The translations under genes were made by a program, and so were the position numbers. A DNA stretch of 64,000 nucleotides from Candidatus Blautia faecipullorum (GTDB lineage: Bacteria; Bacillota; Clostridia; Lachnospirales; Lachnospiraceae): assembly GCA_019115125.1 (NCBI GenBank), contig DXEG01000036.1, positions 62,001 to 126,000 of the forward strand. Reading direction: 5' to 3'. A model generated the notes under the pieces. That model searched no databases. It had not been told where the DNA came from and saw only the letters and a program-made list of their open reading frames with translations. Below are positions 1 through 64,000 of this stretch, one piece after another (the first letter of the stretch is position 1; the number at the start of each line of letters is the position of its first letter).

Positions 1-567
1 GACGATGAATACTTTGAGGATGATATTGTCGGTCTGTTTGTGAAATTTGTGAAAACTGTTTACGGCACAGATACGCTGGACGAAAACCTGAAATTCATTG
101 CGGATGCTCTGGGCGGTAAAGGTCAGCCGAAAGATGTAATTCGGAATTATTTCATAAATGAATTTTTTAAGGATCATTGTAACACTTATCAGGTTGCGGG
201 TTCTGGAAAACGCCCGATTTACTGGTTATTTGACAGCGGTAAAAAGAATGGCTTTAAGGCACTGATTTATATGCACCGCTATCAGCCGGACACCATTGCC
301 CGTATCCGTACCGATTATGTACATGAACAGCAGGCCCGTTATCGTACTGCCATTGCTGATTTGGAACAGCGTATTGCCAATGCTTCTACTAGTGAACGAG
401 TGAAGCTGAATAAAAAGCTGATCAGCTTGCAGGCACAGGATTTCGAAATTAGGACCTATGAGGAAAAGATTCATCATCTTGCCGATCGGATGATTTCTAT
501 TGATCTGGATGATGGCGTGAAGAAGAATTATAATGTTTTCCAAGATGTTTTGGCTAAAATAAAGTAA
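1..567 (+). CDS. pglX: BREX-1 adenine-specific DNA methyltransferase PglX, C-terminal end (partial)
   Basis: The reading frame is open through the left edge of the window, so this is the last 188 residues of a longer protein. The tail has a run of charged coiled-coil (STSERVKLNKKL, EEKIHHLADRM) and ends IDLDDGVKKNYNVFQDVL, which I recognise as the usual C-terminus of PglX, the site-specific N6-adenine methyltransferase of type 1 BREX phage defence. In that system PglX marks host DNA and works with BrxA, BrxB, BrxC, PglZ and BrxL. The catalytic methyltransferase motifs lie upstream, outside the window. The next genes (DUF2971, AlbA_2 ATPase) are not BREX core genes, and the PglZ-like sequence that follows them is only a fragment. 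Family call is from recognised sequence; whether the system still works is not visible here. Confidence 0.85.
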   Translation, partial: DDEYFEDDIVGLFVKFVKTVYGTDTLDENLKFIADALGGKGQPKDVIRNYFINEFFKDHCNTYQVAGSGKRPIYWLFDSGKKNGFKALIYMHRYQPDTIARIRTDYVHEQQARYRTAIADLEQRIANASTSERVKLNKKLISLQAQDFEIRTYEEKIHHLADRMISIDLDDGVKKNYNVFQDVLAKIK

Positions 568-586
568 GGAGAATAGAGAGAATAAA

Positions 587-1444
587 ATGACTCGTGAACA
601 ATTAGAATTGCGAATAAAGGCTAACGTAGAAAAGTATATACATAAAGATAAAGAAGAATGTGTGGATGCGATAATGGAATTATATAATCGTATTCCCGAT
701 GTGGGAGGAGTTTTCAAACCTCTTTATAGATATAGATCTTTAAACTCAAATGAGCTTGATGGTTTGGAAAACGAAACTATTTTTATGAGATGGCCATCGT
801 CGTATGATGATAAAAGTGATTGCACTCCTGTATTTGATTTTGAAGAGATTAGTGAATATATCATCAAAAAAAATCATCCGATTTTGAATGCAGAAAAAGT
901 TGTCAAAGAGTTTATCAATGTTGATGATATTATAGAAAATCCAAGATTTGCAGAGAAAATAAATGAAATGCGAAATATGTGGATGATTGCTTGTTTTACA
1001 GAAAGATATAACAATAGTAAGATGTGGGCGCAATATGCGAATAACTTCAGTGGAATTTGTTTGGTTTATAGTTTCTTTGATGTTTTGGAAAAAATTAAAC
1101 ATTCTGAAGAAATGAGTATTATGCCGGTAATGTATGTAGATAATAGAGAGAAATATAAAGATATTTGTCTAAATCATAATGATTTACTTGAATTCAATGA
1201 TGAAACTGAATCGAAATATCAGCTGACATGTACTACAAAGGAAAAATTGAGCTATAGCTTTGAAGAAGAATGGAGATTGATTTACGAAAGAGAAAAAGAG
1301 GATAAAGATGGTAAAAAAATAGGTGACTGTATTCCATTCATAAATCCTGCTGTGATTATTTGCGGAAATTCAGTAGACAAAAATTCATTGGATTACCAAA
1401 GGCTTATGAGGATAGCAGAGGAAAAAGAAATAAGGGTAATATAA
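587..1444 (+). CDS. DUF2971 domain protein, accessory gene in the BREX island
   Basis: A 285-residue soluble protein with no signal peptide or membrane segment. The DUF2971 signature is visible: LYRYRSL near residue 47, WMIACFTERYNNSKMWAQYA with the CF..R and MW..YA motifs near residues 131-150, and a C-terminal EEEWRLIY. The molecular function of the family is not established, but members are common in defence islands and next to restriction systems. The gene starts 19 bases after pglX; the GGAG at about 569-572 is rather far (about 14 bases) from the ATG. It is clearly richer in A+T than the flanking genes, with many ATA and AAA codons, which suggests acquisition from another source. Function in anti-phage defence is inference from position only. 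Confidence 0.75.
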   Translation: MTREQLELRIKANVEKYIHKDKEECVDAIMELYNRIPDVGGVFKPLYRYRSLNSNELDGLENETIFMRWPSSYDDKSDCTPVFDFEEISEYIIKKNHPILNAEKVVKEFINVDDIIENPRFAEKINEMRNMWMIACFTERYNNSKMWAQYANNFSGICLVYSFFDVLEKIKHSEEMSIMPVMYVDNREKYKDICLNHNDLLEFNDETESKYQLTCTTKEKLSYSFEEEWRLIYEREKEDKDGKKIGDCIPFINPAVIICGNSVDKNSLDYQRLMRIAEEKEIRVI

Positions 1445-1493
1445 TATTCCAAAGGCTATGTATTGCGTAGCGAATTGAAAGCGAGGTGTTACA

Positions 1494-3017
1494 ATGACCA
1501 TAGAAGAAATTCTTGCAGGGGAATCAAAGAATGTGGAGTTCAAGGAGAATCTGCCGGAGAAAAGCATCAAATATATGAAGTCTGTGGTTGCCTTTGCAAA
1601 TGGAACCGGAGGAAAAATCATTTTCGGAATTGCCGATAAAACCAGAGAGGTTGTTGGCTTTGACAAAGAAGATGTGTTCAAGAAAATGGATGCCATTGCC
1701 AATGCTGTATCAGATAGCTGTGAACCGGCAATTATCCCAGATATTACTTTACAGACGGTTGATGGTAAAACTGTTATTGTGGTAGAGGTTTCTGAGGGCA
1801 GACAGCGTCCATATTATATCCAGGCTCTTGGCAGAGATGGCGGTGTATATGTCCGTGTTGCCGGAACTACCCGTCTTGCCGATGAGTATATGATAAAAGA
1901 ATTATTGTTTGAGGGAAGCAATCGTTACTACGATCAGGCTTTATGTACTGGGTTAAATGTTACAGATGAAGATATTGATGCCCTTTGCAAAGCTATGAAA
2001 GAGCAGGCTGTCAAAAATGCCCGTACAGAGGAACAGAAAGCATCGATTAAAGATGTGGGAAGACAGCAGTTACGTTCCTGGGGCGTTTTAATTGAGCGTG
2101 ACGGAAAAGATTATCCGTCCAATGCGTTTGCCATTTTGACTGGCAACGGAGGACTTCATGTTGCAACGCAATGTGGTGTATTCAAAGGTACAACGAAAGC
2201 GGTATTTGTTGACCGTAGAGAATATACAGGTCCGCTTTGGGAGCAGATAGACGAAGCATTTCAGTTTGTCCTGAGAAATATCCATTTAGGAGCTACTATT
2301 GTGGGAATTTACCGCCAGGATGTTTATGAGATTCCACCGGATGCCATTCGTGAGTTGATTATCAATGCTATGGTACACCGGAGTTATCTGGATCATGGTA
2401 CGATACAGGTGGCGGTATATGACAACCGATTGGAAATAACTTCTCCAGGAAAGCTGCCAATGGGACAAACTCTGGAACGTATGAAGGAAGGTTATTCTAA
2501 AATCAGGAATGAAGGGCTTGCTCATGCATTTTCTTATATGAATTTAATCGAACATTGGGGAAGCGGGATTCCGAGAATTATTGGCAAGGTTAAAGCTGCC
2601 GGTCTGCGGGAACCGGAGTTTATCGGCGGCGAAGTTGATTTGCGGATCAATATTTATCGAGGTCAGGTTGAAACCAAGGATTACAATGACCTTAATAATG
2701 CCGATAAAGTGCCGGATAATACTGCTGAAATGCCGGATACTCATAAAAAAGTGCCAGATACTATTAAGAAAGTGCCGAATAGTGCTGCTGAAATGCCGGA
2801 TACGATGGAAAGACTGCCGGATAATGAGCAGGAGCAGCAGATTTTTAAATATGTATTGGAAAATAGCTCCATTACAACAGCTAAGGCAGCAGAGCTTTTA
2901 GGAGTAAAACCCCGTAGAGCAAGAGCTGTTTTGCTGGATATGATAGAGGGGACTTACTTGAAAAAGGAAGGAGCGGCACGAAGTACAATTTATGTAAAAA
3001 ATACGAAAGGGAGATAA
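1494..3017 (+). CDS. AlbA_2 (Schlafen-type) domain protein with GHKL ATPase module and heptad-repeat linker
   Basis: A 507-residue protein. Residues about 8-125 form an AlbA_2 (Schlafen AlbA) domain beginning ESKNVEFKENLP. Residues about 284-298 (AIRELIINAMVHRSY) are the N-box of the HATPase_c_4 module usual in this family, and WGSGIPRI near residue 355 is its glycine-rich box. Residues 406-447 are six perfect heptads of the type [VML]P[DN]xxxx, then a C-terminal winged-helix-like segment (AAELLGVKPRRARAVLLDM). The architecture fits an ATP-dependent DNA-binding regulator or a defence effector; such genes often sit inside BREX and restriction islands. GAGGTG seven bases before ATG 1494 supports the start. 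It ends immediately before the PglZ-like fragment, as if inserted between pglX and pglZ. Exact role unknown. Confidence 0.8.
   Translation: MTIEEILAGESKNVEFKENLPEKSIKYMKSVVAFANGTGGKIIFGIADKTREVVGFDKEDVFKKMDAIANAVSDSCEPAIIPDITLQTVDGKTVIVVEVSEGRQRPYYIQALGRDGGVYVRVAGTTRLADEYMIKELLFEGSNRYYDQALCTGLNVTDEDIDALCKAMKEQAVKNARTEEQKASIKDVGRQQLRSWGVLIERDGKDYPSNAFAILTGNGGLHVATQCGVFKGTTKAVFVDRREYTGPLWEQIDEAFQFVLRNIHLGATIVGIYRQDVYEIPPDAIRELIINAMVHRSYLDHGTIQVAVYDNRLEITSPGKLPMGQTLERMKEGYSKIRNEGLAHAFSYMNLIEHWGSGIPRIIGKVKAAGLREPEFIGGEVDLRINIYRGQVETKDYNDLNNADKVPDNTAEMPDTHKKVPDTIKKVPNSAAEMPDTMERLPDNEQEQQIFKYVLENSSITTAKAAELLGVKPRRARAVLLDMIEGTYLKKEGAARSTIYVKNTKGR
2709..2834 (+). repeat. In-frame tandem 21-base repeats encoding six heptads
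   Basis: Six successive seven-residue units VPDNTAE, MPDTHKK, VPDTIKK, VPNSAAE, MPDTMER and LPDNEQE lie between the ATPase module and the winged helix of the AlbA_2 protein. Each unit keeps a hydrophobic residue followed by Pro-Asp/Asn. The DNA core is GTGCCGGAT or ATGCCGGAT. The copies are diverged, so this is an established linker, but in-frame slippage could still change its length. Confidence 0.85.
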
Positions 3018-3322
3018 ATCCTCCGCAGTGTATTTCGGTCTGGTTGGATTTAGACTACAATGCGGTGTATCAGGATTTTATCAAATATCATGCAGACGCT
3101 GCGTTTTGGGCGTTGGTTCGCCAAAGATGTGGTTTTGCTGAGGAAGAACCTGATCTTGGACGATTGGCAATTCATTTGTTGTTGACTGCCGCTACCCGTA
3201 CTATGTGGCAGGAGTATCTGGCTGGACTGGACGGGTTCATTTCTATGCGGCATCAGGCATATTGTTATGATTTATTTCTGAATGGCTTTATAGTGAGGAT
3301 ATTCAACATTTCTATTGCGTAA
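3018..3322 (+). pseudogene. Probable internal fragment of BREX phosphatase pglZ
   Basis: Directly after the AlbA_2 stop codon a frame is open with no sensible start (only a TTG at 3044) and reads NPPQCISVWLDLDYNAVYQ, then FWALVRQRCGFAEEEPDL and HLLLTAATRTM. The pattern of FW, an aromatic/Gly-Phe plus acidic stretch, a hydrophobic L/T-rich helix and then a CYDLF segment resembles the N-terminal third of PglZ, the alkaline-phosphatase-like BREX protein. The true N-terminus and everything after about residue 85 are missing; the last residues (IVRIFNISIA) do not look like PglZ. Position downstream of pglX supports the call. It is most likely a remnant left when the right end of the BREX locus was deleted. 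The family match is from memory and needs a profile search. Confidence 0.55.
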
Positions 3323-3373
3323 CAGAGTAAAAAAATCAAGCCTTTTCAATTGTGCTGAAAAAATATTGGAATA

Positions 3374-3400
3374 TTAGCACTCACCACTTGACAGTGCTAA
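3374..3400. promoter_or_regulatory. CIRCE element (HrcA operator) of clpB
   Basis: TTAGCACTC, nine bases, then CAGTGCTAA. This is the CIRCE consensus (TTAGCACTC-N9-GAGTGCTAA) with one mismatch at the first base of the right arm. HrcA bound here would repress clpB until heat or unfolded protein titrates GroEL. Confidence 0.92.
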
Positions 3401-3416
3401 CAAAACATGATATGTT
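3388..3416 (+). promoter_or_regulatory. Sigma-A promoter of clpB overlapping the CIRCE element
   Basis: TTGACA (3388-3393), 17 bases, TATGTT (3411-3416). The perfect -35 lies inside the right half of the CIRCE element, so HrcA binding would block polymerase directly. Confidence 0.75.
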
Positions 3417-3474
3417 ATACGAGAAATAGAACAATATGACTTTTCAAGCGCATTTTCGAGAGAGGAGGAGGGCT

Positions 3475-6060
3475 ATGAATATAAGTAAATTTACGCAAAA
3501 ATCCATTCAGGCTGTGCAGGATCTGGAGAAGATCGCCTATGAGTACGGCAATCAGGAGATCGAGCAGGAGCATCTTCTGTACGCGCTGCTGACTCAGGAG
3601 GACAGTCTGATCCTCAAGCTGATCGAAAAAATGGAGATCAATAAGGAATATTTTATAAATACCGTAAAAGCAGCGCTGGACGCGAAGGTGAAGGTGTCCG
3701 GAGGCGAGCTGAGATTCGGCCAGTACCTCAACAAGGCCCTGGTCAGCGCAGAGGATGAAGCGAAGTCCATGGGGGACGAATATGTTTCCGTAGAGCATCT
3801 GTTTCTTTCTCTTCTGAAGCAGCCCAGTCCGGGTATGAAGAAGATCTTCTCTGAGTTCGGCATTACCAGAGAGCGTTTTCTTCAGGCGCTTTCCACAGTG
3901 AGAGGAAACCAGCGGGTTGTCAGCGATAATCCTGAGGCCACCTATGATACCCTGAATAAATACGGCGAGGATCTGGTGGAGAAGGCCAGGAACCAGAAGC
4001 TGGATCCGGTGATCGGACGGGACGCGGAGATCCGGAACATTGTGCGGATCCTGTCCCGCAAGACCAAAAATAACCCGGTGCTCATCGGCGAGCCAGGAGT
4101 CGGCAAGACCGCGGCTGTAGAGGGCCTGGCCCAGAGAATTGTGGCCGGGGACGTGCCGGAGGGACTGAAGGATAAGAAGATTTTTGCCCTGGATATGGGA
4201 GCTCTTGTGGCGGGTGCCAAGTACAGAGGCGAGTTTGAGGAACGTTTAAAAGCCGTTCTGGAGGAAGTGAAAAAAAGCGAAGGAAATATCATTCTCTTTA
4301 TCGATGAGCTTCATCTGATCGTGGGGGCCGGCAAGACCGACGGCGCCATGGACGCGGGAAATATGCTGAAGCCCATGCTGGCGAGAGGAGAGCTTCACTG
4401 TATCGGAGCCACCACCCTTGACGAATACCGGCAGTATATTGAGAAGGACGCCGCGCTGGAGCGGCGTTTCCAGCCGGTTATGGTTGACGAACCCACCGTG
4501 GAGGATACGATTTCCATTCTGAGAGGACTGAAGGAGCGCTACGAGGTTTTTCACGGGGTAAAAATTACGGACAGCGCCCTGGTTGCGGCGGCTACGCTTT
4601 CCCATCGGTATATTACAGACCGTTTTCTGCCGGATAAGGCCATCGACCTGGTGGACGAGGCATGCGCCCTTATTAAAACGGAGCTGGATTCTATGCCTAC
4701 GGAGCTTGACGAACAGAGACGCAAGATCATGCAGCTTGAGATCGAGGAGTCTGCTCTCAAGAAAGAGACGGACAATTTAAGCAAAGAGCGCCTAGCGGAT
4801 CTGCAGAAGGAGCTGGCGGATCTGCGGGATGAGTTTAATACCCGGAAGGCTCAGTGGGACAATGAAAAGCATGCAGTGGAAAAGCTTCAGAAGCTGCGTG
4901 AGCAGATCGAGGACGTAAATAAACAGATCCAGAAAGCAAAGCAGAATTATGATCTGGAAAAGGCGGCGGAGCTTCAGTATGGAGAGCTGCCGCGGCTTCA
5001 GCAGCAGCTCGAGATCGAGGAGCGGAACACGAAGGAAAATGAAAAGCAGTTGGTTCACGAGGCGGTAACGGACGATGAGATCGCGAGGATTATTTCCCGC
5101 TGGACGGGAATTCCGGTAACGAAGCTGACGGAAGGTGAGAGAACGAAGCTTCTTGGCCTGGAGGGAGAGCTTCATAAGCGTGTGATCGGCCAGGACGAGG
5201 GCGTCCGCCTTGTGACAGACGCGATCCTCCGGTCCAAGGCAGGGATCAAAGATCCCACGAAGCCTATCGGTTCTTTCCTGTTCCTCGGCCCCACCGGAGT
5301 TGGCAAGACAGAGCTGGCGAAAACTCTTGCGGCGACGCTGTTTGACGACGAGCAGAATATGGTCCGCATTGATATGAGTGAGTATATGGAGAAGTATTCT
5401 GTATCCCGGCTGATCGGAGCGCCGCCCGGATATGTAGGCTATGAGGAGGGCGGCCAGCTTACAGAGGCAGTCCGCCGGAAACCCTACAGCGTGGTATTGT
5501 TTGACGAGATTGAAAAGGCTCACCCGGATGTATTCAACGTGCTGCTGCAGGTTCTCGACGACGGGCGTATTACAGACTCCCAGGGAAGGACAGTGGATTT
5601 TAAAAATACCATCCTGATCATGACCTCCAATATTGGATCCCCCTATCTTCTGGAGGGTATCGACGAGGAGGGCAATATTAAATCAGAAGCTCAGGAAATG
5701 GTAATGAATGATCTCAGAGGCCATTTCCGTCCGGAGTTTTTGAACCGTCTCGATGAAATAATTATGTTTAAGCCCTTGACAAAAGACAATATTGGTAACA
5801 TAGTAGACTTAATGGTGAACGAGCTGGACCGCCGTCTGGCCGACCAGGAGCTTTCTCTGAAGCTGACGGACAGCGCCAAAGCAATGGTGGTGGAAAAGGG
5901 ATATGATCCCGTTTACGGAGCCCGCCCGCTGAAGCGTTATCTGCAGAATTATGTGGAGACCCTTGCCGCCAGGAAGATCCTTTCCGGCGAGGTTCATGCG
6001 GGAGATACGCTGCTGCTTGATGTGGAAAACGGAGAATTTGTCTGCCGCAGCGGTCAATGA
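3475..6060 (+). CDS. clpB: ClpB disaggregase (Hsp100)
   Basis: An 861-residue AAA+ protein, the normal ClpB length, which pulls polypeptides out of aggregates together with DnaK. In order: N-domain starting [17 protein letters not shown], first AAA+ module with Walker [10 protein letters not shown], the long coiled-coil M-domain (about residues 400-520, rich in LQKEL and KLREQIE), and second AAA+ module with Walker [10 protein letters not shown] and the pore loop segment [13 protein letters not shown]. The start is placed at 3475 because AGGAGG lies just upstream; an in-frame ATG at 3436 would add 13 residues unlike the family. It is a single gene under a CIRCE operator, so heat-shock regulated by HrcA rather than CtsR, as far as the upstream region shows. 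Confidence 0.97.
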
Positions 6061-6144
6061 GATCCTGATGAATGAGCGTCTGGGGAAAACGGGCATAATA
6101 TAGGAGAGAGGCTTATTCCACAAATATGAAAAGGACGGGAATAT

Positions 6145-6318
6145 ATGATACCAAAGGATCCGGTTATTTTATTAAGCTATGTTAATACCCAGCTCAGGGA
6201 TTACTATGATTCGCTGGAAGCTCTCTGCACCTGCAGAGGCCTGAAAAAAAAGGAATTGGTTGAAAAATTAAAGTCTATCGACTACGAATATGACGAGAGG
6301 ACGAACCAGTTCATTTAA
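6145..6318 (+). CDS. DUF4250 small protein
   Basis: A 57-residue protein starting MIPKDPVILLSYVNTQLRDYY and ending IDYEYDERTNQFI. This is the whole DUF4250 family pattern: PKDPxxLLSxVNxxLRD at the N-terminus and a short helix leading to KLKSIDYEYD at the C-terminus, which resembles a small winged-helix or sporulation-type fold. The family is frequent in Clostridia and of unknown function. It lies 85 bases after clpB with a modest AAGGACGGG site, and may be read through from clpB because no terminator is visible between them. It is too short for most length cut-offs but its conserved ends make it convincing. Confidence 0.85.
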   Translation: MIPKDPVILLSYVNTQLRDYYDSLEALCTCRGLKKKELVEKLKSIDYEYDERTNQFI

Positions 6319-6473
6319 AAGCGGACAAAACCCCAAAACAAAAACGGGGATAAAGAAATCTGGAAATTTTTGACAAAAGAAACGGACTGCCGGTGAAAAA
6401 CGGCGGCTTCAGAAGGGTATCTTTACAGCCGTATGGCTTGTGGGGATGCCCTTTGTTAATATTATAGGAAAGT

Positions 6474-6506
6474 GTTACTCACCGCCTATCGAGGCGGGAG
6501 TCATCT
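6474..6506 (-). repeat. 33-base dyad element, copy 1 (inverted relative to copy 2 at 37594)
   Basis: GTTACTC, one variable base, CCGCCTAT, one variable base, GAGGCG and a tail ending CATCT. It matches the reverse complement of 37594-37626 at 29 of 33 positions without gaps. Within this copy CCGCCT-ATCG-AGGCGG is a perfect six-pair hairpin extended by ACTC/GAGT. No others were noticed in the intergenic regions read. Confidence 0.75.
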
Positions 6507-6514
6507 CACTCTGA

Positions 6515-6532
6515 TATAATTAGTTGTACTAA
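6515..6532 (+). promoter_or_regulatory. Upstream -10 box and first candidate MarR operator
   Basis: TATAAT (6515-6520) runs straight into TTAGTTGTACTAA (6520-6532), a perfect 5+5 dyad with a three-base centre. No good -35 is seen. The same half-sites recur at 6629-6640. Confidence 0.5.
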
Positions 6533-6579
6533 ATATAAAACTGTGAATATTTTGTGAATGAATCTAAAAAAAGTATAAA

Positions 6580-6640
6580 TTGCACAAAAATCACTTGCCT
6601 TTTTTGTGCAAATGAGTATTATATATAGTTAGTTAACTAA
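6580..6640 (+). promoter_or_regulatory. marR promoter with inverted repeat and second candidate MarR operator
   Basis: TTGCCT (6595-6600), 16 bases, TATTAT (6617-6622), followed six bases later by the palindrome TTAGTTAACTAA (6629-6640), a typical MarR-family operator shape. The -35 is enclosed by TTGCACAAAAA (6580-6590) and its perfect inverse TTTTTGTGCAA (6601-6611). The layout suggests autorepression of marR and the exporter by MarR at the start site. Confidence 0.65.
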
Positions 6641-6683
6641 TTAATGTTTTGGAATGAGAAATAGGAAATGAGGTGAGAAAAAG

Positions 6684-7172
6684 ATGGATACACAATGGAC
6701 GGATAATCTTAAATTCTTTTCCCTGTTCATGGAGATCAATAAGGCCTACGCGGCGAAATGCTATGGACAGATGACGCGGCTGGGCATCCATCCGGGACAG
6801 ATCCCATTTCTGATGCTGCTGTCTGAACGGGGAGAGATGAGTCAGAAGGAGGTTGCCGGAGAGCTTCATGTGAAGCCCCCAACTGTGAATGTGATGGTGC
6901 AGAGGATGGAGAAGGCGGGATTGGTAAGCCGCCGGCAGGATCAGAAGGATCAGAGGGTGACAAGAATCTGTCTTACGGAAAAAGGAATGAGGATTAAGGA
7001 AAAAGTGGTCTTTCATGTGAAAGAAAATGACCAGTATGTCCTCAGGGGCTTCAGTGAGGCGGAGGAATGTCTTCTGCGGCGCTTCCTGCAGCAGATTGTT
7101 GATAATATAAACTCCATTCCGGAGCACCCGGAGGGAGAATCTGAAGAAAAGGGGAATCTGACAAGTGATTAA
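6684..7172 (+). CDS. MarR-family transcriptional regulator of the ABC exporter operon
   Basis: A 162-residue winged-helix repressor. The recognition region MSQKEVAGELHVKPPTVNVMVQRMEKAGLV (residues about 52-82) followed by the wing with a D-x-R motif (DQKDQRVTRICLT) is standard MarR, and both ends are helical for dimerisation. AGGTGAG lies about seven bases before the ATG. The stop codon overlaps the start of the exporter gene by eight bases, so the three genes form one operon. MarR proteins of this sort usually release DNA when they bind a small toxic ligand; which ligand is unknown. Two TTAGT/ACTAA dyads upstream are the likely autoregulatory operators. Confidence 0.92.
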   Translation: MDTQWTDNLKFFSLFMEINKAYAAKCYGQMTRLGIHPGQIPFLMLLSERGEMSQKEVAGELHVKPPTVNVMVQRMEKAGLVSRRQDQKDQRVTRICLTEKGMRIKEKVVFHVKENDQYVLRGFSEAEECLLRRFLQQIVDNINSIPEHPEGESEEKGNLTSD

Positions 7173-9333
7173 ATTAATGAAGTATTTGAAAAGATCGGCA
7201 GGATATGTGGTTCTGATCGTGATGCTTCTGTTTTTGCAGGCCTACTGTGATCTTTCTCTGCCGGATTACACATCCAGAATTGTCAATATCGGAATCCAGC
7301 AGCAGGGGATCGAGGACGGCGTTCCGGAGAAGCTGCGGGCCGCCACCATGGACAGTCTGAAACTGTTCATGAGTGAGGATGAGGTAAATGAAGCTGAAAA
7401 CGCTTATATTAGGGAAGATGAGATTTATTTCCTGAAGGAGGATATTGACGGGGAGGCGCGCCAGCGTCTGAATGATGCCTTTGGAAAGCCCATGCTGATC
7501 CTGTCCGGCCTTACGCAGGGCGGGGAGGAATCTCAGGCAATGCTTTCTCAGATGGGACTTCCGGAGGGGAGCGATCCCCTGGAAGTCATTGCCGGAATGC
7601 CGGAGGAGGCCAGAGGCCAGATAACTTCGGCAATGGAAGCGCAGTTTGAGGAAATGCCGGAATCCATTGTCACACAGGCGGCGGTAGCCTTTGTGAGAGG
7701 AGAATATGAAGCGCTGGGCGAGGATGTGGACGCCATTCAGATGGATTATATTAAATCAGCCGGTATCCGTATGGTGCTGATGGCTCTTCTGATCATGGCG
7801 GCTTCTGTTTCGGTTGTGTTCCTTTCTTCCAGAGTGGCGGCGGCTCTGGGGCATGATATCCGCGGGGACGTATACAGAAAGGTTATTGGATTTTCCAGCA
7901 ATGAATACCATAAATTTTCTACGGCTTCGCTGATCACCAGAAGCACCAACGATGTGCAGCAGGTGCAGCAGACGATGGCTATGATGTTCCGGATCGTGCT
8001 GTACGCGCCTATCCTGGGACTGGGAGGCGTATTAAGGGTTCTTCAGACGAACTCCTCTATGACGTGGATCTTGGGCGTGGGCGTGGCGCTGATCCTGGTA
8101 TTGATCGGTATGCTCTTTGCCATCGCCATGCCGAAGTTCACAAAGCTGCAGACATTGATCGATAAGCTGAATCTTGTCACAAGAGAAATACTGACGGGAA
8201 CGCTTGTCATCCGTGCCTTCAGCAGGGAGAAGCATGAGGAGGAACGGTTTGAAGACGCCAACAGGACGCTGACCAGAACAAACCTCTTTGTCAACCGGTG
8301 CATGACATTTATGATGCCCTGTATGATGCTGATCATGAATGGGATTTCCGTACTGATCATCTATAACGGCTCTTACGCGGTAGACGGCGGAAATATGCAG
8401 GTGGGAGATATGATGGCGTTTATCCAGTACGCTATGCAGATCATTATGGCTTTCCTGATGATCACAGCCATGTCTATCATGCTCCCCAGAGCCAACGTGG
8501 CGGCTCTCCGTATCGTGGAGGTGCTGGAAACGAAGAATACCCTGGAGGATCCGGAAAAACCGGAGGAACCTCGCGCGGACGTGAGGGGAACTGTGGAATT
8601 CGACCATGTATCCTTTGCCTATCCTGACGCCGGCGAGAATGTACTGACTGATATCAGCTTTAAGGCGGAGCGGAGGCAGACTCTCGCGGTGATCGGCAGC
8701 ACGGGAAGCGGAAAAAGCACCCTGGTAAATCTGATTCCGAGATTTTATGACGCAACGGAAGGCTCCGTCCGGGTGGACGGACTGGACGTCCGTTCTATGT
8801 CTCAGAAGGATCTTCGTGAACGCCTGGGCTACGTTCCCCAGAAGGGGGTCCTGTTTTCCGGAACGATCGATTCTAATATACGGTACGGAAAAACAGACAT
8901 TTCTGATCAGGAAGTGAAAGAGGCGGCAATGATCGCTCAGGCTGCTGATTTTATTGAGGAGAAGAGCCATAAATACCAGTCCCCGGTAGCCCAGGGAGGG
9001 ACCAACGTCTCAGGAGGCCAGAAGCAGAGGCTTTCTATTGCCAGGGCTATTGCCAAAAAGCCGGAAATCCTGATCTTTGACGACAGCTTTTCCGCTCTGG
9101 ATTTCAAGACCGACAGGACACTGAGAGAGGCATTGAAGCAGCATACAAAAGACACTACCACAATAATTGTGGCGCAGCGCATCAGCACCATTCTCGGAGC
9201 GGATCAGATTCTTGTGCTGGATGATGGAAAAATGGCGGGACTGGGAACCCATAAGGAGCTTATGAAGAGCTGCGAGGTGTACCGTCAGATCGCCATGTCG
9301 CAGTTATCAGAGGAGGAATTGGCAAATGAGTGA
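7165..9333 (+). CDS. ABC exporter half, heterodimeric multidrug type, degenerate-site subunit
   Basis: A 722-residue fused membrane and ATPase subunit. Six membrane helices are expected; between the first (residues about 12-28) and second (about 200-220) lies a long hydrophilic outward segment of roughly 165 residues, larger than in typical exporters. The ATPase domain has Walker A GSTGSGKST (511-519) and signature VSGGQKQR, but the catalytic Glu after Walker B is Asp (IFDDSFSALD, D640). In TM287/288- and LmrCD-type heterodimers one subunit has exactly this substitution, which gives one weak ATP site. GTG at 7165 overlaps the end of marR by eight bases and is preceded by AAGGGG; ATG at 7177 is an alternative. 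Partner is the next gene. Substrate not predictable. Confidence 0.92.
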   Translation: MIKLMKYLKRSAGYVVLIVMLLFLQAYCDLSLPDYTSRIVNIGIQQQGIEDGVPEKLRAATMDSLKLFMSEDEVNEAENAYIREDEIYFLKEDIDGEARQRLNDAFGKPMLILSGLTQGGEESQAMLSQMGLPEGSDPLEVIAGMPEEARGQITSAMEAQFEEMPESIVTQAAVAFVRGEYEALGEDVDAIQMDYIKSAGIRMVLMALLIMAASVSVVFLSSRVAAALGHDIRGDVYRKVIGFSSNEYHKFSTASLITRSTNDVQQVQQTMAMMFRIVLYAPILGLGGVLRVLQTNSSMTWILGVGVALILVLIGMLFAIAMPKFTKLQTLIDKLNLVTREILTGTLVIRAFSREKHEEERFEDANRTLTRTNLFVNRCMTFMMPCMMLIMNGISVLIIYNGSYAVDGGNMQVGDMMAFIQYAMQIIMAFLMITAMSIMLPRANVAALRIVEVLETKNTLEDPEKPEEPRADVRGTVEFDHVSFAYPDAGENVLTDISFKAERRQTLAVIGSTGSGKSTLVNLIPRFYDATEGSVRVDGLDVRSMSQKDLRERLGYVPQKGVLFSGTIDSNIRYGKTDISDQEVKEAAMIAQAADFIEEKSHKYQSPVAQGGTNVSGGQKQRLSIARAIAKKPEILIFDDSFSALDFKTDRTLREALKQHTKDTTTIIVAQRISTILGADQILVLDDGKMAGLGTHKELMKSCEVYRQIAMSQLSEEELANE

Positions 9334-11155
9334 ACAGAGAAGAATGCCTATGGGCAGAGGGATGCAGTCCGTGGAGCGCGCCAAAGATTTCCGGGGCTCC
9401 ATGAAAAAACTGTTCCGTTACATGGGACGGTATAAATTCCGGTTTATCCTGATGTTCCTTTTCGCGGTGGCGGGTACTGTATTTAATATCGTGGGGCCTA
9501 AGGTTCTGGGCAAAGCAACCACGGAGCTTTTTACGGGACTTGTGGCGAAGGTAAACGGGACCGGAGGAATTGATTTTGAAAAGATCGGCATGATCCTTCT
9601 GGGAGTTATGGGCCTGTATCTGGCCAGCGCGCTGTTTTCCCTTGTACAGGGCTTTATGATGACAGGGATATCCAATGACGTTACCTACAATCTGAGAAAG
9701 GATATTTCCCAGAAGATCAACAGGCTTCCTCTGAATTATTTTGAGAGCCGCACCCATGGAGAGATTCTTTCCCGGGTAACCAATGATGTGGATACCCTCC
9801 AGATGAGTCTGAATCAGAGTATGACCCAGCTTATCACCTCCGTGACCACGCTGATCGGCGTTCTGGTGATGATGCTCTCCATCAATGTATGGATGACTCT
9901 GGCAGCCCTTCTGATCCTGCCGGTCTCTATGGTGATCATCAATTTTGTGATGAAAAGATCTCAGAAGTATTTCCGTGACCAGCAGAGCTTTCTGGGAAAG
10001 GTAAACGGACAGATTGAAGAAAATTACGGCGGACACAACGTGGTGAAGGTGTTCAATAAGGAACAGGACGTTGTGGATGAATTTGAGAAGGATAACCGGA
10101 AGCTCTATGAGTCCGCGTGGAAGTCCCAGTTCTTTTCCGGAATGATGATGCCGGTTATGCAGTTTGTGGGAAATCTGGGATATGTGATGGTAGCTCTGCT
10201 TGGCGGCTACTTTGCCATCCGCGGAACCATCGAGGTAGGAGAGATCCAGTCCTTTTTCCAGTATATCCGCAACTTTACCCAGCCGATCCAGCAGATCGCC
10301 CAGGTAACGAACCTTCTGCAGTCCTCGGCTGCTGCCTCAGAACGTGTCTTTGAATTTCTGGAGGAGCCGGAGGAGGATCAGAGGGCGGAGCATCCCGCGG
10401 ATATCAGAGGATTGAAGGGGAATGTACAGTTTGAGCATGTTTCATTCGGCTACAATCCGGACCGTATGATCATCCATGACTTTTCCGCGGATGTGAAGGA
10501 TGGACAGGAAATTGCCATCGTAGGGCCCACCGGTGCGGGAAAAACCACCATGGTGAAGCTGCTGATGCGTTTCTATGACGTAAACAGCGGACAGATCAGG
10601 ATAGACGGACACAATGTAAAGGATTTCAACAGAAGCCAGCTTCGGGAAATGTTCGGTATGGTGCTTCAGGATACCTGGCTGTTTTCCGGTACGATCATGG
10701 AAAACATCCGGTACGGACGGCTGGACGCCACAGATGAGGAAGTGATCGCGGCGGCAAAGGCGGCCCACATTCACAATTTTATCATGCAGCAGCCGGGAGG
10801 CTATCAGATGGTTCTGGATGAGGAGACCAGCAATATTTCTCAGGGACAGAAACAGCTTCTGACCATTGCCAGAGCAATTCTGGCGGACAATCGGATCCTG
10901 ATCCTGGATGAGGCTACCTCCTCCGTGGATACGAGAACAGAGATGCAGATCCAGAAGGCCATGAATAACCTGATGAAGGGCAGAACAAGCTTTGTGATCG
11001 CCCACAGGCTTTCTACCATCAGGGACGCGGATCTGATCCTGGTGATGAAGGACGGAGATATCGTCGAACAGGGCAGCCACAGGGAGCTGCTTGAAAAGGG
11101 CGGCTTCTATGCCGAGCTGTATAACAGCCAGTTCGAGCAGAAGGCGGCAGGCTGA
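9326..11155 (+). CDS. ABC exporter half, heterodimeric multidrug type, catalytic subunit
   Basis: A 609-residue partner of the preceding gene, which it overlaps by eight bases with GAGGAGG just before its ATG. It has six predicted membrane helices, then an ATPase domain with Walker A GPTGAGKTT, Q-loop, a non-canonical signature ISQGQKQL and a complete Walker B with catalytic Glu (ILILDEATSSVD, E529). The paired pattern (Asp in one subunit, altered LSGGQ in the other) is what is known from asymmetric exporters: both defects fall in the same composite ATP site, leaving one fully active. The pair probably exports lipophilic drugs, bile-like compounds or a peptide; control by the upstream MarR gene points to efflux of a toxic small molecule. 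A strong terminator follows. Confidence 0.93.
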   Translation: MSEQRRMPMGRGMQSVERAKDFRGSMKKLFRYMGRYKFRFILMFLFAVAGTVFNIVGPKVLGKATTELFTGLVAKVNGTGGIDFEKIGMILLGVMGLYLASALFSLVQGFMMTGISNDVTYNLRKDISQKINRLPLNYFESRTHGEILSRVTNDVDTLQMSLNQSMTQLITSVTTLIGVLVMMLSINVWMTLAALLILPVSMVIINFVMKRSQKYFRDQQSFLGKVNGQIEENYGGHNVVKVFNKEQDVVDEFEKDNRKLYESAWKSQFFSGMMMPVMQFVGNLGYVMVALLGGYFAIRGTIEVGEIQSFFQYIRNFTQPIQQIAQVTNLLQSSAAASERVFEFLEEPEEDQRAEHPADIRGLKGNVQFEHVSFGYNPDRMIIHDFSADVKDGQEIAIVGPTGAGKTTMVKLLMRFYDVNSGQIRIDGHNVKDFNRSQLREMFGMVLQDTWLFSGTIMENIRYGRLDATDEEVIAAAKAAHIHNFIMQQPGGYQMVLDEETSNISQGQKQLLTIARAILADNRILILDEATSSVDTRTEMQIQKAMNNLMKGRTSFVIAHRLSTIRDADLILVMKDGDIVEQGSHRELLEKGGFYAELYNSQFEQKAAG

Positions 11156-11172
11156 AAACAGAGACAGATGAA

Positions 11173-11206
11173 AAATAACGGGACGGCGGTTCCCGTTATT
11201 TTTTAT
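11173..11206 (+). terminator. Intrinsic terminator of the marR-ABC exporter operon
   Basis: AAATAACGGGA pairs with TCCCGTTATTT across a short loop (CGGCGGT) and is followed by TTTTATTTG. Strong stem with a U-tract 18 bases after the stop codon. Confidence 0.93.
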
Positions 11207-11214
11207 TTGTTTAT

Positions 11215-11276
11215 CATAGGAAATACCTTGTTGTGTTAATGTATAAAAGTGCTGCGTTTCCTATGCTATATAGCAT
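11215..11276. promoter_or_regulatory. Dyads upstream of the serine hydrolase gene
   Basis: CATAGGAAA (11215-11223) is repeated in inverse as TTTCCTATG (11257-11265), and the second arm overlaps a perfect 14-base palindrome ATGCTATATAGCAT (11263-11276). These look like regulator sites around the promoter of the gene at 11394, but no clear -35/-10 pair can be assigned. Confidence 0.4.
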
Positions 11277-11393
11277 GATATAACAACAAAATCGCAAGAA
11301 AGGCTAGTGACAGCAAACTGCTCCCGGCAGTAAAATAGAAAACAAGAAATAAAGCTTAGATTCTGTCTCGGCTTACCGGAAAGGAGCAGGAGT

Positions 11394-12587
11394 ATGTATA
11401 GAGAGCTTGAAAATACCGTTCATGAGATTATGCGGGATTCCATTGCAAACAGAGAGGCTGCGGGTGTGAATCTTCTTGTTGAGAAGGATTTTGAAACAGT
11501 CCTGTGCTGTCAGGAAGGACTGGCGGACAGGGAAAAAGGGCGGAGAATGGAAAGAGATACGATTCTGCGGATATATTCCATGACAAAGCCTATCACGGCA
11601 GCGGCGGTCATGATCCTTATGGAGAGAGGAATGCTGGATCTGTGCCAGCCTGTGGGAGATTTTATTCCGGAATTTTCACAGATGAAAATCGAGCGGAACG
11701 GAAAATATGAGGAACAGCTCCGCCCTATATTGGTGCATGACCTTCTCCGCATGACGTCGGGTCTTGTTTATCCGGGAGAGGACAGCGCCGCGGCCAGGGC
11801 CGCAGGAATGGTTTTTGACGATGCGGTGGAAAGACTGCATACAGAAAACCCTGTGACTACCATAGAGCTGGCGAGGCGTCTGTCAGAATGTCCTCTCCTG
11901 TTCCAGCCCGGAAGCTCATGGTGCTATGGCGCGTCTGCGGATATTCTGGGAGCTTTGGTTGAGATTATATCCGGAAAAAGATTTTCCGAGTTTTTGCAGG
12001 AGGAAATTTTTGCGCCTCTTGGTATGGAGGATACGGGATTCTGGGTGCCAGGGGAGAAAAGAGAACGCCTTGCGTCAGTTTATGAGACTGCAGAAAAAGA
12101 GGACGGAACCCGTACAATGAAAAAATACGAGGGAAATTATTTGGCCATTCGCAACGATATGGCGCGGCCTCCGGCTTATGAGGCCGGCGGAGCGGGACTT
12201 GTATCTACGCTGGACGATTACATGAAATTTGCCCGCATGCTTCTGAACGAAGGCGCGTTCCGAGGGGGACGTATTCTTCGGGCGGAGACAGTGCGCTTTT
12301 TTACAGGCGCGGAGCTGATGGATATACAGCAGACGGGGTTTAATAAATGGATCGGACTTGAGGGGTATACCTACGGAAATCTGATGAGGGTGTGCAGGCG
12401 GCCTTCCCGCTGCTGTATACTGGCAAAAGAGGGCGAATATGGCTGGGACGGCTGGACAGGGATGTATTTTGCTAATTTTCCAAAAGAAAAAATGACCATA
12501 CTCATGGGTACCCAGAAAAAAGAAGGCGCAACCTTTGCGCTGACAAGAAAGCTGCGGAACGTGATCCTGAGCAGTCTGCAGGAGTAA
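11394..12587 (+). CDS. Beta-lactamase-family serine hydrolase (esterase/transpeptidase-like)
   Basis: A 397-residue protein of the class C beta-lactamase fold. The SxxK motif is YSMTKP with nucleophile S62 and K65; the second motif Tyr is Y178 (CYGASADILG, where penicillin-binding enzymes have YxN); WDGWTGMYF near the C-terminus occupies the third-motif strand. There is no signal peptide, so the protein should be cytoplasmic, which argues against a beta-lactamase proper and for an esterase such as those of the EstB/LovD type. AAAGGAGCAGG precedes ATG 11394. It stands alone with its own upstream region and faces the AraC gene tail to tail. A role in removing acyl groups from xylan fragments is possible because of the neighbours but is only inference. 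Confidence 0.85.
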   Translation: MYRELENTVHEIMRDSIANREAAGVNLLVEKDFETVLCCQEGLADREKGRRMERDTILRIYSMTKPITAAAVMILMERGMLDLCQPVGDFIPEFSQMKIERNGKYEEQLRPILVHDLLRMTSGLVYPGEDSAAARAAGMVFDDAVERLHTENPVTTIELARRLSECPLLFQPGSSWCYGASADILGALVEIISGKRFSEFLQEEIFAPLGMEDTGFWVPGEKRERLASVYETAEKEDGTRTMKKYEGNYLAIRNDMARPPAYEAGGAGLVSTLDDYMKFARMLLNEGAFRGGRILRAETVRFFTGAELMDIQQTGFNKWIGLEGYTYGNLMRVCRRPSRCCILAKEGEYGWDGWTGMYFANFPKEKMTILMGTQKKEGATFALTRKLRNVILSSLQE

Positions 12588-12628
12588 AACCGCAGCAAAG
12601 AAATCCCGAAAGATGCCGCTGCAAAGGG

Positions 12629-13489
12629 TTAATGGCCGGTATACATATTGCGGAATTCCGTGGGTGTACATTTATTCGTCTGCTTAAACATGCGCAGAAA
12701 GGCAGAGAGGCTTGAAAAGCCCGACTGTAAGGCAATCTCAATAACAGTAAGTTTCGGATCGAGCAGCAAAACCTTGGAATGTTCGATTCGTTTCTGGTTC
12801 AGATATTTGTAAAAGGAGAAATCCGTATACTGTTTGAAAAGCCTGGAAAAATGGTACTTGCTGAAGCCTGCCAGGGAGGCTACCTCCTCCAGGGTCAAAG
12901 CTTCAGTGAAGTGATCGTCAATGTAATTAGTAATAAACAAAAATTTTTCTACATATTCTCTCTGACGTGTGGGAATATGGCTGACGTTCTGCAGGGAAAG
13001 CTTTTTGTGATTCCGTCCCACACATACTAAAAGCTCCAGAAATTTGGAAAAAACAGCGGATTCTACATAGGAATTCAGGCTGAAATACTCTTCGTGGATA
13101 TCCAGCATAAGTTTATGGATCTGTCCATAGACCTGGGGATAATTCTCGGGTGTGACCAGGTGAGAGGGCGAAAGGATAGATATGAGGAGGTTCAGCTCCT
13201 TGATTCCGCGCCAGTTTGTCCCTGGCTGGAAAATGATCCGCTCTCCTGTTTCGGGGGCAAAAAGCTCGTGGATCATACAGGGGCAGATGATCAGGATATC
13301 TCCCTCTCTTAAAAGATACTCTTTATCGCCGCATAATACCCGGTAGGAATTTATAAGAGGCATAATGATCTCAAAGGAGGTATGCCAGTGCGGGGGATAG
13401 TTTTCGTACTCATCATTATGATAGAGACAGATCTGTGTGTCTGTCCGGTAGTCTACAGTTTCGTAAATCCCATCCAAATTATGAATCAT
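12629..13489 (-). CDS. AraC-family regulator of the xylan locus
   Basis: A 286-residue regulator. The N-terminal half (to about residue 150) is an AraC-type cupin with a His-rich sugar-sensing strand (NYPPHWHTSFEIIMPL) and REGDILIICP. The C-terminal 100 residues hold two helix-turn-helix motifs (LTLEEVASLAGFSKYHFSRLF and VIEIALQSGFSSLSAFLRMF). AAGGAGAGGG precedes the start on the minus strand. It is transcribed away from the solute-binding protein gene, sharing a 340-base promoter region, which is the usual arrangement for a local activator. It most likely senses xylose or xylo-oligosaccharides and activates the transporter, GH3 and GH43 genes; ligand is inferred from the enzymes. Confidence 0.9.
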   Translation of the reverse strand: MIHNLDGIYETVDYRTDTQICLYHNDEYENYPPHWHTSFEIIMPLINSYRVLCGDKEYLLREGDILIICPCMIHELFAPETGERIIFQPGTNWRGIKELNLLISILSPSHLVTPENYPQVYGQIHKLMLDIHEEYFSLNSYVESAVFSKFLELLVCVGRNHKKLSLQNVSHIPTRQREYVEKFLFITNYIDDHFTEALTLEEVASLAGFSKYHFSRLFKQYTDFSFYKYLNQKRIEHSKVLLLDPKLTVIEIALQSGFSSLSAFLRMFKQTNKCTPTEFRNMYTGH

Positions 13490-13829
13490 GGATATCCCTC
13501 TCCCTCTCCTTTTGCGCAGGCCTGTACTCCTATTGAAAACAGATATAAAAAAGTGCTGTCAATAAATCTAAATATAATGTATCAAAAAAATATTTATATG
13601 GCAATAGTGATATTGGAAAAATGAAAATGCTAAAAAAATCTGATGAAATATACAGAAAAATATGAAAAACAAGAAAAAAAGAAGGCGTTATGACGGTAAA
13701 TGGAAAATCCTGATAGCAATAATTAATAGCTATAAGGCAAGAATTACGGTGATATTTGGAAGGGGGCTTTGGTATATTAAAACTACAAAAAAACATACAG
13801 AACCAAGTATTAAAGAGGAGGAATGACTT
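13490..13829. promoter_or_regulatory. 340-base divergent promoter region between araC and the sugar transporter
   Basis: AT-rich and without genes. On the plus strand TATATT (13773-13778) is the likely -10 of the solute-binding protein gene; the -35 position (13750-13755, TGATAT) is poor and lies in GGTGATATTTGGAA. A similar AGTGATATTGGAA occurs at about 13605-13617. Weak -35 plus a repeated motif suggests activator dependence. On the minus strand TTGACA (complement of 13557-13562) may serve the AraC gene. Confidence 0.45.
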
Positions 13830-15122
13830 ATGAGCAAGAAAAAGATGTTATCTGTTGTTTTATCTGCGGCAATAGCGGCGGGGGCTATGGCTGTAAGCGT
13901 ACCGGTGTACGCGGATGATGTGGAAGAGATCACCTGGATGTTCTGGGATGACCTTGAGGCTACGGAGGATTTGATTTCTCAAGGTTACAAAGAGGTAGTT
14001 GACCGTTTCAACAAAGAATATGAGGGTAAATACCATGTAACGCCTATCACCACAAATCTGGAAGAGTATGATGGAAAGCTGAACGCGCTGATCGCGGCAG
14101 GACAGACGCCGGATGTGTATATCTGCAATCCTGGCCCCAATATGGATGTTTATGTAGAAGCAGGCGCGGCGGCAGATCTTACAGATATTCTGGAAAACCA
14201 GGAGACGGAATGGTACGAGAGTTTCACGGACGGAATTTTTGAGAGACTGACCTATGACGGAAAAATTATGGCTGTACCAACCAACTATGCTGCTGCATGT
14301 ACATACTATAATACAGAAATTTTTGAGGAAGTTGGAGTAGAGGTTCCAACCACCTATGACGAACTCCTTGAGGTTTGCCAGAAGATTAAAGATGCAGGGT
14401 ACGATCCTATCTCCTGTTCCGGCGGTACTGCATGGTGTCTTTCTATGATTGCCGGATATCTCTGCGACCGTCAGGGCGTGGATCTGAACGCCATCGCAGA
14501 CCATTCCGCAAACTGGACTGATGAGGTGTGTATTGAGGCAGGAAAGAAACTGCAGGAGCTTGCCCAGTATTTCCAGCCTACCGCAGCGGGTGATTCCAAC
14601 GATCAGGCAGTGGCGAACTTCTATAACGGAGAAGCAGCTATGCTGGTACAGGGTTCCTGGGTAATCGCGCAGATTAATGGAAATAAGCCTGAATTTGAAG
14701 AAAAATGCGGCGTATTCCAATTTCCTGGAATCGAAGGCGCTAACGATCCGAACCGTATGATCGTAAAGACAGACAACCTGTTGATGAGTTCCAAAACAGA
14801 GCATCAGGATGCCTGCATTGCATTTATGAAAATGTTTACCGATGAAACTGCGCAGAAATATACCGCAGAGGTTGGAGGCAAATTCCCGGTTGTTAAGGAT
14901 CTTGAGATTGACTATGACGCCGCGCCCGCACAGTTGAAATATGTGGATGACATTATGGCGACTGCTACCGGTACTTTTGGATTCTACAATGAGTCCCTTG
15001 ACTCTGTAGAGGCTGGAGACTGCTTTGATAACGCGATGGTAGATCTGTTCCTTGGAAATCAGACGCCGGAAGAAGCATTTCAGACTGTACAGACCTTTTA
15101 TGAGGATAATGTTTGGGAATAA
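13830..15122 (+). CDS. Extracellular sugar-binding protein of an ABC importer, without lipobox
   Basis: A 430-residue family 1 solute-binding protein. The N-terminus is a Sec signal (KKK, then a hydrophobic Ala/Val core) with a type I cleavage site after VPVYA, and there is no Cys in the first 90 residues, so the protein cannot be anchored as a lipoprotein. That is unusual in a Gram-positive, where these proteins are nearly always lipidated. The mature part has the typical fold features: DVYICNPGPN, an ALIAAGQTPD segment and Trp/Tyr-rich ligand-binding stretches (GGTAWCLSM, VQGSWVI). AGAGGAGG precedes the start. It opens the operon and is followed by a terminator-like hairpin, then the two permeases. 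Substrate is probably xylo-oligosaccharide because of the downstream GH3 and GH43. Confidence 0.9.
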   Translation: MSKKKMLSVVLSAAIAAGAMAVSVPVYADDVEEITWMFWDDLEATEDLISQGYKEVVDRFNKEYEGKYHVTPITTNLEEYDGKLNALIAAGQTPDVYICNPGPNMDVYVEAGAAADLTDILENQETEWYESFTDGIFERLTYDGKIMAVPTNYAAACTYYNTEIFEEVGVEVPTTYDELLEVCQKIKDAGYDPISCSGGTAWCLSMIAGYLCDRQGVDLNAIADHSANWTDEVCIEAGKKLQELAQYFQPTAAGDSNDQAVANFYNGEAAMLVQGSWVIAQINGNKPEFEEKCGVFQFPGIEGANDPNRMIVKTDNLLMSSKTEHQDACIAFMKMFTDETAQKYTAEVGGKFPVVKDLEIDYDAAPAQLKYVDDIMATATGTFGFYNESLDSVEAGDCFDNAMVDLFLGNQTPEEAFQTVQTFYEDNVWE

Positions 15123-15150
15123 CGGCGAATAATTAAGTCGGGACACATGG

Positions 15151-15197
15151 CTGCTGCGGAACTGCTGTGAGGCATGTTCCGCAGCAGTTGTTTTTTA
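15151..15197 (+). terminator. Intrinsic terminator (partial read-through) between binding protein and permeases
   Basis: CTGCTGCGGAAC (15151-15162) pairs perfectly with GTTCCGCAGCAG (15176-15187) and is followed by TTGTTTTTT. It lies between the binding protein and the first permease with no new promoter seen, so it probably lowers permease expression relative to the binding protein. Confidence 0.88.
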
Positions 15198-15215
15198 TAA
15201 CAAAGGAGTTATGGT

Positions 15216-16103
15216 ATGGATAAGATTTTAAGAAATAAAAAAGCCATCTGTATCTTTATTGCACCATCGCTTATCATGTTTGTGCTGGTATTGATAATCC
15301 CTATGGTTCAGATGTTTTACTATTCTTTATGTGATTATGCCGCGCTTACACCGCCCAACTTTATAGGGCTTGACAATTATAAAAAGCTTTTCTTTAATGA
15401 CAGTACCTTCCGGATCGCATTGAAGAACTCGATTTTCTTTATGATCTTTTCGGGAGTTACCCAACAGATTTTCGGACTTCTGCTGGCGGTGCTTCTTACA
15501 AATATTCCCCGGGGAAGAAACGTGTTTAAAAATATTTTTTATCTGCCCTGCGTATTATCGTCCGCAGCTTTAGGTCTTTTATGGGCCTTCATGTTTAACC
15601 CGAAAATTGGTATCAACAATCTTCTGGCGAAGATGGGGATTGAAGGCCCGCTGTGGCTGATGGAGTCTACAGGATTCATCGTGCTTCCTATGTGGGTTAT
15701 CGCCTTTGTGGCTCTCTGGCAGTATCTGGGACAGAATATGATGCTTTATATGGCGCAGATTACAGGAATTTCCCGGGATATTTATGAGGCGGCTTCCATT
15801 GACGGCGCTTCTAAAGTGAAGGCTTTCCGCTATATCACACTTCCGCTGATCAAGCCTATGGTCGTTACCTCCCTTTCCCTGAACTGCATTGGCTCCCTGA
15901 AATTTTTTGACCTTGTATACAATATGACCCAGGGCGGCCCCAGCCACAGGACAGAGGTGCTGGCAACTCAGCTCTATGCAGAGGGCTTTAACTATTTTAA
16001 ATATGGATATGCAAGCGCCATTTCCGTGATACTTCTGGTAATGTGCCTGATTGTGACACTTCTGGTAAAGAAGGTCATCAAGGTAGAAACCTACGAGGGT
16101 TAA
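15216..16103 (+). CDS. ABC sugar permease, MalF/UgpA type
   Basis: A 295-residue inner-membrane permease with six predicted helices, beginning with FIAPSLIMFVLVLIIPMVQM. The conserved EAA loop that docks the ATPase is visible (EAASIDGASKVKAFRYITLPLI, residues about 190-211). It pairs with the next permease to form the channel of a carbohydrate uptake type 1 importer. AAAGGAG precedes ATG 15216. No ATPase gene occurs in this locus, so a shared MsiK-like ATPase encoded elsewhere must power it, as is common in Firmicutes. Confidence 0.94.
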   Translation: MDKILRNKKAICIFIAPSLIMFVLVLIIPMVQMFYYSLCDYAALTPPNFIGLDNYKKLFFNDSTFRIALKNSIFFMIFSGVTQQIFGLLLAVLLTNIPRGRNVFKNIFYLPCVLSSAALGLLWAFMFNPKIGINNLLAKMGIEGPLWLMESTGFIVLPMWVIAFVALWQYLGQNMMLYMAQITGISRDIYEAASIDGASKVKAFRYITLPLIKPMVVTSLSLNCIGSLKFFDLVYNMTQGGPSHRTEVLATQLYAEGFNYFKYGYASAISVILLVMCLIVTLLVKKVIKVETYEG

Positions 16104-16115
16104 GGAGGAGATAGA

Positions 16116-16964
16116 ATGAGCAAAACAGTACAGAAAAAGAAAACTATAAAGCCGATTACGGTGATTATTTATATCGTTCTGATCATTTTGGCCGTTATTT
16201 ATCTGGCGCCTCTTTTCTGGATGCTTTCCGTATCCTTTAAGGATAACGCAGAGGTAATGGCAGCCCCGTTTTCCCTGCCGGAGGTTTTTCATTTTGAAAA
16301 TTATGCACAGGCGTGGACTCTGGGAAATTTAGGAATAGCGCTTCTTAATTCTGTGTTTGTGTGCGGTGTTACATTGATTGTGAGCCTCTTTTTCGGCTCT
16401 ATGGCGGCTTTTGCTATTTCCAGAATGCGCTGGAAGCTTTCGGAAGCCACGCATACTTTTTTTATGATTGGTATGATGGTTCCGGTACACTGTGTTTTGA
16501 TCCCGCTGTTCGTACGGTTTGCAAAACTTGGTCTGACCAATTCGAGAGTGGGACTGATAATTCCGTATATCACTTTTTCATTGCCAATGACAATTTTTCT
16601 TTTGACAGGCTTTTTCCGATCTATGCCGGGAGAGCTTTTTGAGGCGGCGGCTATCGACGGCTGCGGTATATACAAATGTTTTTTTAAGATTGCGCTGCCT
16701 TTGTGCCGCACAGGATTTTTTGTATCCGGGCTGATGACTTTTGTTGGAAACTGGAACGAGCTTTTATTGGCTATGGTATTTATTTCCGATCCGCAGAAAA
16801 AGACTCTTCCTGTAACCCTTACTTATTTCGTAGGACCTTATGCTACAAACTATGTGCAGATGTTTGCGGCGATTATTATTGCTATCGCGCCTACGGTGAT
16901 AGTGTACTGTATATTCAGCAACCAGATTGTCGAAGGTCTTACAACGGGAGCGGTAAAGGGATAG
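16116..16964 (+). CDS. ABC sugar permease, MalG/UgpE type
   Basis: A 282-residue membrane protein and second half of the importer channel. Six helices are predicted; the EAA loop is EAAAIDGCGIYKCFFKIALPL (residues about 178-198) and the MalG-type ending FVGPYATNYVQMFAA followed by a last helix and GLTTGAVKG is intact. AGGAGGAGATAGA precedes the ATG, 12 bases after the first permease, so the two are translated together. A gap of 90 bases leads to the GH3 gene without a visible terminator, which makes the GH3 part of the same transcript. Confidence 0.94.
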   Translation: MSKTVQKKKTIKPITVIIYIVLIILAVIYLAPLFWMLSVSFKDNAEVMAAPFSLPEVFHFENYAQAWTLGNLGIALLNSVFVCGVTLIVSLFFGSMAAFAISRMRWKLSEATHTFFMIGMMVPVHCVLIPLFVRFAKLGLTNSRVGLIIPYITFSLPMTIFLLTGFFRSMPGELFEAAAIDGCGIYKCFFKIALPLCRTGFFVSGLMTFVGNWNELLLAMVFISDPQKKTLPVTLTYFVGPYATNYVQMFAAIIIAIAPTVIVYCIFSNQIVEGLTTGAVKG

Positions 16965-17054
16965 GAAACGGTAGTGCATCAATTTATCGGTGCGGTATGA
17001 TAGCGGTAGAATATTTTTATAAATAGGAATTCTGTAAGAAAAAGGAGACAACAT

Positions 17055-19154
17055 ATGAATCGAGACGAGGCGAGAAGAAAAGCAGAAGAGCTAGTGGGTA
17101 AAATGACAGTGGAGGAGAGAGCAAGCCAGCTTCGCTATAACGCACCGGCGATTCCGCGTTTGGGAGTTCCGGCGTACAACTGGTGGAATGAGGGACTTCA
17201 CGGCGTAGCCAGAGCGGGACAGGCCACAGTTTTTCCCCAGGCTATCGGTCTGGGAGCTACATTTGATCCAGAGCTTCTTGGAGAAATCGCAGATGTGATC
17301 GCCACAGAGGGACGGGCTAAGTACAACGCGTATTCAAAGAAAGAGGACAGAGACATTTATAAAGGGCTGACCTTTTGGTCTCCTAACGTAAATATTTTTC
17401 GGGATCCCCGTTGGGGCCGTGGTCATGAGACTTATGGGGAAGATCCTTTTCTTACAAAAACTATGGGAGTTTCCTTTGTAAAGAGTCTGCAGGGGGATGG
17501 AACAGTGATGAAAGCGGCGGCCTGCGCCAAGCATTTTGCCGTACATTCAGGTCCTGAGGCTATCCGCCATGAGTTTGACGCTCAGGCAACGGCTAAGGAT
17601 ATGGAGGAAACCTATCTTCCCGCCTTTGAAGCTCTTGTAAAGGAGGGGGACGTGGAAGGCGTCATGGGAGCGTATAACCGTGTGAATGGGGAGCCTTGCT
17701 GCGGAAGCCCTTCCCTGCAGAAAATACTTAGAGAGAAATGGGGCTTTGAGGGATATTTTGTTTCGGACTGCTGGGCAATCCGTGATTTTCACGAGCACCA
17801 CATGGTGACGAGTACGGCCGCGGAATCTGCCGCTATGGCGGTAAATAACGGCTGTGACCTGAACTGTGGAAATACATATCTGCATGTTATGAAGGCTTAT
17901 GAAAAGGGATTGACCACGGAAGAAAAAATTACGGAGTCTGCGGTTCGGCTTTTTACTACCAGGTACCTTTTGGGGCTTTTCGGAGAAAGCGAGTACGATA
18001 CCATTCCTTATTCTGAGGTGGAATCTCCCAAGCATCTGGCGCTTGCGGAAAAGGCCGCATGTGAGAGCTTTGTGCTCTTAAAGAATAATGGAATTCTTCC
18101 TTTGAAAAAAGAAAAGCTTAAGACAATAGGAATAATCGGCCCAAATGCGGACAGCAGGAAGGCTCTGATAGGAAATTACCACGGAACAGCCTCGCGCTAT
18201 ATGACTATTCAGGAAGGTATCCAGGATTATCTGGGGGAAGAGGTGCGGGTGCTTACCTCTGTTGGAAGCGATCTGTTCCGGGATCGTACAGAGGCGCTTG
18301 CGTTCACTCAGGATCGTCTGGCGGAAGCGAAGATCGTTGCCGACAACAGCGATGTGGTTGTATTGTGTCTGGGATTGGATGAAAGTCTGGAGGGAGAAGA
18401 AGGCGATACAGGAAACAGCTACGCCTCCGGAGATAAAGAAACTCTTGGGCTTCCCCAGGTACAGCAGGAGCTTATGAAGGCGATGAAGGAATCCGGCAAG
18501 CCGGTGATCCTTCTGCTCATGGCGGGAAGCGACATAGATATGAGCTATGCCGCTGAAAATTTTGATGCTGTGATGGTGCTGTGGTATCCTGGCGGACAGG
18601 GCGGAAAAGCGGCGGCAAAGGTTTTGTTCGGGGATGTTTCACCATCCGGCAAGCTTCCGGTGACCTTCTATGAGTCTCTGGAGGAACTGCCTGAATTTAC
18701 AGATTATACGATGAAAGGGCGCACCTACCGCTATCTGGAGGGACAAGCACAGTTCCCCTTTGGTTATGGACTGAACTATGGAAGGGTACAGGTTAAAGAA
18801 GCCTGTATCAGGGAAAAAGACGGGAAAATCCTGGTAGAGGCGCAGGTAGAAAACCAGGGGACTATGGAAGTACGCGATGTGGTTCAGGTTTACATGAAAA
18901 ATGAGGATTCTCCTCTGGCAGTAAGGAATCCGGAGCTGGCTGCCTTTTCAAGCGTATTTTTGCAGGCGGGGGAGAAGAAGATCATATCTCTGCCCGTGGA
19001 GGAGAGGGCTTTTACAGTGGTAGACGAAGCGGGTGGCCGCAGAGAGGATGGAGAGCAGTTTACTCTGTACGTAGGGTGCAGCCAGCCGGACGAAAAAAGT
19101 GTGGAGCTTACGGGAGTCCGGCCTGTAAAGCTTGCCTATTGTAGAACAAAATAA
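17055..19154 (+). CDS. GH3 beta-xylosidase (normal domain order)
   Basis: A 699-residue glycoside hydrolase family 3 enzyme with catalytic TIM barrel first, then the alpha/beta sandwich domain and a C-terminal fibronectin-III-like domain. YNWWNEGLHGVAR near residue 41 and NVNIFRDPRWGRGHETYGED are the hallmarks of the xylosidase/arabinofuranosidase branch of GH3. The nucleophile is D238 in GYFVSDCW. No signal peptide is present, so it acts in the cytoplasm on imported xylo-oligosaccharides and releases xylose from the non-reducing end. AAAAGGAGACAAC precedes the ATG. It follows the importer genes and ends at a strong terminator that separates it from the damaged GH43 gene. Specificity for xylose over glucose or arabinose is inferred from branch motifs. 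Confidence 0.9.
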   Translation: MNRDEARRKAEELVGKMTVEERASQLRYNAPAIPRLGVPAYNWWNEGLHGVARAGQATVFPQAIGLGATFDPELLGEIADVIATEGRAKYNAYSKKEDRDIYKGLTFWSPNVNIFRDPRWGRGHETYGEDPFLTKTMGVSFVKSLQGDGTVMKAAACAKHFAVHSGPEAIRHEFDAQATAKDMEETYLPAFEALVKEGDVEGVMGAYNRVNGEPCCGSPSLQKILREKWGFEGYFVSDCWAIRDFHEHHMVTSTAAESAAMAVNNGCDLNCGNTYLHVMKAYEKGLTTEEKITESAVRLFTTRYLLGLFGESEYDTIPYSEVESPKHLALAEKAACESFVLLKNNGILPLKKEKLKTIGIIGPNADSRKALIGNYHGTASRYMTIQEGIQDYLGEEVRVLTSVGSDLFRDRTEALAFTQDRLAEAKIVADNSDVVVLCLGLDESLEGEEGDTGNSYASGDKETLGLPQVQQELMKAMKESGKPVILLLMAGSDIDMSYAAENFDAVMVLWYPGGQGGKAAAKVLFGDVSPSGKLPVTFYESLEELPEFTDYTMKGRTYRYLEGQAQFPFGYGLNYGRVQVKEACIREKDGKILVEAQVENQGTMEVRDVVQVYMKNEDSPLAVRNPELAAFSSVFLQAGEKKIISLPVEERAFTVVDEAGGRREDGEQFTLYVGCSQPDEKSVELTGVRPVKLAYCRTK

Positions 19155-19174
19155 ACAAAAGCTTATAAAAGAGA

Positions 19175-19211
19175 GGCGGCTCGGATTGTACTGGATCCGA
19201 GCCGCCTTTTT
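19175..19211 (+). terminator. Intrinsic terminator between GH3 and GH43
   Basis: GGCGGCTCGGAT (19175-19186) pairs perfectly with ATCCGAGCCGCC (19195-19206), followed by TTTTT. The GH43 ribosome site starts five bases later, so the GH43 has no room for its own promoter and depends on read-through. Confidence 0.92.
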
Positions 19212-19226
19212 AGAAAGGAGCGCAGT

Positions 19227-20782
19227 ATGCAGTGTGAAAATCCAATTATGCCGGGCTTTTATCCCGATCCTTCCATATGCCGTGTGGGGGAAAGTTACTA
19301 TATGATTCATTCCTCTTTTAATTATTTTCCGGGCATCCCCGTGTTTTGCAGCAAAAATCTTGGACAGTGGAAGCAGATAGGAAACGCTCTGGACCGTCCC
19401 TCCCAGATATCTCTCTTGGGCTGTAATGAGAGCCAGGGGATTTATGCCCCTACTATCCGTTGCCATGACGGTGTATTCTATATTATTACCACAATGGTAA
19501 ATGAGCGCGGATCCGGCAGCTTTATCATAACGGCAGAGGATCCGGCCGGCCCCTGGTCGGATCCCCATGAACTGGAGAGCGCGAAGGGGATCGACCCCAG
19601 TCTGTTTTTTGACGACGACGGCTCCTGCTGGTATGTAGGCCAGCGCGCCAGGGACAACCAGACTTATTTTGGGGACTGTGTGATCTGGCTGCAGAGGCTG
19701 GATTTGGACAGGTATTGTCTCATTGGAAAAGAGTATATCCTGGCAGATGGATTCCAGAAGAACGCTGTGTGGCCGGAAGGTCCCCATCTCTATAAAAAAA
19801 TGGCTACTACTATCTCCTGCATGCAGAGGGAGGTACAGAAGAGAACCATTGTATTGTTGTAGCCAGAAGCAGACGCATAGAAGGCCCTTATGAATATGCC
19901 CGCTATAATCCGATCCTTACCCACAGGCATTTAGGAAAAAACGCTTTGGTTTCCTGTGTGGGTCATGGAGATATGGTGGAGGATAAAGAGGGAAACTGGT
20001 ATATGGTGGTGCTTGGATGCCGTCAGGAAAAGGGATATACCCTGAAAGGAAGAGAAACCTTTCTGGCGAAAGTTTCCTGGGAGGAGGACTGGCCGGTGGT
20101 GAATCCCGGAAAGGGAGCGCTGGAAACAAGAATAAAGCTTCCTGGAAAAGAAGAGAGGGAAGTTGTCGGGGAGAACTTCTGGGATTTCAAAAAAAAGGAG
20201 TTACCTATGTGCTTTATGACTCTCCGGGGGCCGGCAGAAGGATGCATTTCTTTTGGCGGCGAAAGGGGATGCCTGCGTATGAAAACATCCCCGGATACGT
20301 TAAAAGACCTGGGGAATCCTGTTTACGCAGGCGTACGTCTTAAATATAGAGCCTGTACTGCAGAGACAGAGCTGACAGCCTGCGATTTCGGAGAAACAGA
20401 AGGCGCCGGGCTGGCTCTTTATCAAAATAACAGGGCGCATATACGGCTGGAGGTCAATATAGCGAAGGAAAATAATCTTGTAAAAGTCATAAACTGCCAA
20501 AATGGAGAAGAAAGAATTCTGAAAGAGACAGACACCGGGGAGAGAGGCCGGATTGGTCTGCGTATGAAAATTACTGGACTTTACTGTGATTTTTGTTGGA
20601 AATCCCCAAAAGGCGGCTGGCATATGCTTCTGCAGGGAGCAGAGCTGTACCATTTAAGCACGGAAAAGGCAGGGGGATTTACCGGCTGCACGGTAGGAAT
20701 GTTTGCCTCTTCCAACAGAAAACCCGGGCATGGCTATGGGGAGTTCTCTTTTTTCGCTGTACGCGTGATACATGAACTATAA
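19227..20782 (+). pseudogene. GH43 beta-xylosidase/arabinofuranosidase with a one-base frameshift
   Basis: Two frames together encode a 518-residue GH43 enzyme: 19227-19800 and about 19801-20782. The break is in a run of seven A at 19794-19800; eight A would restore HLYKKNGYYYLLHAEGG and continuous homology. All three catalytic residues lie before it: base D14 (FYPDPS), pKa modulator D123 (GIDPS) and acid E184 (WPEGPH). As read, translation stops after 211 residues, losing blades 4-5 of the propeller and the C-terminal beta-sandwich. AGAAAGGAGCGCAG precedes the start. Either a real loss of function, a sequencing error in a homopolymer, or a slippage site: an A-run of this length is prone to polymerase slippage, so some full-length protein could still be made. 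Would remove xylose or arabinose from imported oligosaccharides together with the upstream GH3. Confidence 0.85.
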
Positions 20783-20817
20783 CGATGGAGGTTGTGACGT
20801 TGGCTGCCCGGTAAAAG

Positions 20818-20846
20818 TAGACTTGGCGGTTTCCTTCTGTTATAAT
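20818..20846 (+). promoter_or_regulatory. Promoter of the ybjQ-helD unit
   Basis: TAGACT (20818-20823), 17 bases, perfect TATAAT (20841-20846). A CCGGAAG/CTTCCGG hairpin (20893-20909) without a U-tract lies in the leader before the ribosome site. Confidence 0.7.
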
Positions 20847-20954
20847 GAATTTTACAGCATCTGTCCGGGAATTATATATAATTGCGGGTATACCGGAAGT
20901 CTCTTCCGGCGGAGTACTGCTGTATTTTGTACAGAAGAACAGGAGGAAGATAAG

Positions 20955-21275
20955 ATGATTACTACAACTACAGGCTATATAGATGGTAAAAGCGTTGAGG
21001 AATACAAGGGGATTGTTTTCGGCGAGGTGATTACCGGAGTAAACCTTCTGAAGGATTTCGCGGCGGGAGTGAGGAATATTTTCGGCGGAAGATCCCAGTC
21101 CTATGAGAATGAGCTTCTGAGCGCCAGAGAGGAAGCGCTCAGGGAGATGGAGGAGAGAGCGGCACAGCTTGGAGCCAACGCGGTGATCGGCGTGGATATC
21201 GACTATGAAGTGCTGGGATCTGACAATGGAATGTTGATGGTGACTGCCAGCGGTACGGCGGTTGTGATCCGTTAG
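20955..21275 (+). CDS. YbjQ/UPF0145 family protein
   Basis: A 106-residue protein of the UPF0145 (YbjQ) family, annotated elsewhere as heavy-metal-binding domain. The family pattern is clear: [19 protein letters not shown] at the start, GEVITGVN, and [16 protein letters not shown] near the end. These proteins form ring-like oligomers of unknown role. The start is placed at 20955 because AGGAGGAAG lies just before it; the frame is open further upstream but that part has no family similarity and would overlap the promoter. The helicase gene begins five bases after the stop. Confidence 0.92.
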
Positions 21276-21279
21276 TTCC

Positions 21280-23319
21280 ATGAGCAGAGCACAGAACGGC
21301 AGAGAATATCTCGGGTATGTGCTGGAATGTCTGGAGCGCAGGCTGACGGAGGTGGGGAAAACCCTGGAGGCCGGCGCGAAGGAGATTGAGGACATGCACG
21401 ACTACTACTGGGAAAATTATAATGAGATGGACCAGTACGGATATGAGGAGTTTGACAACAGGCAGGCGCTGCTTCAGCAGGTAAACGCCAATGAGGAACA
21501 GCGGCAGCTCCGCAGGAGATTTCAGAAGATGCTGGATTCGCCGTTTTTCGGGCGGGTGGATTTTACCTATGAGGGAGACGACGCGCCGGAAGAATTTTAT
21601 ATCGGCATCGGCAACTTTGCGGAGCGGGCAGGGAGCAGTCCTCTTGTCTATGACTGGAGGGCTCCGGTCAGCAGCCTGTTTTACGATTACGACAAAGGTC
21701 CGGCCGAATATGAGGCTCCGTCGGGAGTGTTCCGGGGAGATATTGTATCCAAATGGCAGTACAAGATCCGCCGGGGCAGAATGATCTACGAATTTGAAAG
21801 CGACATCAAGATAGACGACGAGATCCTGAAGGCCGAGCTTGGCAGCAGCGGCGAGATCCAGCTGAAAAATATCATCCGCACCATCCAGAAGGAACAGAAT
21901 GCCATTATCCGCAACACCAGGGACAGGATCATGGTGATCCAGGGAACAGCCGGAAGCGGGAAAACCTCAGTGGCTCTTCACCGCATCGCCTATCTTCTCT
22001 ATCACGACAGGAAGAACCTCAGATCCTCCAATATCCTGATCCTTTCGCCAAACAGTGTTTTTGCCGATTATATCTCCCATATCCTCCCTGAGCTGGGAGA
22101 AGAGAATATCAGGGAGATGAGCTTTGACCTGTTTGCCTACCGGGATCTGCAGGACACGGCGGCGGACTGCGAGGACAAGTACGATCTCATTGAGAGGGCG
22201 GTAAAGGATCCGTCGGCGCTGGGACGATTTCGGGAGAAGCAGTCCAGGCAGTTTATATCCCGTCTGAACCGCTTCATGCTGGAGCTGGAGGACGGGCTGA
22301 TGGATTTCTCTGATGTGGAATACAGAGGGTTCCGCAAAAAGGAGGAGGAGATCATCCGTCTGTTTTACTACAAATTTTCTGAGATTCCGCTGCTTTCCAG
22401 GATGGAAGCGGTTGCGGAATACTTTATCGACGAGCTGGAGACGCTGCGCCAGAAGGATCTTTCGGAGGAAGAGCGTGCGGAAGTGGAGGAGAAATTCTTC
22501 CGCATGTATGAGACGAGAGATATTTATGTGCTTTACAGCCGGTTCCTGGAGCAGGAAGGGTACCGCCCCCTGCTGAAGCGCTCCCTGGAAAAGCGAAGGC
22601 TTTTCTATGAAGACGTATATCCGGTCCTTTACCTGAAGCATTTTCTTATGAACTGCGGTGAACACAGAGGGATCAAGCATCTTGTGGTGGATGAAATGCA
22701 GGATTACACCTGGGTACAGTATCTTCTTCTAAAGAAGCTTTTTCCCTGCAGAATGACCATTATGGGCGACCGGGCGCAGACCATGGAGGACCGGCAGCAG
22801 GATGTCCTCACCTTTCTTCCGGAGATTTTCGGCAGGGACATCCGCGTGATCTATATGAACAGAAGCTACCGCAATACGGTGGAGATCGCCCGGTATGCCA
22901 ACAGGATCGCCGGAATTACCGATATGGAGCTGTTTGAAAGACATGGGGCTGAGGTCAGGGAAGAAAGCTTTTGCAGTACAGAAGAAGCTCTCGCGAGAGT
23001 TTCGGAGACCTGGCTCAGGGACCAGGAGCGGCTGGAGACGGCAGCGGTGATCTTCCTTACGGAAAAGGAGGCGCGGGAAGCGGCGGAGTGTTTTATGTCG
23101 GAAGCCGGAGACGGGAAAGACAGGATCTCCTATATGGACAGAAACAGCCAGAGCTTTCAGCGGGGATTGACGGTGACTACCTTCTATCTGGCAAAGGGAC
23201 TGGAATTCGACAGGGTCTATGGGATTTTTTCCGCGGATGACCAGGCTCCTCTTGTACGCCAGGCAAAATATATTACTGCGACCAGAGCGCTTCATGAGCT
23301 GATGATGTACAGTGTTTAG
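21280..23319 (+). CDS. HelD-like UvrD-family helicase / RNA polymerase recycling factor
   Basis: A 679-residue superfamily 1 ATPase. A long N-terminal coiled-coil (residues about 1-100) is followed by VYDWRAPVSSLFYDYD, typical of HelD, Walker A GTAGSGKTSVALHR (about 223-236), motif II VVDEMQDYTWVQ, and the C-terminal TATRALHELM motif. HelD of Firmicutes inserts its N-terminal arm into RNA polymerase and uses ATP to free stalled or DNA-bound enzyme. No clear ribosome site precedes ATG 21280, four bases after ybjQ, so it is probably translationally coupled. At 679 residues it is somewhat shorter than Bacillus HelD (about 770) mainly at the N-terminus. Confidence 0.88.
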   Translation: MSRAQNGREYLGYVLECLERRLTEVGKTLEAGAKEIEDMHDYYWENYNEMDQYGYEEFDNRQALLQQVNANEEQRQLRRRFQKMLDSPFFGRVDFTYEGDDAPEEFYIGIGNFAERAGSSPLVYDWRAPVSSLFYDYDKGPAEYEAPSGVFRGDIVSKWQYKIRRGRMIYEFESDIKIDDEILKAELGSSGEIQLKNIIRTIQKEQNAIIRNTRDRIMVIQGTAGSGKTSVALHRIAYLLYHDRKNLRSSNILILSPNSVFADYISHILPELGEENIREMSFDLFAYRDLQDTAADCEDKYDLIERAVKDPSALGRFREKQSRQFISRLNRFMLELEDGLMDFSDVEYRGFRKKEEEIIRLFYYKFSEIPLLSRMEAVAEYFIDELETLRQKDLSEEERAEVEEKFFRMYETRDIYVLYSRFLEQEGYRPLLKRSLEKRRLFYEDVYPVLYLKHFLMNCGEHRGIKHLVVDEMQDYTWVQYLLLKKLFPCRMTIMGDRAQTMEDRQQDVLTFLPEIFGRDIRVIYMNRSYRNTVEIARYANRIAGITDMELFERHGAEVREESFCSTEEALARVSETWLRDQERLETAAVIFLTEKEAREAAECFMSEAGDGKDRISYMDRNSQSFQRGLTVTTFYLAKGLEFDRVYGIFSADDQAPLVRQAKYITATRALHELMMYSV

Positions 23320-23368
23320 AGTTTATTGTTTTTTCATAGGATTTTCACATTCCGCGGGGGAAATTTCA

Positions 23369-23397
23369 TTGACACATATGTGATAAAAATGTAAAAT
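23369..23397 (+). promoter_or_regulatory. Strong sigma-A promoter of the lipoprotein gene
   Basis: Perfect TTGACA (23369-23374), 17 bases, TAAAAT (23392-23397), 45 bases before the start codon. Confidence 0.9.
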
Positions 23398-23442
23398 GAA
23401 CACGAGGGTTTTGGGTATAAAGCAAATTCTAAGGAGGATAAC

Positions 23443-24516
23443 ATGAAAAATAAAAAATTACTTGCTATATTAGCGCTTGCTGTATCTGCGTCGGTTTTTA
23501 TGGCGGGCTGCGGCTTCGGCGGCGATGAACCGGAAGAGCAGGTAGAGGTTACTGTAACGCCTACTCCGGAAGCGACGCCTACGCCGGAGGCAACACCGAC
23601 AGTTGCGCCGGATGTGCAGGATACCACTTATACATCTGCGGACGGCACTGTCTCCATCAAGCTTCCGGACGCTACCTGGGGCAATAAGACTGACGAGACC
23701 AACACTCTGAGCTTTGAGTCTCCGGATGTGGGAAATATTCTGATCCTTCACGGACAGGGGGCTGAGACCATGGCTGCAACAGTCGTTCCCAGCACTGAGG
23801 ACATGGCGGTTTCTCTGGAACAGGCTGACAATGACAAGGTTCAGGGCACTGATTTTGAAATCCAGAATTACACTGCTTCCGACGTCAATGGCATCGGAGT
23901 GTACAGCTACGTTACCCATATGCTGAATACAGAGAAGAGCAGCGGAAATCTTTATGTGATCCATAAGGTTTTCGCCAACGCGGAAGAGTATTACAGCATT
24001 GAAGCTTCCGTTAAGACTGAGGAAGCCCTGGCTTCCGTGCAGGCTGCGGTAGATTCCTTCCAGATTCTTGGGAATTCCACGCTGAAGGAGGCGGCTCCCG
24101 GAACACCTTCATCTGCTGACGGCAGCGCGGCCGGAACAGATGCCGGAGCGGGAACAGACGCCAACGCGGGAACGGATGCCGCAGCAGGAACAGACGCCAA
24201 TGCCGGCACAGACGCGTCAGCGGGAACAGATGGAACGGCGGATACCTCAGGGGACGGCTCAGGCGGTTCCACTACCATTCCGAATTCCGCGGGATTTACG
24301 GACGAGCAGCTTACAGATACGAACCAGACCAGAACCATTTACCGCAACTCTGACGGACATCCGCTGGTTATTCAGCCGGACGGAAACGGCAACTGGGTAG
24401 ACTTTGACGGCAATACCTACACCTTCACCGGCGAGCAGGACGCTTATGACGCGGAGGGCAACAGCTATTACTGGCACGGAGAAGGAGCGGACGTATATTA
24501 TATGCCCGTTCAGTAA
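23443..24516 (+). CDS. Surface lipoprotein with Ala-Gly-Thr-Asp repeat linker
   Basis: A 357-residue secreted lipoprotein with signal KNKKLLAILALAVSASVF and lipobox MAGC (lipidated C23). A short Thr/Pro/Glu stalk (TPTPEATPTPEATP) lifts the first globular domain (residues about 55-210), which starts TYTSADGTVSIKLP. Residues 230-265 are six copies of AGTDAx, then a C-terminal domain rich in aromatic and Gly residues (DGNGNWVDFDGNTYTF). I do not recognise an enzyme family; the layout is that of a cell-surface protein with two domains joined by a flexible linker. It has its own strong promoter and terminator, so it is monocistronic. AAGGAGGATAAC precedes the ATG. Confidence 0.85.
   Translation: MKNKKLLAILALAVSASVFMAGCGFGGDEPEEQVEVTVTPTPEATPTPEATPTVAPDVQDTTYTSADGTVSIKLPDATWGNKTDETNTLSFESPDVGNILILHGQGAETMAATVVPSTEDMAVSLEQADNDKVQGTDFEIQNYTASDVNGIGVYSYVTHMLNTEKSSGNLYVIHKVFANAEEYYSIEASVKTEEALASVQAAVDSFQILGNSTLKEAAPGTPSSADGSAAGTDAGAGTDANAGTDAAAGTDANAGTDASAGTDGTADTSGDGSGGSTTIPNSAGFTDEQLTDTNQTRTIYRNSDGHPLVIQPDGNGNWVDFDGNTYTFTGEQDAYDAEGNSYYWHGEGADVYYMPVQ
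24130..24237 (+). repeat. Six tandem 18-base repeats encoding AGTDAx
   Basis: Six in-frame units GCnGGnACnGAnGCn encode AGTDAG, AGTDAN, AGTDAA, AGTDAN, AGTDAS and AGTDGT. Third codon positions vary, so the repeat is old. It forms a linker in the lipoprotein and could expand or contract without a frameshift. Confidence 0.88.
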
Positions 24517-24555
24517 GCGGCACTGGATAAACTGAAGAAGAACACGCGGATATTT

Positions 24556-24590
24556 AAGGCAGGTGAGAAATCATCTGCCTTTCTATCTCG
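24556..24590 (+). terminator. Intrinsic terminator of the lipoprotein gene
   Basis: AAGGCAGGTGA (24556-24566), GAAA tetraloop, TCATCTGCCTT (24571-24581) with one G-U pair, then TCTATCTCG. U-tract is weak but the stem is strong. Confidence 0.78.
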
Positions 24591-24619
24591 TTGGAGCATA
24601 CCTGAAAAGGAGGGCGGCA

Positions 24620-25393
24620 GTGGAAAGTTACGGAAAATTTGCGCAGGTATACGATCTTTTTATGGATAATGTGGATTACGAGGCATGGGCGGATCATCTG
24701 GAGAAGCGCCTGAAAGCGGAAGGGATAGAAAGCGGCCTGGTGGCGGAGCTGGGCTGCGGCACCGGAACAATGACGGGATTGCTTGCGCAAAAAGGATATG
24801 ATATGATTGGTGTGGACAATTCAGAGGAGATGCTTGCGGAGGCAATGGAAAAGAAAATGGAGTCCGGCCAGGACATCCTTTATCTTCTGCAGGATATGCG
24901 GGAATTTGAGCTTTATGGAACCGTCCGGGCGGTAGTGAGCGTCTGCGACAGTCTGAATTATATGACCGACAGGGAGGATCTGCTGCAGGTGTTCCGTCTG
25001 GTCAATAATTACCTGGATCCGGGAGGCGTTTTTCTCTTTGATATGAATACGGTTCACAAGTACCGGGATCTCCTGGGAGATTCCACCATTGCGGAAAACC
25101 GTGAGGAGGGAAGCTTCATCTGGGAAAACAGCTACGATCCGGAAAGCGGGATCAATATCTATGAGCTGGCTGTTTTTCTGCCGAGGGAAGACGGACTTTA
25201 TGAGAAATGCGAGGAGCTTCACTGCCAGAAGGGTTATGAGCAGAAAGAAGTGGAGAAGCTTCTTGAGGAGGCGGGGATGGAGTTGATCGGCGTATTTGAC
25301 GCCTATACGGATAAGCCCGCGTCTCCGGACAGCGAGAGGCTTCTCTTTGCCGCCAGGGAGCAGGGCAAGAAAGCGGATGGCGGACAGCGCTGA
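24620..25393 (+). CDS. Class I SAM-dependent methyltransferase
   Basis: A 257-residue cytoplasmic methyltransferase. Start GTG 24620 is chosen because AAAGGAGGGCGGCA stands before it and the family usually begins (V/M)ESYGKFAQVYDLFM; the frame is open 19 codons further upstream without similarity, overlapping the terminator. Motif I is VAELGCGTGTMTGLLA (residues about 36-51), followed by the acidic residue after strand 2 (MIGVDNSEEML) and DMREFEL. Substrate cannot be predicted. Common in Lachnospiraceae directly before hslO, as here, and probably cotranscribed with hslO and nadE. Confidence 0.9.
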   Translation: MESYGKFAQVYDLFMDNVDYEAWADHLEKRLKAEGIESGLVAELGCGTGTMTGLLAQKGYDMIGVDNSEEMLAEAMEKKMESGQDILYLLQDMREFELYGTVRAVVSVCDSLNYMTDREDLLQVFRLVNNYLDPGGVFLFDMNTVHKYRDLLGDSTIAENREEGSFIWENSYDPESGINIYELAVFLPREDGLYEKCEELHCQKGYEQKEVEKLLEEAGMELIGVFDAYTDKPASPDSERLLFAAREQGKKADGGQR

Positions 25394-25451
25394 GACAGAA
25401 GAAATATTTCAGGAAACAAAAAAGCTGCTCCGGCAGCTTCAGGAGGAGTTT

Positions 25452-26330
25452 ATGAAGGATTATATAGTGAGAGCAACAGCGGCGGGAAGCCAGGTAAGGG
25501 CCTTTGCCGCAGTAACTACAGAGACTGTGGAGACAGCCAGGAAGGCCCACAATACCAGTCCGGTGGCGACGGCCGCTCTTGGGCGGCTTCTGACGGCAGG
25601 CGCCATGATGGGAGTGATGATGAAGGGAGAAAAGGATATCCTGACCCTTCAGGTCAGGGCGGACGGTCCCCTTCAGGGGATCACTGTGACGGCGGACTCC
25701 GGCGGCAGAGTAAAGGGCTATGTGGGGAACCCGGAGGTCCTTATCCCGGCCAACGAAAAAGGAAAGCTGGATGTTTCCGGAGCAGTGGGAAACGGAATTA
25801 TAAACGTGATCAAGGACATGGGACTGAAAGAACCTTATTCCGGTCAGGTGGCGCTTCAGACAGGAGAGATCGCGGAGGATCTGACCTATTATTTTGCCGT
25901 CAGCGAGCAGGTTCCCTCCGCCGTGGGTCTTGGGGTGCTGATGAATAAAGATAATACGGTCCGTCAGGCGGGGGGCTTTATTATACAGGTGATGCCCTTC
26001 GCCGAGGAAAGTACCATAGAAAAGCTGGAGGAAAACGTGCGGAAGCTGACATCTGTGACGACTCTTCTGGAGGAAGGACACACGCCGGAAAGCCTTCTGG
26101 AGAAGGTTCTCGAGGGCTTTGATATAGAGATCACGGATCAGATTTCTACGGAATTTTACTGCAACTGCAGTAAGGAAAGAGTGGAGAAGGCTCTGATCAG
26201 CATCGGCAGAAAGGAGCTGAACCAGCTCATCCAGGAAGGAAAGCCGGCGGAGCTGAACTGTCATTTCTGCAATACCAATTATGAGTTCAGCGTGGAAGAG
26301 CTGAAAGAAATTCTCAGAAGATGCAAATAA
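25452..26330 (+). CDS. hslO: Hsp33 redox-regulated chaperonin
   Basis: A 292-residue Hsp33. The start at 25452 follows CAGGAGGAGTTT and gives the normal N-terminus MKDYIVRATAAGSQVRAFA; upstream in-frame sequence is an extension overlapping the methyltransferase gene. The zinc site that acts as redox switch is complete: C237-x-C239 and C270-x2-C273 (FYCNCSKERV and LNCHFCNT). Oxidation releases zinc and turns the protein into an ATP-independent holdase against unfolding during oxidative and heat stress. Sixteen bases separate it from nadE. Confidence 0.96.
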   Translation: MKDYIVRATAAGSQVRAFAAVTTETVETARKAHNTSPVATAALGRLLTAGAMMGVMMKGEKDILTLQVRADGPLQGITVTADSGGRVKGYVGNPEVLIPANEKGKLDVSGAVGNGIINVIKDMGLKEPYSGQVALQTGEIAEDLTYYFAVSEQVPSAVGLGVLMNKDNTVRQAGGFIIQVMPFAEESTIEKLEENVRKLTSVTTLLEEGHTPESLLEKVLEGFDIEITDQISTEFYCNCSKERVEKALISIGRKELNQLIQEGKPAELNCHFCNTNYEFSVEELKEILRRCK

Positions 26331-26346
26331 AAAGGAGAAAAGCGCC

Positions 26347-28329
26347 ATGAAAGACGGATTTATTAAAGTCAGCGCCGGAACGCCGGATGTACGGGTGGCG
26401 GACTGCGGATACAACGCCGGGAAGATCATCGAGATGGTCAGGGAGATGGAGAGCCGCGGAGCGAAGATAATGGTTTTTCCTGAGCTTTGCATCACGGCCT
26501 ACACCTGCGGAGATCTGTTCTGGCAGGAGAACCTGCTGGAGGAGGCGAAAGCCCAGCTTGTTCGTATTGCCCGGGAAACGAGGGACACGGACGCGCTGAT
26601 CTTTGTGGGACTTCCTCTGGAATACAAAGGTAAGCTTTACAATGTGGCCGCCGGTCTCAGCGGAGGAGAGATCCTGGGATTTGTGCCAAAGATCCACATT
26701 CCGAATTACAATGAGTTTTATGAGGGACGGTACTTTACCTCCGGCGGGGACGCGGAGGGTACCGTATGTTTAAGGGCTGAGAAGGAAAATAGCTCTTCGG
26801 ACGGCGCCGTACCCGCAGAAGAATACGAAATACCCTTCGGCACAAGACTCCTTTTTACCTGCCCGGAATTTCCAAGGCTTCTTGTGGCGGCGGAGATCTG
26901 TGAGGATCTCTGGGTACCTTCTCCGCCAAGCTCGGCCCACGCCTATCATGGCGCGAATCTTATTGTGAATCTTTCCGCCAGCGACGAGGTGGTGGGAAAG
27001 GATTCTTACAGGAAGAGCCTTGTGAGCGGCCAGTCCGCGAGACTTCTGTGCGGATATGTGTACGCCACGGCCGGGGAAGGGGAGTCTACCCAGGATGTTG
27101 TTTACGGCGGACAGAATATGATCGCGGAGAACGGGGTGATCCTGGCGGAGAGCCGCAGATTCCAGAACGGGATTGTATACGGAGAGCTGGATATACAGAG
27201 GCTTGTAAATGAGCGGCGCAGAATGACTACCTGCCGCTTTGCCCCGGATAAAACAGAGGACAGTAAGGATGGCTACAGAAAGATCGTTTTCCACCTGAAA
27301 CAGACGGAAACAGTCCTTAGCAGAAAATTTGATTCCAGACCCTTCGTTCCGGGAGTCAGAGAAGAGAGAGACAGACGCTGCGACGAGATCCTGAATATCC
27401 AGGCAGTGGGACTGAAGAAGCGTCTGGCTCATATCCGCTGTCAGAATGTGGTGATCGGCCTTTCCGGCGGCCTGGATTCCACGCTGGCGCTTCTTGTGGC
27501 GGTGAGAGCCTTCGATATGCTGGGAATGGACCGGGCCAAGATCACGGCGGTCACCATGCCCTGCTTTGGCACCACGGACAGAACCTACCGGAACGCCTGC
27601 CAGCTTGCCAGATGTCTTGGGGCGGAGCTGAAGGAGGTGAACATCCGGGAGGCGGTGAGCCTTCATTTCAGGGATATCGGCCATGATCCCGAGGTTCACG
27701 ACGTGACCTACGAAAACGGACAGGCCAGAGAGAGAACCCAGATCCTGATGGATATCGCCAACCAGTCCGGCGGCATTGTTATCGGAACAGGAGACCTTTC
27801 GGAGCTGGCGCTGGGATGGGCCACCTACAACGGAGACCACATGTCCATGTACGCGGTCAACTGCTCCGTGCCGAAAACCCTTGTCCGTCATCTGGTCAGA
27901 TACTATGCGGACACCTGCGGAGATCAGAAGCTGAAGGAAATCCTTCTGGATATCCTGGATACTCCGGTGAGCCCGGAGCTGCTTCCGCCCAAGGACGGAG
28001 TGATCTCCCAGAAAACAGAAGATCTTGTGGGGCCCTATGAGCTTCATGACTTTTTCCTGTATTACATGCTGCGGTGGACCTTCCCGCCAAAAAAAATCTT
28101 CCGTATGGCGAAGCTTGCCTTTCAGGGAGAATACAGCGATGAAGTGATACTGAAATGGCTGAAGATTTTTTACCGGAGATTTTTTATGCAGCAGTTTAAG
28201 CGCTCCTGCCTGCCGGACGGACCCAAGGTAGGAAGCGTGGCCGTATCCCCGAGAGGCGATCTTAGGATGCCAAGCGACGCCTGCGCGGACCTGTGGCTTG
28301 GGGAGCTGGACGAAATCCAGTGCCGGTAA
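26347..28329 (+). CDS. nadE: Glutamine-dependent NAD+ synthetase
   Basis: A 660-residue two-domain enzyme that turns deamido-NAD into NAD with ATP and glutamine, the last step of NAD synthesis. The N-terminal nitrilase-type glutaminase has the Glu-Lys-Cys triad visible in FPELCITAYT, VPKIHIPNYNEFYE and AAEICEDLW. The C-terminal synthetase has the PP-loop GLSGGLDSTLAL (about residues 371-382) and a GTGDLSELALGW segment. Length is normal for the long glutamine-dependent form. AAAAGGAGAAAAGCGCC precedes the ATG. Last gene of the methyltransferase-hslO-nadE unit. Confidence 0.97.
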   Translation: MKDGFIKVSAGTPDVRVADCGYNAGKIIEMVREMESRGAKIMVFPELCITAYTCGDLFWQENLLEEAKAQLVRIARETRDTDALIFVGLPLEYKGKLYNVAAGLSGGEILGFVPKIHIPNYNEFYEGRYFTSGGDAEGTVCLRAEKENSSSDGAVPAEEYEIPFGTRLLFTCPEFPRLLVAAEICEDLWVPSPPSSAHAYHGANLIVNLSASDEVVGKDSYRKSLVSGQSARLLCGYVYATAGEGESTQDVVYGGQNMIAENGVILAESRRFQNGIVYGELDIQRLVNERRRMTTCRFAPDKTEDSKDGYRKIVFHLKQTETVLSRKFDSRPFVPGVREERDRRCDEILNIQAVGLKKRLAHIRCQNVVIGLSGGLDSTLALLVAVRAFDMLGMDRAKITAVTMPCFGTTDRTYRNACQLARCLGAELKEVNIREAVSLHFRDIGHDPEVHDVTYENGQARERTQILMDIANQSGGIVIGTGDLSELALGWATYNGDHMSMYAVNCSVPKTLVRHLVRYYADTCGDQKLKEILLDILDTPVSPELLPPKDGVISQKTEDLVGPYELHDFFLYYMLRWTFPPKKIFRMAKLAFQGEYSDEVILKWLKIFYRRFFMQQFKRSCLPDGPKVGSVAVSPRGDLRMPSDACADLWLGELDEIQCR

Positions 28330-28364
28330 GGAGATTACCGGGAAAAGGAAAGGTTTATTTAAAT

Positions 28365-28401
28365 AGAAAGCCCGGCAGGAATTATTCTGTCCGGGCTTTC
28401 T
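28365..28401. terminator. Bidirectional terminator between nadE and the FMN-binding-like gene
   Basis: AGAAAGCCCGG (28365-28375) pairs with CCGGGCTTTCT (28391-28401). It serves nadE on the plus strand and contains the stop codon of the minus-strand gene; on the minus strand it is followed by the U-rich ATTTAAAT. Confidence 0.8.
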
Positions 28402-28819
28402 CCAGAGCAGACTCAATTGCGTTGATCAGCATCATGGAGGTATATTTCTGATCGCTGGAATACTGGAGGTCTTCCAGGGACTGCGTGGAATAAATCTGGC
28501 TTGCCAGAGAATCCAGGGCGGGCTCCACCAGCGGGAACATAGCCGCCGTGGTTTCGCTGAGGTTGTTCAGCCGGATGGACTGTATCCGGTCGGCATCCAC
28601 GGTTACTTCCACATCAAAGTTATTGTTGTTCAGATCAATGGAGGTCCGGTAGATTCCGGGTATGTATACATCCGGGGCGTCGGTAGACGCCGTCATGGAT
28701 TTTCCGGGTCCGAACATAAAGAACATCAGAACTCCGAGGATCACCAGAAAAAGCAGAAAGATACCGGTATAGATGATTTCTTTCATATGCAGGACAACAA
28801 TCTTTGTTTTGGAACTCAT
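28382..28819 (-). CDS. Membrane-anchored FMN-binding-like protein
   Basis: A 145-residue protein with one N-terminal membrane helix (IYTGIFLLFLVILGVLMFFMF, residues about 15-35) and an outward domain. That domain (DVEVTVDADRIQSIRLNNLSE, then a stretch ending KYTSMMLINAIESALEKA) follows the secondary pattern of FMN_bind domains, where the flavin is attached at an SGAT(Y)TS motif. Here the motif reads SSDQKYTS, so the usual flavin attachment is doubtful. AGGAGGCGCGTACC precedes the start on the minus strand. Divergent to addB. A possible electron-carrier relative or a structural derivative; function unproven. Confidence 0.65.
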   Translation of the reverse strand: MSSKTKIVVLHMKEIIYTGIFLLFLVILGVLMFFMFGPGKSMTASTDAPDVYIPGIYRTSIDLNNNNFDVEVTVDADRIQSIRLNNLSETTAAMFPLVEPALDSLASQIYSTQSLEDLQYSSDQKYTSMMLINAIESALEKARTE

Positions 28820-29004
28820 GGTACGCGCCTCCTGATTTACTGCCGGTATCTGCGGGTGAGCAGAAAGACAGTGGAATATTCTCCATATATCTTATTAAGG
28901 GAGAGCGCTTTTTATGAATGAAATATTTATCTTTTCCGCCCGCGGGCGATGAGATCTGCGGACATGCGGGAGAAATGTGATTTTTTATCTTTTGGGAGGA
29001 GATT

Positions 29005-32000
29005 ATGTCGCTTCGCTTTATAATCGGCAATTCCGGCGCGGGGAAATCCTGGGCGGCCTTTTCACACATGATCGGGGAGGCGCGGAAGCATCCGGAGACC
29101 ATGTATTATGTGATCGTACCGGAGCAGTTTACCATGCAGACCCAGAAAACCCTGGTGGAAATGCACCCTGACAGGGGAATCCTGAATATCGACGTACTGA
29201 GCTTTGACCGTCTGGCCTACCGTGTCTTCGAGGAGGTGGGTGGGGACACCCGGGGCGTTCTGGAGGAAACCGGAAAAAACATGGTCCTTCAGAAGCTGGT
29301 CCAGAGCCGCCGGAAGGAGCTTGTGTATCTGAAAAGCCAGATGAAAAAGCCGGGATATCTGGATGAGGTCAAATCCCTGATCTCTGAATTTATGCAGTAT
29401 GATATCAGCGATGAAGAGCTGGGCAAAATGCTTGAAAAAACAAAGGACAGAACGCTCCTGGAGATGAAGCTCAGGGACGTTTCGGTACTGTACCGGGCCT
29501 TCCGGGAATATCTTTCCGGCCATTATATGACCGGGGAGGAGGTTCTGGAGGTGCTTGTAAAAGAGCTTCCGTTTTCCGTAAAGCTGAAAAACAGCGTCAT
29601 GCTGCTGGACGGCTTTACCGGCTTCACCCCGGTGCAGATAAAGGTGATCCGGGAGCTGCTGGCCGTATGCCGGGAGATTTCGGTGACCGTTACCATGGAT
29701 GTGCGGGAGCCTTTTGTGGGAAAGGAAAAGCCTCATCAGCTTTTCTATATGAGCCATAAAATGATCCGCACCCTTTCCGGGCTGACGAAGGATATAGAGG
29801 AGCCTGTCTGGATAAAACCCGGCAATTCCTCCCGTTTCGCAAAGGCTCCGGCTCTTGCCTTCCTGGAGCAGAATCTTTTCCGATACCGGAGAGAGGTATA
29901 CAAAAAAGACCAGGAGGAGATTTCCATATTCTGTGCGGGAAGCCCAAAAAAGGAGATGGAGGAGGCCGCCAGGAGGATCGCCCGTCTTGTGCGGGAGAAG
30001 GGATACCGGTACGGCGAGATCGCTGTGATCACCGGAGATCTGGAGGAATACGGCGCCGTTGCCCGTCAGGTGTTCCAGGCGTCGGGTATTCCCTTCTTTA
30101 TAGATGAAAAACATTCGATCCTGATGAATCCATTTGTGGAATACGTCCGGGCGGTTCTGGAAATGACGGCCCAGGGCTTCACCTATGAGAGTGTATTTCG
30201 TTATCTCAGGTGCGGAATGTCGGACATTACCCGGGAGGAAGCGGACTGGCTGGAAAATTATGTGGTGGCCCTGGGCATCAGAGGCTATTCCGCCTGGAAG
30301 GACCGTTGGGTGCGGATCTACCGGGGGATGAAGGAGGATTCCATTCTTGAGCTGAACAGCGTCCGGGAACGTTTTGTTGAGGAAATCCGGGAGCTGGCGG
30401 AGGGATTTTCGGGAGGAAAGAAAACCGTGGAACAATACTGCCGCTGTCTCTATGGGTTTATTGTCAGAAGCGATATTCAGAAAAAGCTGAAAAAACAGGA
30501 GGAGATTTTCAGAGCCCGGGGAGAAAAAGCCATGGAAAAGGAATACGCCCAGATTTACGGCATCGTTATGGAGCTTATGAATAAGATGGTGGAAATTCTG
30601 GGCGATGAGGAGGTTACGGCGGAAGAATTCCGTCAGATCCTGGAAACAGGGATGACCCAGGCAAAGGTGGCTCTGATCCCTCCCAGTATGGATCAGGTTC
30701 TTGTGGGAGATATGGAGAGAACCCGTCTGAAAGACGTGAGGGCTCTGTTTTTCGTTGGGGTGAATGAGGGCAGTATCCCCAAAAACAAGGACAGCGGAGG
30801 GATCCTGACGGAGATGGACCGGGAATTTTTCCAGGAAGAGGGCGTGGAGCTGGCTCCGGGCCCAAAAGAGCTGATGAACATGCAGCGTTTTTATCTCTAT
30901 CTGAATCTTACAAAGCCAGGGGAATATCTCTGTCTCTCCTACAGCCATTCCAACGCGAAGGGCGAGGCCTCCGGTCCCGCTTATCTGATCCATACGGTTT
31001 TGAGACTGTATCCGGGACTTTCTGTATCTGAGGCGGGAGAGCAGGAGCTTGGGCTTCTGGAAACGCCTGATACAGGCATGGATTATTTTCTGGAGAGGAT
31101 CGGGGATCAGGAAAGCAGAGAGGATAACCGGACTTTTCAGGAGCTTTATAGCTGGTATCTGCGGAGCCCCGCGTACCATGACAGGATAGAGCGGCTGACA
31201 GAGGCGGCTTTTCTCAGGAAGCCCGCGGACCGTATCAGTGAAAGTGTGGCCCGGGTGCTGTACGGAGAGGTTTCCCCCCACAGCGCCACCCGTCTGGAGC
31301 GGTACGCGGCCTGCGCCTTCGCTCATTTTCTGCGCTACGGACTGGCTGTGACGGAACGGGCGGAATACGAATTCAGGGCTATGGATATGGGAAACGTGAT
31401 CCATCAGTCTCTGGAGGAGTTCGCGGCCGAGGTGAGAAAAAGAGGACTGAACTGGAGTACTCTCGACGCGGAGGAGCGGGATGAGATCGCGGAGGAATGT
31501 CTGGCCAGAGTGGCGGCGGACTATGGGAACACTATTCTCAAAAGCAGCGCCAGAAACCTGTATATGATCGAGAGGACCGCGAGGATCCTAAAGAGGACGG
31601 TCTGGGCTCTTCAGGGACAGTTAAAGCAGGGAGAGTTCCAGCCGGAGGGCTTCGAGGTATCGATCGGCGGAGGAAGGATCGACCGTATGGACGTACTGAA
31701 GGAGGACAACCGGGTTTATGTGAAAATCATTGATTATAAAACAGGAAACACCTCCTTTGATCTGGTAAGCCTTTATCACGGGCTTCAGCTTCAGCTTGTG
31801 GTATATATGGACGCGGCAGTCCAGGCAGAGCAGAGAAAGCATCCGGACTGTCAGGTGGAGCCTGCGGGAATTTTTTATTATAATGTGAAGGATCCCATGA
31901 TCCAGTCCAGTATGGAGGCAGATATGGAGACTGTGGACGCGAAGCTTTTAAAGGAACTGAAGATGAACGGGCTTCTTGCCGCGGATTCCGGACTGATCCA

Positions 32001-32325
32001 AAAAATGGACAGTACCCTTGCTTCTCTTCCCGTATCCTACAATAAGGACGGAAGCTTCCGCAAAAATTCATCTGTGGCTACCAGAGAACAATTCCGGCTT
32101 CTGAATTCCTATGTAAAAAAGAAGATTTCAGACATACGCGGGGAAATTCTTTCCGGGGACGCGGAGGTGTCTCCCTATGAGCTGGGAAAGAAAAACGCCT
32201 GCGCCTACTGCCCCTATCAGGGGGCCTGCGGTTTTGACAAAAAGATCCCCGGCTATGAGTACAGGAGACTGAAGCAGTTCGGAGATGAGGAGCTGTGGAA
32301 AGCTATGGAAAGGGAGGTGCGCTGA
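29005..32325 (+). CDS. addB: AddB subunit of the AddAB helicase-nuclease
   Basis: An 1106-residue protein. Walker A is near the N-terminus (GNSGAGKSWAAF), the inactive-helicase core fills the middle, and the C-terminal RecB-family nuclease carries the KIIDYKTGNT motif. The four iron-sulfur Cys are present: C770 and C1066-x2-C1069-x5-C1075, the spacing seen in Bacillus AddB. AddAB resects double-strand breaks up to a Chi site and degrades foreign linear DNA. GGGAGGAGATT precedes the ATG; one base separates it from addA, so the two are coupled. Confidence 0.97.
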   Translation: MSLRFIIGNSGAGKSWAAFSHMIGEARKHPETMYYVIVPEQFTMQTQKTLVEMHPDRGILNIDVLSFDRLAYRVFEEVGGDTRGVLEETGKNMVLQKLVQSRRKELVYLKSQMKKPGYLDEVKSLISEFMQYDISDEELGKMLEKTKDRTLLEMKLRDVSVLYRAFREYLSGHYMTGEEVLEVLVKELPFSVKLKNSVMLLDGFTGFTPVQIKVIRELLAVCREISVTVTMDVREPFVGKEKPHQLFYMSHKMIRTLSGLTKDIEEPVWIKPGNSSRFAKAPALAFLEQNLFRYRREVYKKDQEEISIFCAGSPKKEMEEAARRIARLVREKGYRYGEIAVITGDLEEYGAVARQVFQASGIPFFIDEKHSILMNPFVEYVRAVLEMTAQGFTYESVFRYLRCGMSDITREEADWLENYVVALGIRGYSAWKDRWVRIYRGMKEDSILELNSVRERFVEEIRELAEGFSGGKKTVEQYCRCLYGFIVRSDIQKKLKKQEEIFRARGEKAMEKEYAQIYGIVMELMNKMVEILGDEEVTAEEFRQILETGMTQAKVALIPPSMDQVLVGDMERTRLKDVRALFFVGVNEGSIPKNKDSGGILTEMDREFFQEEGVELAPGPKELMNMQRFYLYLNLTKPGEYLCLSYSHSNAKGEASGPAYLIHTVLRLYPGLSVSEAGEQELGLLETPDTGMDYFLERIGDQESREDNRTFQELYSWYLRSPAYHDRIERLTEAAFLRKPADRISESVARVLYGEVSPHSATRLERYAACAFAHFLRYGLAVTERAEYEFRAMDMGNVIHQSLEEFAAEVRKRGLNWSTLDAEERDEIAEECLARVAADYGNTILKSSARNLYMIERTARILKRTVWALQGQLKQGEFQPEGFEVSIGGGRIDRMDVLKEDNRVYVKIIDYKTGNTSFDLVSLYHGLQLQLVVYMDAAVQAEQRKHPDCQVEPAGIFYYNVKDPMIQSSMEADMETVDAKLLKELKMNGLLAADSGLIQKMDSTLASLPVSYNKDGSFRKNSSVATREQFRLLNSYVKKKISDIRGEILSGDAEVSPYELGKKNACAYCPYQGACGFDKKIPGYEYRRLKQFGDEELWKAMEREVR

Positions 32326-32326
32326 G

Positions 32327-35300
32327 ATGGGCGTGAAATGGACGGAGGAGCAGCAGAAGGTGATCTCTCTCAGGAACCGGAATATTCTTGTCTCCGCGGC
32401 CGCCGGCTCCGGAAAAACCGCTGTTCTGGTACAGAGGATCCTCAGTAAGATCATGGACCGGGAGCATCCTGTGGATATTGACCGGATGCTGATCATGACC
32501 TTTACGAGAGCCGCGGCAGGAGAGATGCGGGAGCGGATCGAGGCGGCGTTGGAACAGGCTTTGTACGAAGATCCGGACAACGAACACCTGCAGCGTCAGA
32601 TGACGCTGATCCACACGGCGCAGATCACTACCATAGACGGCTTCTGCTCCTATATCATCCGCAACTATTTTCATATGATCGGTTTGGATCCGGGCTTCCG
32701 CACCGCGGAGGAAGGCGAGCTGAAGCTTCTGCGGGAGGACGTGATGAAGGAGCTTCTGGAGGACGCTTACCAGAAAAAAGACAAGAAGTTTACCGAGCTG
32801 GTGGAATGTTACGCCTCCGGCAAAACAGACGACGGGATCCGGGAAATGGTATTCCGGCTGTATGACGCGGCCATGAGTCATCCTTTTCCGGAGGAATGGC
32901 TGTCCGGGTGTCTGGAGTCCTACCGGGCGGACAGTATTGAAAAATTAAGAGAGCAGGAATGGATGCGGCTTTTGTGGGAGACCGCTGCGGAGGAGCTGAC
33001 CCAGGCGGAGGAGCTGGCCGAGGAGGCTGTCTCCGTCTGCCGGGAGCAGGGAGGCCCGTATCTTTATGAGGAGGCCCTCAACAGTGATCTTCTTCTGATC
33101 TCCCAGGCAAAAAAGACCGCCGGGGAGAAGGATTATGATAAAATGGCGGAGCTTCTGGCAGGTCTTTCCTTCGCCAGGCTGTCCGGGAAAAAACAGCCTG
33201 AGGCTGACGAGACAAAAAAGGAGCTGGTGAAGTCTCTGCGTGAGGAGGAGAAAACCATTCTCAAGGAATTGTCCGCCCGCTGTTTCTGCTGGCGGGAGGA
33301 ATCCCTTCTGGCTCTGCTTGCTGTCTGCAGAAAGCCTATGGAAAGTCTGGTGGAGCTGACCCTTGATTTCCAGAAACGGTTTTCAGAGAAGAAGCGCGCC
33401 AAAAATCTTCTGGATTTTACGGATATGGAGCATTTTGCCCTGGAGATCCTGATCCGGAAGGAGGGGGAGACTCTGACACCCACTCAGGCCGCCAGGGAGC
33501 TCTCGGAGAAGTACGACGAGGTGCTCATAGACGAGTACCAGGACAGCAACTTTGTCCAGGAAATGATCGCATCCATGGTTTCCGGCTGGGCCGGAGGACG
33601 GAAAAATATTTTTATGGTGGGGGACGTCAAGCAGAGCATCTACCGGTTCCGTCTTGCCAGACCGGAGCTTTTTATGGAAAAATATAAATCCTATTCTGTG
33701 GAGGACGGTGAGGAGCAGAGGATAGACCTCCACAAGAATTTCCGCAGCCGTCCCCAGGTACTGGAAAGCGTCAATTATATTTTTCGGCGTATCATGGGGG
33801 AGGATCTGGGCGGCATCACCTACGACAGCAGCAGCGCCCTCTATCCGGGAGCGGCTTTCCCTGAAGGGGGACGAAAGGAATTCCAGAAAACAGAGCTCCT
33901 TCTGGTGGAAAAGGACGGGGAGGAGCTGGAGGAGGAGAAGGGCGGACAGACCGTACAGGAGCTGGAGGCTCTCGCCATCGCCCAGGAGATCCAGAGGATC
34001 GTGGGAAGGGAAGAGATTGTGGATAAAGAAACCGGAAGCTATCGGAAGGCAGAGTATGGGGACATCGTAATTCTGCTCCGCACTGCCAGCGGATGGGCGG
34101 AGCCCTTTTCCCAGGTATTGGCCTCCAAAGGGATCCCGGCATATACGGCCTCCAGAACAGGGTACTTCTCCGCGGTGGAGGTAGTGACGCTTCTGAACTA
34201 TCTTAGAGTGTGCGATAATCCCCTGCAGGATATTCCCCTGGCCGGAGTGCTGCGTTCGCCCATAGGCGGCTGTACCTCCCAGGAGCTGGCTATGGTGCGC
34301 GGCGAGTATCCTAAGGGCCTCCTCTATGAAAGCGTCCGCGCTTACGCGGGGGACGGACAGCTTGCGCTTTTCCCCGGGGAGGATGAAAAAGAGCGTCTCA
34401 GGACGAAGCTGCGGAGCTTTCTGGAGCAGCTTCAAAAGGCGCGGGATATGGCCCCCTACACGCCGATCCATCAGTTGATCCAGTATATCCTCAAAAGCAC
34501 CGGATACGAGGAATACGCGAGAGCTCTTCCCGGCGGAAGCCAGAGAGGTGCCAATCTCCACATGCTGGTGGAAAAAGCCATGGATTATGAAAAAACAAGC
34601 TACAGAGGCCTGTTTAATTTCGTCCGCTATATCGAGAGCCTGCAGAAATATGAGGTGGATTTTGGAGAGGTGAATCTGGCCGGAGCGGGAAGCGGCTCTG
34701 TGCAGATCATGACTGTCCATAAGAGCAAGGGCCTGGAGTTTCCCGTTGTTTTCGCGGCGGGGATGGGGAAGCAGTTTAATTTCCAGGATATGAATGACAG
34801 GTTGCTGCTGCATCCCGATCTGGGACTGGGCGCGGACGCGGTTTTTTCCAAAAAACGGCTGATCCTTCCCACTCTGCCGAAGCAGATGATCCGCAGAGAG
34901 CTGAAAAGGGAAAGCCTCGGGGAGGAGCTGAGAGTCCTCTACGTGGCCCTCACCCGGGCAAAGGAGAAGCTGTATATCACAGGAACTATCAGTAAGATAG
35001 AAAAGCAGGCGGCGTCTCTCTCCCGGTTCCGTAACAGGGGGGAAGCCCTTCTTCCTCTGGGCCTGAGAGCCGGAGGACGCAGCTTCTGGTCCTATATCCT
35101 TCCCGCGCTGGCGGGACACAGCGCCATGGTTCCGCTGTACCGGGAAAACGGAATCCCTGTATCAGAGAAGGACTGCACAGACGGAGAGGCGGAATTCAAA
35201 ATACGGAGGATTACCGCCGCCGGGCTCCTGCAGGAGGAAGTGGTGGATCTGTCCGGCGCCCAGATGCAGGAAGAGCTTCTGAAAAACTGGGATTGTGAAA

Positions 35301-36049
35301 AGGTCTATGACGAAGAAATGAGAAATATCCTGGAGGAGCGCTTTTCCTATGCCTATCCCTATACTTATCTCAGAGAGATGCCGGTGAAGCTCAGTGTGTC
35401 GGAGCTGAAAAAACGAAGCCGGCAGGGCGAGCTGGAAAAAGAGGAGGCGCTGTTCTATGAACCGGATGTGGTGCCTTTGATCCCGCCCTTTATCGCGGGG
35501 GAAACAGAAGTCCTCGCCGGAGCCGCCAGAGGCACCGCCTATCACCGCCTGATGGAATGTCTGGATTACGGCCGGGCGGGCACCGCCGGAGAAATCGAAG
35601 CCCAGCTTGCGGGCCTTGTGGAAGAGAAAAAGATGCCGCAGGAGGAAGCTGCGTGTATTTCTGTCAGTGATATTCTGGGCTTTACCCGGTCTGATCTGGG
35701 GAAAAGAATGGAGCAGGCGGCGGGGAAGGGTTCTCTTTACAGAGAACAGCCCTTTGTCATATCTGTCAGCATGAAGGAACTGCAGCCGGAATGGGCTGGC
35801 GGGGAGACGGTATTGGTCCAGGGGATCATAGACGCCTATTTCCAGGAGGGAGAGGAGCTGGTCCTGGTGGATTATAAAACCGACCATGTGGCCCCGGGAG
35901 AGGAACAGAAGCTGGCGGAGCTTTATCATACCCAGCTTGAGGATTACGCGGACGCGCTGGAACGGCTGGTGAAAAAAAGAGTAAAGGAATGTTATATTTA
36001 CTCCTTTACTCTTGGAAAATCCATTCCGATCCCCCGGACGCCGTCATAG
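32327..36049 (+). CDS. addA: AddA subunit of the AddAB helicase-nuclease
   Basis: A 1240-residue UvrD/Rep-type helicase fused to a RecB-type nuclease. Visible motifs: Q-motif TEEQQKVI, Walker A SAAAGSGKTAVLVQRI, DEYQDSN, GDVKQSIYRFR, TVHKSKGLEFPVVF, YVALTRAKEKLYI and, near the end, the nuclease VDYKTDH (catalytic D1182). Start ATG 32327 follows GGGAGGTGCGCTGAG; an in-frame ATG at 32285 lies inside addB. The stop overlaps that of the convergent rRNA methyltransferase by six bases and both stops sit inside a bidirectional terminator. Confidence 0.97.
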   Translation: MGVKWTEEQQKVISLRNRNILVSAAAGSGKTAVLVQRILSKIMDREHPVDIDRMLIMTFTRAAAGEMRERIEAALEQALYEDPDNEHLQRQMTLIHTAQITTIDGFCSYIIRNYFHMIGLDPGFRTAEEGELKLLREDVMKELLEDAYQKKDKKFTELVECYASGKTDDGIREMVFRLYDAAMSHPFPEEWLSGCLESYRADSIEKLREQEWMRLLWETAAEELTQAEELAEEAVSVCREQGGPYLYEEALNSDLLLISQAKKTAGEKDYDKMAELLAGLSFARLSGKKQPEADETKKELVKSLREEEKTILKELSARCFCWREESLLALLAVCRKPMESLVELTLDFQKRFSEKKRAKNLLDFTDMEHFALEILIRKEGETLTPTQAARELSEKYDEVLIDEYQDSNFVQEMIASMVSGWAGGRKNIFMVGDVKQSIYRFRLARPELFMEKYKSYSVEDGEEQRIDLHKNFRSRPQVLESVNYIFRRIMGEDLGGITYDSSSALYPGAAFPEGGRKEFQKTELLLVEKDGEELEEEKGGQTVQELEALAIAQEIQRIVGREEIVDKETGSYRKAEYGDIVILLRTASGWAEPFSQVLASKGIPAYTASRTGYFSAVEVVTLLNYLRVCDNPLQDIPLAGVLRSPIGGCTSQELAMVRGEYPKGLLYESVRAYAGDGQLALFPGEDEKERLRTKLRSFLEQLQKARDMAPYTPIHQLIQYILKSTGYEEYARALPGGSQRGANLHMLVEKAMDYEKTSYRGLFNFVRYIESLQKYEVDFGEVNLAGAGSGSVQIMTVHKSKGLEFPVVFAAGMGKQFNFQDMNDRLLLHPDLGLGADAVFSKKRLILPTLPKQMIRRELKRESLGEELRVLYVALTRAKEKLYITGTISKIEKQAASLSRFRNRGEALLPLGLRAGGRSFWSYILPALAGHSAMVPLYRENGIPVSEKDCTDGEAEFKIRRITAAGLLQEEVVDLSGAQMQEELLKNWDCEKVYDEEMRNILEERFSYAYPYTYLREMPVKLSVSELKKRSRQGELEKEEALFYEPDVVPLIPPFIAGETEVLAGAARGTAYHRLMECLDYGRAGTAGEIEAQLAGLVEEKKMPQEEAACISVSDILGFTRSDLGKRMEQAAGKGSLYREQPFVISVSMKELQPEWAGGETVLVQGIIDAYFQEGEELVLVDYKTDHVAPGEEQKLAELYHTQLEDYADALERLVKKRVKECYIYSFTLGKSIPIPRTPS

Positions 36050-36077
36050 TCTCCATCCCGGGGGATATTTGTTTTTC
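36029..36077. terminator. Bidirectional terminator across the addA/rsmF stop codons
   Basis: ATCCCCCGG (36029-36037) pairs with CCGGGGGAT (36058-36066); the two overlapping stop codons lie in the loop. On the plus strand it is followed by ATTTGTTTTT. Confidence 0.75.
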
Positions 36078-37453
36078 AGGGTCTGTCCCACAAGCTTCCC
36101 GAACCCCAGAGGGTAGCCTTCCACACAGAGAAGATGCCAGCCCTTTTCATGGGCGGCTTCTCCGGGAAGGACAGACAGGGTTTCACCTTTCAGATAACGG
36201 GTAAGCCTCTCGTCTCCCACGGGAAGAGAGACGACCGCCTCCGCGTCGCCCTTGTGGAGAGCCAGAGCCAGAGACTGGGAGGGCTCAAAACGGTTTTTTT
36301 TCAGATCGCCGAGATACAGTCCGTTCCGCAGAAAATTCAGTCCCCGGAAAGCGGTGCTGACAGGAGGAAGATAATAAACCTTGTCCTTCCTTGTTTCCAC
36401 CCGTTTCCAGTCGAAGGGCCTGCCGCCCAGAGAATGAAGGCCGATCTCCTCAAAGAACAGCCGGAGCCATTTTTCTGTATCAGGATTGGTGCGGGAACGG
36501 GCGGGCTGCTGTACCAGATCCGGAATTCCTGCCTTCTGGAAAAGAGCCATGAAGTGCCCCTCTCCGTTTATTTTGTGAGGGAACAGCCGGACGCAGCGCG
36601 TCAGCCGGGGATCGCCTCCGCCCCATTCCGGCACGCCGGGGGAGAAGCCTTCCCTTTGGGGAAGTTCAAGAAGCTCCATATCAGGCCGCTGTGCAAGAAG
36701 CCAGGAGACAGTTTCCTCGTCCTCCTCGGGGGCAAAGGTGCAGGTAGAATACAGGAGCTGCCCTCCCGGGCGAAGCATATCCGCCGCCTGAAGGATCAAA
36801 TCCTTTTGGATACGGCTTAATTCAAGGGATTTTTCCGGAGTCCAGTCCCTGGCCAGAGCCTCCTCCTTCCGGAACATTCCCTCCCCGGAGCAGGGGGCGT
36901 CCAGGAGTATTTTGTGAAAGTATCCCGGGAACATGTCCAGAAGCCGGGCCGGAGGCTCGTTTGCCACAAAAGCGTTGGGGATACCGAAAAGCTCGATATT
37001 CCGCAGCAGAGCCCTGGTTCTGGAAGCGCTGATATCATTGGCGACCAGGAGCCCCGCCCCATCCAGCATGGCGCCCAGGGCAGTGGCTTTTCCGCCGGGA
37101 GCGGCGCAGAGATCCAGCACAGCCTCTCCGGGCTCCGCCAAAAGACAGGAGGCGGGCGTCATGGCGCTTGGCTCCTGCAGATAATAAAGTCCCGCCTGAT
37201 AAAGGGGACACCGGGAAGGACGGACCTCCGGAGGATAAAAATAACCGTTTTCCACCCAGGGGATCGGAGATATTTCAAAAGGAACTATTCTTTCAAATTC
37301 TTCAGCATCTATTTTTGCGGAATTCAGTCTCAGACCGAAGGTGCGGGGCATTTCATAGCTTTTCAGAAAAGCTTCATATTCGCCGCCAAGCATTTCTTTC
37401 ATTCGGACCAGAAAAGCCTTCGGAAGAAAAGGGGAATGATTCTGTTCTGTCAT
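36044..37453 (-). CDS. 16S rRNA m5C methyltransferase, RsmF/NOL1-NOP2-Sun type
   Basis: A 469-residue RNA cytosine-5 methyltransferase. SAM-binding motif LDLCAAPGGKATALGA, the motif IV DAPCSGEGMFR with the release Cys, and motif VI YSTCTFAPEEDE with the nucleophile Cys are all present. The C-terminal third is the RsmF-type RNA-binding region ending in a PUA-like domain (LGFGKLVGQTLKNKYP). Start is placed at 37453 because GGAGGCAGTT lies just before it; an ATG four codons upstream would sit on top of that ribosome site. Likely modifies 16S rRNA; the exact cytosine cannot be told from sequence. Confidence 0.93.
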   Translation of the reverse strand: MTEQNHSPFLPKAFLVRMKEMLGGEYEAFLKSYEMPRTFGLRLNSAKIDAEEFERIVPFEISPIPWVENGYFYPPEVRPSRCPLYQAGLYYLQEPSAMTPASCLLAEPGEAVLDLCAAPGGKATALGAMLDGAGLLVANDISASRTRALLRNIELFGIPNAFVANEPPARLLDMFPGYFHKILLDAPCSGEGMFRKEEALARDWTPEKSLELSRIQKDLILQAADMLRPGGQLLYSTCTFAPEEDEETVSWLLAQRPDMELLELPQREGFSPGVPEWGGGDPRLTRCVRLFPHKINGEGHFMALFQKAGIPDLVQQPARSRTNPDTEKWLRLFFEEIGLHSLGGRPFDWKRVETRKDKVYYLPPVSTAFRGLNFLRNGLYLGDLKKNRFEPSQSLALALHKGDAEAVVSLPVGDERLTRYLKGETLSVLPGEAAHEKGWHLLCVEGYPLGFGKLVGQTLKNKYPPGWRL

Positions 37454-37528
37454 AACTGCCTCCATGTATATCAGGGATATTGTTTTCTTTTCAGAGTATA
37501 AGATAATAAGGAAAAATGTGAAATAGTA

Positions 37529-37583
37529 TTGACAAAACTATATTATATAATATATAGTATTATTAACAAAACAATATTATATA
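37529..37583 (+). promoter_or_regulatory. padR promoter with direct repeat operator
   Basis: TTGACA (37529-37534) with TATATA (37551-37556) at 16 bases. An 18-base sequence, ACAAAAC-T/A-ATATTATATA, occurs twice (37532-37549 and 37566-37583) with one mismatch and a 34-base period; the first copy covers the promoter. A near-palindrome ACTATA...TATAGT spans the -10. Probable PadR autoregulatory site. Confidence 0.6.
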
Positions 37584-37593
37584 TTTCAGATAA

Positions 37594-37626
37594 AGATGAC
37601 ACTCGCCTCTATAGGCGGCGAGTAAC
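37594..37626 (+). repeat. 33-base dyad element, copy 2
   Basis: AGATGACACTCGCC, TCTATA, then GGCGGCGAGTAAC: the inverse of 6474-6506 at 29 of 33 positions. Here it lies in the padR leader, 36 bases before the start codon. ACTCGCC can pair with GGCGAGT. Confidence 0.75.
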
Positions 37627-37661
37627 CGAAAAGTTTCAGTGTAAGAAGAGGAAGTGAGTGG

Positions 37662-37979
37662 ATGGTATTTAACACAGGAGCAGCTCTTCTGGACGCCATC
37701 GTTCTGGCGGTTGTGTCCAAGGAGGAAGAGGGAACCTACGGATATAAGATCACCCAGGATGTCCGCGGAGTTCTGGATGTATCAGAGTCCACGCTGTATC
37801 CGGTGCTTCGGAGACTGCAGAAGGACGAATGTCTGGAAACCTACGATATGGCTTATGCGGGGCGGAACCGCAGGTACTATAAGCTGACAGAAAAAGGAAC
37901 CGCACAGTTGAATTTATACAGGGTGGAATGGAAAAACTATTCCTCTAAAATCACCAGGCTATTCGAGGGAGGATTGTGA
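37662..37979 (+). CDS. PadR-family transcriptional regulator
   Basis: A 105-residue winged-helix repressor: LDAIVLAVVSKEEEGTYGYKI, then VSESTLYPVLRRLQKDECLE and RNRRYYKLTEKGTAQL, the full PadR-like signature. It heads an operon with DUF1700 and DUF4097 proteins, a common arrangement in Firmicutes in which the set responds to membrane or envelope stress. GAAGAGGAAGTGAG precedes ATG 37662. Its own promoter carries repeats suggestive of autoregulation, and the 33-base dyad lies in its leader. Confidence 0.94.
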   Translation: MVFNTGAALLDAIVLAVVSKEEEGTYGYKITQDVRGVLDVSESTLYPVLRRLQKDECLETYDMAYAGRNRRYYKLTEKGTAQLNLYRVEWKNYSSKITRLFEGGL

Positions 37980-37981
37980 TT

Positions 37982-38716
37982 ATGAACAGAGCGCAGTTTA
38001 TGGAACAGTTGGAAAAACTGCTTTCTGATATCTCAGAGGATGAGAGGAGGGAAGCGCTGGATTACTATGAGAGCTATTTTGACGAGGCGGGACCGGAGCG
38101 TGAAGCCTCAGTGATCCAGGAGCTTGGAAGTCCCGGAAAGGTAGCCGCCATTATCAAGGCGGATCTGAGGGAACACGGAGAATATACAGACAGCGGCAGC
38201 TATGAGGATAAGGCGCGGGAGTCTGGACAGATGCCGGGGAGAGACTTCCAGGGAAAAGAAGAGCAGAGACGGAGTACTGCAGCCTCCGGCTCAGACAGAG
38301 CGGAGCGTGGATACCATCCCAAACCGAAGAGGGGGTCGGGCACCATTGTACTGATCATCATTCTTCTGATCTTCCTGTCTCCCTTCCTGACCGGCAGCAT
38401 CGGCGGCATCCTGGGAGTACTTGCAGTGATCCTGTTTCTTCCGTTTATCATTGTATTTGGCGTAGGGGCGTTGGTGATCGGCCTTCTGATCGGCGGAGTA
38501 GTAACGATATTCGCGTCAATCGGCGCCTGCGCGGCGGCTCCGGCCATGGGAGTGCTGGGGATCGGCGTGGGATGTATCCTGACCGCGGTGTCTCTGATCG
38601 GCCTGGTATTTCTGGTATGGTTTGCCAGCCGGCTGCTTCCGGGGGCGCTGAGGTGGTTTACGGATCTATGCGGCAGGATTCTTAACAGAGGAAGAAGAGG
38701 AGGTGCGGACGCATGA
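37982..38716 (+). CDS. DUF1700 membrane protein
   Basis: A 244-residue protein. The N-terminal DUF1700 helices (FMEQLEKLLSDISEDERREALDYYESYFDEAG) are followed by a polar stretch and four hydrophobic helices (residues about 120-230) rich in Gly and Ile. GGGAGG nine bases before supports ATG 37982 rather than the GTG at 37976. Three bases after padR and overlapping the next gene by four, so fully coupled. DUF1700 proteins act as partners of PadR and DUF4097 proteins in envelope-stress modules; mechanism unknown. Confidence 0.9.
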   Translation: MNRAQFMEQLEKLLSDISEDERREALDYYESYFDEAGPEREASVIQELGSPGKVAAIIKADLREHGEYTDSGSYEDKARESGQMPGRDFQGKEEQRRSTAASGSDRAERGYHPKPKRGSGTIVLIIILLIFLSPFLTGSIGGILGVLAVILFLPFIIVFGVGALVIGLLIGGVVTIFASIGACAAAPAMGVLGIGVGCILTAVSLIGLVFLVWFASRLLPGALRWFTDLCGRILNRGRRGGADA

Positions 38717-39609
38717 GAAAATTTTCTAAAGTTGCGCTGATCACCGCGGCGGCGCTGGGAATTGCGGGAATCGGATTTTCCGCGGGAGGCGCGGCTATGG
38801 GAGCTTCCCTTTCAGAACTGGATCTGCAGCAGTATTATGACGGCCCGCGCCTGCATTTTCTGGAGAGATGGCTGGACTGGGACTGGGACGACTGGGATGA
38901 GGAAGAGCACCACGAAGAGGAGTCAGAGCATTATGCCAGCCGCAGCGGAACGGCGGTTTCGGCGCAGACGGAAGGTACGGACGGAGAGAAGTACAGCCTG
39001 GCGGTTCCCTCGGAGCTGGATATAGAGCTGACCTACGATGAACTGATCCTGCGGGAATATGAAGGCGGGAAGGTGCAGGTGGAGGTTACAGGAGACGAGG
39101 ATGGAAATGTTAAAGTCTATACAGAGGACGGCGAGCTGAAGATTGAGAGCAGAAAGAAAGCCAAGCGCAGACGTATTGTGGTGTCCTGTCCGCCGGACAC
39201 GGAATTCCGCAAAGTAGGGATCGATGTGGACGCGGGAGCCGTCTCTGTGGAAAGTCCTCTGTCTGCCGGGGAATTCAGCGTGTCAGTAGGAGCGGGAGTC
39301 TTTTCCGGCGTCTCCTCGGTGACAGCCACGGATGCTGAGGTGGAGGTGGGAACAGGAACCCTTACCATGAAGAATCTGGATGCGGAAAATATCGACGCGG
39401 AATGTGGGCTTGGCACTATGGAGCTTACCGTAAAAGGCCGGGAGGAGGACTATAGCTACCGGCTTTCCTGCGGCGCGGGAAGCGTGGAGCTGGGCGAAGG
39501 GGAATACAGCGGCGTGGGAGCTGTGAAAAAGATCGACAACCCGAACGCGTCCCGGAAAATGCAGCTTCAGTGCGGCATGGGAACTGTAAAAGTCAGCTTT
39601 GAGGAGTAG
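38713..39609 (+). CDS. DUF4097 beta-helix protein, membrane anchored
   Basis: A 298-residue protein starting with a membrane segment (VALITAAALGIAGIGFSAGGAAMG) and an acidic, Trp-rich neck (WLDWDWDDWDEEE). Residues about 95-298 are a right-handed beta-solenoid of DUF4097/LiaG-type repeats (VDAGAVSVESPLSAGEFSVS, VGTGTLTMKNLDAENID, CGAGSVELGEGEY). ATGA overlap with the DUF1700 gene. It probably faces outward on the membrane and works in the same stress module as the PadR gene. Confidence 0.9.
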   Translation: MRKFSKVALITAAALGIAGIGFSAGGAAMGASLSELDLQQYYDGPRLHFLERWLDWDWDDWDEEEHHEEESEHYASRSGTAVSAQTEGTDGEKYSLAVPSELDIELTYDELILREYEGGKVQVEVTGDEDGNVKVYTEDGELKIESRKKAKRRRIVVSCPPDTEFRKVGIDVDAGAVSVESPLSAGEFSVSVGAGVFSGVSSVTATDAEVEVGTGTLTMKNLDAENIDAECGLGTMELTVKGREEDYSYRLSCGAGSVELGEGEYSGVGAVKKIDNPNASRKMQLQCGMGTVKVSFEE

Positions 39610-39673
39610 ATAAGCCGCATATGTATGGAACGGATACTTTGATCATCAGAGAGTTCAGAAAGGATGAAGAGAT

Positions 39674-39859
39674 ATGAGCAATAAAAGACTTTATAAATCA
39701 TCAGTAAACTGTATGCTTTGCGGCGTCTGCGGCGGCATCGCGGAATATTTCGATATAGATCCCACCCTGGTGCGTCTGGCCTGGGTGGTTCTGACCTTTT
39801 TCGGCGGTTCCGGTATTCTGGCCTATATTATAGCGGCCATTATTATTCCCAAGGGCTGA
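39674..39859 (+). CDS. PspC-domain small membrane protein
   Basis: A 61-residue protein that is just a PspC domain: LYKSSVNCMLCGVCGGIAEYF followed by DIDPTLVRLAWVVLTFFGG and a second hydrophobic stretch ending IIAAIIIPKG. PspC domains sense membrane stress. It follows the DUF4097 gene by 64 bases with GAAAGGATGAAG as ribosome site, and completes the usual four-gene module. Confidence 0.95.
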   Translation: MSNKRLYKSSVNCMLCGVCGGIAEYFDIDPTLVRLAWVVLTFFGGSGILAYIIAAIIIPKG

Positions 39860-40000
39860 TCACTTCATGCGGCCATTGTTCAGTGCCGGATGCTTTCTCC
39901 GGCATGGGCGGGAAGCTTATGAGAAGGCTTTCCGTTGGAGGGTATAATTTTCCAGAAAGATGTCAATACTCCATATAACTATAGAAAAGGAGTGAAGACA

Positions 40001-40186
40001 TTGAATAAGGATAAAGAAGTTCAGGCTTATCTGAAGGGCGAGCTTACGGAGGAGGAAAAGCTGAAATACGAGATCGCCGGAGAACTGGGCCTTCTGGACA
40101 GAGTGCTTGAAAACGGGTGGAAAAGCCTGTCCGCAAAAGAGACGGGACGGATCGGCGGCCTGATGACCCGCAGAAGGAAGCAGTAG
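40001..40186 (+). CDS. Small acid-soluble spore protein, alpha/beta type (divergent)
   Basis: A 61-residue protein with KLKYEIAGELGLLDRVLENG and then LSAKETGRIGGLMTRRRK. The KYEIAxELG segment is where the germination protease GPR cuts alpha/beta SASPs, and S-x-x-E-x-G-x-x-GG-x-M-x-x-R is the DNA-binding C-terminal motif. It is more charged and shorter at the N-terminus than the major SASPs. The start is TTG 40001, set by AAAGGAGTG seven bases before it. It would coat DNA in the forespore, showing the organism belongs to a sporulating lineage. A terminator follows three bases after the stop. Confidence 0.87.
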   Translation: MNKDKEVQAYLKGELTEEEKLKYEIAGELGLLDRVLENGWKSLSAKETGRIGGLMTRRRKQ

Positions 40187-40188
40187 AG

Positions 40189-40239
40189 AAAAGGCATTGG
40201 AAGGAATCTGCCGAAGGCGGTTCCGGACAATGCCTTTTT
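40189..40239 (+). terminator. Intrinsic terminator of the spore protein gene
   Basis: AAAAGGCATTG (40189-40199) pairs with CAATGCCTTTTT (40228-40239), with a further inner stem GGAA/TTCC. Strong stem running into a U-tract. Confidence 0.93.
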
Positions 40240-40381
40240 GTATCATAGGAACAAATACAAAGCATCAATGCATTTGGAAATTCCTGGCAGGGCATGAGAA
40301 TGAAATTGAATTTTACCAGGTAAATATAAATCGGACGTATCCTATGTCAAATTGTGAAAGCCAGGATGCTTCATGTATAAA

Positions 40382-41182
40382 TCAATTATTTCTATGGCTG
40401 TTTCGATAATCTCTGGGAGACATGTGGTATTTCTCCCGAAAAACCCGGTTAAAAGTCCGCTGACTGCTAAAACCCGCATTTTCATAGGCTTCTGTAATGG
40501 TCTGGTCTGTATGGCAAAGTATATTGCAGGCATGATCCAGACGGATGTTGTTCAGATAGGTGTTGAAATTACAGTGGAAGGTCCCTGAAAATACCCGTGA
40601 TAAAACATACGGACTATAACCAAGATCGGCTGCCATTTGAGCCAGAGAAATATCTTCCATATAATGTGAAGCAATGTATGTAACTGTCTGATAGATAATA
40701 TCATCACTTCCAACAGAACTCTTATCTACAAGTTGAAAAAGAGGTAATGCACGTGCAAGTATAATCTGTGTGTATGATTGCCATAAAACATGAGTCTGCT
40801 CTTCTCCCGGCAAGCACCGGAGCAGACTGTCCATTGCATATTTAATATCTTGATGAACCAAAGAGGATCTGATAACAGGCAAATCTGGACAAAATTTCTG
40901 TAAGGTTTGAAGATAACCGCCTGAGAGCGAGGGCGAGGATAAAAGATAGATTCCCTGACAGGCTTTGCTGTCAAACACCTGATAATGATGGATCAATTCA
41001 GGAAAAACGATAGCAAAATCATGGGTTTCCATATGATACAGATTTAATCCTACGCCTAGTTCAAGTGTTCCCTCTGTTACATAAACACATTCCAGTGACT
41101 TGTGAAGATGAGGGGGAATATGAACAGAAGGACCCTTGAATATTTCTAAATTGTCTTTTACATTCTCATATAATGGCATCAT
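40382..41182 (-). CDS. AraC-family regulator, left border of the glycoside locus
   Basis: A 266-residue cupin plus AraC protein: HIPPHLHKSLECVYVTEGTLEL near the N-terminus, then the double helix-turn-helix (ISLAQMAADLGYSPYVLSRVF and ITEAYENAGFSSQRTFNRVF). Start is set at the ATG at 41182, with AAAGGAG about 12 bases upstream; the frame is open to a TTG at 41236 that has no ribosome site. Divergent to the 29-residue ORF and the GH3 at 41730. Another candidate regulator of the locus, or a sensor for a separate sugar. Confidence 0.87.
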   Translation of the reverse strand: MMPLYENVKDNLEIFKGPSVHIPPHLHKSLECVYVTEGTLELGVGLNLYHMETHDFAIVFPELIHHYQVFDSKACQGIYLLSSPSLSGGYLQTLQKFCPDLPVIRSSLVHQDIKYAMDSLLRCLPGEEQTHVLWQSYTQIILARALPLFQLVDKSSVGSDDIIYQTVTYIASHYMEDISLAQMAADLGYSPYVLSRVFSGTFHCNFNTYLNNIRLDHACNILCHTDQTITEAYENAGFSSQRTFNRVFREKYHMSPRDYRNSHRNN

Positions 41183-41257
41183 AATCTTTGGAAGCTCCTT
41201 TGCAAAAATTGGCTGTTTTTGAATGCAATCTGGCAAGCATTATCAGTACAGCCGGAC

Positions 41258-41263
41258 TATAAT
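41258..41263 (+). promoter_or_regulatory. -10 box before the 29-residue ORF
   Basis: Perfect TATAAT 31 bases before the start codon; no recognisable -35 at 16-18 bases upstream. Confidence 0.45.
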
Positions 41264-41293
41264 GTGCTTGTAAAGAAAAAGGAGGTGAAAAAA

Positions 41294-41383
41294 ATGATTA
41301 AAGCAATCAAACATTTTATGAAAGACACATTCGAGTTTTATCTCAAGCTGTACGAAAATAATTATCGGTACTGTTCGAGGTAA
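41294..41383 (+). CDS. 29-residue small protein of unknown function
   Basis: A short ORF reading MIKAIKHFMKDTFEFYLK and ending LYENNYRYCSR. It has an unusually strong ribosome site (AAAAGGAGGTGAAAAAA) right before the ATG, a TATAAT box upstream and its own terminator downstream, which together argue for real translation. The first half can form an amphipathic basic helix and the tail is aromatic and polar with a single Cys; there is no signal peptide. It is located between two regulators and a GH3 gene and could be a regulatory peptide, a small membrane-active protein or a toxin-like peptide. I do not recognise a family. Confidence 0.6.
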   Translation: MIKAIKHFMKDTFEFYLKLYENNYRYCSR

Positions 41384-41414
41384 GCAAAAATGAAATTTAG
41401 ACAATATTACTGAC

Positions 41415-41453
41415 AGGCTGTTGACTCTGATGGGGTGGCAGCCTTCTTTCTTT
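41415..41453 (+). terminator. Terminator of the 29-residue ORF
   Basis: AGGCTG (41415-41420) pairs with CAGCCT (41439-41444), followed by TCTTTCTTT. Short stem, reasonable U-tract. Confidence 0.65.
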
Positions 41454-41633
41454 AATTGCATTATTCTCTCGAAATGCCTTTGAATTTTTTGGAAAAGAAG
41501 TCAATAAGGCTTACTTTTACTAAATAGTATCATCTGTAATATAAATGATATTGCAGAATACTTCTTATAAATGTAAAATTCTTTTTTGCTTTTCCACATT
41601 ATTGAGTAGAATTTTGGATTCTATAGATACTAA

Positions 41634-41687
41634 TTTACAATTTTATCCGCTATTTTGAAAGATTCTCCAGCGCACTCCTGATAAAAT
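41634..41687 (+). promoter_or_regulatory. AraC-type activated promoter, site C (GH3 gene 41730)
   Basis: TTTACAATTT (41634-41643), eight bases, ATTTTGAAAGATT (41652-41664), and TAAAAT as -10 (41682-41687). Second half-site lies over the -35 position. Same spacing as at 45448 and 50414. Confidence 0.75.
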
Positions 41688-41729
41688 ACCTGCAGTAATT
41701 GAACTTTTGCAGAAAGGAGAGAATGCTTT

Positions 41730-44156
41730 ATGGAACTTCAGAAATACGAACAGGAGCATCTGGATATACTGCGCTCGCTCCTCCCGGAGTGCACGGTCCT
41801 TCTTAAAAAGAATGGAGATTTTCCGCTGGGAACCCCGGGGAAGATCGCCCTGTATGGTAATGGAGTGCGCAAGACGATAAAAGGAGGAACCGGATCCGGC
41901 GAGGTGAACTCCCGGTTTTTTGAAACAGTAGAGGATGGATTTCAGAAAGCAGGGTTTGAAATTGTTTCCGGAGACTGGCTTGACGCTTATGACAAAATAT
42001 ATGCTAAAGCGCAGGCTGATTTCACAGAAGAAATCCGAAAAAGAGCGAAGGAGCACAACACTCACCCTGTGATTGAAGGAATGGGAGCAGTGATGCCGGA
42101 ACCGGAATATAATCTGCCGCTGAATGTAAAAGGTGAGACAGCTGTGTATGTTCTGGCAAGGATATCAGGAGAGGGAAATGACAGAGAAGCGTCGGAAGGG
42201 GACATTTTCCTGACCGAAAGTGAAAAACGGACAATCCTTGAACTGAACCGACAGTACAGAAGGTTTTTGCTGGTGCTCAATGTCGGCGGGGTGGTAGATC
42301 TTTCACCTGTCATGGAAGTGGAGAATATTCTGATCCTTTCGCAGCTGGGTGTACAGACAGGCAGCGCTCTTGCGGAGCTTGTCCTTGGAAAAACATATCC
42401 ATCCGGAAAATTGACGACTACATGGACAAAATGGGAGGATTATCCTGACTTTGCGTCATTTGGCGAACAGGACGATACCCGGTATCAGGAAGGGATTTAT
42501 GTGGGATACCGCTATTTTGACAGTGTGGGGAAAGAGGTACTGTTTCCGTTTGGATACGGTGGCTCTTATACGGATTTTGAAGTCCATTTCAAGAGCCTGA
42601 TACTGGATAAAATGGCTGCTGAAATAAGCGCAGAAGTGGAGAATATAGGTGATTTCTGCGGGAAAGAGGTCGTACAGTTGTACGTCTCTATGCCGGAAGG
42701 AAAGCTGGATCAGCCTTATCAGGCTCTTGCTGCATGGAAAAAAACGGAAGAATTGAAATCGGGGGAAAAACAGACGGTTAAGCTTTCATTTTTACTGACA
42801 GATCTGGCGTCTTACGATGAAGAACAGGCAGCGTGGATTCTTGAGAAAGGGGAGTATATCCTCCGCCTGGGGAGCAGCAGCAGAGATACGGAGGTCTGCG
42901 GTGTCATATCAGTGCCGGAGACGTTGGTTACGAAATCTGTAAAGAACTGTTTTGGGAAAACAGATTTTACAGACTGGAAACCGGAAATAAAAAGGAAGAA
43001 AAGTTCGGGAACGGTAATACACTCTCTGGAAGCAGATATTTCCGGCATGGATATAGTAAAAGTAGTCTATGAACAAAAGGATGAGCCGGCGCCGGAGATT
43101 AAGGGGCTTTCTAATGAGGAACTGATCCGCCTGAACGTAGGTGCTTTCGCTGCGGGAGACGGAGTGACAGGCATCATAGGCAATGCTTCCATGTCTGTTG
43201 CAGGCGCGGCAGGCGAGACGGCAAAAGTGGGAGAAATCCCAGTGATCGTTATGGCAGACGGCCCGGCAGGCCTGCGGCTTTCTCAAAAGTGCTTCAGGGA
43301 TGAGAACGGGGTACATAGTCTGGAGAGTACAATGCCGGAGACAATGCAGAATCTTCTGACCGAGGATGAGCGCGCATATATGAACAGCATGATTCCGCAG
43401 CCCGGAGAGAACAGCAAGATTTATGAGCAGTATGCGACGGCAATTCCTATCGGTACAGCAATCGCCCAAAGCTGGAATCCATTTCTTGCAGAACGCTGCG
43501 GAGATATCGTAGGAAGCGAAATGAAGCGCTTCGGCATTCATCTGTGGCTGGCTCCGGCTCTGAATATCCATCGGTCGATACGCTGCGGCAGAAATTATGA
43601 ATATTTTTCAGAAGATCCGCTGATAAGCGGCGTATTCGCGGCAGCGCTTACGAAAGGGGTGCAGAGTCATCCCGGGTGCGGGGTTACCATCAAACATTTT
43701 GTGGCGAATAATCAGGAGACAAACCGGTATAACAATAACAGCGTAGTAAATGAACGTGCCCTGAGAGAAATCTATCTTAAGGGTTTTGAGATTTGTGTTC
43801 GTCTGGCACGGCCGAAAGCTTTGATGACTTCGTATAATTTACTGAACGGCATGCATACCTCTGAACGGAAGGACCTGTTAGCGGATGTGCTCCGCAGTGA
43901 ATTTGGATTCAAAGGAATCGTAATGACAGACTGGGTAACATCCTCTGATATATTGAGCGCCGGTGCAAAATATCCGCCACCCGAGGCATACAAGGTGGCT
44001 CTCGCCGGAAATGACCTGTTTATGCCGGGAAGCCAGCAGGAAGTTGATAATCTTTCGGAGGCGCTCAAAGACGGGCTTATCACAAGAGAAGACTTAATGA
44101 GAAATACCACCCGTATTTATCGGATGGCAATGGAACTCTCAGGTGCTTTAGTTTGA
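41730..44156 (+). CDS. GH3 beta-glycosidase with permuted domain order
   Basis: An 808-residue GH3 enzyme in which the domains are swapped. The alpha/beta sandwich comes first (LPECTVLLKKNG, ALYGNGVRKTIKGGTGSG, to about residue 270), then a fibronectin-III-like domain (about 275-395), a linker and finally the catalytic TIM barrel (about 455-800). The nucleophile is D734 in GIVMTDW, and NIHRSIRCGRNYEYFSEDP and GVTIKHFVANNQE are intact. This arrangement is known from Butyrivibrio and Ruminococcus beta-glucosidases. No signal peptide, so cytoplasmic. AGAAAGGAGAGAATG precedes the start. Preceded by an AraC-type activated promoter shared with two other units. Likely beta-glucosidase; sugar specificity unproven. 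Confidence 0.9.
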   Translation: MELQKYEQEHLDILRSLLPECTVLLKKNGDFPLGTPGKIALYGNGVRKTIKGGTGSGEVNSRFFETVEDGFQKAGFEIVSGDWLDAYDKIYAKAQADFTEEIRKRAKEHNTHPVIEGMGAVMPEPEYNLPLNVKGETAVYVLARISGEGNDREASEGDIFLTESEKRTILELNRQYRRFLLVLNVGGVVDLSPVMEVENILILSQLGVQTGSALAELVLGKTYPSGKLTTTWTKWEDYPDFASFGEQDDTRYQEGIYVGYRYFDSVGKEVLFPFGYGGSYTDFEVHFKSLILDKMAAEISAEVENIGDFCGKEVVQLYVSMPEGKLDQPYQALAAWKKTEELKSGEKQTVKLSFLLTDLASYDEEQAAWILEKGEYILRLGSSSRDTEVCGVISVPETLVTKSVKNCFGKTDFTDWKPEIKRKKSSGTVIHSLEADISGMDIVKVVYEQKDEPAPEIKGLSNEELIRLNVGAFAAGDGVTGIIGNASMSVAGAAGETAKVGEIPVIVMADGPAGLRLSQKCFRDENGVHSLESTMPETMQNLLTEDERAYMNSMIPQPGENSKIYEQYATAIPIGTAIAQSWNPFLAERCGDIVGSEMKRFGIHLWLAPALNIHRSIRCGRNYEYFSEDPLISGVFAAALTKGVQSHPGCGVTIKHFVANNQETNRYNNNSVVNERALREIYLKGFEICVRLARPKALMTSYNLLNGMHTSERKDLLADVLRSEFGFKGIVMTDWVTSSDILSAGAKYPPPEAYKVALAGNDLFMPGSQQEVDNLSEALKDGLITREDLMRNTTRIYRMAMELSGALV

Positions 44157-45344
44157 CCGGCCTTTGGTCTGTTTCCGGTATTGGAGCGGCGTGACGCCGT
44201 ATTGCTTTTTGAATACATTCTGAAAATAGGACTGGCTGGAAAAGCAGAGATAGCTGCTGATTTCAGCCAGTGTTTTTTCACTGTGGGTCAAAAGACTCTT
44301 AGCTTCCTCAAGTTTGCAGCGCATAATGTAAGCGCCGATGTGGATGCCGAGCTCATTTTTGAAATGCTTCATCATATAAGAACTGCTGCGGTTTACATGT
44401 GCCGCAGCATCTTCCACAGATATGGATTCGTTGGTATGGCTTCGTATATAAGTCATACATGCATATACATCCGGTGAAACGTCCTCCGGGATGTGGCATT
44501 CACCGCAGCGCTGGCAGAAATCCATGACCATGACATACATCAGGTGATTGATCTCATCAATGGTCTGGAGCTGTTCGCATTCCTGAATGTAATAATCAAC
44601 CAGCTGGTAGGTCTTTTCGATATCAACTCCTCCCGGGATTGCTCCCATACTTCCAACTTTGGCGGCTGTAGTGATAAAAAGATTTTTTGTGTGACGAAGG
44701 GGAGACTGAGCCATCTTGCCTTCTTTTAATGCAAGTCTGCTGCCGGCAAAGAATTTTTTCAGTTTTGCAGGATCTCCTTCCTTGATACGCTGGTACATTT
44801 CCAGTTCAAAATAGTAAGTATTGTGGTTGTTTTCTTCCTCCTGATCTGTGATCATGTTGTCGATATGGCGGGTCTTCCGATGTCTGGTATAAATTTCGTC
44901 TTCTTGAAGAAGTAGCTGAAGATCCACAGTTTTATTGTTCAGGCATTGATGAAAGAAGATGAGATATCTTGCAAACTGCATATGGCTTGTCCTTGGAATC
45001 GAGCACAGTAGTTCTGTAAGCTGTTCGCGCAGGGAGAGAGACATGGACAGTTCCCGCATGAACTGGCGGATCAGTTCTTCCGTGACAGGCACGTTAAATA
45101 CCGGACCCAAGAAAAGGTCATATCCCGTACCTTCAATCTGTACCCGGCCGTACTCGATATCAGGGGAATCGCCGCAGAAGCAGGGATTCTGGGAAGGATT
45201 TGCGTCGAACAACTCACGGTGATATTCAGAAAGAATGTTCAGGGTTTCTCCAAGAGCAGAATATACCGCATCTCCGTTTTGGGTCAGGCTGACAGGGATA
45301 TTCGTGGCGGAAAAGAAATTTCTGCATAAAGAAATATAATCCAT
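44148..45344 (-). CDS. AraC-family regulator, probable activator of the glycoside regulon
   Basis: A 398-residue regulator longer than usual for AraC. Residues 1-290 form a sensor region without a cupin signature; it contains helical blocks (YYFELEMYQRIKEGDPAKL, AKLKKFFAGSRL) and several Cys. The last 100 residues hold the two helix-turn-helix motifs (ISVEDAAAHVNRSSSYMMKHF and LAEISSYLCFSSQSYFQNVF). AAAGGAACTG precedes the start on the minus strand. Tail-to-tail with the permuted GH3 (nine-base overlap) and divergent to the GH gene at 45580. It sits between two of three promoters that carry the same direct repeat, which makes it the best candidate to bind them. Confidence 0.88.
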   Translation of the reverse strand: MDYISLCRNFFSATNIPVSLTQNGDAVYSALGETLNILSEYHRELFDANPSQNPCFCGDSPDIEYGRVQIEGTGYDLFLGPVFNVPVTEELIRQFMRELSMSLSLREQLTELLCSIPRTSHMQFARYLIFFHQCLNNKTVDLQLLLQEDEIYTRHRKTRHIDNMITDQEEENNHNTYYFELEMYQRIKEGDPAKLKKFFAGSRLALKEGKMAQSPLRHTKNLFITTAAKVGSMGAIPGGVDIEKTYQLVDYYIQECEQLQTIDEINHLMYVMVMDFCQRCGECHIPEDVSPDVYACMTYIRSHTNESISVEDAAAHVNRSSSYMMKHFKNELGIHIGAYIMRCKLEEAKSLLTHSEKTLAEISSYLCFSSQSYFQNVFKKQYGVTPLQYRKQTKGRSN

Positions 45345-45447
45345 TCGTTTCAGTTCCTTTCATCGACCGCGCATGGCGCGGAAATTTCATAAGCAGTATT
45401 CTTTGCATCTAGTATAATTCCGGTTCATGGAAAAAACAAGATTCCAA

Positions 45448-45501
45448 TTTACAATTTCGGAAAGAATTTTGCAATATTTTAAGAGCTTCGCATGGTAGTA
45501 T
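45448..45501 (+). promoter_or_regulatory. AraC-type activated promoter, site A (genes 45580-50405)
   Basis: TTTACAATTT (45448-45457), eight bases, ATTTTGCAATATT (45466-45478), and TAGTAT as -10 (45496-45501). No -35 hexamer; the half-site takes its place. Confidence 0.75.
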
Positions 45502-45579
45502 GTGCTCAGTTAAGCTGATATAGCATGACGGGGAAACAAGAAGAGAAAAAATGAATGTCTGAAAAAGGAGGAAAACACG

Positions 45580-48012
45580 ATGAAACAGCGTATATGTATC
45601 CACAAGACGGAGCCGAACAAAGGAATCCTTAATTATTCCCATTTATTAGACGCCCCGGCCGGAAAGCATGGTTTTGTGGAGACAAGGAAAGGACATCTCT
45701 ATTTTACAGATGGAACAAGAGCTAGATTTCTCGGATTTAATGTAGCCGCAAGATCCAACACGCCGGATCATGAGACAGCAGATAAACTGGCGGAGCGTTT
45801 TGCAAGTATGGGCGTCAATATTATTCGGCTTCACGCAGCGGACGCTCCGGTCGGTGAAGAACCGGGAAGCTGGAGCAGCTGTAAGGAAGCGCCTCTTCTG
45901 GATTACGCGTCAGGGACGAGCAGGAAATTTAATCCGGAAGGGCTGGACCGCTTTGACTATTTTGCCGCAAAGCTGAAGGAGAAGGGGATTTATCTCCACA
46001 TTGACCTGATCGTAGCAAGGGAATTTCAGGAGGGAGACGACATGGATTACCCGGGCGGAGCACCTTCCTGTCTGAAACGCTACTTTATGTACAATGAACG
46101 GGCGATCCAGCTTCAAAAAGAGTATGCGAAGCAGCTTCTCTGCCATGTGAATCCGTATACAGGACTTGCCTTGATTGATGATCCGGCCGTGGTGACAATC
46201 CAGATCAATAACGAGGAGACTGCCATCAAAGGAAATATGGGGGCGGATGCGGGAGAAGAACTGAAACCTTACAGGGAGGAAGTCCAGAGACGGTTCAATG
46301 AGTTCCTTCTGATGAAATATTATACAAGAGAACGTCTGAAAGAGGCGTGGACTCATGAAGGATGCTGTGCATTGGGCGAGGATGAAGATCCGGCGCAGGG
46401 AACGGTACGTGTGATCGAGGGTAGCTTCTACCAGCCGGTGAATGATCCGGAGAGCCAGTGGGATGCGCCGGAGAGCCCGGCCAGATATGCGGACTTTATG
46501 GAATTTGGTATCTATATGAACCGCAAGTTTTATCAGGATATGAAAGATTATATTCATTCGCTGGGCTCGAAAGTCCCGATTGTTACAAGTAATCTGATCG
46601 CAGGGGCGGCAGATGTATACGGACACACCGACGGAGATCTGATGGAGAATAACAGCTATTTCAATCATCCGCTTCTGCCGGTACAGGATAATACTTATCT
46701 GGTGGCAGGTCCGGCTGAGTATGTATCAGCGAATCCGCTGACGATGCAAAAGGGGATCGGCTCTATGGCGACAACTCTTTTGAGCCTTGCGTCTGTTGCT
46801 ATTGTTGGGGGAAAGCCGTTTATGCTCAGTGAGTGGAATGAATACGGGGAGCATCCGTTCCACTCTACGGCATTTGTACATACCGTAGCATACGCCTGCT
46901 TAAATGACTGGGATGGCCTGATTCTCTACAACCATCATACATCGGAACACTGGGACGACCAGCCGGCGGATGAGATCTTGAATGTGTTTGACGTGTACAA
47001 TGACCCGGCAGTGATCTGCCAGTGGGGATTTATGGCGTCTGTCTTTCTGAAAGGGCTTGTCTCCGTGGCGAAACACTGCGTAGATGTTGTCTACACACAG
47101 AACGACTTGAAAACACTGCCTCTCTTCCATGCTATGCCGACCACTTTTTTCCCATATATTACGTCTATGCGCAATGTATTTCTGGATGGAGGAGACAGCT
47201 ACCAGGGCAATGCGGACATAGCGGTAAATGCCGGATTCTTAAATGGCGCTGATCTCTCAGATGCGGAACATGGCGTATATTATGCATGGTCTGAGTACAG
47301 GGATGCGTTCCGGCGTTATAAAGAGGAAAACCGTCTGGCAAATGCTGCGAAAGACACGAAAGAGATTCAGCCGGGAGTGCATCTTGGAGAAAAAGCACTT
47401 GTGTTTGACCAGATCAGAGAGACAGCGGACAACGGAGATTACCGGACGTTTGCTGAAATCATGGATCGTGCGATGAAAGAGTGGGGAATTTTGCCGGAAG
47501 ATGCGGGCTATGTGGAAGGGAAAATGGTTTCCGATACAAAAGAAATCGTTTTTGATCCGGATCACGCACGGTTCTCTATCCGCACGCCTTACTGCGGATA
47601 TTTCAGCGGCGCGCCGGAAAAAGAAATTGCCCTTTCTGATAAGATTTCTGTGGAGGCGGAAAACGAAAGGATCACACTGGCCCTGATCGCAAAAGATGAA
47701 ATTAGGATGAATGGCGCGTCAGAATATATTTTGACGGCAATGGGTACAACCGGTATGGACGAGACAACATTTGGACAAGGTCCGGAGATGATGGGCGTGC
47801 CGTTTGCCGCTGTAGCATTTAAAGGAAAACTTTACGCAGAGACACTGGAGGGCTGCATCCGGGTGAAGGCGGAGAATGCCAGAATAGAGGTGCTAAGTCC
47901 AGTTGGTGAAGTGATCGCTGAACTGAACGGGGAGAAGGCCGGAGATGAGATCCGGTTCACAAAGGACGGCTCTGTTCCGGGTATCCAGTACAGACTTGTG
48001 GTCAGTGAATAA
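45580..48012 (+). CDS. Clan GH-A glycoside hydrolase, GH5-like, substrate unknown
   Basis: An 810-residue cytoplasmic protein (no signal peptide). Its first 450 residues form a TIM barrel of the retaining clan GH-A type: GFNVAARSNTPDHETADKLA with ASMGVNIIRLHAAD opens the barrel, the acid/base is the Glu in TIQINNEET (about residue 213) and the nucleophile the Glu in FMLSEWNEYG (about residue 415). The rest is a set of beta-rich domains. It resembles cellulase-family proteins annotated only as hypothetical glycosyl hydrolases and I cannot give a family number. AAAAAGGAGGAAAACACG precedes the ATG; 59 bases to the phosphorylase gene, so the two are one unit under site A. Confidence 0.8.
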   Translation: MKQRICIHKTEPNKGILNYSHLLDAPAGKHGFVETRKGHLYFTDGTRARFLGFNVAARSNTPDHETADKLAERFASMGVNIIRLHAADAPVGEEPGSWSSCKEAPLLDYASGTSRKFNPEGLDRFDYFAAKLKEKGIYLHIDLIVAREFQEGDDMDYPGGAPSCLKRYFMYNERAIQLQKEYAKQLLCHVNPYTGLALIDDPAVVTIQINNEETAIKGNMGADAGEELKPYREEVQRRFNEFLLMKYYTRERLKEAWTHEGCCALGEDEDPAQGTVRVIEGSFYQPVNDPESQWDAPESPARYADFMEFGIYMNRKFYQDMKDYIHSLGSKVPIVTSNLIAGAADVYGHTDGDLMENNSYFNHPLLPVQDNTYLVAGPAEYVSANPLTMQKGIGSMATTLLSLASVAIVGGKPFMLSEWNEYGEHPFHSTAFVHTVAYACLNDWDGLILYNHHTSEHWDDQPADEILNVFDVYNDPAVICQWGFMASVFLKGLVSVAKHCVDVVYTQNDLKTLPLFHAMPTTFFPYITSMRNVFLDGGDSYQGNADIAVNAGFLNGADLSDAEHGVYYAWSEYRDAFRRYKEENRLANAAKDTKEIQPGVHLGEKALVFDQIRETADNGDYRTFAEIMDRAMKEWGILPEDAGYVEGKMVSDTKEIVFDPDHARFSIRTPYCGYFSGAPEKEIALSDKISVEAENERITLALIAKDEIRMNGASEYILTAMGTTGMDETTFGQGPEMMGVPFAAVAFKGKLYAETLEGCIRVKAENARIEVLSPVGEVIAELNGEKAGDEIRFTKDGSVPGIQYRLVVSE

Positions 48013-48071
48013 ACACAGTTTCCAGAAGAATGTTTTGAGATTACAAAATAATAAAACAGGAGATTGAAGGA

Positions 48072-50405
48072 ATGATGAATTCTGAGTCAACGAAACGTGC
48101 GGAAAATGCACTGTATGAGTTTACACCGGACGGCAACAGCTGCCGGATCTATAAGGCGGAGACGCCCCGCTACTGGTACAATTACCTGTGGAATGAAGAC
48201 CGTTACTGCGCTCAGATATCGCAGGTAGGACACGGGCGCAGCTATTATCTTAGTGAAAAGGCAGATATGTGCATGATCAACCGGGATGATGCCAGATATG
48301 TATATTTAAGAGATGATGCAGACGGAACATGCTGGAATATCGGGAAGGGACCGCTTAACACAGAGGTGGAAGACTATTCCTGTACTCACAGCATCGGCTA
48401 TACACAGATTCATTCAAAGAAAAATGGAATTGAGGGGTCGTGGAGGATCTTTGTGCCGAAGAAAGGCTTTCATGAGGTGTGGACACTGAAACTTCGCAAT
48501 ACAGCAGAGCAGGAGAAAAGGTTAAACATGTTCTCTGCGGTCAGTTTCTATCTGGAAGGCTTCTCTTACCCCAGATACTACGAAATGTACCGCTGCATGA
48601 AGACAGAATTCAAACGGGAACTGAACGGGATTTACTGTGATTCCGCCCATCCCTTTGCTCCTCATGAACTGTATCATGGTTTTCTGGCCTCATCGGAGCC
48701 GGTTTATGCATGGGACGGTGACCTGACAAAGTTCTGCGGATCCACAAGCACGCTGACATTACCGGATGCTTCTGCCTGCGTCCTGTTCCAGAGACCGGAT
48801 ATTGTCGTGCAGGGAAGAGACTGTACCAACTCCGAAGCCTCGTTGTTCATTCTTGGCGGTGTGCTGCAGCATAAAATCACACTGATGCCGGGAGAGGAGA
48901 AAGAGATTCAGGTTGTATTCGGAATCAGTTCTTCCTGTGAAGAGGCATGCAGTGTAGTGAGGAGGTATGCAGATGCAGAATCCACAGAACAGGAGTTTGC
49001 AGAGGCGGAGGCGTATAATTATGAGAAGATCAGCTCTTTGTCTGTGAAAACACCGGACCAGAAGATTAATTATATGATGAACAACTGGGTGAAAAAGCAG
49101 GCGGATTTCTGTATCGTAGGAAAGAAAGGTGTCCGTGATAACCTGCAGATCTCTGCAGCGCTGCTGAATTACCGTCAGGAGAAAGCAAAAGAAGAAATCC
49201 TGGAATGTCTGCGCCATCAGTTTCAGGACGGGCACGGAGTGCTTACATGGTATCCCTATGATGATACGCGTTATTCAGATCAGCCATTCTGGATTATCTG
49301 GGCGGTGTGCGAACTGATCAAAGAGACGGGGGATCTGTCAATTCTTGATACGGAGATTGAATGGCAGGACGGCGGTAAAGCATCCGTGCTGGAGCATGTG
49401 AAGGCTGCGGTCAGCCGCCTGATCCTTGACAAAGGGGAGCACGGCTTGGTGAAGATTTATTTCGCCGACTGGAATGACGCCTTGAATATCACGGATGATC
49501 CGGAGGCAGAGTCCGTGATGCTGTCCCACCAGTTCTGTCTTGCACTGAGAGAATTAAAGAGAATGATGGAGTACGCGGGCAATACACAGTATGCCGGATT
49601 TCTTGAGAAAGAATATGAACAGCTAAAGGAAGATATCAACCGTTATGCGTGGGATGGAAAATGGTACGCGAGAGCCCTAAGCAGCAAAGGAAACGTAGGG
49701 GCACAGGACAGCATCGGAAGTAAGATCTATCTGAACGCTCAGACATGGGCTGTGCTGGCAGGAGTCGCGGACAGAGAAAGATTGACTTATGTGTTGGAAG
49801 CTGTGGACAGTATGGAGCAGGATTTCGGCTTCCCCTTAAATCTGCCGCCATACCAGGAGTATGATGCCCATGTGGGAAGGATGTCCGGGATGCTGCCGGG
49901 TCTTTTTGAGAACGGCGGAGTGTACTGCCATGCTACCGGTTTTAAGATCCTCATGGACTGCTGTACGGGCAGAGGGGAAAAAGCGTTGAAAACACTGAAA
50001 AAAATCATGCCCGACAGCGAAGAGAACCCGTCGGCGCAGTCAGGGGCAGAACCCTATGTTTTTACCAACTGCTATTCTACGAACCCGGGATATTACGGGA
50101 AATCTTATCAGTCCTGGACTACAGGGACTTCCGCGTGGTGCATGATGGGGCTGTATGAGGGGATCCTGGGCGTGAAACGCGACTATGCCGGGCTTAGGAT
50201 CAGTCCCTGTTTTCCGGAAGAATGGGAAGAGGCAGAAGTGACAAGACAGTTTAGAAATGCGGATTATCATATTATCATCCGCAATCCCGAACATATTAAG
50301 AAGGGAAAAGCTGAGGTTTATGCTGACGGTGTTATCTGCGATTTTGGGCTGATACCAGACTATCAGGACGCTAAGCAGCATACGATAGAAGTTTTTATAA
50401 AATAA
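48072..50405 (+). CDS. GH94-type disaccharide phosphorylase
   Basis: A 777-residue enzyme of the GH94 fold. N-terminal beta-sandwich (YLRDDADGTCWNIGKGPLNTE), helical linker, (alpha/alpha)6 barrel with KKGVRDNLQISAALLNY, the catalytic loop FADWNDALN (D466-W-N-D469), and the conserved tail WTTGTSAWCMMGLYEGILGV and LRISPCFPEEWEEAEVTRQF. GH94 enzymes split beta-linked disaccharides with phosphate to give glucose-1-phosphate plus a sugar, saving one ATP. The substrate-defining residues differ from cellobiose phosphorylase in places (GVRDN for GARDQ), so it may prefer another beta-glucoside. No signal peptide. GGAG lies nine bases before the ATG. Confidence 0.87.
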   Translation: MMNSESTKRAENALYEFTPDGNSCRIYKAETPRYWYNYLWNEDRYCAQISQVGHGRSYYLSEKADMCMINRDDARYVYLRDDADGTCWNIGKGPLNTEVEDYSCTHSIGYTQIHSKKNGIEGSWRIFVPKKGFHEVWTLKLRNTAEQEKRLNMFSAVSFYLEGFSYPRYYEMYRCMKTEFKRELNGIYCDSAHPFAPHELYHGFLASSEPVYAWDGDLTKFCGSTSTLTLPDASACVLFQRPDIVVQGRDCTNSEASLFILGGVLQHKITLMPGEEKEIQVVFGISSSCEEACSVVRRYADAESTEQEFAEAEAYNYEKISSLSVKTPDQKINYMMNNWVKKQADFCIVGKKGVRDNLQISAALLNYRQEKAKEEILECLRHQFQDGHGVLTWYPYDDTRYSDQPFWIIWAVCELIKETGDLSILDTEIEWQDGGKASVLEHVKAAVSRLILDKGEHGLVKIYFADWNDALNITDDPEAESVMLSHQFCLALRELKRMMEYAGNTQYAGFLEKEYEQLKEDINRYAWDGKWYARALSSKGNVGAQDSIGSKIYLNAQTWAVLAGVADRERLTYVLEAVDSMEQDFGFPLNLPPYQEYDAHVGRMSGMLPGLFENGGVYCHATGFKILMDCCTGRGEKALKTLKKIMPDSEENPSAQSGAEPYVFTNCYSTNPGYYGKSYQSWTTGTSAWCMMGLYEGILGVKRDYAGLRISPCFPEEWEEAEVTRQFRNADYHIIIRNPEHIKKGKAEVYADGVICDFGLIPDYQDAKQHTIEVFIK

Positions 50406-50413
50406 GGATGAAA

Positions 50414-50467
50414 CTTACAATTTTGTAAATTATTTTACAATAATTATCTTTAGAAAAACAGTATAGT
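50414..50467 (+). promoter_or_regulatory. AraC-type activated promoter, site B (genes 50503-61617)
   Basis: CTTACAATTT (50414-50423), eight bases, ATTTTACAATAAT (50432-50444), and TATAGT as -10 (50462-50467). Identical spacing to sites A and C. Confidence 0.77.
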
Positions 50468-50502
50468 AAACCTATCATCAATGACACAGGAGGAGAGGAA
50501 AA

Positions 50503-51933
50503 ATGGCAAAGGATAAGAACGCCCCCCGTTATGACAAACAAGGCGCAAGGCGCGTGATGCGCAAAAGAGATTATCTGGCAGATTTTGGCGGACAGCTCGC
50601 ATTAGGACTGATGGCGAATCTGGTCGGACAGCTCAATTATTTCTACACGGACAAGGTAGGACTGGCTGTCGGAAGCGTTGGTATTGTACTGGCAATCTCA
50701 AAGGTGGTCGATGCATTTACGGATGTAATTGCAGGGAATCTGATTGATCATTCAAAGGGCGGCGACCATAAATATTTCAGGTGGATCCTGCCGCAGATCA
50801 TTCCGGCGGCGCTGATCATGATCCTGATGTTTACCGTACCGATCCAGGCAGGACAGATTCCGGGCATAATCTACGCATTGGTTACGAACCTGGTGCTGTC
50901 AGCAGGTCTTTACACCTTTATCGCGACCCCGTTTTCAGCAGTTATGACTGTACGAAGCAGAAGCCTGAGCGAGAGGGGAAGTATCGGGCTGTTCCGTGCG
51001 GTTGCCAATTATGGCGCGGGAATGCTGATCTCCATTCTTACGATCCCGGTGACAAATATGCTGGGCGGCACACAGTCCGCATGGATCAAATACGGCGTGG
51101 TGCTTGGCGTAATGGTATTCGTCCTGTTTTCAATCTGCTGCCATAATGGACGCAAAGCCAAGTTTGCATGTGATTACGAAGAAGAAGAAACGGAAGGTGC
51201 CGCTGAGGAAGAGGAAGAGCCGGTTCCTTTTAAAGAGGCAATGACCATGCTTCTGAAGAATAAATACTGGGTGATCATCCTGCTCTTTAACCTGATCACA
51301 AGTGTTACGAGCGGTATCGCGGCATCCGGCGGTACATACTACTGTAAATGGATTTTCGGGAATGATAATCTGGTCGGATTAATCGGAGCAGCAGGTATGC
51401 TGGCTACTGTAGTGGGATTCCTTTTATCAAAGCCAATCATTGCCGGGCTTGGAATCAAGAGGACAATTTCTATTGGTCTGCTGGGAGCGGCGATACTCGC
51501 AGGCATCCGCTGTTTTATACCAACGAACTTTACTGTTTATGTAGTGACCAGCCTCTTAGGAAGTTTTGTGCAGATTCCAATGATGAGCCTGTACGGGGTA
51601 CTGACATCCATGACCATTGATTACAATGAGTGGAAATATGATAAGAAACTGGTGGCAATGTCAGGCGGCGCGATCGGCTTTGGCAGCAAGGTAGGAAATG
51701 GTCTTGGAGCAGCAGTCCTGTCGGCGTTTCTGGCAATCGGAGCATATGATGCCACGCTGGAAGTCGCAAGTACATCCATGACATATTCCATTTATGGATT
51801 CTCAAATTATCTTCCGGTTGTGATCAATCTTGTGATGTTCGTGATCTTCCTGAAATTTGATCTGGAAGAAAAGCTGCCGAAGATGCGCGAGGAGATTGCT
51901 GCGCGCAGAGCAGGAAAGGGCATTGAAAAATAA
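50503..51933 (+). CDS. GPH-family sugar/glycoside cation symporter
   Basis: A 476-residue transporter with twelve predicted membrane helices. The family marks are DVIAGNLIDHSKGGDHKYFR in the loop between helices 2 and 3 and TSMTIDYNEWKYDKK (the D-Y-x-E-x-x-T/K motif) in the C-terminal half. GPH symporters import disaccharides, glucuronides or plant glycosides with Na+ or H+. AGGAGGAGAGGAAAA precedes the ATG. It is the only transporter in the locus and heads the longest unit, so it sets which substrates the enzymes see. Confidence 0.93.
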   Translation: MAKDKNAPRYDKQGARRVMRKRDYLADFGGQLALGLMANLVGQLNYFYTDKVGLAVGSVGIVLAISKVVDAFTDVIAGNLIDHSKGGDHKYFRWILPQIIPAALIMILMFTVPIQAGQIPGIIYALVTNLVLSAGLYTFIATPFSAVMTVRSRSLSERGSIGLFRAVANYGAGMLISILTIPVTNMLGGTQSAWIKYGVVLGVMVFVLFSICCHNGRKAKFACDYEEEETEGAAEEEEEPVPFKEAMTMLLKNKYWVIILLFNLITSVTSGIAASGGTYYCKWIFGNDNLVGLIGAAGMLATVVGFLLSKPIIAGLGIKRTISIGLLGAAILAGIRCFIPTNFTVYVVTSLLGSFVQIPMMSLYGVLTSMTIDYNEWKYDKKLVAMSGGAIGFGSKVGNGLGAAVLSAFLAIGAYDATLEVASTSMTYSIYGFSNYLPVVINLVMFVIFLKFDLEEKLPKMREEIAARRAGKGIEK

Positions 51934-51990
51934 GAAAAAAAGATATTAGCAAGAAGCAGGCAAAGCTGAAAGAAATGTTGTAACTATGAG

Positions 51991-52024
51991 AGCCGGCGCT
52001 TCCGTCGGAACCGGAGCGCCGGCT
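51991..52024 (+). other. Strong hairpin after the symporter, without U-tract
   Basis: AGCCGGCGC (51991-51999) pairs with GCGCCGGCT (52016-52024), with inner TCCG/CGGA pairs. Followed by TGAGTT, so not a clear terminator; more likely an mRNA stabilising or processing element that separates symporter from enzyme expression. Confidence 0.6.
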
Positions 52025-52082
52025 TGAGTTATAGGCAAAAATAGGAATGGGAAGAGAGATAGGCAGAAAGGAGAAGGCAAGA

Positions 52083-54827
52083 ATGATAATATATGATTTC
52101 AGGATAGAATACAGGGAACAACCTAAAGGACTGGCTGTGGAGATACCCCGTTTTTCATGGAAGATCGCATCTGGTGACAACAATGTGGTGCAGACAGCAT
52201 GGCATCTGATTGTGGACAGTGCGGGAAAATGCTTCTGGGACAGTGGAAAGGTTGAGAGTGATCAGTCTGTGCTGGTTCCTTATGCCGGACAAGCGCTTAC
52301 CAGAGAACAGGAGTATCAGGTTTCTCTCGAAATCTGGGACAATTATGGAAATAGAGCAAAAGCAGAGACGTCTTTTACAACAGGTGTTTTTGATACCAGG
52401 GATTTTCAGGCCAAAATGATCACACATGATTTCCCTCCTGAGGAAACGGCGTGTCCGATATTCTTCCGGAAATTTTCTCTGGACAAGGAAGTATCATCTG
52501 CCTGCCTTTACGCCACGGCGCTTGGTGTCTATGAAATCACCCTGAATGGAAAAAGGGTAGAAGACTATTGCATGGCACCCGGCTGGACAGATTATCATAA
52601 GATTTTGCAGTATCAATATTATGATGTGACAGACAGGCTGCAAGGGGCAGGACAGGAAAATGTTCTGAAATTGACCGTGGGCAACGGCTGGTATAAAGGG
52701 ATTCTCAGCTTTGACTGTAAGCCGGACCGATATGGGGATCGGACTGCCGTGTGGGCAGAGCTCCATGTGCGTTATAAAGATGGGACGGAAGAGGTGATTG
52801 CGACCGATGAGACCTGGGGCGTTCGAACCGGACAGATCCGTTACAGCGAGATCTACATGGGAGAGATGATTGATACAAATGCCCCTGATATCAGAGAGGG
52901 AAAGGTGTCTTCCGTGCCGGAAGCCGTATTTCATCCAACTGTATTGACGCCGCAGCTAAATGAACCAGTACGGGTGACAGAGCGCTTGAAAGCAAAGAGG
53001 GTTTTCACGGATTCCAAAGGGAATATACTTGTAGATTTCGGACAGAACCTTACAGGTCTTGTAGAAGTGAGGATTCAGGGGGAAAAAGGTCAGAAGGTCA
53101 CTGTCCGGCATGCGGAAACCCTGGATCAGTACGGCGTATTTTACCCGGATACTCTGCGAACGGCAAAGTCCGAGGATATTTATATTCTAAACGGGGAAGA
53201 ACAGGTTCTGATGCCCCACTTTACATTCCATGGCTTCCGGTATGCTGCCGTGGAGGGAATAGAGAACCCTGAACCGGAAATGTTTACCGCCTGCGTAATG
53301 CATTCAGACATGAGAAAGACCGGGCAGTTCCACTGTTCCAATGAAAAAGTAAACCAGCTCCAGAGCAATATTTCCTGGAGTCTGCGTGACAATTTCTTCG
53401 ATATTCCATCCGACTGTCCGCAGAGAGATGAACGGCTTGGATGGACGGGGGATGCGCAGGTCTTCTCATGGACAGCAGCATTCAACCGGGAGACGGCTCT
53501 GTTTTTTACAAAATGGATGAGGGATGTATCGGCAGCATCTTCGAAAGAAAAAGGCGTGCCCCATATAGTGCCTGATATCCAGGGAACGTACAGTTCCGCA
53601 GCATGGAGTGACGCAGCGGTGATCATACCGTGGGTAGTTTATCAGACCTATGGGGACACACGTATTTTAGAAGAATCCTGGAAATGTATGCACGAGTGGG
53701 TGGACTATATTCACAATCACGTAAATGAAAACGGGCTGTGGATGACCAATTACCAGTATGGCGACTGGCTGGCGCTGGACCGCGAAATGGGAGATAAAAG
53801 CGTAGGGGCTACAGATGTTTACTTTGTGGCAAACGCTTACTATATATACGTTACAGAGCTTGTGGCAAAGACAGCCCATGTGCTGGGGAAATATGGCGAG
53901 GCGGCATATTATGAAGTGCTCCGTGAAAAGACGCTGGACTCTTTCAGGAAAGAATATTACACCGCAAGAGGCCGGATCGTCAGTGAGACTCAGACTGCAT
54001 GTGCGCTGTCTCTATATTTTAACCTGGCATATGAAAAGGACAGGGAAAAGATTGTACAGATGCTGGTGAGCAATATAGAAGATCATCAGAATCATCTGAC
54101 TACAGGATTTGTAGGAACGCCCTATTTATGCCATGCCCTGTCTGAGAACAAAGCTCATGATACTGCCGGACTCCTGTTTATGAGAGAGGATCTGCCCTCA
54201 TGGCTGTATGCCGTGAATAAGGGAGCAACGACACTTTGGGAGAGGTGGGACGCCATCCTGCCAGACGGCACTATGCAGGATCCGGGGCTTAATTCTATGA
54301 ACCACTATGCAAATGGAGCGATCGGCGATTGGATGTATCGGAAAATCGGCGGTATAAATCAGACGGAAGCCGGATACAGGAGATTTTATGTAAAACCGAT
54401 GTTTGTAATGGGAATCGAAGAGGCAAGGACAGAGCTGGAGTCTCCTTACGGAAAGATTGTTTCCTGCTGGAGCTGCCGCAAGGGAAAGATCCGGGTGGAA
54501 GTCAGCGTGCCTGCCAATACGAGGGCAGAGCTGTTTCTGCCGGAAAAAGAGGAATCCTTTGAGGTGGGATCGGGAACGCATGTATATGAATATGACACAA
54601 ACACAAGTTTAAAAGAGCTGAAATTCACTCTGGACAGTACATTTGGAGAGATTCTGGACGAACCTCTCGGCATGAAAATGATGGAAGAGATGGTACCGGA
54701 ACTTGTGCACAATCCGATAATCGAATACGCAAGGAGGATGACGCTTGCAGAGGGAATCAGCTCTGCACCGGAGATCCGAAAGGTTTATGAAGCCGTGCTA
54801 AAAGAATTGAATGGACAGTGTGAATGA
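52083..54827 (+). CDS. GH78 alpha-L-rhamnosidase
   Basis: A 914-residue rhamnosidase that releases terminal rhamnose by inversion. Start ATG 52083 follows GAAAGGAGAAGGCA; an upstream in-frame ATG (52047) would add 12 basic residues. The order is fibronectin-like and beta-sandwich domains (FRIEYREQPKGLAVEIPRFS opens the first), then the (alpha/alpha)6 barrel with the family motif CPQRDERLGWTGD (residues about 446-458, D449 and E450) and DGTMQDPGLNSMNHYANGA, and a C-terminal beta-domain. No signal peptide: acts on imported rhamnosides such as rutinose- or neohesperidose-type groups. Second gene of the symporter unit. A tail of about 60 residues (LGMKMMEEMVPELVHNPI) after the beta-domain resembles a helical extension seen in some homologues. 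Confidence 0.93.
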   Translation: MIIYDFRIEYREQPKGLAVEIPRFSWKIASGDNNVVQTAWHLIVDSAGKCFWDSGKVESDQSVLVPYAGQALTREQEYQVSLEIWDNYGNRAKAETSFTTGVFDTRDFQAKMITHDFPPEETACPIFFRKFSLDKEVSSACLYATALGVYEITLNGKRVEDYCMAPGWTDYHKILQYQYYDVTDRLQGAGQENVLKLTVGNGWYKGILSFDCKPDRYGDRTAVWAELHVRYKDGTEEVIATDETWGVRTGQIRYSEIYMGEMIDTNAPDIREGKVSSVPEAVFHPTVLTPQLNEPVRVTERLKAKRVFTDSKGNILVDFGQNLTGLVEVRIQGEKGQKVTVRHAETLDQYGVFYPDTLRTAKSEDIYILNGEEQVLMPHFTFHGFRYAAVEGIENPEPEMFTACVMHSDMRKTGQFHCSNEKVNQLQSNISWSLRDNFFDIPSDCPQRDERLGWTGDAQVFSWTAAFNRETALFFTKWMRDVSAASSKEKGVPHIVPDIQGTYSSAAWSDAAVIIPWVVYQTYGDTRILEESWKCMHEWVDYIHNHVNENGLWMTNYQYGDWLALDREMGDKSVGATDVYFVANAYYIYVTELVAKTAHVLGKYGEAAYYEVLREKTLDSFRKEYYTARGRIVSETQTACALSLYFNLAYEKDREKIVQMLVSNIEDHQNHLTTGFVGTPYLCHALSENKAHDTAGLLFMREDLPSWLYAVNKGATTLWERWDAILPDGTMQDPGLNSMNHYANGAIGDWMYRKIGGINQTEAGYRRFYVKPMFVMGIEEARTELESPYGKIVSCWSCRKGKIRVEVSVPANTRAELFLPEKEESFEVGSGTHVYEYDTNTSLKELKFTLDSTFGEILDEPLGMKMMEEMVPELVHNPIIEYARRMTLAEGISSAPEIRKVYEAVLKELNGQCE

Positions 54828-54882
54828 TTCTGGGCATACTTGACTGCTTGGAAAAAGCAAAAATAAAAGGAGAAGAAAGTAA

Positions 54883-57342
54883 ATGGCACTGCAGAAGGTA
54901 AAATATACAGACACCGCGAAAAAACCGGCTGAACGGGCACAGGCGCTTCTCGAAGAAATGACTTTAGACGAGAAGATGGCGCAGCTTGGCTGCATTTTCC
55001 CCTTTGGCGACAGCTATGATGATATGGACCGGCAGGCTTTGGAGATGCCTTATGGGATCGGTCAGGTAAGCACTCTGGAAATGCGCAGGATACGCACTCT
55101 GGAGGACGCTGCTGCATGGCAGCGTAAGATGCAGGAGACTGTGATGAGACAAAGTCCTCATCATATCCCGGCAATCTTTCATATGGAAGGACTGTGCGGA
55201 GCGTTTATTCAGGAAGGGACCAGTTTCCCTTCCGGGATCGCCAGAGGCTCAGGATGGGATCCGGAGCTAGAGGAGAAGATAGCCAGAGTGGTGGCGAAAC
55301 AGGAAGCAGCCTGCGGCATTACTCACATTCTGGCGCCAGTGCTGGATATTTCACGAGATTCCCGCATGGGGAGACAAGGAGAGACCTACGGGGAAGACCC
55401 GGCTCTGGCGGCAGCTCTGGGGGCAGCGTATACGAAAGGAATTCAAACGACTGAGACAGATGGAAGAAAACCGGAAAGTGTGGCCAAGCATTTTCTTGGA
55501 TTTCACAATTCGCAGGGAGGTATCCACGGGACGAACAGTGATACACCGTCCCGGCTCATAGGAGAAATCTACGGGAAGCCTTTTCAGGCCGCGATTTCTG
55601 AATCCGGGCTGAAAGGAGTCATGCCCTGCTATAATTCTATCGATGGTGAGCCGGCTTCCGTTTCATACAGGCTGCTCACGGAACTTCTCAGAGAAAAGAT
55701 GGGGTTTGACGGTCTGTGTGTCAGCGATTACGGCGGCATTAACAATGCCCACGAAGTCCAGCGGATCGGAGAGACTATTGGAGAAACAGGACTTCTTGCC
55801 ATGGAAGCAGGGATGGACATGGAGATGCCAAAAGCGATCGGTTATGGCGAAGAACTCAAAGAAATGTTCCGAAGCGGACAGGCGGATACAGAATTGCTGG
55901 ACCGGACAGTTCTGAGGGTGTTGGAAGCGAAATTCCGCATGGGCCTGTTTGAACATCCTTTTGCCATGGATGGTGAGTCCTGCAAAAAGATTTTTGAAGA
56001 GAAAGAAGGGGAGGAGCTGTCACTTCAGTCGGCAAGGGAATCCATGATACTTCTGAAAAATAATGGCATCCTGCCACTGTCAGGTAAGATGAAAAAACTT
56101 GCCCTGATCGGGCCTCATGCAGACTGTGCCCGTAAGTTTTTCGGCGGATATACTCATCTGTGCATGATGGAGTCGGTCTACGCGGCCGCAAGCTCCATCG
56201 CAGGTGTCGAGGGCAGCCCGGAGTCCGGACAGATTGGCGGAGCAATGCTGCCAAACGGCGAACCGGTGGATTATGTCCCGGGTACAAATATCCAGTCAGA
56301 CGAAGCGGAACTCTTTAACGACATCCTGCGCTTACAGAAGCCGGGATGCAGAAGCCTGTTAGAAGAACTAAAGGAGCGTATGACAGATACGGAGATTCTG
56401 TATGCGTATGGATACCCGGTTGCCGGAAAGGATCAGAGCAGATTTGAAGAGGCACTGCAGGCAGTCAGGGAAGCGGATGTTGTGATCCTCACTCTGGGAG
56501 GAAAGCACGGTACATGCTCTATGGCGACCATGGGAGAAGGTGTGGACGCTGCCGACATCAATCTGCCGGAATGTCAGGACGCATTTATTAAAGCAGCATC
56601 GGTGTATGGAAAGCCCTTAATCGGCATCCATTTTGATGGCAGGCCGGTCTCCAGTGACACAGCAGACCAATATCTGGATGCCGTCATAGAAGCATGGAGC
56701 CCGGCGGAAACGGGAGCGCGGGCTGTGGCAGATGTCCTGCTTGGAGAATATAATCCGGGCGGCAAACTGCCGGTATCCGTGGCATATCACGCCGGACAGA
56801 TCCCGATCTACTATAATCACCCGAACGGTTCCGCGTGGCACCAGCAGGAGAGCATCGGATTCGTCAATTATGTGGATCTTCCCCATACGCCGAGATATTG
56901 CTTCGGGCATGGATTGTCTTATACACGGTTTGAGTATTCAGACATTCATATATCGACGGCAGAGATTGGAGCAGAAGAATCCGTACAGATCAGCTGTGTG
57001 GTAAAGAATGTGGGAAGCCGCGCCGGGGATGAGGTGGTACAGCTTTATCTCAGGGACAGATTTGCAAGTATGACACGTCCGGTTAAAGAGCTTGCCGGAT
57101 TTAAGCGGATTCATATGAAGCCGGGGGAAAAAGTACGTGTGAAATTTACAGTACAGGCGGATCAGTCAGCATTTCTTGACAGACAGATGCGCTGGAAGGT
57201 GGAAAAAGGGGATATAGATGTAGAAATTGGAAGTTCTTCTGAGGATATTCGGTTAAAAGGAACGTATCGGATTACAGAGGATAGATGGATCGACGGAGCA
57301 AAAAGAGCATTTTATGCGAAAGTACAGAAAGACAAAGTATAG
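54883..57342 (+). CDS. GH3 beta-glucosidase (normal domain order)
   Basis: An 819-residue GH3 enzyme. Barrel first: MTLDEKMAQLG, DISRDSRMGRQGETYGEDPA, KHFLGFHNSQGG and nucleophile D282 in GLCVSDYGG; sandwich domain with VILTLGGKHGTCSMATMGEG; fibronectin-III domain with AGDEVVQLYLRD. RGETYGED-type sequence and length fit the beta-glucosidase/xylosidase branch of gut Firmicutes. It is cytoplasmic (no signal). AAAAGGAGAAGAAAG precedes the ATG, 55 bases after the rhamnosidase. The pairing with a rhamnosidase suggests it removes the glucose exposed after rhamnose has gone. Confidence 0.92.
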   Translation: MALQKVKYTDTAKKPAERAQALLEEMTLDEKMAQLGCIFPFGDSYDDMDRQALEMPYGIGQVSTLEMRRIRTLEDAAAWQRKMQETVMRQSPHHIPAIFHMEGLCGAFIQEGTSFPSGIARGSGWDPELEEKIARVVAKQEAACGITHILAPVLDISRDSRMGRQGETYGEDPALAAALGAAYTKGIQTTETDGRKPESVAKHFLGFHNSQGGIHGTNSDTPSRLIGEIYGKPFQAAISESGLKGVMPCYNSIDGEPASVSYRLLTELLREKMGFDGLCVSDYGGINNAHEVQRIGETIGETGLLAMEAGMDMEMPKAIGYGEELKEMFRSGQADTELLDRTVLRVLEAKFRMGLFEHPFAMDGESCKKIFEEKEGEELSLQSARESMILLKNNGILPLSGKMKKLALIGPHADCARKFFGGYTHLCMMESVYAAASSIAGVEGSPESGQIGGAMLPNGEPVDYVPGTNIQSDEAELFNDILRLQKPGCRSLLEELKERMTDTEILYAYGYPVAGKDQSRFEEALQAVREADVVILTLGGKHGTCSMATMGEGVDAADINLPECQDAFIKAASVYGKPLIGIHFDGRPVSSDTADQYLDAVIEAWSPAETGARAVADVLLGEYNPGGKLPVSVAYHAGQIPIYYNHPNGSAWHQQESIGFVNYVDLPHTPRYCFGHGLSYTRFEYSDIHISTAEIGAEESVQISCVVKNVGSRAGDEVVQLYLRDRFASMTRPVKELAGFKRIHMKPGEKVRVKFTVQADQSAFLDRQMRWKVEKGDIDVEIGSSSEDIRLKGTYRITEDRWIDGAKRAFYAKVQKDKV

Positions 57343-57401
57343 CTGACACATACACTTACAGCGGGTCGGATAAGGTATCCGGCAGAACAGGAGGAAAATA
57401 G

Positions 57402-59873
57402 ATGGATAGGAAGTTACTTGCCAGAAAGATTGCAGAAGAATCCATTGTTTTGCTGAAAAACGAGGATCATACGCTTCCCTTAAAAGACCAGAAAGAGATT
57501 GCTTTTTTCGGAAGAGCACAGATTGGCACTTTATATTCCGGAAATGGATCTGGTGGTGCTAATGTGGCCGGATGCGGTACAATTCTTGAAGAGTGTGAAA
57601 AACGTGGAATCAGACCTGAGCCACTTTTAAAGGGCTTTTATGAATATAAGGTAAATGAGGAACGGGTTACGGAAGAGGATGAGTTTGACTGGACTAAAGT
57701 CAGTGAGATGGTAAACAGTGGAATTATGTATGAAATATTCGGCAAATACCGCGCTCCGCTTGATGAGTACGAAGTGCCCGATACACTTATTGACCAGGCG
57801 GCAGAGAAAACCGACACAGCACTCATTGTAATTGGCAGAAATTCTGGCGGCGAAGAGTGTGACCGTCACCTTTCAGAGGATTATTACCTGACTAATTCAG
57901 AAGAAAGGCTGCTGAAAGAAGTCTGCAGTCATTTTACAAATGTAATGGTAGTCTTGAATGTTAACGGGCTGATCGACCTGTCCTGGGTGAGAAAGTATGC
58001 AAATATAAAAAGTCTTCTGTTTATTGGAATCCCAGGGGAAGAAGGGGCTTCTGCGCTAGCTGGCATTTTGACGGGGAAGATCAATCCCTCCGGGAAACTG
58101 ACGGTGACCATAGCGGAACATTATGAAGATTACCCGGCGGCAGAACATTTCTCATGGGATAAGGAGCATCTGGAGAATGTTCTTGGCTATGAGAGTTACG
58201 GCCTTTCGTCAGAAGAAAACGGAAGTACAGGGTTTTCCAAAAGCCCAGTGAGTGTGTACTGGGAGGATATCTATACCGGTTACCGATATTTCGATACATT
58301 CAGGAAACCGGTACTTTACCCCTTTGGTTATGGGCTTTCTTACACTGCATTCGCAATCAGCGATGCATCAGCCGCGAAACAAGACGGCGGTATCATGGTG
58401 ACAGCCAATGTAAGTAATACCGGAAAGACAGCGGGGAAAGAGGTGATCCAGGTTTATCTGTCCAAGGTAAATCCAACAGAGGGCGTGGAGCGTCCTTATC
58501 AGGAATTGAAAGGATTTGAGAAAACGTCTGACCTGGCTCCGGGAGAAAAAGAGCAGGTTAAAATCTGGATCCCATGGAAAGAACTGGCGGTTTATGATGA
58601 AGGGAGAGCCGCGTGGGTTATAGAGTCAGGCGACTATCTCCTAAAGATGGGAAATTCATCAAGATACACCTTTCCGATGGGAGTGGTATGCCTGCGGGAT
58701 ACAATTCTTACAGAACAGTGCGCAAACCGTATGACGATCTTAGAATGCAACAGGGATAAGCTTTCGTTCCTGACACGGAAAAACTGCGCAGAACGCCATC
58801 CGAAAGACGTATGTGAGAAGAAACCTGATGGAGCCGTGAACGGATCAGTGGTAATTTCTGTAACGGAAGAGGATATTATTGCCGGAGCGGAGAGTAGCAA
58901 GGCTAAAAAAGAGGCGCAGCAAAGTCTGCCGGAGCTGTCCATTGAAGAACTCGCTTCTCTCTGTGTGGGTTATGGGCCGGGCACTCCCTTTGCGGCTGTG
59001 GGCGACCGCAGTGACCCGTCCGCAATTTTTGACGCCGAAGGGAATCCGCTGACGACAAACAGCCATCCGACAGGATATCCGGGATATGTTTCTCCGGCAA
59101 TTGAGGAAAAGGGGATCAAATCCATTTTTTATAAGGACGGCCCTGCCGGGATCGGCGGTGTTGCCTGGCCGACGGAAATGCTCATGGCTTGCTCGTTCGA
59201 CAGGAAACTGTGGCAGATGTTTGGAGATGCAGTAGGGAAAGAATGTGAAGAACAGCAGGTGAATGTCTGGCTTGCCCCTGCTGTGAATCTCCATAGAGAT
59301 CCATTGTGCGGCAGGAATTTTGAATATTTTTCTGAGGATCCGTACCTGACAGGGACTTGTGCCTGCGAGATTACCAAGGGCGTTCAGAATGGACGTCCGG
59401 TTATTGTGTGTCCGAAACATTTTGCGGCAAATGAGCAGGAGACATTCCGCCGTGGAAACGCAGGGAGAAATGTAGATGCGGTAGACTCAATCCTGACAGA
59501 GAGGGCACTTAGAGAACTGTATTTAAAGCCGTTCGAGATGTTAGTCAGAGATGCTGAGATCGCATGTATCATGACCTCCTTCAATAAGATCAACGGAACC
59601 TTTGCCGGCGGCAGCCATGACCTGTGTACTCATATCCTGCGTGAGGAATGGGGATTTGAGGGGGCTGTTGTAACGGATTGGGGAGATATGGATATGGTGG
59701 TGGACGGCGCGGACGCTGTCGCGGCAGGGAACGATATCGTAATGCCCGGAGGCCCTCCGGTGATCCGCCAGATATTAAAAGGATACGAAGAAGGCAGAGT
59801 GACAAGAGAAGAACTGGAACAGGCAGTGCGCCATCTGCTGCTGATGACAAAAAGAATCGAACTGCCAGATTAA
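57402..59873 (+). CDS. GH3 beta-glycosidase with permuted domain order, second copy
   Basis: An 823-residue GH3 with sandwich domain first (RKIAEESIVLLKNEDHTLPL, then FFGRAQIGTLYSGNGSGGAN), fibronectin-III-like domain in the middle (YEQ-type IQVYLSKVNPTEGVERPYQE) and catalytic barrel last. Nucleophile D759 in GAVVTDWGDMD; NLHRDPLCGRNFEYFSEDP and PKHFAANEQE complete the site. It shares the order but not close sequence with the gene at 41730 and so is not a recent duplicate. Cytoplasmic. AGGAGGAAAATAG precedes the ATG, 59 bases after the previous GH3. Confidence 0.91.
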   Translation: MDRKLLARKIAEESIVLLKNEDHTLPLKDQKEIAFFGRAQIGTLYSGNGSGGANVAGCGTILEECEKRGIRPEPLLKGFYEYKVNEERVTEEDEFDWTKVSEMVNSGIMYEIFGKYRAPLDEYEVPDTLIDQAAEKTDTALIVIGRNSGGEECDRHLSEDYYLTNSEERLLKEVCSHFTNVMVVLNVNGLIDLSWVRKYANIKSLLFIGIPGEEGASALAGILTGKINPSGKLTVTIAEHYEDYPAAEHFSWDKEHLENVLGYESYGLSSEENGSTGFSKSPVSVYWEDIYTGYRYFDTFRKPVLYPFGYGLSYTAFAISDASAAKQDGGIMVTANVSNTGKTAGKEVIQVYLSKVNPTEGVERPYQELKGFEKTSDLAPGEKEQVKIWIPWKELAVYDEGRAAWVIESGDYLLKMGNSSRYTFPMGVVCLRDTILTEQCANRMTILECNRDKLSFLTRKNCAERHPKDVCEKKPDGAVNGSVVISVTEEDIIAGAESSKAKKEAQQSLPELSIEELASLCVGYGPGTPFAAVGDRSDPSAIFDAEGNPLTTNSHPTGYPGYVSPAIEEKGIKSIFYKDGPAGIGGVAWPTEMLMACSFDRKLWQMFGDAVGKECEEQQVNVWLAPAVNLHRDPLCGRNFEYFSEDPYLTGTCACEITKGVQNGRPVIVCPKHFAANEQETFRRGNAGRNVDAVDSILTERALRELYLKPFEMLVRDAEIACIMTSFNKINGTFAGGSHDLCTHILREEWGFEGAVVTDWGDMDMVVDGADAVAAGNDIVMPGGPPVIRQILKGYEEGRVTREELEQAVRHLLLMTKRIELPD

Positions 59874-59921
59874 AAATAGAATTAATGAGATAATGAAATT
59901 ATAAATGAAACAGGTGATAAT

Positions 59922-60062
59922 ATGGGAGAAAAAATATATTATACAGTCAACAGCTCGGGGATTATGAATATCGTGGCAGGAGCATTTGCAATCGCAGTAG
60001 GAGCTTCTGCCCTTATAAGTGGAATACGACTTCTAAAGGCCCGTACCAAGATTCTTTTTTGA
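59922..60062 (+). CDS. 46-residue single-pass membrane protein
   Basis: A short ORF beginning MGEKIYYTVNSSGIMN with one hydrophobic segment rich in Ala, Gly and Ile (residues about 15-35), then the basic tail RLLKARTKILF. The ribosome site AGGTGATAAT and the position, 48 bases after one enzyme gene and 16 bases before the next, show it is part of the operon. It could tether or assist the GPH symporter, or be a small regulatory membrane protein. I do not recognise a named family. Confidence 0.65.
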   Translation: MGEKIYYTVNSSGIMNIVAGAFAIAVGASALISGIRLLKARTKILF

Positions 60063-60078
60063 AAAGGGGAATAATGGA

Positions 60079-61617
60079 ATGAATCACATATCAGAGATAA
60101 GAAATGACAGCGGAATACCTACATTATATGTAGATGGACAGCCTTTTCAGGCATTGGCAGGAGAGGTACATAATTCTGCTGCATATGATCCGAAAAAGAT
60201 GGAAGCAGAAATCTGGGAGAAAATGGAGCAGAGTAATCTGAATACGCTGATCGTGTCTGTATACTGGGAAACGCTGGAACCGGAAGAAGGAAGGTTTGAT
60301 TTTGCCCTTGTGGATGCACTTTTAAAGCAGGCCGACAAATATAAAAAGAAATTGATTCTGCTCTGGTTCGGTCTTTGGAAAAATGCGGAGTCCGCCTATG
60401 TGCCGGTGTGGATGAAGAAAAACAGTGAGACATATTTCCGTGCGGAATTATATGGCGGCGAGAGATTGAATACGATCTCACCTTTATGTGCAGCGGCGGT
60501 GGAGAAAGATGCCAATGCTTTTTCACACCTTATGGAACATATCAGAGAAACAGATGAGAATTCTGCGGTTATCATGGTACAGATAGAAAATGAAGTGGGT
60601 CTGTTAGGAACAGAGAGAGATTACTGCGCTCAGGCAGAAGAGGTGTTTGGCGGATCTGTGCCGGAAATACTGCTTCCAGAGCAGACAGAGAAAGAACGTG
60701 CTACATGGAAAGAAACCTTTGGTGATGACGCGGAGGAAGTTTTCTCTGCATGGTGCTTTGCAAGTGCTTTGGAACAGGTTGCATCTGCCGGAAAGGAGAA
60801 ACATCCTCTTCCCTGCTTTACGAATGTATGGCTGAAACAGTTTCCGTGGTATCCGGGATCCTATCCATCCGGAGGGCCGGTAGATGATATGCTGTGGGTA
60901 TGGAAAGCAGCGGCTCCCTCGCTTTTTACCATCGGTCCGGACATCTATGTGCCATATGTACCTGACATCATGAAGGCATACAGCAGGCCGGATAATCCAC
61001 TTTTAATCCCCGAAGTGCGGAAAGATGCGGTTACAGCTTCCTATGCTCTCTATGCATTCCTGCATTTTCATGCGTTATGCTATGCACCTTTTGGAGTGGA
61101 AGATCTGTGGACGGACCAGCCTTCGGATCTTCCGGCAGAAGTGATAGACGCCCTGAAACTGGATCCGCTTTCCTTTAATCTGAGCGGGACAAAAGAGATT
61201 TTGGGCGAGGTGTACAGACTTCTGGGAGAAATCAGGCCGTTGTACCTGAAATATCGGGGAACAGAACATATGAAGTGCTTCCTGAAACAGTCAGAGGGAG
61301 ATCAGGGATGTTATCTGAAGTTCCGGAACTACGATATAGAAATACAGTATCTCCCGAGAACAGACGGCGCACCGGCAGCCGCAGGAGCCGTCTTTGAACT
61401 GGATGAAAATTCGTTTCTGATCATAGGAATGATGTGCAGTATCCGTTTCCATACGAAACCGGGAGATCACAGGAAAGCAGACTTCCTTACAAAAGAAGCA
61501 GGGACATTCCGGAATGGCAAATGGGTGTGTGAGCAGAGACAGAATGGAGATGAAAAAATTGTATCAGTTTTATATAATATGCCGGGGTGTTTTCAAATAG
61601 AAACATTTAAGTATTGA
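60079..61617 (+). CDS. GH35/GH42-like glycosidase with DUF5597 domain
   Basis: A 512-residue enzyme. The barrel opens LYVDGQPFQALAGEVHNSAA, continues NLNTLIVSVYWETLEPEEGRF and carries the acid/base Glu in MVQIENEVGLLG (about residue 176) and the nucleophile Glu in LLIPEVRKD (about residue 312). This is the pattern of beta-galactosidase-like proteins with a C-terminal DUF5597 domain (EHMKCFLKQSEGDQGCYLKF onward). No signal peptide. Likely releases a beta-linked galactose or related sugar from imported glycosides. AAAAGGGGAATAATGGA precedes the ATG. Last gene of the symporter unit; no clear terminator seen downstream. Confidence 0.85.
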   Translation: MNHISEIRNDSGIPTLYVDGQPFQALAGEVHNSAAYDPKKMEAEIWEKMEQSNLNTLIVSVYWETLEPEEGRFDFALVDALLKQADKYKKKLILLWFGLWKNAESAYVPVWMKKNSETYFRAELYGGERLNTISPLCAAAVEKDANAFSHLMEHIRETDENSAVIMVQIENEVGLLGTERDYCAQAEEVFGGSVPEILLPEQTEKERATWKETFGDDAEEVFSAWCFASALEQVASAGKEKHPLPCFTNVWLKQFPWYPGSYPSGGPVDDMLWVWKAAAPSLFTIGPDIYVPYVPDIMKAYSRPDNPLLIPEVRKDAVTASYALYAFLHFHALCYAPFGVEDLWTDQPSDLPAEVIDALKLDPLSFNLSGTKEILGEVYRLLGEIRPLYLKYRGTEHMKCFLKQSEGDQGCYLKFRNYDIEIQYLPRTDGAPAAAGAVFELDENSFLIIGMMCSIRFHTKPGDHRKADFLTKEAGTFRNGKWVCEQRQNGDEKIVSVLYNMPGCFQIETFKY

Positions 61618-61741
61618 TTTACGATGGGGAATTATTTAGAAGGAGTTTGTGAACCTATTGGAAGCTGCGCTCATTCAGAGTACTGATGTATCTAAATATC
61701 ATACCACTTATGCTGTAAAAATAACCATCTATAGAAAAACA

Positions 61742-61771
61742 GTAGAAACCTCCATCTAATTTTCTTATACT
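61742..61771. promoter_or_regulatory. Inverted repeat and -10 before the LytTR gene
   Basis: ACAGTA (about 61739-61744) and TACTGT (about 61768-61773) are a perfect inverted repeat 23 bases apart; TATACT (61766-61771) is a likely -10. CCATCTA also occurs twice (near 61725 and 61752) as a direct repeat. Possible autoregulatory LytTR site. Confidence 0.45.
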
Positions 61772-61797
61772 GTATTTGAAGCAGGAGGTGAGAGAAA

Positions 61798-62238
61798 ATG
61801 CAAATTGAAATCAAGATTGATAATAGTTGCAGGGAAACCAAAATTATTGTGGTTACCGACAAGATGACTGATGAAATAAACACACTTGTCAAAAAACTCG
61901 CCGGGGATACTCCACAGCTTATTGCAGGGCTTCAAAAAGATACATTGAAAATATTAGACCAACATGATATTTTCCGTATTTACGCGGCAAACGGAAAGGT
62001 GTACGCGGAAACAGAGGATGGAGAGTATCTGCTTCGATTGCGGTTATATGAACTTGAGGAACGTCTTGACAAAAACGATTTTGTCCGTATTTCTAACTCG
62101 GAAATGATCAATCTGAAAAAAGTTAAGGGATTTGATCTGAGTTATACCGGAACAATCTGTGTTTCATTTCTGAATGATACGGTTACTTATGTTTCAAGGC
62201 GATATGTTAAAAAAATCAAGCAGGTTTTAGGAATATGA
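61798..62238 (+). CDS. LytTR DNA-binding regulator, stand-alone
   Basis: A 146-residue protein: an N-terminal alpha/beta half (residues 1-45) without a receiver domain and a C-terminal LytTR domain (DIFRIYAANGKVYAETEDGEY, then LEERLDKNDFVRISNSEMIN and TVTYVSRRYVKKIKQVLG). LytTR proteins bind direct repeats and usually regulate exported or membrane products. GCAGGAGGTGAGAGAAA precedes the ATG. The next gene starts ten bases after the stop and is a DUF3021 membrane protein; LytTR-DUF3021 pairs are common in Firmicutes and are thought to regulate themselves. Confidence 0.93.
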   Translation: MQIEIKIDNSCRETKIIVVTDKMTDEINTLVKKLAGDTPQLIAGLQKDTLKILDQHDIFRIYAANGKVYAETEDGEYLLRLRLYELEERLDKNDFVRISNSEMINLKKVKGFDLSYTGTICVSFLNDTVTYVSRRYVKKIKQVLGI

Positions 62239-62248
62239 GGTGATTGGT

Positions 62249-62716
62249 ATGAAGAAAAAAGTCGTTATTCGATGTTTCATCGGCGCACCGGTTGGATTGG
62301 CGCTTAGTACTATGATTACGATCGCTATTTCATTAACTGTGGGGGATGGACACTATTACGCGGTTGTTCCTGAATTGATTGCAGATTGCGGAACAGAAAT
62401 TAATGCAGTTTTATTGCAGGCAGTCTGCTCATTATTGTATGGCGCTGCATGGGCAGGCGCTTCGATTATTTGGGAAACAGATAATTGGAGCATTCTTCGC
62501 CAAACAACAACACATTTAATCGTATGCTCTATTTGTACATTTCCCATTGCTTATTTTATGCGTTGGATGGATCACAGTATTCTGGGCATTGTAAGTTATT
62601 TTGGAATCTTTTCTGCAATTTATTTTATTATTTGGCTTTCACAATATATGGCCGTAAAAAAGCGTGTTCAACAGATAAACAGTAAGGTTGAGAGGAATAA
62701 TCGTATAGAGAGGTAA
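62249..62716 (+). CDS. DUF3021 membrane protein
   Basis: A 155-residue protein with four predicted membrane helices (GLALSTMITIAISLTV, LLYGAAWAGASIIW, LIVCSICTFPIAYFM and IVSYFGIFSAIYFIIWLS) and a basic cytoplasmic tail. This is the DUF3021 family, usually the partner and likely inhibitor of the LytTR regulator beside it. Start ATG 62249 is preceded by GAGG at eight bases; the GTG at 62240 is less likely. Confidence 0.92.
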   Translation: MKKKVVIRCFIGAPVGLALSTMITIAISLTVGDGHYYAVVPELIADCGTEINAVLLQAVCSLLYGAAWAGASIIWETDNWSILRQTTTHLIVCSICTFPIAYFMRWMDHSILGIVSYFGIFSAIYFIIWLSQYMAVKKRVQQINSKVERNNRIER

Positions 62717-62768
62717 TGTCTGAAAAGGCATGACATTTCTTGTATGGTATGATTAAATGTAAATGCAT

Positions 62769-62809
62769 AGCCGGATGGTTTTCGCTAGAAGATCACTCGG
62801 CTGTTTTTA
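62769..62809 (+). terminator. Terminator after the LytTR-DUF3021 unit
   Basis: AGCCG (62769-62773) pairs with CGGCT (62798-62802), followed by GTTTTTAT. Short stem with a long loop; moderate. Confidence 0.6.
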
Positions 62810-62832
62810 TGCCCTGGTATATGGAGAACTGA

Positions 62833-63009
62833 ATATCTGACGGAGGAAAAGTCAGAAGGTCAGAGAGAGCCTGCTGTGTCAGCTTAATCCGATGTGATTT
62901 GACGGAAGGAGAGTATGAAGGCATCGGGTACCGTATTCTTGGATATGTAAAGGGAGATTATCTGAAAACACTGGCAAGAAAAGAAAACTGGGTATATTAT
63001 ATAGATTAA
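62833..63009 (+). pseudogene. ORF remnant, C-terminal fragment of unknown protein
   Basis: In-frame from 62833 to a TAA at 63007-63009 the sequence reads, near its end, GYRILGYVKGDYLKTLARKE and then NWVYYID. It has no start codon or ribosome site and begins right after a stop in the same frame. The composition is protein-like, so it is probably the tail of a deleted gene. I do not recognise the family. Confidence 0.35.
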
Positions 63010-63025
63010 GAAGGAGGCAGAGAAT

Positions 63026-63907
63026 ATGGCTGAAAAAACAGAAAATAAGTCCGTATTAAGGATGATAATCCCCCAGTGGCAGGGCGGGGTAAACCCGAAC
63101 TATGTATTCGGTTCAGAGCTTCTGGCGTGTATTGCGCCCACGGCTCCAAACACGGAGACAGTCAGAATACAGGTGGATACAGATTTTGAAAAGAAGCTCG
63201 ATCAAATCGATGGAATCGACGGCGGCGATATTCTTCTGAAGCAGATGAGGGAGACGCGGGATATCTTAAGGGAAAAATCGCCGGACAAGGTGATTGTTTT
63301 CGGAGGCGATTGTTCGGTGACGCAGGTTCCCTTTGACTATCTCAGGGGAAAATATAAAGAGGAAATAGGCATCATCTGGCTGGACGCGCATCCGGATATA
63401 TCCGGCCCGTCGGCATCCTCCCATCTCCATGAAATGCCGCTGGCGAATTTATTGGGTCAAAACAGAGAATCGGAGATCACTTGCTCAGAAAACATATATG
63501 AAGCAGATAAAATTTTCCTTGCCGGATTGATCGAAGAGCGTCTGAGGGATATGGATATGGCATGTAAAGAACTGAATATTCGTATCGCTTCCCCGGAGGA
63601 ATTGGAGGAAAACAGCAGCGCGGTCCTGAACTGGATCCATGAAACAGGAGTGAAATATGTGGCGGTGCACTGGGATCTGGATGTGCTTTCACCGGAGGAC
63701 TTCCGCTGCATTTATCCGGCGGAACCCTATACGGACGCGGATGAATTTCCTGCCGCGGTAGGCAGAATGACATTAAAGGGAATCGGCAGACTCCTTTCGG
63801 ATGTGTCCGGATATGCGGAAATTGTGGGCCTGAGTGTGACAGAGCACCTGCCCTGGGACGCAATGAATCTTCGTGCGGCTTTGGGATCGATCTCGATTTT
63901 TAAATGA
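63026..63907 (+). CDS. Arginase/agmatinase-family protein with altered metal site
   Basis: A 293-residue ureohydrolase-fold protein. Metal-binding motifs are WLDAHPDI (D120, H122, D124) and HWDLDVLSPED (D217, D219), but the first His of the family, in GGDHS, is Cys here (GGDCS, C96). The rest of the fold (FDYLRGKYKEEIGIIWLDAH, VVGLSVTEHLP) is intact. This variant occurs in a subgroup annotated only as arginase family, whose substrate is unknown. AAGGAGGCAGAGAAT precedes the ATG. It may hydrolyse a guanidine compound with a changed metal preference; that is inference. Unlinked to the glycoside genes by any visible operon. Confidence 0.87.
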   Translation: MAEKTENKSVLRMIIPQWQGGVNPNYVFGSELLACIAPTAPNTETVRIQVDTDFEKKLDQIDGIDGGDILLKQMRETRDILREKSPDKVIVFGGDCSVTQVPFDYLRGKYKEEIGIIWLDAHPDISGPSASSHLHEMPLANLLGQNRESEITCSENIYEADKIFLAGLIEERLRDMDMACKELNIRIASPEELEENSSAVLNWIHETGVKYVAVHWDLDVLSPEDFRCIYPAEPYTDADEFPAAVGRMTLKGIGRLLSDVSGYAEIVGLSVTEHLPWDAMNLRAALGSISIFK

Positions 63908-64000
63908 TTACAGAAGATACTATGTACATGGGGTGGAAACTCCAAAGTGATCAGCTGAAGAAGAAGGATGCAGGTGTTTAGATAACGCTGCTTAAAAACA
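63908..64000. other. Right edge, no feature seen
   Basis: The last 93 bases show no gene start, terminator or repeat that I can support. Confidence 0.6.

Follow-up and report, generated by a model that had tools for sequence, protein, structure and literature searches.

A candidate AraC-family regulon with a fixed operator-to-promoter spacing at a glycosidase locus of Candidatus Blautia faecipullorum

The window, by which we mean the whole 64-kb stretch of DNA analysed here, lies on contig C9 of a 3.50-Mb genome (the home genome). Part of it carries glycosidase, phosphorylase and symporter genes next to two AraC-family genes, together with four copies of a putative operator and promoter, named sites A to D. 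The genes are assigned to units A, B and C after the site in front of them; how far unit C reaches behind site C is something that we infer. The features are as follows.

40382-41236, minus strand: 284-aa AraC-family protein containing an AraC_binding/cupin domain, judged not to be the regulator of sites A to C
41524-41585, minus strand: site D, half-sites 41577-41570 and 41557-41550, extended -10 TGATACTAT, hexamer TACTAT at 41529-41524
41626-41687, plus strand: site A, half-sites 41634-41641 and 41654-41661, extended -10 TGATAAAAT, hexamer 41682-41687
41730-44156, plus strand: GH3-family glycosidase, unit A
44148-45344, minus strand: AraC-family regulator of 398 aa, the proposed activator
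45440-45501, plus strand: site B, half-sites 45448-45455 and 45468-45475, extended -10 TGGTAGTAT, hexamer 45496-45501
45580-48012, plus strand: glycosidase-like protein with no family assigned, unit B (weak GH42 Pfam match below the cut-off; weak match to a GH5 mannanase in the PDB)
48072-50405, plus strand: GH94 phosphorylase, unit B (relatives are cellobiose and chitobiose phosphorylases)
50406-50467, plus strand: site C, half-sites 50414-50421 and 50434-50441, -10 TATAGT at 50462-50467 without TG
50503-51933, plus strand: MFS_2/GPH-type sugar symporter, unit C (TIGR00792, 188.8 bits, under its cut-off of 231)
52047-54827, plus strand: GH78 alpha-L-rhamnosidase, putative member of unit C
54883-57342, plus strand: GH3 glycosidase, putative member of unit C
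57402-59873, plus strand: GH3 glycosidase, putative member of unit C
60079-61617, plus strand: GH35-like beta-galactosidase, uncertain member of unit C, preceded by a 205-nt gap

Nothing convincing as a promoter of the 44148-45344 AraC gene was seen by eye or in a sigma-70 scan of 44100-62300.

The original prediction placed copies of one motif at 41634, 45448 and 50414 (sites A, B and C), and all three were found at those coordinates. The pattern TTTACAATTT-N8-ATTTTGCAATATT, with up to three mismatches allowed, matched three times in the 64 kb, always on the plus strand (two mismatches at 41634, none at 45448 and three at 50414), and never in 100 dinucleotide shuffles. The motif sequence that had been proposed stands overall, except that the third site begins CTTACAAT and that TTTGAAAG, the second half-site at 41634, is degenerate. 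The architecture, a half-site repeated after 20 bases with a -10 exactly 28 bases further on, holds at all three sites: the second half-sites start at 41654, 45468 and 50434, 20 bp after the first, and the hexamers TAAAAT, TAGTAT and TATAGT begin exactly 28 bp past those starts, at 41682, 45496 and 50462. Between the start of the -10 and the start codon lie 48 nt (A, GH3 gene), 84 nt (B, 45580) and 41 nt (C, symporter). A fourth site (41577, minus strand), whose -10 lies at the same 28-bp distance, and the extended -10 elements had been overlooked; the TGN of the extended -10 is present at 41634, 45448 and 41577 and absent at 50414.

The operator was then defined from other genomes. A scan of GTDB genomes returned 126 stretches encoding relatives of the 44148-45344 AraC, and keeping the best 80 of the 126 gave 78 distinct loci, whose AraC proteins are 38-81% identical to that of the window. 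Many of these loci are labelled Lachnospiraceae or one of its genera, and some come from bins labelled otherwise, e.g. Muribaculaceae. A 39-column matrix (29.2 bits), trained on 42 of the loci (L057-L098) with the window excluded, consists of one half-site, about GWAWWTTRYAATA, appearing twice at 20 bp. It recovered sites A, B and C as well as site D, with scores of 21.7, 36.6, 33.9 and 26.8, so that D scores above A; the top score in the reversed training loci was 17.9 in the last round. A profile built from 51 sites, again without the window (profile R1), gave the four sites E-values of 0.013, 1.7e-9, 3.6e-5 and 3.2e-4, which are rough since other genomes of the genus give single matches down to 6e-4. 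Site A is too weak, at a score of 21.7 and an E-value of 0.013, to stand alone.

The 20-bp spacing is nearly exclusive. Same-strand half-site pairs in the 78 loci numbered 177 at 20 bp, whereas no other spacing between 12 and 40 gave more than 16 (8 at 21 bp), and the reversed-sequence control held a single pair at 20 bp. The consensus used for this count, with one mismatch allowed, was set after seeing the matrix, the spacing being left free; since both strands were counted and the core is partly palindromic, 177 is not the number of independent sites. A hand-made pattern gave 68 matches in the 78 loci and 1 in the reversed sequences, although this pattern, like the pair consensus, was devised after some sites had been viewed, and sites from related genomes are non-independent. 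Direct half-sites about two helical turns apart are the arrangement that marks AraC/XylS operators, and it is present here; binding by such a protein is predicted.

A site with TA...T at +28 was found in 73 of the 78 loci, the other five having no qualifying site. In 64 loci the 44148-type AraC gene has a qualifying site no more than 1.5 kb away, and in 14 none is so near. Eight of the nine loci that trained neither matrix (L099-L107) also carry a site with TA...T at +28. Together, the 78 loci hold 147 sites that pass on both the matrix and the -10. For 144 of them an ORF of 100 aa or more begins within 450 nt, the median distance to the -10 being 55 nt, and 101 of the 144 ORFs resemble the window's own glycosidases or its symporter. 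The other 43, judged by eye, include GH1-like and GH2-like proteins and substrate-binding lipoproteins.

We next looked at the promoters attached to these operators. Among 76 non-redundant sites found without using the -10, TA...T stands at +28 in 71, with 12 for the next best offset. The more distant relatives (L108-L134 and the C19 locus of the home genome) agree, with TA...T at +28 in 44 of 47 sites found without the -10, against a background rate of 149 in 4995 positions (3%). The TG of an extended -10 is present in 48 of the 76 sites and missing in 28; among the more distant relatives it is present in 28 of 47. Since the distance between operator and -10 is fixed, the operator is tied to the -10, as contact with polymerase requires. 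The second half-site had been claimed to take the place of the -35, and this is borne out by the hexamers 16-18 bp upstream of the -10, which match TTGACA at only 0-2 of six positions at sites A to C and at 0-3 at site D. Among the promoters that the sigma-70 scan returned for 44100-62300, none has its end at the -10 of B or C, sites A and D lying outside that range. A proximal half-site over the -35 region, a fixed distance to the -10 and the lack of a good -35 define class II promoters, and by their sequence these sites are of that class.

Scans of whole genomes show where else the motif occurs. A pattern merged from sites A to C, with up to three mismatches, has 8 matches in the 3.50-Mb home genome and none in the reversed-pattern control; only A to C match it without mismatch, because the pattern was built from them. 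Profile R1 gave 14 matches at E<=1 in the home genome, among the 150 of 1926 first-look candidates that were scored. The nine with E<0.1 among these 150 were the four window sites and five sites on contig C19, which surround a paralogue of the AraC gene. By tblastn with window proteins, the C19 locus also holds two GH78 genes, a symporter and a GH3. In the other 63 genomes of the genus, 29 had one to three matches to profile R1 at E<=0.05, down to 6e-4. Nineteen of these loci were fetched, and TA...T lay at +28 of the best matrix hit, which may differ from the profile's own hit, in two, one being the AraC locus of genome G026. The combined site-plus-promoter pattern matched 8 of 397 genomes of the family, with no control match. 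Seven of the eight are among the 16 genomes that encode the AraC at E<=1e-60, and the eighth, G145, comes from the other 381 (Fisher p 3e-10); nine of the 16 have no match to this strict pattern. The prediction would have failed if the motif were equally frequent at random AT-rich places. The home-genome scans and the spacing counts argue against this, and the sites found with matrices and profiles from other loci track the 44148-type AraC.

A counterpart of the locus is in genome G295, which keeps all four sites around an AraC that is 66% identical to that of the window overall, with 57% identity in residues 1-285 and 86% in the DNA-binding domain. Five flanking genes are 88-96% identical at the protein level. 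The counterparts of A (L178:12712, minus strand, score 21.5), B (L178:8960, minus strand, 35.2), C (L178:3999, minus strand, 31-bp core identical) and D (L178:12773, plus strand, 26.2) are all recognisable, D having lost its TG. By blastn, 44847-45566 of the window is uncovered by any match to G295, identity is 73-82% from 45566 to about 47000, and from there it is mostly 85-95%. Conservation stops near 41502, shortly after site D. What follows differs: the 40382 AraC in the window and, as named by eye, an sfsA-like fragment and recombinase-like genes in G295 and a transposase-like gene in L057.

Site D was considered as the promoter of the 40382 gene, which is doubtful. Its -10 starts 293 nt from the annotated ORF start, compared with a 10-90% range of 36-100 nt for the 144 sites above, and in G295 the alignment stops about 22 nt past the -10 of D, and this -10 has lost its TG.

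The window encodes two AraC-family proteins, and the original prediction named that of 44148-45344 as the best candidate regulator and that of 40382-41236 as the alternative. In favor of the latter, the 40382 protein adjoins sites A and D and has both an AraC-type DNA-binding domain and an AraC_binding/cupin domain. Its type has 51 matches in 47 of the 397 family genomes, and for 30 of these the locus was examined, including up to 1.5 kb of flank on each side. Only the window's own locus carried a site; the best score in the other 29 was 12.3, below the reversed maximum of 17.9. Conversely, a 40382-type gene is present in one of the 78 loci of the 44148 type. An initial comparison of the two types had been uneven, with flanks of up to 10 kb against up to 1.5 kb, and was redone at 1.5 kb for both: a site is found in 64 of 78 loci of the 44148 type versus none of the 29 other loci of the 40382 type. 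As far as sequence can, this contrast decides between the two genes. G295 points the same way, as it keeps four sites while its 40382-type protein (47%; C1:785641) is more than 1 Mb away from them, and so does the home genome, which has one 40382-type match at E<=1e-40, whereas five sites stand at the C19 locus, whose AraC belongs to the 44148 subfamily. Control by the 40382 protein is therefore very unlikely, and the 44148-45344 AraC, whose relatives the motif follows across genomes, is most likely the regulator of the sites. Relatives of the 44148 protein at E<=1e-60 occur in 16 of the 397 family genomes, the nearest being the 66% identical protein of G295, and among 64 genomes of the genus no other full-length relative exceeds 41% identity, apart from the home genome's own C19 paralogue at 42%. 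The proposal of a single regulon also gained support from the cross-genome comparison, with matches at E<0.1 in the home genome confined to the two loci with an AraC of this subfamily.

The 44148 AraC consists of a sensor part (residues 1-285) and a DNA-binding domain (about residues 286-398), the latter with Pfam matches to HTH_18 (67 bits, cut-off 33.6) and HTH_AraC (66.1 bits, cut-off 26.6) that place it among AraC/XylS DNA-binding domains, which hold two HTH motifs in about 100 aa at the C-terminus. Its AlphaFold2 model has a mean pLDDT of 87 and a pTM of 0.50. In a Foldseek search, with 50 of 227 matches listed, all 25 at E<=0.001 were AraC-family proteins, and listed alignments that exceed the DNA-binding domain (Rns, XylR, ToxT) had an rmsd above 7. 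Residues 1-285 gave no Pfam match at E<=0.1 and no PDB sequence match below E 0.3, and the protein lacks the AraC_binding/cupin sensor that the 40382 protein has. It also falls far short of the NCBIfam models for RhaS (43.5 bits, cut-off 288) and RhaR (39.6, 38.9 and 33.4 bits, cut-offs 525, 363 and 384). Its best NCBIfam hit, TIGR04094 over residues 77-390, reaches 162.9 of the 200 bits required. This model describes YSIRK-targeted surface antigen transcriptional regulators, which are similar in length and layout and have another gene context. The gene set points to a beta-glucoside, a rhamnoside or a sugar released from one of these as the probable inducer.

We consider it highly probable that the 44148 AraC activates class II promoters lacking a -35 at sites A to D and thereby controls the use of beta-glucosides and rhamnosides. 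Two monomers of the protein, or one dimer, would occupy one face of the DNA at the direct half-sites, which are spaced by 20 bp. The -35 would be replaced by the downstream half-site, with the bound protein touching RNA polymerase, which would then open a promoter that has only a -10, usually an extended one (TGNTANNNT), held rigidly 28 bp beyond the point where the second half-site starts. Promoters A to D are expected to be nearly silent in the absence of the activator, and the inducer would be sensed by the N-terminal part of the protein. The predicted targets are the GH3 gene in unit A, the glycosidase-like gene and the GH94 phosphorylase in unit B and, in unit C, the sugar symporter, probably followed by the GH78 rhamnosidase and further glycosidases.

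The same protein might bind and repress instead, or do both, blocking polymerase at the -35 region until a ligand arrives. E. coli AraC both represses and activates, extended -10 promoters can function without a -35, and here the operator overlaps the position expected for a -35 and many of the promoters have an extended -10. Simple repression, however, presupposes a promoter that functions by itself under the bound protein, and the hexamers in the -35 position agree with TTGACA at 0-3 of six bases. An exact 28-bp spacing to the -10, found in 115 of 123 sites, is moreover what polymerase contact predicts and blocking does not, which makes repression improbable. It is less probable still, to the point of being extremely unlikely, that the boxes are upstream elements of a common extended -10 promoter type working without any AraC. 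The sites are indeed A+T-rich, as are background matches in other genomes of the genus, but a specific RYAAT core recurs in the half-sites at 20 bp, an arrangement seldom seen in the equally composed reversed sequence, and the site-plus-promoter pattern hardly occurs outside genomes with this AraC (7 of the 8 matched genomes of 397).

Class II activation of sugar genes by AraC-family proteins is textbook knowledge. E. coli AraC at araBAD likewise binds direct repeats next to or over the -35 region, with a weak or absent -35 and a fixed distance to the -10. It differs in half-site sequence and in its 21-bp repeat, compared with 20 here, and the present system further has an extended -10 at most sites and another N-terminal domain. 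The proposed regulon of the 44148 AraC is a clear new case of this familiar type of control. Judged by titles and the starts of abstracts, no paper describing the motif was found, subscription papers and preprints being outside this scope. With the proposed regulon, an AraC gene that was an orphan and a cluster of glycosidases become open to testing as one system, and the site-plus-promoter pattern finds such regulons in many gut Firmicutes, with the exact spacing recurring in dozens of related gut bacteria. According to excerpts of Rodionova et al. 2013 (PMC3870299), AraC-family rhamnose regulators of Bacillales, Bacteroides and Enterococcus use direct repeats with a 21-bp periodicity. Control of sugar genes through direct repeats is shared with those excerpted systems, and the present regulon includes rhamnosidase genes; the 20-bp repeat (177 pairs versus 8 at 21 bp) and the failure to reach the RhaS and RhaR models set the window apart. 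Excerpts on Roseburia and E. rectale (PMC5320581) and Blautia producta (PMC10318527) describe polysaccharide utilization loci that also have an AraC gene beside GH and transporter genes, with a GH94 in the B. producta locus; their gene sets as given there are unlike that of the window, and those excerpts contain no operator or promoter structure like the window's. Nor does the window operator appear in the excerpts of the C. phytofermentans start-site mapping (PMC5171806) or of the Caldicellulosiruptor regulons (PMC8579813).

The operators fall into two dialects. At -3 and 17, G prevails in sites of the nearer relatives, with T preferred at 30; in those of the more distant relatives, including the home genome's C19 paralogue, C/T prevails at -3 and 17, with C preferred at 30. 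We tentatively propose, at a little under even chances, a wider reading: an AraC subfamily found mostly in Lachnospiraceae, whose sensor is uncharacterised, may run many separate beta-glucoside and rhamnoside regulons through one rigid grammar (a 20-bp repeat and a -10 at +28, mostly extended). Paralogues in one cell would be kept apart by the base at -3 and 17 (G versus C/T), with the first recognition helix changing in step and both the CAAT core and the second helix nearly constant; sensor halves would diverge or be swapped while DNA-binding halves and operators stay. If this is true, such loci could be re-wired to new plant glycosides without new operators. Two regulons with near-identical operators in one genome offer a natural case for the question of how paralogous AraC proteins stay apart.

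In the proteins, the second recognition helix is nearly identical between the two clades and the first differs. The assignment of helices to boxes in 44148-type AraC proteins is modelled on MarA structures. For a comparison of helix and base, the five of the 78 loci without a site were left out, as were L067 (frame breaks) and the near-copies L085, L117, L118 and L133; ten of the remaining 68 could not be anchored, which left 58. By a rough majority rule, 28 of these have G, 24 have C/T and six have other bases. That the first helix may read -3 and 17 is a lead, confounded by descent: its residue is S, P or T in 27 of the 28 G loci and R in 17 of the 24 C/T loci, the other seven C/T loci being without R.

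In addition to the proposed regulon, the genome contains a second predicted one on another contig, C19, and the window itself contains a fourth predicted operator/promoter, site D:

C19:20000-39000 (locus L179), second regulon in the same genome, with a paralogous AraC gene and five sites
41524-41585, minus strand, site D, fourth predicted operator/promoter, back to back with site A

The C19 AraC protein is a paralogue of the proposed regulator at 44148-45344 (42% identity), and all five predicted C19 sites have a -10 at +28 from the start of the second half-site. The genes in this regulon include two GH78, a symporter and a GH3. A variant half-site, TTTACTAT, was found near the AraC homologue at three loci (L023, L024 and L037), where the AraC proteins have about 32-34% identity. 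The 20-bp repeat and the -10 register are unchanged in these variant sites. The promoter grammar may thus extend past the 44148-type AraC subfamily. At L067, the AraC relative (L067:10001-11187) has lost the usual C-terminal helix sequence in its translated frame, and the site closest to it is without the usual -10, which would reflect either a regulon in decay or an assembly error.

Site D is conserved in the related genome G295. Its target assignment is doubtful, since the next minus-strand ORF listed, the other AraC-family gene (40382-41236), starts roughly 290 nt away. Read by eye, a candidate small ORF of 29 codons (41294-41383, plus strand) is preceded by a strong ribosome-binding site, AAGGAGGTG, and followed about 30 nt later by a terminator-like hairpin.

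Compared with the G295 locus (L178), window positions 44500-47000 show mosaic divergence. Similarity to G295 is much lower over the sensor half of the AraC, promoter B and the 5' half of the 45580 glycosidase-like gene than in the flanks, a pattern that looks like the exchange of a tract.

Outside these regions, a tandem A+T-rich 34-nt repeat (37515-37582) lies immediately upstream of a PadR - HAAS - DUF2807/DUF4097 gene set (37662-39609). Immediately after the glycosidase cluster is a LytTR regulator and DUF3021 gene pair (61798-62716).
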